This document shows positions 1 through 28,117 of a stretch of DNA of 28,117 bases, one piece after another. Below the pieces are notes generated by a model that had not been told where the DNA came from, ran no database searches, and was given only the letters and a program-made list of their open reading frames with translations. The position numbers and the translations under genes were made by a program. Source of the stretch: a virus; the IMG/VR virus record IMGVR_UViG_3300044591_002361, positions 1-28,117 of that record; one strand, given 5' to 3'. Each line of letters starts with the position of its first letter. Position 1 is the first letter of the stretch.

Positions 1-718
1 TTCTAAAATCTGGATTTCTAATAGTGATATTGCTTTCAATAGCATTGCTTACAAGATCAGAGATTTCTCTCATAGGATCTATTTTATCTTTAGCATATTT
101 TAAATAAGCTGTAAAGAACTGCATTGGAAAATGAGTTTTGGCGAATGCTGAAGCATAAGCATTTAAAGCATAACTAACGGCATGGCTCTTATTAAAAGAA
201 TATCTTTGGCTCTTTTCGATCCAGCTAAAAATTTGCTCTGCTTCGTCTTCGTTAACTATTTTGGATTCTTTTGTTTTATCTATAAATAGTTTTTTAATCT
301 TGGCCATTTCTTCTGGTTTTTTCTTACCAATAGCTTTTCTTAACATGTCCGCTTCGGAAAGATTAAATTTTGCTATTTTTTGACATATTTGCATAGCCTG
401 TTCTTGATAAACCATTTCTCCAAATGTTTCTGATAGTATAGATTCCAATGAATCATGGAAATAATCTATAGATTCTTTACCATTTTTTTTATCTATATAA
501 TGGTTACTAACAGTTTTACCATCTCTAACAGCCTCAAGACATCCTGGCCGTAAGATACTAATTAAAGCCGCCAACTGTTCAATATTTTGTGGCTTTAACT
601 TTTTGGACATACTTTGTCCTAATCTTGATTCCAATTGAAAAACACCCTTAGTGTTTCCTTCTCCAATCAAAAACCAAGTATCCGCACAGTCCAAATCTAT
701 ATTTGCAAAATCAATCAT
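1..718 (-). CDS. dnaE: DNA polymerase III alpha subunit, C-terminal (fingers) fragment, partial
   Basis: This frame starts at ATG 718 and runs off the left edge, giving 239 codons. It matches the fingers region of bacterial DNA polymerase III alpha: residues 25-30 read GVFQLES-like, followed by LRPG, then YQEQAMQI, ADMLRKAIGKKKPEEM and SFNKSHAVSYAL, all in the order seen in E. coli DnaE after about residue 580. These residues bind the incoming nucleotide and template. The catalytic aspartates are absent here because they lie in the separate upstream gene at 1589-3463. The start lies two bases after the stop of the exonuclease gene, so the two are probably translationally coupled. The FNKSH motif, where cyanobacterial DnaE carries a split intein, is uninterrupted. 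Identity as DnaE is secure; that the two fragments form one working enzyme is an inference. Confidence 0.9.
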   Translation of the reverse strand, partial: MIDFANIDLDCADTWFLIGEGNTKGVFQLESRLGQSMSKKLKPQNIEQLAALISILRPGCLEAVRDGKTVSNHYIDKKNGKESIDYFHDSLESILSETFGEMVYQEQAMQICQKIAKFNLSEADMLRKAIGKKKPEEMAKIKKLFIDKTKESKIVNEDEAEQIFSWIEKSQRYSFNKSHAVSYALNAYASAFAKTHFPMQFFTAYLKYAKDKIDPMREISDLVSNAIESNITIRNPDFR

Positions 719-720
719 AT

Positions 721-1422
721 TTAATTTAGAAAAGAATCCTTAAATTTAATTTGTGAAGTTAGTTTTCTATGCAATCTTAAAAATCTAATTAGCATATTAG
801 CACAATCTTTAACGTCTTTGATAGCATCATGAGCATTAGTCTTATCTATACCTAGATAGTCTCTTAGATTATCAAGAGCAAGAGATTTAATTTCTGGTAA
901 ACTTTCAAACCATAACCACGTTACTGCCATAAGATCGATTTGATCTCTTGGGTGAAATATATCAGTATTACTTTCTTTGTTTATATTACCATACTTTTGA
1001 CTTAATCTATTAATAATCTTCATATCAAATCTTATGATATTATATCCACACGCTATTGGTGCAGAGAACTGGCTTTTATTTTTTCTAATATTTGTATGAT
1101 AATTATCTAGATAGTTGATAAATTGTTTCCAAGAGTGTTTTTGGTCGGGATACTCCATCCAAGAATCAAATATTTTTTCTGGTGTTGTATCTTTAATCTT
1201 GGCATGCCATTCTAAAATATCGCTATCAGAATAGACACTCATATCTGGATTTGTCTGCTTTTCTAGCCTTTCTGGCTTCAAGAAAACGTTAAATTCAGAA
1301 TCTTTAATTATCTCTAATCTATTAGTATCAACAATCACAGATGATAATTGTACAGGACTACACTTTGATGGATCCGATCCGTCAGTCTCAAAGTCAAAAA
1401 CGCAAATATGATTACTAATCAC
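721..1422 (-). CDS. DEDDh 3'-5' exonuclease (DnaQ/epsilon-like proofreading)
   Basis: The 233-residue product carries the DEDD exonuclease motifs: Exo I as FDFETDG (D10, E12), Exo II as GYNIIRFD (D133), and Exo III as HDAIKD (H198, D203), the DEDDh type of the DnaQ/epsilon family. Such enzymes remove mismatched 3' nucleotides during replication. It has the Exo II spacing of exonuclease I or PolIII-epsilon-like proteins rather than a fused polymerase domain. The start is GTG at 1422, which overlaps the TGA stop of the preceding small gene as GTGA, so it is probably translated by coupling. Its position between the two halves of the PolIII-alpha polymerase strongly suggests that it is the proofreading partner. 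A role in general DNA degradation or recombination is the alternative. Confidence 0.88.
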   Translation of the reverse strand: MISNHICVFDFETDGSDPSKCSPVQLSSVIVDTNRLEIIKDSEFNVFLKPERLEKQTNPDMSVYSDSDILEWHAKIKDTTPEKIFDSWMEYPDQKHSWKQFINYLDNYHTNIRKNKSQFSAPIACGYNIIRFDMKIINRLSQKYGNINKESNTDIFHPRDQIDLMAVTWLWFESLPEIKSLALDNLRDYLGIDKTNAHDAIKDVKDCANMLIRFLRLHRKLTSQIKFKDSFLN

Positions 1423-1592
1423 CCGGTTACCTTTTCTACAGTTTCAACTGGCTTGATCATTACTTTCTGATTGTTTGATAAATTAACAGCATTTAAAGTT
1501 TTGCAACAAGATATTTTTTCTGGTTGTACTTTAGTATATGTAACATTTTTATATTTAAATTGATCGCCCACAGCTAATTCTGAAAATTTCAC
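1419..1592 (-). CDS. Small conserved-looking phage protein, 57 aa, unknown function
   Basis: A 57-codon frame fits exactly between its neighbours. It starts at GTG 1592, overlapping the TGA stop of the polymerase N-terminal gene as GTGA, and its own TGA overlaps the GTG start of the exonuclease in the same way. The product begins MKFSELAVGDQFKYKNVTYT and contains an ISCCKTLNAV stretch with two adjacent cysteines (C29, C30). The pattern (short beta-rich, a 'VGD.F.Y....YTK' opening, then a cysteine pair and a 'V..QKV.I.P' ending) resembles a class of small phage proteins I have seen without assigned function. No catalytic motif is visible. The double four-base overlap argues that it is translated. 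Confidence 0.75.
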   Translation of the reverse strand: MKFSELAVGDQFKYKNVTYTKVQPEKISCCKTLNAVNLSNNQKVMIKPVETVEKVTG

Positions 1593-3463
1593 GATATTTT
1601 CTCCTTGATTAACTTATTTACAAACATGATTTTATCTAACAATGCGATACCTAGAATATCAAATTTAATTACCCCCAATGCTTCCAAATCATTCATTTCT
1701 AATCCGGCTATATTTTGTTCGGTTTTTGTGTCAAAAATCATTGGACATATAGTATTTAAAGGATATGCAGATATTGCTACTCCAGCCGCGTGTTTTGACT
1801 GGTTGTATTTGGTTCCTTCTATTCTAATAGCCTGCTCAAACCTTTTGGCAAGTGGTCCCTCTAGTTGGCCGTTTTCATTAATTTGACACCAATCTTTAAA
1901 TTTTTCTGGATTATTCTCCAATGCCCATCTTATAATAGACGCTGAACCTTCTTCTTCTTTAATTTCTTGAAGTTCGTCTGCAATTTTGGCCTCGTCTGGA
2001 ATATGTTTTGTGATATTATTCATCTCTTCAAAAGTGATATTATTATGTACTCTAAGTACTTCTTTTAATGCGCCCCTGCCTTTTAGCGTATTAAATGTTA
2101 TCATTTGAGATACTCTATCAATACCGTATTTATCTTTGATATATTCAATAATTTTATCTCTAGCATCTATTGGTACGTCAACATCAATATCTGGCATGGA
2201 TATTCTTTCTGATGTATTTCTACCAGCATTATAGAATCTTTCAAAAAGTAAATTATATTTGATAGGATCAATATTCGTAATGCCTATAAGGTAAGATACC
2301 AAGCATCCTGCTGCTGATCCTCTACCAGGACCCGGTAGCCAATTATTATCTCTCACATAACGCAATATATCTCTAACTATCAAGAAATAACTAGATAGTT
2401 TAGCGTTCTCTAATATTTCTAGTTCATATTTAATTCTATCTATATATTGCTGTTGAGCTTCGGATGGTATTTTATTTGCTATTTTACTTTTCCAGCCTTC
2501 TCTACACAACTGTCTTAAAAAGTCTGATTCCGTAGCAAACTCTTTTGGACATTCAAACTTTGGTAATACTGGTTTGCTTAGAGGATTAAAAAATTCACAC
2601 ATACTGTCTATTAGCAAAGTATTTTTAATATCATCCTCATCATACAATGATGCCATATCTTCATTTGATAATAGATAATACTTATCTGAATTAAATAGAT
2701 TATTATATCCTGTTTCAATATTCGATATAATCTTTTTTGAAATTTCTGGTAGCGTAGTTTTTAATTGACTACAAATCAAAATTCTTTGATCCACAGCATC
2801 GTCTTGTTTACAATAATAACTTTGTATGCCAGCGAATGTTTTAACATTTATATCTTTACAGAATTTCTTAAGATTACCACTTATATCTTTTTGGTTATAA
2901 AAATTATCAAAGTTATGTAACTCGATAAAAACATTATCTTTACCAAAAACACCACGTAATTGATCTATATGGCTTTCGCAAACCTTCTCCCATTCTGGAA
3001 TTAGTTCATTATCTGATGTGATCTTATTCCATAGTGTAGAATTATGATAACCAGTAATACAGATCAAATTTATATCTTCTGATACTATTTTTATATTATT
3101 AAGATCTATGCGTGGTTTGCCATCAAAAAAATCTTTACCATTGGATAGAGATACAATTTTAATTAAATTTTTCCATCCAGATAAATTCTTGCACAAAACT
3201 GTGATTTGTGATATTTTATTGTGTTCATTCTTTATTAGAGGATCGCTATCGGTAATATTCAATTTACATCCAATAATTGGTTTAATATCATTATCAGATA
3301 GTTCTTTATAGAACGCAATTGATCCTGATATAGAACAATTGTCAGTGATCGCACAAGATTTAATATTTAACTCTTTGCATCTTTCAGCGATATCGCTAGG
3401 TTTAGACAAACCAAGCAAAAGACTGTAATGAGAATGAATGTTTAAAGGAACGTAAGTATTCAA
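1589..3463 (-). CDS. dnaE: DNA polymerase III alpha subunit, N-terminal fragment (PHP, palm, thumb)
   Basis: The 624-residue product corresponds to the first half of bacterial DNA polymerase III alpha. A PHP domain opens it (NIHSHYSLLLG near residue 8, then ITDNCSISGSIAFY). The palm carries PGRGSAAGCLVSYL and MPDIDVDVP, matching the two catalytic aspartates D401/D403 of E. coli, and near the end VIKFDILGI supplies the third (D555 of E. coli). It stops about 20 residues later, at the palm/fingers border; the fingers are encoded by a separate gene at 1-718. The start is TTG at 3463, just after the TAA stop of the upstream nuclease, with AGGTG a few bases upstream. No intein motif is present at the C-terminus. 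Replicative polymerase activity in complex with the second fragment is the likely role. Confidence 0.92.
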   Translation of the reverse strand: MNTYVPLNIHSHYSLLLGLSKPSDIAERCKELNIKSCAITDNCSISGSIAFYKELSDNDIKPIIGCKLNITDSDPLIKNEHNKISQITVLCKNLSGWKNLIKIVSLSNGKDFFDGKPRIDLNNIKIVSEDINLICITGYHNSTLWNKITSDNELIPEWEKVCESHIDQLRGVFGKDNVFIELHNFDNFYNQKDISGNLKKFCKDINVKTFAGIQSYYCKQDDAVDQRILICSQLKTTLPEISKKIISNIETGYNNLFNSDKYYLLSNEDMASLYDEDDIKNTLLIDSMCEFFNPLSKPVLPKFECPKEFATESDFLRQLCREGWKSKIANKIPSEAQQQYIDRIKYELEILENAKLSSYFLIVRDILRYVRDNNWLPGPGRGSAAGCLVSYLIGITNIDPIKYNLLFERFYNAGRNTSERISMPDIDVDVPIDARDKIIEYIKDKYGIDRVSQMITFNTLKGRGALKEVLRVHNNITFEEMNNITKHIPDEAKIADELQEIKEEEGSASIIRWALENNPEKFKDWCQINENGQLEGPLAKRFEQAIRIEGTKYNQSKHAAGVAISAYPLNTICPMIFDTKTEQNIAGLEMNDLEALGVIKFDILGIALLDKIMFVNKLIKEKIS

Positions 3464-4456
3464 TTATTCACCTGGGGCTTTATAGAAACCAAAAGAATGA
3501 TTTGGGTGCTTGTATTGTTTTACCACAGAATCTATGCCCTGCAACTGTGTATCATGTGCAATTTGTTGGCATTTACACATTATCTCTCCTTTTGGAGTAA
3601 TTTGATTATCTCTATATTCTTCTATAGCATTAATATCACTATTTTCAAAAGTCGTTTTGCCAAAATGGCATAACTTTTTACACATCCAGGTTTTATTTAA
3701 TTGTGGACGTTTAACATTCTTAATTTTTTCAAATTTTTCTTTGATCATTATTTCAGTTTTAATCAAATCGCTATTTTGAAAACACATAGAAAAAGGACCA
3801 CCATCATTTATAAAATTAATAGTAATCATTATATTATCGATATCAGGATATAGATGGTGCAACGCATAATGGTATATTCTTAATTGCGGATCATTTTCTA
3901 AACACGCTTGTGTTTTTTCTTTTCCTGTGGCCCAGTTTAATCTTTTACCTGTTTTCCAATCGATGATTTCAAAAAAATTATCATCAATCTTGGTGATTAG
4001 ATCCATAGTTCCTTTTAGTGCCAAATTGCCTTCTAAAACTCCGTCTGGAGTGTCGAATTTATATTTTGCCCACGGTTTGTCTATGATAAAATCAAAATGT
4101 TGTTCTGGACATATGATATGCCTATTTCTAGGATCAAACATACCATTATTAAATTCTATAGTTTTATATACCCAGTTTAAACAATCTTTTTTATCTTTGT
4201 CTTTCCAAACATGATGACTGTTAGCTTTTGTATAATGATCATAGACTTTATCAAAAATCTTTTCTAAATTATACTTTTTGATATTAATTTCACCAGCAAT
4301 ATCATCAATAATAATAGTTTTATCTTCTTGTAATCCTTGTTTTATAAAAGCTAGTATTTCAAGAACTTTATGTACAATAGTACCTTTATCTGCTTTTTGA
4401 TTAGACGGACCTCTCCAACCAAGTACATACTCTATAAAATACTGCTGTTCGCACAT
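3464..4456 (-). CDS. RecB/Cas4-like PD-(D/E)XK nuclease
   Basis: From ATG 4456 the product has 330 residues. It shows the PDDEXK_1 (RecB-like) signature: GTIVHKVLE (H29), then KGTMDLI (D152) and EIIDWKTGKR (D166, K168), the catalytic core. A QACLENDPQLRIYHYAL stretch follows, matching the family's Q-x-x-x-Y motif. Cysteines near the end (WMCKKLCHFG and MCKC) might bind an Fe-S cluster or zinc, as in Cas4/AddB, but the spacing is not classical. The frame stays open upstream and encodes SSSYNTHS directly before MCEQQYF, which is the family's usual N-terminal 'SYS....C...Y' motif. The true start is therefore probably a non-standard codon near 4501. The likely role is DNA end processing in replication or recombination. 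Confidence 0.85.
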   Translation of the reverse strand: MCEQQYFIEYVLGWRGPSNQKADKGTIVHKVLEILAFIKQGLQEDKTIIIDDIAGEINIKKYNLEKIFDKVYDHYTKANSHHVWKDKDKKDCLNWVYKTIEFNNGMFDPRNRHIICPEQHFDFIIDKPWAKYKFDTPDGVLEGNLALKGTMDLITKIDDNFFEIIDWKTGKRLNWATGKEKTQACLENDPQLRIYHYALHHLYPDIDNIMITINFINDGGPFSMCFQNSDLIKTEIMIKEKFEKIKNVKRPQLNKTWMCKKLCHFGKTTFENSDINAIEEYRDNQITPKGEIMCKCQQIAHDTQLQGIDSVVKQYKHPNHSFGFYKAPGE

Positions 4457-4494
4457 ACTATGGGTATTATATGACGAACTTCGAAAATATGTGA

Positions 4495-5091
4495 TTATAA
4501 TTTTAGTAAGCCTTTCTTTTTTAAGAAGCTTAATATAGCATAATTTTTGTCTTCTACTGACAGATTATTATTAAATATGACTATATCAAAATTTTTAGGA
4601 TCATAATTTTTAGCATCAAGAGCGGTTTCACTACTATGTGTAGAATTAAATGGATTTAACATTAGTTTAATAACAGCTCCACCAGCAGATTTAATAACAT
4701 CAACTTCATTAGGAAATCTACAATCAGCAATAATAGCCAATTTTGGTTGCTCTTGCTGAATCTTATTTATAGTAGCTTCTGCCCAAATATTTTGTTTCAT
4801 TTTTCTAAAAATATCCGTACCAACAAACTGCATAACTTCTCGTGCTGTTAGTTTTTTATTTTCCCACTCTAAATCGGTCAATTGATTTTTATGGTCATCG
4901 TCGCCATAACATTGTTCATATGTCATGCCAAATAATTTCATACAAATATCTTGCTTAAGAGGATCAGCAAAATTATATATTTTTATTCCTTCATTGATTT
5001 CTAAAACCTCTTTAAAATAATCAACTATCATTTGAGATGATGTTGTTTTACCTGATTGTTTTCTACCAGCGAAGGCTATAATTTTTGTCAT
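4495..5091 (-). CDS. Deoxynucleoside monophosphate kinase (T4 gp1-like)
   Basis: The 198-residue product starts IIAFAGRKQSGKTT, a P-loop at residues 9-16, followed by FADPLKQDICMKLFG and later LTAREVMQFVGTDIFR and IIADCRFPNEVDVI. This arrangement is characteristic of phage deoxynucleoside monophosphate kinases related to T4 gene 1, which convert dNMPs to dNDPs for phage DNA synthesis. The DCRFPNE segment matches the conserved 'D.RfpNE' motif of the family. ATG 5091 overlaps the primase stop as ATGA, and its own 3' end probably overlaps the start of the RecB-like nuclease. It sits with the reductase, deaminase and polymerase genes as part of the nucleotide supply. Confidence 0.88.
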   Translation of the reverse strand: MTKIIAFAGRKQSGKTTSSQMIVDYFKEVLEINEGIKIYNFADPLKQDICMKLFGMTYEQCYGDDDHKNQLTDLEWENKKLTAREVMQFVGTDIFRKMKQNIWAEATINKIQQEQPKLAIIADCRFPNEVDVIKSAGGAVIKLMLNPFNSTHSSETALDAKNYDPKNFDIVIFNNNLSVEDKNYAILSFLKKKGLLKL

Positions 5092-6263
5092 AAAAATCTC
5101 TTTATTTCCTTGTTGATTTCATCTGTGGTCATTTCGGCAATATCGTTTTTTGATACAGTAATATTTTTAATATTATATGTTCTACTGCACTTATCTTGAA
5201 TAATTTTAGCTGCTTTATGACCAGCCTCATCGTTGTCCATTATAGTCATAATAGTCATAGCGCCACTCATATCCAATATGGTCTTTTGTCTATCTGTTAG
5301 ATTAGCACCAAATAAAGCCACACTATTATGTATTCCATTTTCTTCAAGTTTCCAAACATTTCCTGGACTTTCTACCAAGATAACTATACCGCTATTTAAA
5401 ATATGCTCTTTAGCATACCAATAATTATATAAATGCTGCTGAGTCTTGAAGCCTTGACTATGCTTCCATTTGCTATATTTCCAACTGTTTTCATTATCTG
5501 GACAATCATTATCATGATAAGATTTGCATTTTGAGCATTTATCAAAAAAGCTTCTTCCTGTACATCCTACCATAAATTTATGATCAGTATCATATACAGG
5601 AACAACAGCACGATTGGCCATTTCTTTCTTATTATTTGTACAATCTCCAACGTCGTATTTTTTTAAAATCGTAGCGGAGAATCCTCTGTCAATAAAATAT
5701 TTACTTGGAATATCGAGAGTTTTTTGTATAAGCTCTCTTTTAATTTTAATTTCATCGTTTATATTATCGTTATTTAATATTTTGGTATTATTGACAAAAA
5801 TATTTTTTTCTCTAGAAACATTAGACACCTTAATATCTTTTAAGGACACATTTAAAAATTTAACAGCATAGTCTAATGCCTCATTAAATGCACATCCAGG
5901 ATCTCCGTCTTTAGACCAGTTATATTTTCTATTAGATAGAATACCTCTTATGAATCCTATAATAGAAGACTTAAATACGGTTTCACAATTATGGGTACGA
6001 CATTTCCAATTTCCCCTATAATGATCACCAGTATGATATAAATTTAATGCGCTATTATTATCGCCACCATGAATTGGACAACTCATCGTGATGAATTTAC
6101 CATTCATTTTGTATTCTAACTCAAAATGATCTAATAAATCCTCTATTTTATCGCATAACTGATCACAAACAATTTTGATTTTATTTTGATCAAATGAAGT
6201 TGATTTCTTCGTTTTTTGTTTCAACATTGAATTCCTTGCTATTTCCTCTATTTCCGGATCCAT
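5088..6263 (-). CDS. DNA primase (DnaG type, CHC2 zinc finger and TOPRIM)
   Basis: Counting from ATG 6263 the product has 391 residues. A CHC2-like zinc-binding domain lies at 62-93 (C62, H65, C88, C93), and a TOPRIM domain at about 294-350 contains VILVESPGN (E298) and IMDNDEAG (D343, D345). These residues coordinate metal for primer synthesis. A second cysteine-rich cluster, C243/C246/H250/C254, sits between the domains and is less usual. ATG 6227 (residue 13) has an AAGGA ribosome site five bases upstream, whereas 6263 has none, so the shorter 379-residue form may be the real one. The gene overlaps the helicase gene by 74 bases, or 38 from the later start. With the adjacent DnaB-type helicase it would form the phage primosome. 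Confidence 0.9.
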   Translation of the reverse strand: MDPEIEEIARNSMLKQKTKKSTSFDQNKIKIVCDQLCDKIEDLLDHFELEYKMNGKFITMSCPIHGGDNNSALNLYHTGDHYRGNWKCRTHNCETVFKSSIIGFIRGILSNRKYNWSKDGDPGCAFNEALDYAVKFLNVSLKDIKVSNVSREKNIFVNNTKILNNDNINDEIKIKRELIQKTLDIPSKYFIDRGFSATILKKYDVGDCTNNKKEMANRAVVPVYDTDHKFMVGCTGRSFFDKCSKCKSYHDNDCPDNENSWKYSKWKHSQGFKTQQHLYNYWYAKEHILNSGIVILVESPGNVWKLEENGIHNSVALFGANLTDRQKTILDMSGAMTIMTIMDNDEAGHKAAKIIQDKCSRTYNIKNITVSKNDIAEMTTDEINKEIKRFL

Positions 6264-7647
6264 TAACCAATTCTATTCTAGTTCTACCTTCTGTGATTTT
6301 TGCACACCAACCCTTCATATGACAATTAATATAGTCATTATCTTCTGTGCCTGGACCGTGTCTACTAATAACTGGTATTAGTTTTCTATTACCACCCTCC
6401 GAACCATCTTCTGCGATTTCTTCATCGCTCTTACGTTTAAAAATTGTGAAATTGCTACACAACCAAATAATTCTATCTGATCCAGATGCTGTGTCTGTAG
6501 ATTCTTTAGTTATTCCGTCTCTATTTAATTGTACAAATGCGACGATAGGAATTTGATATTTACAAGCAAAATTATGTAAACTTGTCATCATGAACCCTAG
6601 AATCTGATACTCTTTCATATCCTGACTCATTCCCTGAGTGTCCATGAGTTTCAAATAGTCGTAAAAAATTACGCAAGGTTTCGCTGATCCATCGCTATTT
6701 AAACCAACCTCTTTCACAATCCATCTTTTCATTATAGCTAATTGTTCATCAAATGGTTTTCCTGGTATTGGCTTATAATATAAAGGAGTATCTTTCAAGT
6801 CTTGAATAGCCTTATTGATCTTATCTCTCATAACAGAAGATTCAACAAATTTACCAGTCTCGATCTTATTAATTTCTATTTCTGTAATCATAGCTATTAA
6901 TCTATTAAGATGGTCTTCTTTTGTCATTTCTGTATCTAAATTTAAGACTGGTATTTTAAGATTATGTGCTATATGATAACCCATATTATCAGCCAACAAG
7001 GTTTTACCAGTTTTTGGTCTTGCTGCTATAACATTAATGGTGCTTTTTCTTAAACCACCACCAATAGAAGCATCATAAACAGGAAATCCTGTAGATATGC
7101 CAACTTGATTGATTGGATTTTCTATTAGATTATTAATATAATCATCAAGACCATTAGACACATGACTAGGAGCATTATCGCTATCCACCAACTTATTTGT
7201 AAAATTAAATATAGCATCTTCTGCTATGCTCAATATTTGATTGATACTTTCTGTTCCAGCAACGTCTAAGATTTTATCCTTAGTTTCATCTAATTCTTTA
7301 TATAGTTTTCTCGCAATCTCAAGCTTTTTAACTTTAGCAGCAAATGTAACAGCATTGTTTTTATTTGCTGGAAAATCTATAACTGCTTTTAAATGTTGTG
7401 CTTCTTCTTTTTTATTTAAAATATGATCAAAGCCAAGATCTTTAGCTGTTGAATATATTATGCCTATATCAATTATCGTTTTGCTATTTGTCTCAAAAAT
7501 TCTTTTCAGACAAAGATATATGATCTTATTGCTATCTATTGTGAATGTGTTTTCAGAAATTAAGTCGGAAACTTCAACGAACACTTCGTCACCATATTTG
7601 CATATGGTTGCCAATAAAGCTCTTTCTGCGGACGGATCTGATAGCAT
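6190..7647 (-). CDS. Replicative DNA helicase, DnaB type
   Basis: The 485-residue product has the two-part layout of DnaB. An N-terminal domain begins SDPSAERALLATI, resembling the 'E.E..LLG.il' start of the family, and a RecA-like C-terminal motor follows. The motor has Walker A as ARPKTGKT at residues 209-216 and NLDTEMTKEDHLNRLIA as the H1a-like motif. VIFYDYLKLMD around residue 326-336 is Walker B, and IVAFVQLNRDG is the H3-like segment. DnaB unwinds the fork as a hexamer and recruits primase. The downstream primase gene overlaps its 3' end. The length is normal for phage DnaB proteins. Confidence 0.92.
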   Translation of the reverse strand: MLSDPSAERALLATICKYGDEVFVEVSDLISENTFTIDSNKIIYLCLKRIFETNSKTIIDIGIIYSTAKDLGFDHILNKKEEAQHLKAVIDFPANKNNAVTFAAKVKKLEIARKLYKELDETKDKILDVAGTESINQILSIAEDAIFNFTNKLVDSDNAPSHVSNGLDDYINNLIENPINQVGISTGFPVYDASIGGGLRKSTINVIAARPKTGKTLLADNMGYHIAHNLKIPVLNLDTEMTKEDHLNRLIAMITEIEINKIETGKFVESSVMRDKINKAIQDLKDTPLYYKPIPGKPFDEQLAIMKRWIVKEVGLNSDGSAKPCVIFYDYLKLMDTQGMSQDMKEYQILGFMMTSLHNFACKYQIPIVAFVQLNRDGITKESTDTASGSDRIIWLCSNFTIFKRKSDEEIAEDGSEGGNRKLIPVISRHGPGTEDNDYINCHMKGWCAKITEGRTRIELVNGSGNRGNSKEFNVETKNEEINFI

Positions 7648-7657
7648 TTAGTCTCTC

Positions 7658-8044
7658 TCAACCTGGGGATGAACAGCACTTGTTACACTTATATCTATCT
7701 GGACTTTCGTGCAAAAGCGAGGCGCTGATTTTTTCGGCTTTGCCACAAACTCTACATTTTACATCCAATATCTTTACGCTTCTGTTTCTAGCGGTTGGAG
7801 GATTCTTTTTTAAAAGTTTATCTATTGCATTATCGTCTTTATGCAGTTTATCAAAACCTAGACTAAGAAATTTATTAGTTTCGTTATCGTTAGACACCCT
7901 GCTTTTTTTGGTTTTAATGTTGTTTTTATGTTTGGTTTTTGTGGGAGGTTGCTCAACGCTAATTTCTTCCTCGTTGTTTTCGTCTGTTAAACCTTTTTGT
8001 AAAATAGCTATTAATTGTTTTATATCATTATTATCAAGAGCCAT
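7658..8044 (-). CDS. Small protein with C-terminal zinc ribbon, unknown function
   Basis: The 128-residue product has a low-complexity acidic/basic N-terminal half and a C-terminal zinc-binding knuckle pair, VKCRVCGK (C97, C100) and YKCNKCC (C120, C123, and a further C124). The knuckles suggest nucleic acid or protein binding. The middle contains KTKHKNNIKTKKSR, a basic stretch. It lies between the helicase and an unknown coiled-coil-like protein, overlaps the latter by 11 bases, and so probably belongs to the replication operon. I do not recognise a specific family. A role as helicase loader or transcription accessory factor would be only a guess. Confidence 0.7.
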   Translation of the reverse strand: MALDNNDIKQLIAILQKGLTDENNEEEISVEQPPTKTKHKNNIKTKKSRVSNDNETNKFLSLGFDKLHKDDNAIDKLLKKNPPTARNRSVKILDVKCRVCGKAEKISASLLHESPDRYKCNKCCSSPG

Positions 8045-8540
8045 GTTTCACCTTTGTCCTTTGTACAGAAAGTAAAATATCGGATAAGTTTTTAACACTA
8101 TTAGCTAAATATGAAAGCCTATCCATTCTTTGTTTAGCATATTTTTGAATTTTTGTGAGCGAAGATGCTTTGTCATTATGTTTAATGGCTTGTAAAGATT
8201 TCTCAACAAAACCATATCCCTTATAATTATTTATTTCATCAGCGATTGTTTCTTTAGCAGTGCTTTCGGCCCAATTGTGTCTGGCTATTTCTCTGTTTAC
8301 GGTTCTTTGTAGAAATAATGAGTATTGTGCTAGTCTATAAGATATTTGAGCACAATCTTCTGGCGTTAATTTCTCTATCATATCTCTACTCATAGTAAAA
8401 TATTCATTAAGTTCACTCTCTGTGAAATTGTGAACATCACTATATTTACCCAATCCTATACTTGATTCATATTCGTCAAGTACTTTATCCCATTGTTCTA
8501 CTTGTTCTTTAGTTGTTTGCAATTCTATGCTCCCATTCAT
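8034..8540 (-). CDS. Hypothetical helical protein
   Basis: The 168-residue product is rich in Glu, Lys, Gln and Ser and looks almost entirely helical, with heptad-like stretches around residues 58-160 (for example AQISYRLAQYSLFLQRTVNRE and LTKIQKYAKQRMDRLSYLANS in sequence). No enzymatic motif or signal peptide is visible. ATG 8540 lies inside the 3' end of the nuclease gene (32-base overlap), and the 3' end overlaps the zinc-ribbon gene by 11 bases, so it is part of a translationally coupled run from recombinase to helicase. A structural or scaffold-like role in recombination is possible but unsupported; I do not recognise the family. Confidence 0.7.
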   Translation of the reverse strand: MNGSIELQTTKEQVEQWDKVLDEYESSIGLGKYSDVHNFTESELNEYFTMSRDMIEKLTPEDCAQISYRLAQYSLFLQRTVNREIARHNWAESTAKETIADEINNYKGYGFVEKSLQAIKHNDKASSLTKIQKYAKQRMDRLSYLANSVKNLSDILLSVQRTKVKHGS

Positions 8541-8913
8541 TAATTAAATTATAAGGAAGTTCAACATATGTGATACCGTTAATTTCGCACCACTCCTTCT
8601 TTTCTTTATCTCTTTTTTGTGCCTTTAGAAAAGATAATTTATTGGCGTGATAAAATGGAGTAAACTCATAGTGTTGTTCTCCATGAACCTCAATACATTT
8701 TTTATTTAATGGTATATAAAAATCTAGATATAATATTTCTGACTTACGCACACTAACAGGAACTTCTTCCAATATTTGCATAGTAGGAAATATCTTTTTA
8801 ATTATTTCTCTGGCTTTCAAATGATACGTTGACTTTTTAGTTGTGGTATCCTTGCTTATATTACCAGTAATATGCCAAGATATTATATTACCATCTAAAT
8901 CTCTAATATTCAT
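8509..8913 (-). CDS. Vsr/DUF559-like PD-(D/E)XK endonuclease
   Basis: The 134-residue product contains YLDFYIPLNKKCIEVHGEQH (D64, E75, H77, H81). This resembles the catalytic strand-turn-strand of Vsr/DUF559-type PD-(D/E)XK nucleases, where DF..P....IE.DG..H is typical. The usual second Asp of 'E.DG' is His here. A preceding helix (KAREIIKKIFP) and a later VELPYNLI strand fit the same fold. Such proteins act as nicking repair endonucleases or as free-standing homing endonucleases in phages. ATG 8913 overlaps the TGA of the recombinase gene as ATGA, so it is co-translated with it, which favours a role in phage recombination or repair over an independent selfish gene. Confidence 0.72.
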   Translation of the reverse strand: MNIRDLDGNIISWHITGNISKDTTTKKSTYHLKAREIIKKIFPTMQILEEVPVSVRKSEILYLDFYIPLNKKCIEVHGEQHYEFTPFYHANKLSFLKAQKRDKEKKEWCEINGITYVELPYNLINEWEHRIANN

Positions 8914-9926
8914 TTAATTCCCATGGTCTTTTTAACTTCTGCATATAAAGTCGTATATATTTCTGGATTTTCCAATAGAAAATTTCTAACCTTTTCGGTT
9001 CCTTGAAATTTATTTTTTTCTTCACCTTCATTCATAAATGACATAGTATACCAAGCTCCGCCCTTATTAATCAATCCTATATCAACAGCTAAGTTAATTA
9101 ATTCCATTTCTTTATCTATACCTTTACCATACCTGATATAAGAAGTAATATTTCCACCCGGAGGCCCAAGAGCGGAACACAGAGTCTGCCACTCTACCTC
9201 TTGCCCTATTTGCGTATTATCTGCACCCAGAAGCCACGGTTTAAAAGTCTTGGCTCTCATCTTCACATCAGTTTGATAAGCGATTGCTTGGCCGCTCTTT
9301 TCTTTAAATTCAGCACCATACCCAGTTGGATTGCCCATTAAGTGAGTAATACCAATCACAATATTTTTATTAACTGGTATAACATTAGCGACTTTTCTAC
9401 AGAACTTGGCTAATAGTTTAGCACCATCAGCACGTTGCATTTTATCCATGTCGCTAGTAATTTCAGCCTCGGTACACAATGCTGAGTATGAGTCTATAAT
9501 AATAACACTGCCTGGATCTTCATTAATTAATCTCTCTCCGATTTGCAAATATTCCTCTGCGTGTAATATTTTACCAGTTTGAGATCCTATAATATTAAAT
9601 CTATCCAGATTAAGATGTGGTATTCCTTCTAGATCTCTTTTCTTCAATCGACCTTCTATGTTTAGATAATACACATTTCTTGGTTCAGATAGTGCGTATT
9701 CTTCTTTTTGAGCAGTAGCGGCGAAGTCTAAACTTGTGGTTGTTTTACCACATTTTGGTTGACCAGTTAATACAACAAAACTACCCTCTGGTATTCCACC
9801 ATTAAGAATAATATCTAGTGCTGGACTTACTGGTATTGTAATTGTGGTTTTATCTATAATACTATTAGCGTTCAATATAACATTATTACCAAAGTCTTTT
9901 TTGATACTATCTTGAATTGCTACCAT
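8910..9926 (-). CDS. RecA/UvsX-like recombinase
   Basis: The 338-residue product has Walker A as GQPKCGKT (residues 55-62), Walker B as VIIIDS (141-146), and an LNGGIPEGSFVVLTG opening typical of RecA-family strand-exchange ATPases. A DNA-binding loop region is suggested by ITHLMGNPTGYGAEFKEKSG, and CSALGPPGGN lies in the second half. The length fits phage UvsX/RecA proteins that lack long N- and C-terminal extensions. ATG 9926 is preceded by AAAGGA with 8-base spacing. The gene is embedded in the replication block between a hypothetical protein (20-base overlap) and a nuclease, and it probably serves recombination-dependent replication and repair. Confidence 0.9.
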   Translation of the reverse strand: MVAIQDSIKKDFGNNVILNANSIIDKTTITIPVSPALDIILNGGIPEGSFVVLTGQPKCGKTTTSLDFAATAQKEEYALSEPRNVYYLNIEGRLKKRDLEGIPHLNLDRFNIIGSQTGKILHAEEYLQIGERLINEDPGSVIIIDSYSALCTEAEITSDMDKMQRADGAKLLAKFCRKVANVIPVNKNIVIGITHLMGNPTGYGAEFKEKSGQAIAYQTDVKMRAKTFKPWLLGADNTQIGQEVEWQTLCSALGPPGGNITSYIRYGKGIDKEMELINLAVDIGLINKGGAWYTMSFMNEGEEKNKFQGTEKVRNFLLENPEIYTTLYAEVKKTMGIK

Positions 9927-10329
9927 TATCTATATCCTTTAATATGTCTAGTATGTTTTTACTATTGTTTGATTTTTTACCAGTATCCAAAAAATTTCTT
10001 TCGATACTTTTAGGCTTTACATCTGATATTTTACTAGATGATGTTTTATCTATAATATCTTTCAAATGTGGCGCTCGCAAAGAATAAATTTTTCTACCAT
10101 CTGTAGACAATAGACCATCAATAATATCTTTTGGAGAATACTTTGCAAGCAATTTATTTGCTGCTGCTATTTGTCCTTTGTATTCTTTCTCCCATTCTGG
10201 AGATAACCAAAATCTATAATGAAGATCTTTTTTCTTTTTCTTTGCTATTCTTTCACATGCCATTTCCGCTATAAATTGAGCTGGTGTAACATCTTTTCCA
10301 TTAGAATATTTTGACAAATATTTTTTCAT
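9907..10329 (-). CDS. Hypothetical protein upstream of the recombinase
   Basis: The 140-residue product has a compact N-terminal part (about 1-92, including PAQFIAEMACERIAKKKKKD, WLSPEWEKEYKGQI and DGRKIYSLRAPHLKDII) and a Ser/Lys-rich flexible tail. The order of features suggests a small DNA- or protein-associated adaptor, but no family is recognised. ATG 10329 overlaps the TGA of the preceding HTH gene as ATGA, and the 3' end overlaps the recombinase start by 20 bases, so expression is tied to the recombinase. A recombination mediator role would fit the position but rests only on context. Confidence 0.68.
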   Translation of the reverse strand: MKKYLSKYSNGKDVTPAQFIAEMACERIAKKKKKDLHYRFWLSPEWEKEYKGQIAAANKLLAKYSPKDIIDGLLSTDGRKIYSLRAPHLKDIIDKTSSSKISDVKPKSIERNFLDTGKKSNNSKNILDILKDIDNGSNSR

Positions 10330-10661
10330 TTATTTGGCTTAAAAATGTGTTCCATATTTTTGTCGTTGGTTGAATCGTTCAATTTCTTTTTTGCATGATC
10401 ATTGAACTCTGACGCTTCTTTTGTCATGATAGCAACATTATTAGTATTCTTATTTTTTGTATGAGTAATCATTAAATCTTTTGAAGACTTGACTGGTTTA
10501 CTTTTAGTAGCCAATGTACTATGGCTTTGTATGTTATTTTTTTCTATATATGTTTTTACGCTATCTGTTGTGATATTTAATTCGTCGCTAATTTCATCTA
10601 TAGAAGACCCATTAGTATATAACCAATTAATAGCATACGAAGTTGATTTGGATAGTTTCAT
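10326..10661 (-). CDS. Small helix-turn-helix protein
   Basis: The first 45 of 111 residues form a plausible helix-turn-helix: TSYAINWLYTNGSSIDEISD followed by ELNITTDSVKTYIEKNNI. This resembles sigma70 region 4-like or LuxR-like recognition helices, where the 'I.EIS..L.I....V..YI' pattern is typical. The rest is basic and low in complexity. It could be a small transcription regulator or a sigma-like adaptor. ATG 10661 lies just after the TAA stop of the upstream gene, and the TGA stop overlaps the next ATG. It shares the operon with replication and recombination genes. The HTH call is moderately secure; the specific function is unknown. Confidence 0.68.
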   Translation of the reverse strand: MKLSKSTSYAINWLYTNGSSIDEISDELNITTDSVKTYIEKNNIQSHSTLATKSKPVKSSKDLMITHTKNKNTNNVAIMTKEASEFNDHAKKKLNDSTNDKNMEHIFKPNK

Positions 10662-10662
10662 T

Positions 10663-11058
10663 TTAGTTCAGCTCTCTTTCTGCATTATTTAACCATGCTT
10701 TGTTTTTTGTTTTTAGAAAAGATAGATACATATCAAATACTTTAGAGTTTACTTGTTTATAATCCCAAGCCTTTTTCCCCGCTCTGGCTAAAAACTTTGC
10801 TGCGGTTCCTTCTGAAAACATCCCGATTGGGTTATAAATTTTGCCATAAACACCCGTTTTAATATAAAACTTTGTTGCGGCTTGGCTAGTCACTTTTTTA
10901 GCACAAACTTCTGAAGTTTCTGTATTGCATCTTGGGTTTTTATTAGCGTCAATAAACTGATGCTTACCTATAATAGTATAGTACTCTGTATCCGACTCAG
11001 TAGATTCATTAACGTTTATATCTTTTTTATGATTAATGCTAAAGTCTTCGTAGTTCAT
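10663..11058 (-). CDS. Hypothetical protein, 131 aa
   Basis: The product has an acidic opening (residues 1-27) and then a compact region of about 100 residues. That region includes KNPRCNTETSEVCAKKV, a FYIKTGVYGKIYNPIGMFSE segment and a C-terminal helix-rich WDYKQVNSKVFDMYLSFLKT. Only two cysteines are present, so a zinc site is unlikely. I do not recognise the family. ATG 11058 overlaps the TGA stop of the FmdB-like gene as ATGA, and the TAA at 10663-10665 abuts the next start, so it belongs to the same polycistronic message. No signal peptide or membrane segment is visible. Confidence 0.65.
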   Translation of the reverse strand: MNYEDFSINHKKDINVNESTESDTEYYTIIGKHQFIDANKNPRCNTETSEVCAKKVTSQAATKFYIKTGVYGKIYNPIGMFSEGTAAKFLARAGKKAWDYKQVNSKVFDMYLSFLKTKNKAWLNNAERELN

Positions 11059-11438
11059 TTTTTAATATCTCTTTTCTTTTTGAGCCCAGTAGATCCTGGC
11101 CACTTAATTTTTGGTTGTTTTTTAACTCTTGACATACCAGTTGGTAATGGTTTCTGATATTGCTCATCTTTATATTCGTTATGTTTCTTATATAGATGTT
11201 GTTTCTCATCTTCACTCAATCTATCAGAGTTTCGTCTTGCTAAATCTCCAATAGTTTTGAGTTCACTATCCATCTTTTTAACAGATGCGGACTGAGATGC
11301 TACATCAATAATATACATTCTCTCTGTATTTTTTTTATTACATTTAATACATTTAGGTTTTTCCTGATAGTCTTTAATGTAGAAAAATAACTCAAACTTA
11401 CTTTTACAATCTAGACACTGATATGAATAATTTGGCAT
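11055..11438 (-). CDS. FmdB-like zinc ribbon protein
   Basis: The 127-residue product begins MPNYSYQCLDCKSKFELFFY and has CxxC pairs at C8/C11 and C30/C33, the zf-FmdB/putative regulatory zinc-ribbon pattern (MP.Y.Y.C..C...FE........P.C..C). In bacteria the family is poorly characterised and is linked to regulation. The C-terminal two thirds are hydrophilic and basic (KMDSELKTIGDLARRNSDRL, later KKQPKIKWPG). The gene lies two bases from the HNH gene stop, so it is part of the same message. It may help regulate phage or host transcription, but that is inference from the fold only. Confidence 0.8.
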   Translation of the reverse strand: MPNYSYQCLDCKSKFELFFYIKDYQEKPKCIKCNKKNTERMYIIDVASQSASVKKMDSELKTIGDLARRNSDRLSEDEKQHLYKKHNEYKDEQYQKPLPTGMSRVKKQPKIKWPGSTGLKKKRDIKK

Positions 11439-11439
11439 A

Positions 11440-12024
11440 TTAAAATTGATATGATTCCGGTAAATAAATTCTCCATTCCTCTGGAATGTCTTCTCTTATC
11501 TTATACAGATGGTGGGCTACAGGCAAGTATTTGATATTTTTGGTTGGAGCTATTGGAAATTCTTTAAGTTTCATATTCGCTTGTTTGGGTGTTTTATTAC
11601 CCTTTTTCCTATTACACTCGACACAAGCTGTCACAATGTTAGTCCAATTAGTAGGAGATCCTGATTGATAATTCCATATAGACTTGGGTACTACATGGTC
11701 ATAAGTTAAATTATTAAAATCAAATTTTTTATCACAATATTGACAAGTATAATTATCTCTGATAAAAATATTTTTTCTAGAAAAATTCACAGACTGATGA
11801 CTAATTCTAAAATATCTTTTTGTTTTAGCTACCGCAGGTATTGGATATCTTTTATTATTGACCCCAACTATATGGTCATCAATATAAAAGTCCACAATAT
11901 CAATACCATATTTATTATTAGCTTGATACCTCATGTGCCATATAACTGCCTTTTGCCAGTCAATAATAGACAATGGTGTAAAATCAGCATTTAATAATAA
12001 ACATCTACTATTTTTGGACTTCAT
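11440..12024 (-). CDS. HNH endonuclease
   Basis: The 194-residue product contains an HNH/zinc nuclease core: CQYC (C94, C97), TYDHVVPKS (D109, H110), NWTNIVTACVECNRKKGNKT (N130 region, C134, C137). The N-terminal LLLNADFTPLSIIDWQKAVI is the usual opening of free-standing bacterial HNH proteins of the 'LN.sy.PL.v..w..A' group. In phages HNH proteins act as homing endonucleases, packaging nickases or anti-host nucleases. It overlaps the PhoH gene by 17 bases. There is no intron or intein next to it, so a homing role is possible but not demonstrated. Confidence 0.88.
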   Translation of the reverse strand: MKSKNSRCLLLNADFTPLSIIDWQKAVIWHMRYQANNKYGIDIVDFYIDDHIVGVNNKRYPIPAVAKTKRYFRISHQSVNFSRKNIFIRDNYTCQYCDKKFDFNNLTYDHVVPKSIWNYQSGSPTNWTNIVTACVECNRKKGNKTPKQANMKLKEFPIAPTKNIKYLPVAHHLYKIREDIPEEWRIYLPESYQF

Positions 12025-12727
12025 TTTCGTGTTGTTCTAATCTATCTAAAATCTTACCAATAATTGGATTTCTAATTATATCACTATTATTTAGACGAGC
12101 TACTCCAATTTGTTCAAGATTTTCTAAATATGTTATTAGGTCGATAAATCCACCCCTCATACTTCTATGAAGATCGGATTGACTAATATCACCTGTGAGT
12201 ACCATTTTACTATTATTGCCGGTTCTTGTCAATAACATTTTTAACTGATCGTACGAGGCATTTTGACACTCATCTGCAACAATAAAACTATTATGAAAAT
12301 TACGACCTCTCATCAATCCTAGTGGCACAATTTCTATTTTATTATTCAGCTTTAAAGATACATACATTGCTGTTGGTATAAAATGATAAATTTCATCTAA
12401 TAAAGGTAGTAGATACGGGTGTAATTTTTCTTCTGCTGTGCCGGGTAAATAACCTATTTTTTCACCACTCTCTACTACTGGTCTGGTGATAATAATTTTT
12501 TTTACTTTATCATCTAACAAATATTCTAAAGCCATACCAACAGCGATATGTGTTTTACCACTACCGGCTACGCCTTGACAAAAAGTAATTGTATTTTCGG
12601 CTATCGTTCTAATGTATTCTTTTTGATTTTCAGTTTTTGGCTTTAATCTATTACGATAGATAGTTGAATTTGGCTGAATATCATTAGTAGCATCAATTGT
12701 CTTTAATTTCTTTTTATTTTTTCTCAA
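12008..12727 (-). CDS. phoH: PhoH-like ATPase
   Basis: The 239-residue product has Walker A as GVAGSGKT (52-59), the RPVVESGEKIGYLPG motif that is diagnostic for PhoH, DECQNAS (Walker B around 152-156) and VLTGDISQSDL. PhoH-family ATPases are very common in aquatic phages; their biochemical role is unsettled (RNA-related helicase or nuclease partner, originally phosphate-linked). The start is TTG at 12727, with AAAGG seven bases upstream. It lies between the ribonucleotide reductase and the HNH gene, 24 bases after the former. A basic N-terminal stretch (RKNKKKLK) is visible. The family assignment is firm; its role in this phage is not. Confidence 0.92.
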   Translation of the reverse strand: MRKNKKKLKTIDATNDIQPNSTIYRNRLKPKTENQKEYIRTIAENTITFCQGVAGSGKTHIAVGMALEYLLDDKVKKIIITRPVVESGEKIGYLPGTAEEKLHPYLLPLLDEIYHFIPTAMYVSLKLNNKIEIVPLGLMRGRNFHNSFIVADECQNASYDQLKMLLTRTGNNSKMVLTGDISQSDLHRSMRGGFIDLITYLENLEQIGVARLNNSDIIRNPIIGKILDRLEQHENEVQK

Positions 12728-12751
12728 TTTATTACCTTTCTGAAATAGAAG

Positions 12752-14947
12752 TTAAATCAAACATGCTCCACCAGCACAACTGACTTCCTCTATCCCAGCA
12801 GTATTGTCCTCTGTTTCTAACAGTTGTGTATAATCAACCTTTTTATATGTTTCATATAGATCGCAATATATTTTCCAATTATAAACATCCTTCATGCAAT
12901 ATGTTAATCTCTTAACATCGCCAGTAAAATATTTACCAGCAAAGTTTTTCATTTTTGTCACGAATTTTAATTTAGATTCATGATGATCTTTATTAGCTTG
13001 ATTTAATGTTACATAATCACAGGCTGCCCACAGATTATTATCAAAAGCATTTAAGCCCAGTTCTATTAAACCAGAGCACCATAATGCAGCATCCCCGTAT
13101 TCTTTTACAATCTCTCTACTCGTATATACAGTAGTGAATGGGGCTTGTGGATAGTCTTTATCTCCGCTTTGTGGAATTAGACTAATCCCAGCAAAATATT
13201 TACGATTATCATAAATATATTTAGTAACTTGCTCCCATTCATCTGGCTTAACAGTAACCGTGTTGCTAACATTATGACTTAAATAGTCTTGAGTACATAA
13301 GCTTTTATTTTTACCAGAATAGACCCAATTCTTTTGAGTATCTTTTACAATAGATAACATATCTACTGCTGGTAATTGGTTTTTTGTTTTAGCTCCATCT
13401 GGAACTTCAATTGGAAATTTTATAACTTCGTCCGTATTATTGGCCGACCAACTAGATTTTTCACATGCTTGCGGGTTATAATTTTTAAAGTGTAGGTATG
13501 GTGCTTCTAAAATATTAGCCTGTACGTGTCTAATATAGCGTTTAGCATGATGCGGATGGATGCCAGAACTAGTACCCAACATACTAGAACTAGTACCTTC
13601 TGGCTTTAAACAGGTTACTCTTGCGGCCTGATTAATACCAATCTTTTTGGCCATTTCTTTATTTGTATCGACCGCTATTTTAGCTCCTGCTTTTAATACC
13701 TTTTCTGATAGTACTAAATCATGCTTTTCCATGATGCCTGTTAGAGAAACACCAAGCAAAGCCTCTCTTTGAAAGATTTTGCAACTAATCTCTCCAAGAT
13801 AATCTAGCTTGGTAAATCCAGCCTGTAAAGTTCCAATAATAGCAGCAGCTTTGCAACGATCATAAAAATCATTTTCATCTTCAATAGATGAGCAATTAAT
13901 AGTAGATAAATTACAACCTTGCCATCCACTCTTTCCACTTTCTTCATCCACGGGCCACATACCGACCTCAACACAAGGATTAAAGGTCATTTCTGTAGAA
14001 TCACTCCAAATAAATCCTGGCTCACCAAATTCTTTAACGCTCTCCATTAATGCTTGAAACTGTTCTAAAGTTGTATCATCCTTTAATAAAAGAGCAGAGT
14101 TATTGCTTCGTGCTCTTTGTGGATTATCCATATACCAATTACCAGTTTTGGCTTTAGCCATTTCTTCATCATCAGCACTAAATAGTGCTAAACTAGCAGA
14201 TCGTCTAACACCGCCACTTAAAACAGCATCACTGCTATGCATAATTATATCATAAGCATCAATTGGTCTTAATTTTTTCTGACCATTGGCTATGCATCTA
14301 TCTAATAGTGTTCTGATTTTTTCTAACCCATTAGCTAATGGCTCAAATCCTGGCGCTTTGCCAACACCAGAACTTAGATCCGATCCCTTTTCTCTAATAT
14401 TGCTGTAATCAAATACAACATATGTATTTTTATACATTTTGAATTCTTCGATAGGTTTGCTAAAATAACTACTTAAAAGAACACCAAGAGCATCAGCCCA
14501 ACCTTCAATACTATCTTCTATAATATATTTAGTGCCTTCTCCATTATTTTCTACTTCATGTTCTAATGATGGTAGTTTAGCAACATGATGCTTTTGAACG
14601 CTAAAACCGGTTCCACTACCACATAATAACAACCAGAAACATTCTTGGAAAAAACGCAGCCTATCACAGTAAGAACTGGTACAATTGTATATTTTTGCGT
14701 GACGCTTTAGAATAGGATCTCCACCAAATTGTAAACCTCTTTGGCTACCAAGAACCTTCTTTTTATACATCATATCGTAGGCCCAATTGATTTCATCAGA
14801 AATATTTTTATCAGCATACATAGTATGCATCATATTTTTAACTCTTTCAACTGCTTCTTTCCAAGTTTCTCTACGATTTTTTTCTGGAATCCATCTGGCA
14901 TACTTACTAACAAATGTATAATTTTGCAGTTCTTGAAGAGCGGACAT
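12752..14947 (-). CDS. Class II (B12-dependent) ribonucleoside-triphosphate reductase
   Basis: The 731-residue product matches monomeric adenosylcobalamin-dependent RTPR, as in Lactobacillus leichmannii. It has NCTSSYC (C89, one of the redox cysteines), NPCVEVG (N323, radical C325, E327), GWQGCNLSTIN (C345, the second redox cysteine), CLKPEGTSSSMLGTSSGIHP and a C-terminal SCAGGAC pair (C724, C729) that regenerates the disulfide. It converts NTPs to dNTPs independently of oxygen, but needs cobalamin from the host. ATG 14947 has a strong AGGAG site seven bases upstream, and a 113-base leader with an inverted repeat precedes it. It supplies dNTPs to the polymerase operon. Confidence 0.93.
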   Translation of the reverse strand: MSALQELQNYTFVSKYARWIPEKNRRETWKEAVERVKNMMHTMYADKNISDEINWAYDMMYKKKVLGSQRGLQFGGDPILKRHAKIYNCTSSYCDRLRFFQECFWLLLCGSGTGFSVQKHHVAKLPSLEHEVENNGEGTKYIIEDSIEGWADALGVLLSSYFSKPIEEFKMYKNTYVVFDYSNIREKGSDLSSGVGKAPGFEPLANGLEKIRTLLDRCIANGQKKLRPIDAYDIIMHSSDAVLSGGVRRSASLALFSADDEEMAKAKTGNWYMDNPQRARSNNSALLLKDDTTLEQFQALMESVKEFGEPGFIWSDSTEMTFNPCVEVGMWPVDEESGKSGWQGCNLSTINCSSIEDENDFYDRCKAAAIIGTLQAGFTKLDYLGEISCKIFQREALLGVSLTGIMEKHDLVLSEKVLKAGAKIAVDTNKEMAKKIGINQAARVTCLKPEGTSSSMLGTSSGIHPHHAKRYIRHVQANILEAPYLHFKNYNPQACEKSSWSANNTDEVIKFPIEVPDGAKTKNQLPAVDMLSIVKDTQKNWVYSGKNKSLCTQDYLSHNVSNTVTVKPDEWEQVTKYIYDNRKYFAGISLIPQSGDKDYPQAPFTTVYTSREIVKEYGDAALWCSGLIELGLNAFDNNLWAACDYVTLNQANKDHHESKLKFVTKMKNFAGKYFTGDVKRLTYCMKDVYNWKIYCDLYETYKKVDYTQLLETEDNTAGIEEVSCAGGACLI

Positions 14948-15060
14948 TTTATCTCCTATTAATGTTTACTTGAAAAGATCGAGTATTACCAATGTTCTTA
15001 AAGAATTTATAGACATTTTATCATCCGGTAATACTTATTAAATTGAATCGATAACTGTAT
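14948..15060 (-). promoter_or_regulatory. Leader of the ribonucleotide reductase gene with a long hairpin and an AGGAG site
   Basis: This 113-base gap is the longest non-coding stretch in the window. It carries AGTATTACC at 14982-14990 and its exact reverse complement at 15027-15035, separated by 36 bases. Inside this, AATG/CATT arms and a small TTCTTaAAGAA palindrome (14995-15005) could extend or compete with the stem. An AGGAG ribosome site lies just upstream of the reductase ATG. A TATAAATA octamer at 15058-15065 on the coding strand overlaps the stop of the deaminase. No U-run follows the stem, so a simple terminator is unlikely. A transcript-level control element or a protein-binding site is the most plausible reading. 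Confidence 0.55.
14982..15035. repeat. Perfect 9-bp inverted repeat, AGTATTACC / GGTAATACT
   Basis: Arms at 14982-14990 and 15027-15035 are exact reverse complements. They flank 36 bases that hold an additional AATG...CATT pairing and a TTCTTAAAGAA palindrome. The arms lie entirely in the only long intergenic region. Confidence 0.6.
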
Positions 15061-15531
15061 TTATAATACACCACACAATTGTTTCAGCCATGAAAGATTT
15101 GGTGCCGTATAAATAATATTAATTCCACTCATTTGTACAAAAGTGTTGAATCTTATTTGTGCGGCTTCGTCAAATAAATGAGTCCCATGACTTCGATTCA
15201 TAACAACTGTGGAAACACCCTCTTGCCAAAGAGCCATAATACAATCATTGCAACTTTGACCAGTAACATATGCTATACCATTTTCTGGTCTAATTATACA
15301 ATTTGATAGAGCATTACGTTCAGCATGGATCATCCAGGGATATTTATCTGGTCTAGTATTTGGCAATAACGCATCGTCAAGACCTCTCGGAAAACCATTA
15401 TATCCTAATCCTAGGATTCTATTATTTTTATCTGTAATAACGCATCCGTGTTGCGTTTGAGAGTCATGGCTACGTTGAGAAACAACAGTAGCTAAACCTA
15501 AAAAATAATCTGTCCAGTTTGGTCGGGTCAT
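15061..15531 (-). CDS. dCMP deaminase (zinc-dependent)
   Basis: The 156-residue product carries the cytidine/deoxycytidylate deaminase zinc site: HAERNA (H69, E71) and SCNDC (C94, C97). It starts MTRPNWTDYFLGLATVVSQR, resembling the standard 'RPSWDEYFM.LA..ua.RS' opening, which fixes ATG 15531 as the start. It deaminates dCMP to dUMP, feeding thymidylate synthesis. The usual Pro before the first zinc cysteine (PC..C) is replaced by Ser. No thymidylate synthase is in the window. A consensus promoter lies immediately upstream, with only six bases between its -10 box and the ATG and no ribosome-binding site, so translation may be leaderless. Confidence 0.9.
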   Translation of the reverse strand: MTRPNWTDYFLGLATVVSQRSHDSQTQHGCVITDKNNRILGLGYNGFPRGLDDALLPNTRPDKYPWMIHAERNALSNCIIRPENGIAYVTGQSCNDCIMALWQEGVSTVVMNRSHGTHLFDEAAQIRFNTFVQMSGINIIYTAPNLSWLKQLCGVL

Positions 15532-15537
15532 GTGTTT

Positions 15538-15565
15538 ATTATATGTAAAACTCTGCCTTGGTCAA
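15538..15565 (-). promoter_or_regulatory. Sigma70-type promoter (TTGACC-16-TATAAT) for the dCMP deaminase
   Basis: On the coding strand TTGACC (15560-15565) and a perfect TATAAT (15538-15543) are separated by 16 bases. They occupy the 34-base gap between the glycosyltransferase stop and the deaminase ATG. Only six bases (AAACAC) separate the -10 box from the ATG, so the expected start point is at or next to the first codon. It lies at the border between the surface/structural genes and the nucleotide/replication genes, as an early host-polymerase promoter would. Confidence 0.65.
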
Positions 15566-16168
15566 CTAGCAATTATAATTTACTTTTTTACCTTCTATAT
15601 CAGAAAAACCACATAGTTGCTTGCCGCATTTTGGCATAAAAATATACCATTTACTTTTTGGTTTTTGTAAGTGTTTCCAATGCCTATCAATACAATATTT
15701 TGTATGTTTAGATTCAATTAATAAATTCAATCCTTCTAAGTAATTAGATAACAATACATTAGCATAATTTTTATTTATCATATATCCAGATGTGGTTTGA
15801 GCATTTAAACATGTTCTTAAAAAATTGTTATATCCAGGAGCTTGTAAAACATTTGCAGCTAATAGAATTATATTCCAATCGATATTAAACGTTTCTAATT
15901 TATTTAATAAATCTGCATATTGCTCAGGGGTGATAACGAACTCAAAATCATCTTCTAATATAAAACACACATCGTCGCCAGATTGAATAAATTTTTCTAA
16001 AGCGATTATATGCGATCTTGTGCAACCTATAGGTCCGAAGTCTTCTTTTATTGCATTGATACGTTCATAATTTGAGATATTAAACTTTTTAAATTGAGCT
16101 AATATATGATCATTACGATCTAGTCTATGATCAAGATTAATATAATAATATTTGCTATTATATAGCAT
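15566..16168 (-). CDS. Glycosyltransferase family 25 (LPS-type) protein
   Basis: The 200-residue product has YYINLDHRLDRND at the start (the GT25 'iNLd.r.dR' motif), GPIGCTRSH (residues 45-53) and VCFILEDDFEF with the DXD-like EDD at 72-74, in GT25 order. GT25 enzymes transfer sugars (often galactose) in lipopolysaccharide or to protein hydroxylysine. In phages they might modify the host surface or phage proteins. The length is slightly short for the family, and the C-terminal part (DRHWKHLQ, later GFSDIEGK) is consistent. The gene abuts the GlsB-like gene with no gap. The actual acceptor is unknown. Confidence 0.85.
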   Translation of the reverse strand: MLYNSKYYYINLDHRLDRNDHILAQFKKFNISNYERINAIKEDFGPIGCTRSHIIALEKFIQSGDDVCFILEDDFEFVITPEQYADLLNKLETFNIDWNIILLAANVLQAPGYNNFLRTCLNAQTTSGYMINKNYANVLLSNYLEGLNLLIESKHTKYCIDRHWKHLQKPKSKWYIFMPKCGKQLCGFSDIEGKKVNYNC

Positions 16169-16417
16169 TTATTTTGATGTTAATTTATTATATAATAATA
16201 AGCTTACACACGCACCAGCAACACCCATAACAATACCCGCTGGACTTAAACTTTCATACTGTCCTAAAGTATACAATATTGCTCCGCCCATATAAGAACC
16301 AGCAACACCTAAAACTACGGTTTGTACAAATCCCATTCTTTCTTCGCCAGGAATCAAAGTCTTGGCTATACTGCCAACAAATAAACCGTAAACGCACCAC
16401 ACTAGTAAATTAAACAT
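16169..16417 (-). CDS. GlsB/YeaQ/YmgE-like small membrane protein
   Basis: The 82-residue product has three hydrophobic segments (about 3-20, 30-48 and 56-76) rich in Gly and Ala, with AKTLIPG and GVAGSYMGGAI resembling the transglycosylase-associated (GlsB/YeaQ) family. In bacteria this family is linked to stress and the cell envelope, but its activity is not known. It overlaps the next upstream gene by 8 bases (start within the 3' end) and directly abuts the GT25 gene. In a phage it might act on the host envelope or as a holin-like protein; the evidence is only the family match. Confidence 0.75.
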   Translation of the reverse strand: MFNLLVWCVYGLFVGSIAKTLIPGEERMGFVQTVVLGVAGSYMGGAILYTLGQYESLSPAGIVMGVAGACVSLLLYNKLTSK

Positions 16418-16802
16418 TTGCTGCCTCCACTAAAGTAATAACTTCATCATCCTTGAGGTTCTCTCCTGTATTTAAAATAGCATTTAATAATTTTGTACTA
16501 TATGTTATATAATCTTCTTTAGACAATTCTTTACGCATAACTTTTTTGATTCTCATTTTTGCAAACCAACCTCTGCGTAAACTATAATTTCTTATTTCTT
16601 GTCCATACAGATTATACTTATCGTAGGCTGTACAATCTGATGATAATTTATTCTTGTTGCATTCTTGTAATACTCTAACTAGAGTTAGTATAATACTGAT
16701 TACCATTAGGATAGCAATTACGCTACCAAATTTTTGATCTTCAGGAATATTAGCTTCGGATAAAATCTTTTTGCTAATCTTATTTAAATCTTCATTATTC
16801 AT
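16410..16802 (-). CDS. Single-pass membrane protein, unknown function
   Basis: The 130-residue product has one clear membrane segment (about residues 27-46, VIAILMVISIILTLVRVL) preceded by a short hydrophilic N-terminus and followed by a cationic region (RRGWFAKMRIKKVMRKE) and an acidic tail. This topology suits a membrane-anchored protein with a cytoplasmic or peripheral domain. There is no known family match. ATG 16802 overlaps the TAA of the preceding gene, and the 3' end overlaps the GlsB-like start by 8 bases. It belongs to the cluster of small membrane proteins near the cysteine peptidase. Confidence 0.65.
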   Translation of the reverse strand: MNNEDLNKISKKILSEANIPEDQKFGSVIAILMVISIILTLVRVLQECNKNKLSSDCTAYDKYNLYGQEIRNYSLRRGWFAKMRIKKVMRKELSKEDYITYSTKLLNAILNTGENLKDDEVITLVEAANV

Positions 16803-17101
16803 TTTTTAATAACTTTCGTTTTGCAATTAAGATCGACAGTTATTGGATCATGAGTTATTTCGGAAGATTCTGGTTCACAATATCCACAGTCTACCATCTT
16901 TATTCCGTCTCCACTAAGATATTTACCAGCGCCTTTACAAACAGGGCATTTTTTTCTGGGATATTTTTTTTCTTTATCAATATGCTTAGTTTTAATAATA
17001 CCACCAACCAAAGTTACTGCTGCTGTTGTGGAGCCATTGTATCCATAGTCACCAGATAAAAATATGGAACTCATTAATAATAAAGCAAATATTTTATTCA
17101 T
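16799..17101 (-). CDS. Exported small protein with a CxxCxGxG zinc-binding motif
   Basis: The 100-residue product begins MNKIFALLLMSSIFLSGDYG, a probable signal peptide, and later has KKCPVCKGAGKYLSGDGIKM followed by VDCGYCE. The two cysteine pairs form a DnaJ-like CxxCxGxG zinc finger. A secreted protein with this knuckle is unusual, because the motif is mostly cytoplasmic. It starts within the end of the preceding 53-residue gene (ATGAATAA) and is co-translated with it. A role in periplasmic folding, disulfide chemistry or assembly is conceivable but not shown; a lipoprotein lipobox is not evident. Confidence 0.7.
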   Translation of the reverse strand: MNKIFALLLMSSIFLSGDYGYNGSTTAAVTLVGGIIKTKHIDKEKKYPRKKCPVCKGAGKYLSGDGIKMVDCGYCEPESSEITHDPITVDLNCKTKVIKK

Positions 17102-17255
17102 CTTTTTTTCTCCACCTTGGACGCCACTTTTTATCTGGCTTAGGAGTATCTATTTCATCTGCATCTTTAGGTGATAATATCTTTATTACACCTAATATAA
17201 AACTTGCTATAATACTTAGTAATCTATTTAGAGCTATTTTATCTATTAATCTCAT
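17094..17255 (-). CDS. Small 53-residue protein with a hydrophobic segment
   Basis: A 53-codon frame fits exactly between its neighbours. ATG 17255 overlaps the TGA of the cysteine peptidase as ATGA, and its TAA (17094-17096) falls inside the start of the next gene. The product has an apolar helix (LLSIIASFILGVIKIL, residues 12-27) and a strongly charged tail (PKPDKKWRPRWRKKDE, residues 38-53). This resembles small membrane or lysis-related peptides. No family is known to me. The double overlap supports real translation. Confidence 0.65.
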   Translation of the reverse strand: MRLIDKIALNRLLSIIASFILGVIKILSPKDADEIDTPKPDKKWRPRWRKKDE

Positions 17256-18178
17256 AAATAATCCTCAAAACCATAAGAAGGAAGTTTTTGAACAGGAAAA
17301 CCGTCAAATTGACTAAAAGCATATGCTCCGCTTTGACTTAGCATCCCTGCTGCTGTGTCAGCATGAATCAAAAACGATCCGTCTGGTATTTTACCCCACG
17401 CTGGATGACCACCATCATTCCACTTGCCCCAACTATTTTGCACTAGAAACGCTGGTTCACTACCAGTATCGTCACACGCTGTCCATGCCATAGCATGCGC
17501 CCAACTACCACTTACTTTTGCAAATCCTTTACTATCTCGTTTATTACTAAATCCATAACTAGAACATACTGATAATCCATAACCATTAGCTAAAGCATCT
17601 CTCGCTTCTTCTATGGTTCTAACAAGACTTACTGTTTTAATTTGATGATCATTAGCAAGATCAATTACTGGATCTGGCAAACCTCTGCTACCCCAACCGG
17701 CACCAAGATTACCATTATATTTACTAAAATCAGCAACGCCTTTGTAATTTTTTCTAACAAGAACACCACCACTTTGACTAACAAATGTAGCGGCTCTTGA
17801 GCAACTCATACCCTGACCACCATGACCTCTAGCACCATAAATGGCTTCTGTTGCTCCTCTGGCTATCCAAGACTCCTTATCTCTATGCACATCAATCTCT
17901 ACTGCTCGACTAATATCTACAGCATTTCGTGTTGCGTGACTAACACAATCTCCAGTGGTTTGTCTTTCATTATAAGGATTTTTATCAAATTTCAATACAC
18001 TCTTATACGGTGTGCTTAATTTACCCTTACCACTATTCTTAATTCTTTTTGCTCCGTCACCAAAGTAAGCATATTTAGAACTTTCCAAAAGTTCATTGAA
18101 TACGTGTTCTTCCCAAAGGCATCCTTGAAAGCCTTTTCTGTATTCATTATATAGATCGTTTGGTGATAGTCTTGGCAT
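17252..18178 (-). CDS. Papain-like (C1) cysteine peptidase
   Basis: The 308-residue product shows a papain-fold triad: C78 in RQTTGDCVSHATRNA, H228 in GSWAHAMAW, and N248 in VQNSWGKW, with Q73 positioned as the oxyanion glutamine. The WGK and GSFLIH segments near the end match the C-terminal lobe of C1 peptidases. The unusual spacing puts H and N close together, as in bacterial C1-like proteins. There is no signal peptide and no propeptide of usual size; residues 1-60 may regulate the enzyme. It is surrounded by small membrane proteins, so lysis, host-protein cleavage or virion maturation are possible. The fold assignment is good; the substrate is unknown. Confidence 0.82.
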   Translation of the reverse strand: MPRLSPNDLYNEYRKGFQGCLWEEHVFNELLESSKYAYFGDGAKRIKNSGKGKLSTPYKSVLKFDKNPYNERQTTGDCVSHATRNAVDISRAVEIDVHRDKESWIARGATEAIYGARGHGGQGMSCSRAATFVSQSGGVLVRKNYKGVADFSKYNGNLGAGWGSRGLPDPVIDLANDHQIKTVSLVRTIEEARDALANGYGLSVCSSYGFSNKRDSKGFAKVSGSWAHAMAWTACDDTGSEPAFLVQNSWGKWNDGGHPAWGKIPDGSFLIHADTAAGMLSQSGAYAFSQFDGFPVQKLPSYGFEDYL

Positions 18179-18666
18179 TATTTACTACCCTCATTACAAG
18201 CCCATGCTAGTGCTTTAAAAGCATTAACAGATTTGGTTCTTAAATTATTATCTAAGGTAACTACATCATCACCAATTTGTGAAGCAATAAAAGACTGGGA
18301 AGCTTCTCCTAGTCCGGGATATGATCCCTTTATATTTAATCTTAACATTAAACCAGTTAAAGAGTTTGCTTGACGAATTTCTTCTGTTGTTTTTACAACT
18401 TCATTATCGCCATCTAATTCTATTAAAGTAGCTAAATCCATATATAAATCAGATAGTCTTTGAGCATCTTTGGTTCTTGATGATGCCCCATTTTTCAGAG
18501 CATCAATTATAGGTTTGCACAAATCTCTTACTTCTGAATCTGATGGAGGAGTAACAATAACAATAGAATTATTAACTGGTCTATTAATTGGTAAATTAAA
18601 GTCTGGTCTTACTAATCCTAAAAATAATAAGACAGCACCTATCGCTAGTAATACTTTATTATTCAT
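18178..18666 (-). CDS. Membrane-anchored or exported protein, unknown function
   Basis: From ATG 18666, which overlaps the preceding TGA as ATGA, the product has 162 residues: MNNKVLLAIGAVLLFLGLVR is an N-terminal membrane or signal segment, followed by a helical domain (for example SDSEVRDLCKPIIDALKNG and RLSDLYMDLATLIEL) and a C-terminal KALAWACNEG. An in-frame ATG six codons upstream exists, but it lacks the coupling overlap. The domain contains two cysteines (near DLC and AC) that might form a disulfide after export. It overlaps the cysteine peptidase start by one base. No family is recognised; a periplasmic or virion-associated role is possible. Confidence 0.65.
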   Translation of the reverse strand: MNNKVLLAIGAVLLFLGLVRPDFNLPINRPVNNSIVIVTPPSDSEVRDLCKPIIDALKNGASSRTKDAQRLSDLYMDLATLIELDGDNEVVKTTEEIRQANSLTGLMLRLNIKGSYPGLGEASQSFIASQIGDDVVTLDNNLRTKSVNAFKALAWACNEGSK

Positions 18667-19028
18667 ACTTTTTCCTCGCCACATACTGTAGGACTTAGAT
18701 ACGGAAACATTTGATCAGCAACTTTTACCGCTTCCTCACAACCGCTCTTTACTGCTAAATCTCGTGTTTGTTTCCACGAAGCAACTAGTTCAAAGAATAT
18801 ATCGTTACTTTCTGGTGCTACTAATGTTGGTTTCGGAGTTTGTGCAACTGTTGGTTTGGCAACAATGCCTTTTACCTGAGATAATAAATCTCCTAGTAAT
18901 TTTTGAACTGGGCTTAATTTATCCTTGAATAAAACCCACAGTATTAAACCAATACCAGCATACAAAGCTAAATCAATTGGTTTTAATGAAGACGAGAATT
19001 CTTCGAAACTTTGAGCATAATCTAACAT
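18663..19028 (-). CDS. Single-pass membrane protein with Pro/Thr-rich linker, unknown function
   Basis: The 121-residue product has one apolar helix at about 19-33 (IDLALYAGIGLILWVLF), a KDKLSPVQKLLGDLLSQV amphipathic stretch, a Pro/Thr/Ala linker (residues 58-73) and a C-terminal helical region with two cysteines (SGCEEA and TVCGEE). It lies between two other membrane proteins and is coupled by ATGA with the next gene. A role in an envelope or lysis complex is suggested by context only. Confidence 0.62.
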   Translation of the reverse strand: MLDYAQSFEEFSSSLKPIDLALYAGIGLILWVLFKDKLSPVQKLLGDLLSQVKGIVAKPTVAQTPKPTLVAPESNDIFFELVASWKQTRDLAVKSGCEEAVKVADQMFPYLSPTVCGEEKV

Positions 19029-19412
19029 TTAAACTGTTCCTTTCTTTAGGAAAATACCTGTTTCTCTGAAAATAGTAACTGTTGCATCGATTGATGATGA
19101 TACCATTATCATGAGAATTTTTTTAATATACGAATGTATAATAGGCTCTACGAGAGCTGGTACAAGTGGTATGTCCACAATCAAAAACACTTTATCATAA
19201 AAACTATTAATGTACTCAACTGCTATCTGTTTTTTTTCTGGTCCTTCAAGATCTTTGGCTATAATTTCTATTATCTGCACAGTACTAGCTATAACTAACT
19301 GAAGTGTTTTCCAAACTTCACTTAGTGCTACGCTTTTTAGTTTTTGTAGTTTTTGTTTTAGTTCTTGGTGTAGTTTTTCTGCTTGTTCTATTACTAGCTC
19401 TTTTGCTGTCAT
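19029..19412 (-). CDS. Hypothetical helical protein overlapping the holin-like gene
   Basis: From ATG 19412 the product has 127 residues, mostly helical: MTAKELVIEQAEKLHQELKQ (coiled-coil-like), then hydrophobic helices around VWKTLQLVIASTVQIIEII and FLIVDIPLVPALVEPII. This start has a GAGG site six bases upstream; ATG codons further upstream (19424 and 19445) have weaker signals. The gene overlaps the 3' end of the preceding holin-like gene by 95 bases in another frame, which is long for this genome. The membrane-interacting helices suggest a partner of the neighbouring membrane protein. No family is recognised. Confidence 0.58.
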   Translation of the reverse strand: MTAKELVIEQAEKLHQELKQKLQKLKSVALSEVWKTLQLVIASTVQIIEIIAKDLEGPEKKQIAVEYINSFYDKVFLIVDIPLVPALVEPIIHSYIKKILMIMVSSSIDATVTIFRETGIFLKKGTV

Positions 19413-19665
19413 CGATAGCCTCATTTTTAAGTTTTTCTTGTTCAACTATTTTTTTAACCTCTGTTCTACCTTTGATATATTTAGCTAATATCCAAACCTG
19501 ACCACCAATTAATATTACACTTTCTACAGCATGAGATACTATAGTTATTAATTCTTCTTTTTGATCATTTTCTTTTAAAATACCAGTTAGATATAAACCA
19601 CTAAATATAAAACTAACTAATGTAAACCAAAATTCACTAGTTTTGTATCCGGCTTTAATGGTCAT
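19318..19665 (-). CDS. Small two-helix membrane protein, holin-like
   Basis: The 115-residue product has KTSEFWFTLVSFIFSGLYLT (a membrane segment near residues 12-28) and a second, HAVESVILIGGQVWILAKYI (residues 45-64), followed by a long, cationic Lys/Thr/Arg tail (residues 86-115). The 'S.EFW.TL....G.' opening and the two helices with a basic tail resemble phage holins. Its 3' coding end overlaps the next gene by 95 bases. It lies directly downstream of the metalloprotease genes and at the head of the membrane-protein cluster, consistent with a lysis role. Family placement is by pattern, not by a firm signature. Confidence 0.58.
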   Translation of the reverse strand: MTIKAGYKTSEFWFTLVSFIFSGLYLTGILKENDQKEELITIVSHAVESVILIGGQVWILAKYIKGRTEVKKIVEQEKLKNEAIDDSKRASNRTSRKTTPRTKTKTTKTKKRSTK

Positions 19666-19666
19666 A

Positions 19667-21292
19667 TTATATTCCTAATGTTAAATTTTCATCATAAAAA
19701 ATAATATTATTTGGATTTGAACCGTCTATAGTTAATTTAGGATCAAGATTATTGGTGGACAAACCGCATGTTATATCTGGAGTTAAAGACTGTATAAAAG
19801 ATAATAATGTTGATGATGAATCAAATTCTGATTGGTTTGGTATTACTTCTTCATAACCCAAGTCTAGTAAAGATTTAGTTGATATTAATGCTATTTGATC
19901 ATTATTTATCGATAAATCATTACTCATTATATCATGTGTTATCGGTGGATGAAATGACGTATATCTATTTGTCATATTTCTAGTTGATGCAAAATGTGTA
20001 CCGTCGTTTGATAATGGTATATAGCTTCTTTTTTTTCTCAATAAATAATATTGATTATAATTATTTAAAACATTTGGATATGGTTTTATATTACCATTTA
20101 ATGAATACGGAAAAATACCATTATTATTAAAAGTCCAATTTGTACCTATGCCTAGAACGTGTCCAAGTTCATGTGTAAATATTTTAGTTATAGTATTTAA
20201 ATAAGAAGGATCTGCTAAAAGAGCGTCTACAAGATCTTCTTCATTAATAGAAATATTTATTTTATAATCAATTGTATTAATTTTTGTATTACTTATTTTA
20301 TAAATACTATTTGGAATACAAGTTATAGTATTATCTGATGATGGATTTACGGTAATAGAATTGCATCGTATTCCTTTAAAAGTCTGAGTATTATTGCTTT
20401 TAAATTCAATAAATTTTCTAATATTATCATATATAGTTGGATTAAATCTAATAAATGTATTCCATCTATTCGCAGCATCTTCAATTGCTGCTCGAATACA
20501 ATTAGAAGCTATCATATCGTTGAAAGAATTTAAAAAAGTTGATGAGTCAAGAAATGAAAGATCAAATAAAGTTTGTAAATTACTATTACTAGGACCAGTA
20601 AATAGTATGCTGGTAGTATCAGATGGATACCACGGAGATGGATTACCAAATGAATTTGAAACATCCAATGGTATAATTCTGAATCTTATATTATTATTAG
20701 ATTTTATATTTTCAAATAAATATTGTCTTAAATTTTTAGTTACTGTTTTTCTAACTATGTAACTTTGTTCTTTAATTGGTAAAACATACATGCATTCTGC
20801 AATAAAATTTTTAATAGGCAAATCTGTTTCAGCATTAAGAGAATAATTCCAATTTAATATATTACCATTAATAACATTAAAATTAGTTGGTGCGGATATC
20901 TTTGGGTTGTGAGCTATTACTAATTGACCTCCACGTATAGAGTCAGCAGGCTTAACGCTAGATGCTATTATATTAGAATTTCTATATACTACAGCGCGCA
21001 TCACATAATTATTTGGTGTAACAGAAAAATTTTTAGAAATCAATTTTGTCGAGGCTGTTACTAAAATTGTTTCTTGATATGTGATTCTCCAAGCCTCAAA
21101 TGGACCGCGTGGACCGTTAGGATAAACTGGAGTTTCTGGTATATTCTCCCATATTCTACCAGAGTATTGAACTCTTATAATATCTCCTGGCTCCAAATTC
21201 ATTGCAGTCAAAGAATAATAAATTCTGCCCTTTGACCATCTTGGATTGGGTGTTGTTAATGATGGATTATCAAAATATATTTGTGTATTCAT
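19667..21292 (-). CDS. Fibronectin-like plus metzincin metalloprotease protein, copy 1
   Basis: The 541-residue product begins with a beta-rich module (about 1-130), then a fibronectin-like domain (about 132-225, PTNFNVINGNILNWNYS). A protease domain follows, with AAIEDAANRWNTFIRF near 280, HELGHVLGIG (H374, E375, H378), GTHFAST (H433), SFHPP (H448) and DIMS (M456, the Met-turn). This order resembles leishmanolysin-type (M8) metzincins. No signal peptide is seen, so the protein is probably made in the cytoplasm and placed on the virion. It is the last of three tandem paralogues (see 21297 and 22996) and lacks their Thr-Pro tail. Host surface or S-layer cleavage is a plausible role. Confidence 0.82.
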   Translation of the reverse strand: MNTQIYFDNPSLTTPNPRWSKGRIYYSLTAMNLEPGDIIRVQYSGRIWENIPETPVYPNGPRGPFEAWRITYQETILVTASTKLISKNFSVTPNNYVMRAVVYRNSNIIASSVKPADSIRGGQLVIAHNPKISAPTNFNVINGNILNWNYSLNAETDLPIKNFIAECMYVLPIKEQSYIVRKTVTKNLRQYLFENIKSNNNIRFRIIPLDVSNSFGNPSPWYPSDTTSILFTGPSNSNLQTLFDLSFLDSSTFLNSFNDMIASNCIRAAIEDAANRWNTFIRFNPTIYDNIRKFIEFKSNNTQTFKGIRCNSITVNPSSDNTITCIPNSIYKISNTKINTIDYKINISINEEDLVDALLADPSYLNTITKIFTHELGHVLGIGTNWTFNNNGIFPYSLNGNIKPYPNVLNNYNQYYLLRKKRSYIPLSNDGTHFASTRNMTNRYTSFHPPITHDIMSNDLSINNDQIALISTKSLLDLGYEEVIPNQSEFDSSSTLLSFIQSLTPDITCGLSTNNLDPKLTIDGSNPNNIIFYDENLTLGI

Positions 21293-21296
21293 ATAA

Positions 21297-22994
21297 TTAC
21301 GGTGTTGGTGTTGGTGTTGGTGTTGGTGTTGGTGTTGGGACCGATGGTATCAGTGTTGGAGTTGTTTCGGTTGTTGGAATAGGAGTTTCTGTGGTTTCAA
21401 TCGGAGGAGTTGTGGGTGTGGTAGGTGTTGGTGTTGGATAATCAAAATTTGATCCTAAATCTATATTTTCGTCATTATAGATTGTATCAGGTCCGCTAAC
21501 ATCAACAGCAGGCTCATTGAATCCTATATCTGTTCCTCTGGAACCTCCGCATATTTGTGCTGGACCAAGAACAGGAGGAACTGGATCTGGTTGTGGTATT
21601 TCTCCGATAGGATATTCAGAAGCGTCAGCATAATTTTCTCTATATCCAATATCCATTAAAAATTTAACAGATAAATCTGAGATCTTATTTGAATTGCCAT
21701 AAGACATAATATCGTATGTTGGCGCTGGATGACTTTTAGTAAAATCATTAGTTTCATTAATTAAATGAGCCCAATGATCTCCTTGTCCTAATCCACTATT
21801 ATTAATTGGAATATGATATTTAGGATATTGAAATTGATATCTATCATTATAGGCTTTTTGTGCTTTTGGATATAAGATATGATCTTGAGAATTTATAGAA
21901 TATGGAAATTTAAATGTTTCGTCGATATTTAATCCTGGATTTTCTGATGGTGTTGGAGGAGAATCCCAATAGCCAGCAATACCAGCAGCATGACCTAATT
22001 CATGTACCATTATATCTACAAGAGTATCGAAACTATATGAGTCAGGATCGTCCATCATTAATAACCAAAATGTAATAGTATTATATTCATAATCAGATAA
22101 TTTAATAAAACTGGCTGGACCACATCTAGCACCAGCATCATCATTCTCTATTGGGGACTGTGTTGAAAAATATACTAATTTCATACCATTAAAAGTTTGT
22201 TGATTATTTGTTATTCTTTCAATAAATTTTCTTAATATTTGTCCAACTTCAGAACTATAATTAACTAAAGCGTTCCATCTATCAGCAGCTTCATCTAGTG
22301 CTGGTTTAATATTTTTATAATCAAGATTTTCCCATGATGTTTTATCAAATAATTGAATATTGCTTTCTTGATCAATTTTTACAGTATGTATAGTTTGTGT
22401 GGTATTAAAGTATTGAGGCTTAGATTTTTTGCCCTCGACATCAACAGCGACTATAGAAAATAAAACAGTTCCTTGTCTAATATTATCGAAAACATAAGAA
22501 CTATTATTATTAGGTACTGTTCTATATATGGTAAAATTATCTGTGGAATCCAAATAATTTTTATAATTAGCTAACAATTCAAAATGATCTATTGGTAGAT
22601 CAAGTACGTTTTGATTATATACCCAACTCAAAGTATTAGATGATGAATTTAGATTTAATTCTTCGGGGCGTGTCAAATACTCCTGATCCAATATTATTTC
22701 TGGATAATATTCAATATAAATTATTTGACTGTTTCTTATAATTTTTGCTACGAATAATATTTTTTGAGCACTATTTGAATAATATATATTTTTAATATTA
22801 ATATTTGTTTTATCAATTTTAGATGAAGATTTAAATATATTGGATGATCCCCAAGAGTCTGTATTATAATTATATATTTGATAAGATATTTCTAATATAT
22901 CTCCAGATAAAACATTATTAGCATTAGCATTTATATTTAAATGAAATTTATTATTTAATAATTTTTTATTAAATTTTATTGTAGTTGATATCAT
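21297..22994 (-). CDS. Fibronectin-like plus metzincin metalloprotease protein, copy 2, with Thr-Pro tail
   Basis: This 565-residue paralogue has a beta-rich start, a fibronectin-like domain (about 106-200, RPEELNLNSSSNTLSWVYNQ), LFDKTSWENLD and AADRWNALV, then the protease motifs HELGHAAGIA (H331, E332, H335), GDHWAHL (H407, H410), SHPAP (H422) and DIMSYG (M430). Its C-terminus is a Pro/Thr-rich region ending in six Thr-Pro dipeptides encoded by a GGTGTT hexamer repeat. The stop TAA lies four bases before the next start. It is clearly related to the neighbours in domain order and motifs. An extended, flexible tail on an enzyme with no downstream domain is unusual. A virion (tail) location is inferred. 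Confidence 0.82.
   Translation of the reverse strand: MISTTIKFNKKLLNNKFHLNINANANNVLSGDILEISYQIYNYNTDSWGSSNIFKSSSKIDKTNINIKNIYYSNSAQKILFVAKIIRNSQIIYIEYYPEIILDQEYLTRPEELNLNSSSNTLSWVYNQNVLDLPIDHFELLANYKNYLDSTDNFTIYRTVPNNNSSYVFDNIRQGTVLFSIVAVDVEGKKSKPQYFNTTQTIHTVKIDQESNIQLFDKTSWENLDYKNIKPALDEAADRWNALVNYSSEVGQILRKFIERITNNQQTFNGMKLVYFSTQSPIENDDAGARCGPASFIKLSDYEYNTITFWLLMMDDPDSYSFDTLVDIMVHELGHAAGIAGYWDSPPTPSENPGLNIDETFKFPYSINSQDHILYPKAQKAYNDRYQFQYPKYHIPINNSGLGQGDHWAHLINETNDFTKSHPAPTYDIMSYGNSNKISDLSVKFLMDIGYRENYADASEYPIGEIPQPDPVPPVLGPAQICGGSRGTDIGFNEPAVDVSGPDTIYNDENIDLGSNFDYPTPTPTTPTTPPIETTETPIPTTETTPTLIPSVPTPTPTPTPTPTP
21301..21338. repeat. GGTGTT hexamer repeat, about 6.3 copies
   Basis: Six perfect GGTGTT units plus GG lie at the 3' end of the copy 2 metalloprotease gene. 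On the coding strand they encode alternating Thr and Pro. Each unit is 6 bases, so copy-number changes keep the frame and only alter the tail length. Shorter, imperfect versions of the same repeat occur at 21419-21439 and 22999-23041. Confidence 0.85.
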
Positions 22995-22995
22995 A

Positions 22996-24663
22996 TTATG
23001 GTGTTGGGGTTATTATTGGAGTGGGTGTTGGAGTAGGCGTTGTAGTAGTCTCATCGGACTCTAACACTGGAATAATAGTATCTATAGCATAGTTAATTTC
23101 TTTAGTTATAAGATTTATACTACCTACTTTAACAGGTTCGTATTCATCAGATAATGTGCCTATGCATTCAAATGTTTCTTCTGAAAGTATTGAACTGGAT
23201 AACGATTGAGTTAATGGTTGCGCTGGTTCTTCAAACGAACCCGGATTAACTTCGGCATATCCAAAATCAACTAAATTTTTAATAGTTACTAATCCAATCA
23301 ATGCTAATTGACTTATATTAGCAGCTCCCCATCCATAAGACATAATATCTTCTGGCATTGGTGGATGAGCATATGTATATTTATTTAATGGATTTCTAAT
23401 ATGAGCCCAATGTTGATCTTTTCCTTGTCCATCAAAATTTAATGGAATAAAACCTCTTTTCCATCCTTTTTTTCTATATTTATTAATTTCTATGTATGCG
23501 TTTTGAGTATTAGGAAAATATTTTCCATCTAATTGAGATCGAGAATTAACCCACTGATCATTAAGCGTATGTATATTACCACTCCAATAATGCCAATAAA
23601 CACCAATACCAAGAGCATGACCTAATTCATGTATAAATACTTTTACCCAATATGGATCAACATCTTGTCCCTGATAACCTATATCAAGATAATATCTATT
23701 AATTACTAAATTAAAACTTAATGTATTAAATTTTGTATCTTGATTTGTGCCTATGTCAATAAATTCTGATGGAGCACCTCCGGCTTGTGCCTTAAACATA
23801 TCATATATATATTTTATACTATTTAATTTAATACCTTTAAAATTTGGTTTCATTTTTAATATATAAGGTAAAATATTGGAATCAAATTTGATATAATTAG
23901 CCCACATATCAGCGGCTATATCCAAATATTTTTTTACAGCCGGAGCGGCCGTAGCCCAAGAGCTTTTGTCAAATAATTGATTATTAGTATTATTATTACC
24001 TACAAAAATTTTTGGAAACCATCTTTCTGCATATTGATATGCTGTATCATAAACAGTTAATCGAAAATAGTATATCTTATTTTTGGGTAGAGGAGAAGTA
24101 TCAAGATTTATAGTGTAAGAAGATGCATTTCCGAAACCCGTGAAATCGCCAATTCCGTTCGGAGTATTGATTGTATAAATAATATCATCTATTTTACAAT
24201 CTATTCTATATGCATAAATTGGCAAATATCCATAAGTAACGGACGGAGCATTCCAACTAAGAGTAATTAAATTATTATTTTTTACAACTTGTAAGTTTTG
24301 CAATGGTTTGGGTGTAAAAGCTAAATTCAGTTCTGCCGATGTAGCATCATATACTTCCCCTCTGGTTGTTGTAATCCTAATACTAATATAGTAGTAGCCA
24401 TTGGCAGGCATATATAAAGGTACTGCTGCGTTAAAATCCGTTCTACCAGGATAAGCATTTTTTTGAATAGTAGAAAATATAGTAGTACTTAGCGGAGTCC
24501 AGTCTGTTGGCCAATCTACTGCTGGCGGCTTTCTTGTCCATCTCACTGTGGCTGAATTTATAGTATTAAGAGGTATATCTTTAATACTATACCAAAGATA
24601 TGCATATTTTTGAATTATACCAGAACTATCAGTATTAATTTTTCTTATTTCGATTGATGGCAT
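22996..24663 (-). CDS. Fibronectin-like plus metzincin metalloprotease protein, copy 3, with Thr-Pro tail
   Basis: The 555-residue product has a beta-rich domain at the N-terminus, then a fibronectin-like domain (about 118-215, LQNLQVVKNNNLITLSWNAP), LFDKSSWATAAPAVKKYLDI and AADMWANYI. The protease motifs are HELGHALGIG (H345, E346, H349), DQHWAHI (H418, H421), YAHPP (H433) and DIMSYG (M441). It ends with a TTTTPTPTPTPIITPTP-like tail. The HELGH codons share a 16-base identical stretch (CATGACCTAATTCATG on the plus strand) with copy 2, so the duplication appears recent or selected. It is the first of the three in transcription and follows a GATase-like gene. Confidence 0.82.
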   Translation of the reverse strand: MPSIEIRKINTDSSGIIQKYAYLWYSIKDIPLNTINSATVRWTRKPPAVDWPTDWTPLSTTIFSTIQKNAYPGRTDFNAAVPLYMPANGYYYISIRITTTRGEVYDATSAELNLAFTPKPLQNLQVVKNNNLITLSWNAPSVTYGYLPIYAYRIDCKIDDIIYTINTPNGIGDFTGFGNASSYTINLDTSPLPKNKIYYFRLTVYDTAYQYAERWFPKIFVGNNNTNNQLFDKSSWATAAPAVKKYLDIAADMWANYIKFDSNILPYILKMKPNFKGIKLNSIKYIYDMFKAQAGGAPSEFIDIGTNQDTKFNTLSFNLVINRYYLDIGYQGQDVDPYWVKVFIHELGHALGIGVYWHYWSGNIHTLNDQWVNSRSQLDGKYFPNTQNAYIEINKYRKKGWKRGFIPLNFDGQGKDQHWAHIRNPLNKYTYAHPPMPEDIMSYGWGAANISQLALIGLVTIKNLVDFGYAEVNPGSFEEPAQPLTQSLSSSILSEETFECIGTLSDEYEPVKVGSINLITKEINYAIDTIIPVLESDETTTTPTPTPTPIITPTP

Positions 24664-24675
24664 TTAATTTTTCCT

Positions 24676-25539
24676 TTATATAACATCACCACCATCAACA
24701 TTACCACCGCCACCATAATAATAACTTGGATCATCAAATCTATTATCGTACTTATCTTGAATATCCGCTATTACTGGATATTCTTGTACATAACGATTAT
24801 ATTTTATACCATAAGATAGCGAATTATCGCATGGAGGAGACGACAATGATAATACTAAGCCTAATAAATTAACCCATCCTCCATTTTGATTACCAATAGG
24901 TGCACCGTCATACCAGTCCCATCCCATTACATATATTTTACCAGTACCATAAGGAATCATTGTAACTACTGATTGATTAACATCATCACCCTCATAAATA
25001 GTAACCGAATCTGGTGGTAAAGTTGTTGTGTCTAATGAGCTTGTTCCATCATTATTTGGGATTGTTGATGGGGCCGTTGGAAGTAGAGATAATCCGCTTG
25101 ATGTTAAATTAATTGGCTCACTTACTCCATTGGTATTTAAACTAAAACCAAAAATACTATTGAGTAAGCTATATAAACCATCACTGCTTGGTTCAAATGC
25201 TAATAATGTTCCGCCATTACTTACAAAGGTTGCTATAGCATCTTTGGCGTCACTAGTTAAATTAGCATCTAAATCATCACCCTGTAATTCTGGTATTACA
25301 AGAGTTCCACCAGAAAAACTTGAGAAAGTTGATGCGCTAATATCTGTGAATGTGCTATAAGAATGACCAAAACTACTTATAGCAGCAACTAGATTTGGTG
25401 CTTCTTCTTCAAGGTCTGTATAGTTTCCATTCATTAGTATATTAATAGTGCTGGTGCAATTTATAAAACGACCATTAACTACCATTGTTCCATTTTTGAT
25501 TGGATTTTCAGCAATAGCAAGAGTTATATCATTGGCCAT
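24676..25539 (-). CDS. GATase1/ThuA-like domain protein, possible virion component
   Basis: The 287-residue product has an opening beta segment (INILMNGNYTD), a likely Rossmann-like core (AAISSFGHSYSTFTDISAST, GGTLVIPELQGDDL, IATFVSNGGTLLAFEP and YGTGKIYVMGWDWYDG), and a Gly/Tyr-rich tail (YYYGGGGNVDGGDVI). The 'GGtLl.f' and 'G.G.iy..G.dwy' strings match the type I glutamine-amidotransferase-like/ThuA fold used in bacterial surface and carbohydrate-related proteins, but no catalytic Cys is seen at the usual nucleophile elbow. It lies between the beta-helix protein and the metalloproteases, so it may be a non-catalytic virion component. A GAAAGG site precedes ATG 25539. Confidence 0.65.
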   Translation of the reverse strand: MANDITLAIAENPIKNGTMVVNGRFINCTSTINILMNGNYTDLEEEAPNLVAAISSFGHSYSTFTDISASTFSSFSGGTLVIPELQGDDLDANLTSDAKDAIATFVSNGGTLLAFEPSSDGLYSLLNSIFGFSLNTNGVSEPINLTSSGLSLLPTAPSTIPNNDGTSSLDTTTLPPDSVTIYEGDDVNQSVVTMIPYGTGKIYVMGWDWYDGAPIGNQNGGWVNLLGLVLSLSSPPCDNSLSYGIKYNRYVQEYPVIADIQDKYDNRFDDPSYYYGGGGNVDGGDVI

Positions 25540-25590
25540 AATGACCCTTTCATTAGTAATAGTTTATGTCTGTATTGGTATTACACCAAA

Positions 25591-26502
25591 TTACAATATA
25601 CCTAAAATACTAGATCCATTGATTCCACCACCCTTAATCATAACAGATCCTATCGTTCCCGGAATTGCTTCATTATCTAACATATTTACAGCGGCACTTT
25701 GACTAAAAGTGGCTGTTCCAGAAACATCACCATAGCAGTATGATGTATCATTAAAAGAAGCATCTCCATTTACAGTAGCTAAATCTTTGTGTATAGATGA
25801 ACCGTTAAAAATTGATCCGTCACCAATACTAGCACCCATCATCATACCATCACCATTTAAAGACGAACCATTAAATATAGCCACATTAGTAATGATACCG
25901 AGATTTTGACTAGTATTATTGAATACAACGTTGCCGCTTATAGTTAGGGTAGATATTGCCTTATTATATGAGCTATTATTAAATGTAATACTACTAATAC
26001 TAGCACTAATACTATCTTCACAATAACTACTTCCATTAAATGATATAGATGTTGGCCATGTTGTGATGCCAGTAGCATCATAAAAATATGATGTATCATA
26101 GAACGATACTGTGCCGCTAACATTGCCTCCACCACCAACCCCCATATATGAACTATTATAAAAACTAGCATTACCAATTATCGACCCATTATGTGTTGCT
26201 CCATTAGAAAAAACAACATCTGGACAAGTAATAGTCCCAGCATATGTAAAGCCTGATTGAAAAAGTGCTTGTGAAGTTACAGTTGTTGATGTGGATCCAA
26301 CATCAAATACATAAGATCCTGTAGTAATAGTATTACAGTAAACAGCTGACATAGAACCATTTACATTGTCTAATAAAATCACATCATCTGCGCTGGTTGG
26401 AACATTATTATATGATATAAGATGATCAATATCTTCATACCAATTAGAGCTATTGTCCCACGCTCCACCAGATCCACCCGCATAAAAATATAGTGTTGCC
26501 AT
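25591..26502 (-). CDS. Repeat-rich probable beta-helix surface protein
   Basis: The 303-residue product has a start resembling bacterial surface proteins (LYFYAGGSGGAWDNSSNWYE, then PTSADDVILLDN) and a long array of short repeats in residues about 110-280. The repeat core is F-(N/Y)-x-(S/T)-S, as in SFYNSSY, SFYDTSY, SFNGSSY, TFNNSSY, VFNNTSQ, IFNGSSL, IFNGSSI and SFNDTSY, each followed by short Gly/Ser/Thr turns. This pattern fits a right- or left-handed parallel beta-helix of a tail spike or fibre. There is no signal peptide, as expected for a virion protein. It sits directly after the tail-fibre gene. The exact fold is an inference from repeat spacing. Confidence 0.72.
   Translation of the reverse strand: MATLYFYAGGSGGAWDNSSNWYEDIDHLISYNNVPTSADDVILLDNVNGSMSAVYCNTITTGSYVFDVGSTSTTVTSQALFQSGFTYAGTITCPDVVFSNGATHNGSIIGNASFYNSSYMGVGGGGNVSGTVSFYDTSYFYDATGITTWPTSISFNGSSYCEDSISASISSITFNNSSYNKAISTLTISGNVVFNNTSQNLGIITNVAIFNGSSLNGDGMMMGASIGDGSIFNGSSIHKDLATVNGDASFNDTSYCYGDVSGTATFSQSAAVNMLDNEAIPGTIGSVMIKGGGINGSSILGIL
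25700..26180. repeat. Coding tandem repeats of the F-N-x-S-S type (degenerate)
   Basis: Eight copies of a short peptide unit (F-(N/Y)-x-(S/T)-S) are spread through the beta-helix gene. At the DNA level they are degenerate, so they are old or strongly diverged; the protein pattern is the evidence. Confidence 0.5.
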
Positions 26503-26505
26503 AAA

Positions 26506-28117
26506 TTAGTACCCCGGTACGAATGCTACAATATCCCACTTGTCTCGGCCAGCATGATATGTTGCTGCTAATACATCCATCGCATTGGCCACTGTGCTCC
26601 AAGGTAATGGGCTACTAGCAGACGATGGAATAACGAATTTGGTATCAAAACTGACACTATGACCACCAGTACCATCTTGTCTTATTCTCCAACGAATTGT
26701 GGTTCCATTAACAGGATTAGTAGGATTAGCTAGTGTAGTTGATCCGGTAACGACCATATCAAAAATTTGACCAGATGATGCGTCAGTACTAACGGTACCA
26801 CTAACACTACCTTTATCAACTACGATAGTATTAATAGATCCTGTGCCAATTATATCTATATTAATATAATACGCTTCTCCATCATTAAATCTAAAACCAT
26901 CAGATCTAGATAATATCTTGTCAATATTAAAATTATAAATAAAATTTGTTATTGTATTAAATAATAAAACTTCTCCACCAGTGTCCACACTGCTAATTTG
27001 TATATAAATATCTTCATCTGGAGATCTTCCACTTGGGCTAGATAATTCATCGCCTCTTAAAACTACAATATCTCCATTTTGATAATTTGATCCAGAATTA
27101 TCAATAGATATCACATATTCTCTAGTATTTTGATCAATTGTTACGGCAAATTCTAGATTAGAACCACTACCACCTTCGGCAAGTATATAATTAAAATTAC
27201 CATTATTTGTACCAGTAAAAAATTCAAAATTATCATACCAAAAAGATGGATCCACAGAAGAATAAACATTATCTATACTAGTATTAAAATTAGTATAAAT
27301 TTGTGTAATATCACTAGCTGTAGCAAGTACATTATCTACAAAACTTTCGAATAATAATTGTATATCAGATAAATTTGATGGATTACTAGTATCGTCCGCA
27401 TAAAACACAACCATAGCAATCGTATCAGAATTTAATCCACTAGCTACAAATAAATCATCATTAGTATCATTATCAGTATCAGTTGTATATGTTGGAACTG
27501 TACCAACTTTACTAATAATTAATTTTGTATAAGTAGGATCATCGCCCCATAACCTACAATATCCTGCTTGATAACTATTATAATTTGATAGCAATCCAAT
27601 ATCCTTATCTCCACTACCATCAGCACCAGTATTACCAGCATAATATACTGTATTTGGCATAGTAAGAGCGTTACCCTTTGCTACCATAGCAAATATATTT
27701 TTTTTGTATAAGGTTACATAATCATTACTTCCCCAATATTGACTATTTAAAGATATTCTACCAGAATTATATGGAATAGAACTACTTCTTAACATAGCAG
27801 AAGATGGAGAGGATGTGGGAATAACTGGTGTGGTGATATTGTTATTGATAAAGTTTGCAGAATCATATTGATCACTTCCGCCATCACTGATCCATTGTAC
27901 GGACGAAGATGGCCAGAAAGCACCAATCGAACCAGTATAAACTTGTTGAGTTGGCGCACCAGCAACAGCGATGAGAAAATTATTTGGATTATTTTTTGAT
28001 GTTAATTTTAATGATACTGTATTATTATTATCTATAATATAGTTATAGAAATTACTATAATCAATATAATTTGATCTACTATCAAAAGATAATTCTTCTG
28101 GGTTAGTACTACTACTA
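26506..28117 (-). CDS. Tail-fibre-like protein, partial at its N-terminus
   Basis: The frame is open to the right edge of the window (at least 536 codons). It reads through without a stop upstream of ATG 27795, so that ATG is not the start. The C-terminal ~110 residues (DMVVTGSTTLANPTNPVNGT, then IRWRIRQDGTGGHSVSFDTK and a PLPWSTVANAMDVLAATYHA ending) match a domain common at the tips of phage tail fibres: a 'tl.nP.n...G....i.QDgtGg....w...f' pattern. The middle is Ser/Thr/Asn-rich with several repeats of N and D. It is the first of the structural genes seen here and probably mediates attachment to the host. The true start lies outside the window. Confidence 0.8.
   Translation of the reverse strand, partial: SSSTNPEELSFDSRSNYIDYSNFYNYIIDNNNTVSLKLTSKNNPNNFLIAVAGAPTQQVYTGSIGAFWPSSSVQWISDGGSDQYDSANFINNNITTPVIPTSSPSSAMLRSSSIPYNSGRISLNSQYWGSNDYVTLYKKNIFAMVAKGNALTMPNTVYYAGNTGADGSGDKDIGLLSNYNSYQAGYCRLWGDDPTYTKLIISKVGTVPTYTTDTDNDTNDDLFVASGLNSDTIAMVVFYADDTSNPSNLSDIQLLFESFVDNVLATASDITQIYTNFNTSIDNVYSSVDPSFWYDNFEFFTGTNNGNFNYILAEGGSGSNLEFAVTIDQNTREYVISIDNSGSNYQNGDIVVLRGDELSSPSGRSPDEDIYIQISSVDTGGEVLLFNTITNFIYNFNIDKILSRSDGFRFNDGEAYYINIDIIGTGSINTIVVDKGSVSGTVSTDASSGQIFDMVVTGSTTLANPTNPVNGTTIRWRIRQDGTGGHSVSFDTKFVIPSSASSPLPWSTVANAMDVLAATYHAGRDKWDIVAFVPGY

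What the first reader, a model, noticed from the sequence alone, without database searches (positions are those of the whole stretch)
1..3463. PolIII-alpha polymerase split at the palm/fingers border with a proofreading exonuclease between the halves
The N-terminal gene (1589-3463) carries PHP, palm and thumb domains with all three catalytic aspartates. It ends about 20 residues after KFDILG. The C-terminal gene (1-718) begins just before FQLES, which in E. coli follows almost immediately. So the two pieces are contiguous in family alignment, with no missing segment. A 57-residue gene and a DEDDh exonuclease separate them, linked by GTGA overlaps and a 2-base gap, so the split is in a tidy operon and is not a decay product. 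No intein termini are visible, so the halves probably assemble without splicing. Split DnaE with trans-splicing inteins is known in cyanobacteria at a different site (FNKSH region); this site and the nested exonuclease are distinct.
Basis: partly seen in the sequence, partly recalled or inferred. Interest (0 to 1): 0.82.

Follow-up and report, generated by a model that had tools for sequence, protein, structure and literature searches.

The report
Two-piece replicative DNA polymerase in phages
A large, uncultured group of aquatic phages makes its main DNA-copying enzyme (a bacterial-type DNA polymerase III) as two separate proteins, with the gene for a proofreading enzyme lying between the two halves; this is a widely conserved working arrangement and not a broken gene.

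Summary
The window (a 28-kb phage fragment) encodes a DnaE-type Pol III alpha cut in two: alphaN (1589-3463, 624 aa: PHP, palm and thumb, all three catalytic Asp) and alphaC (2-718, truncated by the contig end). A 57-aa gene and a DEDDh exonuclease lie between. Structure-based mapping puts alphaN on E. coli alpha 3-577 and alphaC on 576-1075, so nothing is missing. The same order (PD-(D/E)XK nuclease, alphaN, small gene, exonuclease, alphaC, SSB) recurs in most of about 190 related loci (111 unique alphaN/alphaC pairs), with strong purifying selection on both halves (dN/dS about 0.035). Twenty related contigs of 138-238 kb carry no second alpha, no PolA, no PolB and no beta clamp. No intein or intron was found. 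Best explanation: two chains that associate without splicing into the phage's replicase, with the co-encoded exonuclease as proofreader; association itself was not tested. Split DnaE genes at other sites exist in cultured phages, and a minimal split Pol III is published for jumbo phages, so this is a new variant of a known kind. Side finding, not in the window: 21 related alphaN genes are broken after codon ~14 by a stop-plus-hairpin insert resembling the T4 gene 60 translational bypass.

The parts
1589..3463 (-). alphaN: N-terminal half of DnaE-type Pol III alpha (PHP, palm, thumb; catalytic D425, D427, D602); ends at the last helix after the palm
   Evidence: Pfam PHP and DNA_pol3_alpha; phmmer; AlphaFold model pLDDT 90.6 maps residues 1-624 on E. 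coli alpha 3-577, Z 38.6; Asp conservation 125/125
1419..1592 (-). 57-aa gene with F..VG..F...Y.K....SCC..NA motif, between alphaN and exonuclease; function unknown
   Evidence: Profile hits exactly once in each of 186 loci; no Pfam family, weak unknown-function PHROGs
721..1422 (-). DEDDh 3'-5' exonuclease (DnaQ/epsilon-like), putative proofreader
   Evidence: Pfam RNase_T 7e-10; PHROG DNA polymerase exonuclease subunit 9e-22; D10, E12, D133, H198, D203 conserved in at least 95%
2..718 (-). alphaC: fingers-containing half of Pol III alpha, truncated at the contig end; starts with its own ATG just before LDC..TW.LI..GNTKGVFQLES
   Evidence: Pfam DNA_pol3_finger 7.6e-46; phmmer to E. coli alpha from residue 584; 68% identical to the complete 541-aa homologue in L002
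3464..4456 (-). PD-(D/E)XK nuclease (RecB/Cas4-like), conserved first gene of the block
   Evidence: Pfam PDDEXK_1 2.9e-14; directly upstream of alphaN in nearly all loci

Best explanation
The two genes encode the two halves of one replicative polymerase. AlphaN holds PHP, palm and thumb with all catalytic aspartates. AlphaC holds the fingers, the helical region after them and an OB fold. The cut lies in the connection between the last palm helix and the fingers, so each chain is a set of whole folding units. I infer that the chains, made close together from one coupled operon, bind each other without splicing into a DnaE-type core, and that the exonuclease encoded between them acts as the proofreading subunit, as epsilon does in bacteria. 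This core is probably the phage's only replicase. Shown here: the two pieces, their contiguity, conservation, purifying selection, and absence of another polymerase in 20 large related contigs. Inferred: physical association, activity, proofreading partnership.
For: Contiguity: phmmer; structural mapping 3-577 and 576-1075. AlphaN model ends in helix 607-623. Conservation: same order in 140 fully covered loci, the rest mostly truncated copies of it; 111 unique pairs in about 89 clusters; both halves inherited together, identity correlation 0.90, with the exonuclease 0.87-0.88. Purifying selection: median dN/dS 0.036 alphaN, 0.034 alphaC, 0.032 exonuclease. Catalytic residues invariant. One PF07733 locus per genome in 20 contigs of 138-238 kb, no PolA, no PolB. 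No intein domain and no Rfam intron. In L219 the halves are about 6.8 kb apart with a metabolic cassette between them, which fits two independent chains. A fused relative, L027 (1144 aa), shows that both halves belong to one enzyme.
Against: No complex could be modelled and nothing was expressed. The window's alphaC is cut by the contig end. The related contigs may be incomplete. The clamp-binding motif expected of a bacterial replicase is missing in 103 of 111 alphaC and no beta clamp was found, so how the enzyme becomes processive is unexplained.
Confidence: 0.88

Rival explanations
1. The halves are ligated after translation by a trans-splicing split intein, as in cyanobacterial DnaE.
For: Split DnaE with split inteins is known in cyanobacteria (general knowledge), and MIJ3 has a split PolB with an intein (PMC6892783).
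Against: AlphaN has only 19 residues after KFDILG. AlphaC has 0-30 residues before the conserved fingers start, with no intein domain. In the window the junction adds only about 7 residues over the fused relative L027.
Confidence: 0.02
2. The gene is interrupted by a self-splicing intron that carries the small gene and the exonuclease; the mature mRNA encodes one chain.
For: Introns do interrupt phage polymerase genes, and other phages with split polymerase genes were suspected of it (PMC10580990).
Against: No Rfam match in window, L002, L004, L009, L030. Genes overlap by 4-8 bases with no room for intron ends. AlphaC has its own start codon and often a 25-aa extension. In L219 the halves are 6.8 kb apart.
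Confidence: 0.03
3. The split alpha is a decaying or accessory gene, and replication uses a host or other polymerase.
For: The PHP metal site is lost in the window's subclade; the clamp motif is missing.
Against: dN/dS near 0.035 in both halves, invariant catalytic residues, single locus, and no other polymerase family detected.
Confidence: 0.04
4. The halves work apart, for instance alphaN as a PHP/palm enzyme and alphaC as a DNA-binding factor, and do not form one polymerase.
For: They are separate chains and can be far apart in the genome (L219).
Against: Palm and thumb without fingers is not known to polymerise (general knowledge). Both halves keep all family-conserved residues and occur together where the contig allows a check.
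Confidence: 0.03

Closest known systems
Bacterial DnaE (Pol III alpha) with epsilon exonuclease
   Same: Domains, catalytic residues and fold; a separate DEDDh exonuclease
   Different: Two chains instead of one; ends at E. coli position 1075, so lacks the C-terminal tau-binding region; no clamp motif in 103 of 111
DnaE split at other sites in cultured phages: Gordonia phage Sienna gp64/65/66, Microbacterium phage Haunter gp56/57, Bacillus phage Jayan CDS41/42/43, Lactococcus phage AM8 137/140
   Same: DnaE-type alpha in two ORFs, sometimes with a small ORF between, annotated without intein
   Different: Cuts lie between PHP and palm (Sienna, Haunter), inside the palm at residues 421/425 (Jayan) or inside the fingers (AM8); no exonuclease between the halves
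Minimal split Pol III alpha of group 2.2 jumbo phages (Iyer et al. 2021, PMC7824862)
   Same: Pol III alpha core as two standalone proteins thought to reconstitute one enzyme
   Different: There only the catalytic core remains, the genes are far apart and a PolB is also present; here PHP to OB are all present, the genes form one block, and no PolB was found
Split-intein DnaE of cyanobacteria
   Same: DnaE encoded as two genes
   Different: Different cut site (FNKSH region, general knowledge) and intein ligation; neither applies here
Split PolA of OM43 phages MEP401/402 (PMC10580990)
   Same: Replicative polymerase in two ORFs with a small ORF between
   Different: Different polymerase family; no exonuclease gene between

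Membership tests
DnaE-type (C-family) Pol III alpha | PHP domain, palm with three catalytic Asp, thumb, fingers | tested here: met
   over the two chains together
DnaE-type (C-family) Pol III alpha | Single polypeptide (usual, not strictly defining: split forms are known) | tested here: not met
   Two ORFs with two genes between, in the window and in 111 unique pairs
DnaE-type (C-family) Pol III alpha | Internal clamp-binding motif (QxxLF-like) after the fingers (usual in bacterial replicases, not defining) | tested here: not met
   Absent in 103 of 111 related alphaC by pattern; present in 11 of 13 bacterial controls. The window's own alphaC ends before that region
DnaE-type (C-family) Pol III alpha | Polymerase activity | not testable with these tools
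   Needs protein
Split-intein DnaE | Intein N and C fragments at the junction | tested here: not met
   No intein domain; 19 residues after KFDILG, 0-30 before the fingers
Minimal split Pol III of group 2.2 jumbo phages | No PHP or other accessory domains, PolB present in same genome | tested here: not met
   PHP present; no PolB in 20 related contigs
DnaQ-like DEDDh exonuclease | Conserved D, E, D, H, D active site | tested here: met
   D10, E12, D133, H198, D203 conserved in at least 95% of homologues
DnaQ-like DEDDh exonuclease | Binds alpha and edits its errors | not testable with these tools
   Inferred from gene position and homology only

The most novel reading that the evidence does not exclude
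An entire uncultured phage lineage replicates with a natural two-chain Pol III, assembled without splicing and without the usual clamp motif; and in about a fifth of its known members the alphaN gene is itself discontinuous, joined by a mobile short translational bypass (stop codon plus hairpin). That would be a counterpart of T4 gene 60, where a split gene and a bypass also occur together.
Probability: 0.4. Interest if true: 0.88.

Novelty: new variant of a known kind. Interest (0 to 1): 0.66.

Why it matters
It gives a natural cut site in Pol III alpha, between palm and fingers, that many phages use, with a fused relative for comparison. That makes assembly, proofreading and processivity of Pol III testable with separable parts, and offers a ready design for split-polymerase tools. 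It also shows a common replisome type in environmental phages that cultured collections lack: the best alphaN match among 50,697 phage records is only about 32% identical.

Tried and rejected
Intein: no domain and no room. Intron: no Rfam hit in ten sources. Assembly artefact or frameshift: rejected by 111 unique pairs from many metagenomes. Second intact alpha, PolA, PolB or beta clamp in 20 large contigs: none, with positive controls; G011 shows only fragments of alphaN, probably sequencing errors. Single or repeated split: a tree with distant phage outgroups put fused L027 inside the split group and rejected one split clade (AU p 0.016), but with bacterial outgroups one split was not rejected (p 0.46), so this is unresolved. 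I first thought the small-gene domain also occurs inside the 849-aa protein of L002; the profile did not support that. Host: only weak hints, one contig binned with a Flavobacteriales MAG (L220) and one with a Lokiarchaeota MAG (L221); both may be mis-binned phage contigs. No exact description of this split was found in the held literature, but most subscription journals are not held.

Full report
What is there. The window is a 28,117-base virus record of its own; nothing further of this genome is held. On the minus strand, in order of transcription, lie a PD-(D/E)XK nuclease (3464-4456), alphaN (1589-3463), a 57-aa gene (1419-1592), a DEDDh exonuclease (721-1422) and alphaC (2-718, cut by the contig end). 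Upstream are dNMP kinase, Toprim primase, DnaB helicase, a UvsX-like recombinase, PhoH, ribonucleotide reductase and dCMP deaminase: a phage replication and nucleotide-metabolism region.

The cut. AlphaN has PHP, palm and thumb; alphaC has the fingers. Sequence alignment to E. coli alpha stops at 573 and restarts at 584. AlphaFold models (window alphaN, pLDDT 90.6; L002 alphaC, pLDDT 86.4) align to E. coli alpha 3-577 (Z 38.6, 3.0 A, 566 residues, 2hnh) and 576-1075 (Z 13.8, 460 residues, 5fku; the rmsd of 11.7 A is large, presumably because the domains sit differently relative to each other). AlphaN ends with the helix that follows the strand bearing the third catalytic Asp, so the cut lies between folding units. 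AlphaC ends at E. coli position 1075, so the C-terminal tau-binding region is absent (position from the alignment; the role of that region is general knowledge).

How widespread. Scans of IMG/VR found 41 loci by alphaN, 485 by alphaC and 283 by exonuclease, the best 80 kept for the last two. Of 204 loci, 140 show the complete order nuclease, alphaN, small gene, exonuclease, alphaC, SSB; nearly all others are truncated or lightly disturbed forms of it. Several contigs were fetched more than once; the non-redundant count is 111 alphaN/alphaC pairs in about 89 clusters. Median gene spacings are 0, -8 and -4 bases. Selection is strongly purifying on both halves and the exonuclease, dN/dS 0.03-0.04. 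The three catalytic Asp are invariant.

Sole replicase. In 20 related contigs of 138-238 kb there is one DNA_pol3_alpha locus each and no PolA, PolB or beta clamp, with positive controls for each search. Their completeness is unknown.

Variation that informs the mechanism. (a) L027 has a fused alpha of 1144 aa, 49% and 41% identical to the halves, with the exonuclease upstream of it. (b) L022/L023 are split but lack the small gene; L022 has instead an ORF resembling the one that precedes the exonuclease in L027 (judged by eye). So the small gene is not needed for the split, and the rearrangement moved alphaN to the other side of the exonuclease, or the reverse. (c) In L219 the halves are about 6.8 kb apart, separated by amino-acid metabolism genes. 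(d) Most alphaC proteins carry a 25-aa N-terminal extension with a CGC motif, and most PHP domains keep the nine-residue metal site HHDHEHEDH. Both are lost together in the window's subclade. There, proofreading would have to come from the exonuclease alone (inference). (e) 103 of 111 alphaC lack a clamp-binding motif that 11 of 13 bacterial controls have. Whether the split arose once is unresolved.

Mechanism. Shown: two complementary, conserved, selected chains, no splicing element, no alternative polymerase found. Inferred: the chains associate through the natural palm/fingers contacts, the exonuclease is the proofreader, and the operon couples their synthesis. The small protein may help assembly; this is a guess.

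Known or new. Cultured phages already have DnaE in two ORFs, cut between PHP and palm (Sienna, Haunter), within the palm (Jayan) or within the fingers (AM8). A minimal two-protein Pol III core has been described for jumbo phages that also have PolB (PMC7824862). New here are the cut site, the full domain set, the nested exonuclease and small gene, and the scale of conservation in a lineage without known cultured members (best alphaN match in 50,697 phage records about 32%). Hence: new variant of a known kind.

Side finding, outside the window. In 21 non-identical related alphaN genes the start is interrupted. A conserved peptide M..xYxPLHVHS is followed at once by a stop codon (TAA, TAG or TGA, always after TCT or TCC); after 5-8 bases and one codon the frame of [HM]YSLLDGLS resumes, in any of the three frames. 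The stop lies at a hairpin of 6-8 pairs whose other arm is the Ser and Leu codons of YSL; mean 6.95 pairs against 4.46 (maximum 5.24) in randomised gaps. Synonymous third bases covary with the gap (T-A, C-G, A-T at Ser; A-T, T-A, G-C at Leu). A second stem pairs the start-codon region with the bases before the stop. The trait needs 13 changes on a FastTree alphaN tree, so it is mobile or recurrent, and in L145, L170 and L179 an HNH-type endonuclease-like gene lies directly upstream (identified by eye). Stop after the take-off codon, stem-loops around it and an association with homing endonucleases are the marks of the T4 gene 60 bypass, for which shorter counterparts have long been expected (PMC5009743). 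Points against: the candidate landing codon is a Ser codon in only 13 of 21 (ACT or GCT otherwise); a few variants have an in-frame GTG after the stop; and the TTG four codons on (20 of 21, but also 53 of 85 uninterrupted genes) could serve as a restart, which would however delete the metal-binding HxH. The rest of the PHP metal site stays intact in these loci, which favours a full-length product. I put true bypass at about 0.5.

Noticed in passing
L017, L018, L020, L063, L064, L065, L069, L077, L081, L082, L086, L088, L089, L107, L145, L170, L172, L179, L189, L198, L199 (5' end of alphaN; not in the window): AlphaN is broken after codon ~14 by a stop codon plus a short gap with a covarying hairpin, patchily distributed on the tree: a candidate short, mobile translational bypass like T4 gene 60.
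   Followed up: partly
L145, L170, L179, between the PD-(D/E)XK gene and alphaN: An HNH-type endonuclease-like gene of about 250 codons sits directly upstream of the interrupted alphaN, recalling the T4 homing endonuclease plus bypass arrangement.
   Followed up: partly
L219 3649-9577: A cassette of about six amino-acid metabolism-like genes (aldehyde dehydrogenase, aminotransferase, saccharopine dehydrogenase-like and others, named by eye) lies between alphaN and the exonuclease; an ornithine cyclodeaminase-like gene lies upstream.
   Followed up: no
L065, L097, L117, L204, L121 (alphaN): AlphaN is further cut into two ORFs by about 0.8 kb near residues 375-420 (in L065 the insert holds a homing-endonuclease-like ORF); no Rfam intron was found. 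Jayan's split falls near the same site.
   Followed up: partly
window 1589-3463 and L004-L008, L127, L130, L133: This subclade has lost most of the PHP metal ligands and also the CGC-bearing extension of alphaC.
   Followed up: partly
L002 10059-12608; same gap in L021, L045, L046, L048: An 849-aa gene with an RCC1-like start is inserted between the small gene and the exonuclease.
   Followed up: no
L136: AlphaN appears in five short ORFs, probably from sequencing errors in that contig.
   Followed up: no
window 8509-8913 and 11440-12024: Two HNH-type endonuclease genes lie in the replication region.
   Followed up: no
window 17252-28116: Long ORFs with almost no PHROG match; the proteins of this part look unlike known phage families.
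   Followed up: no
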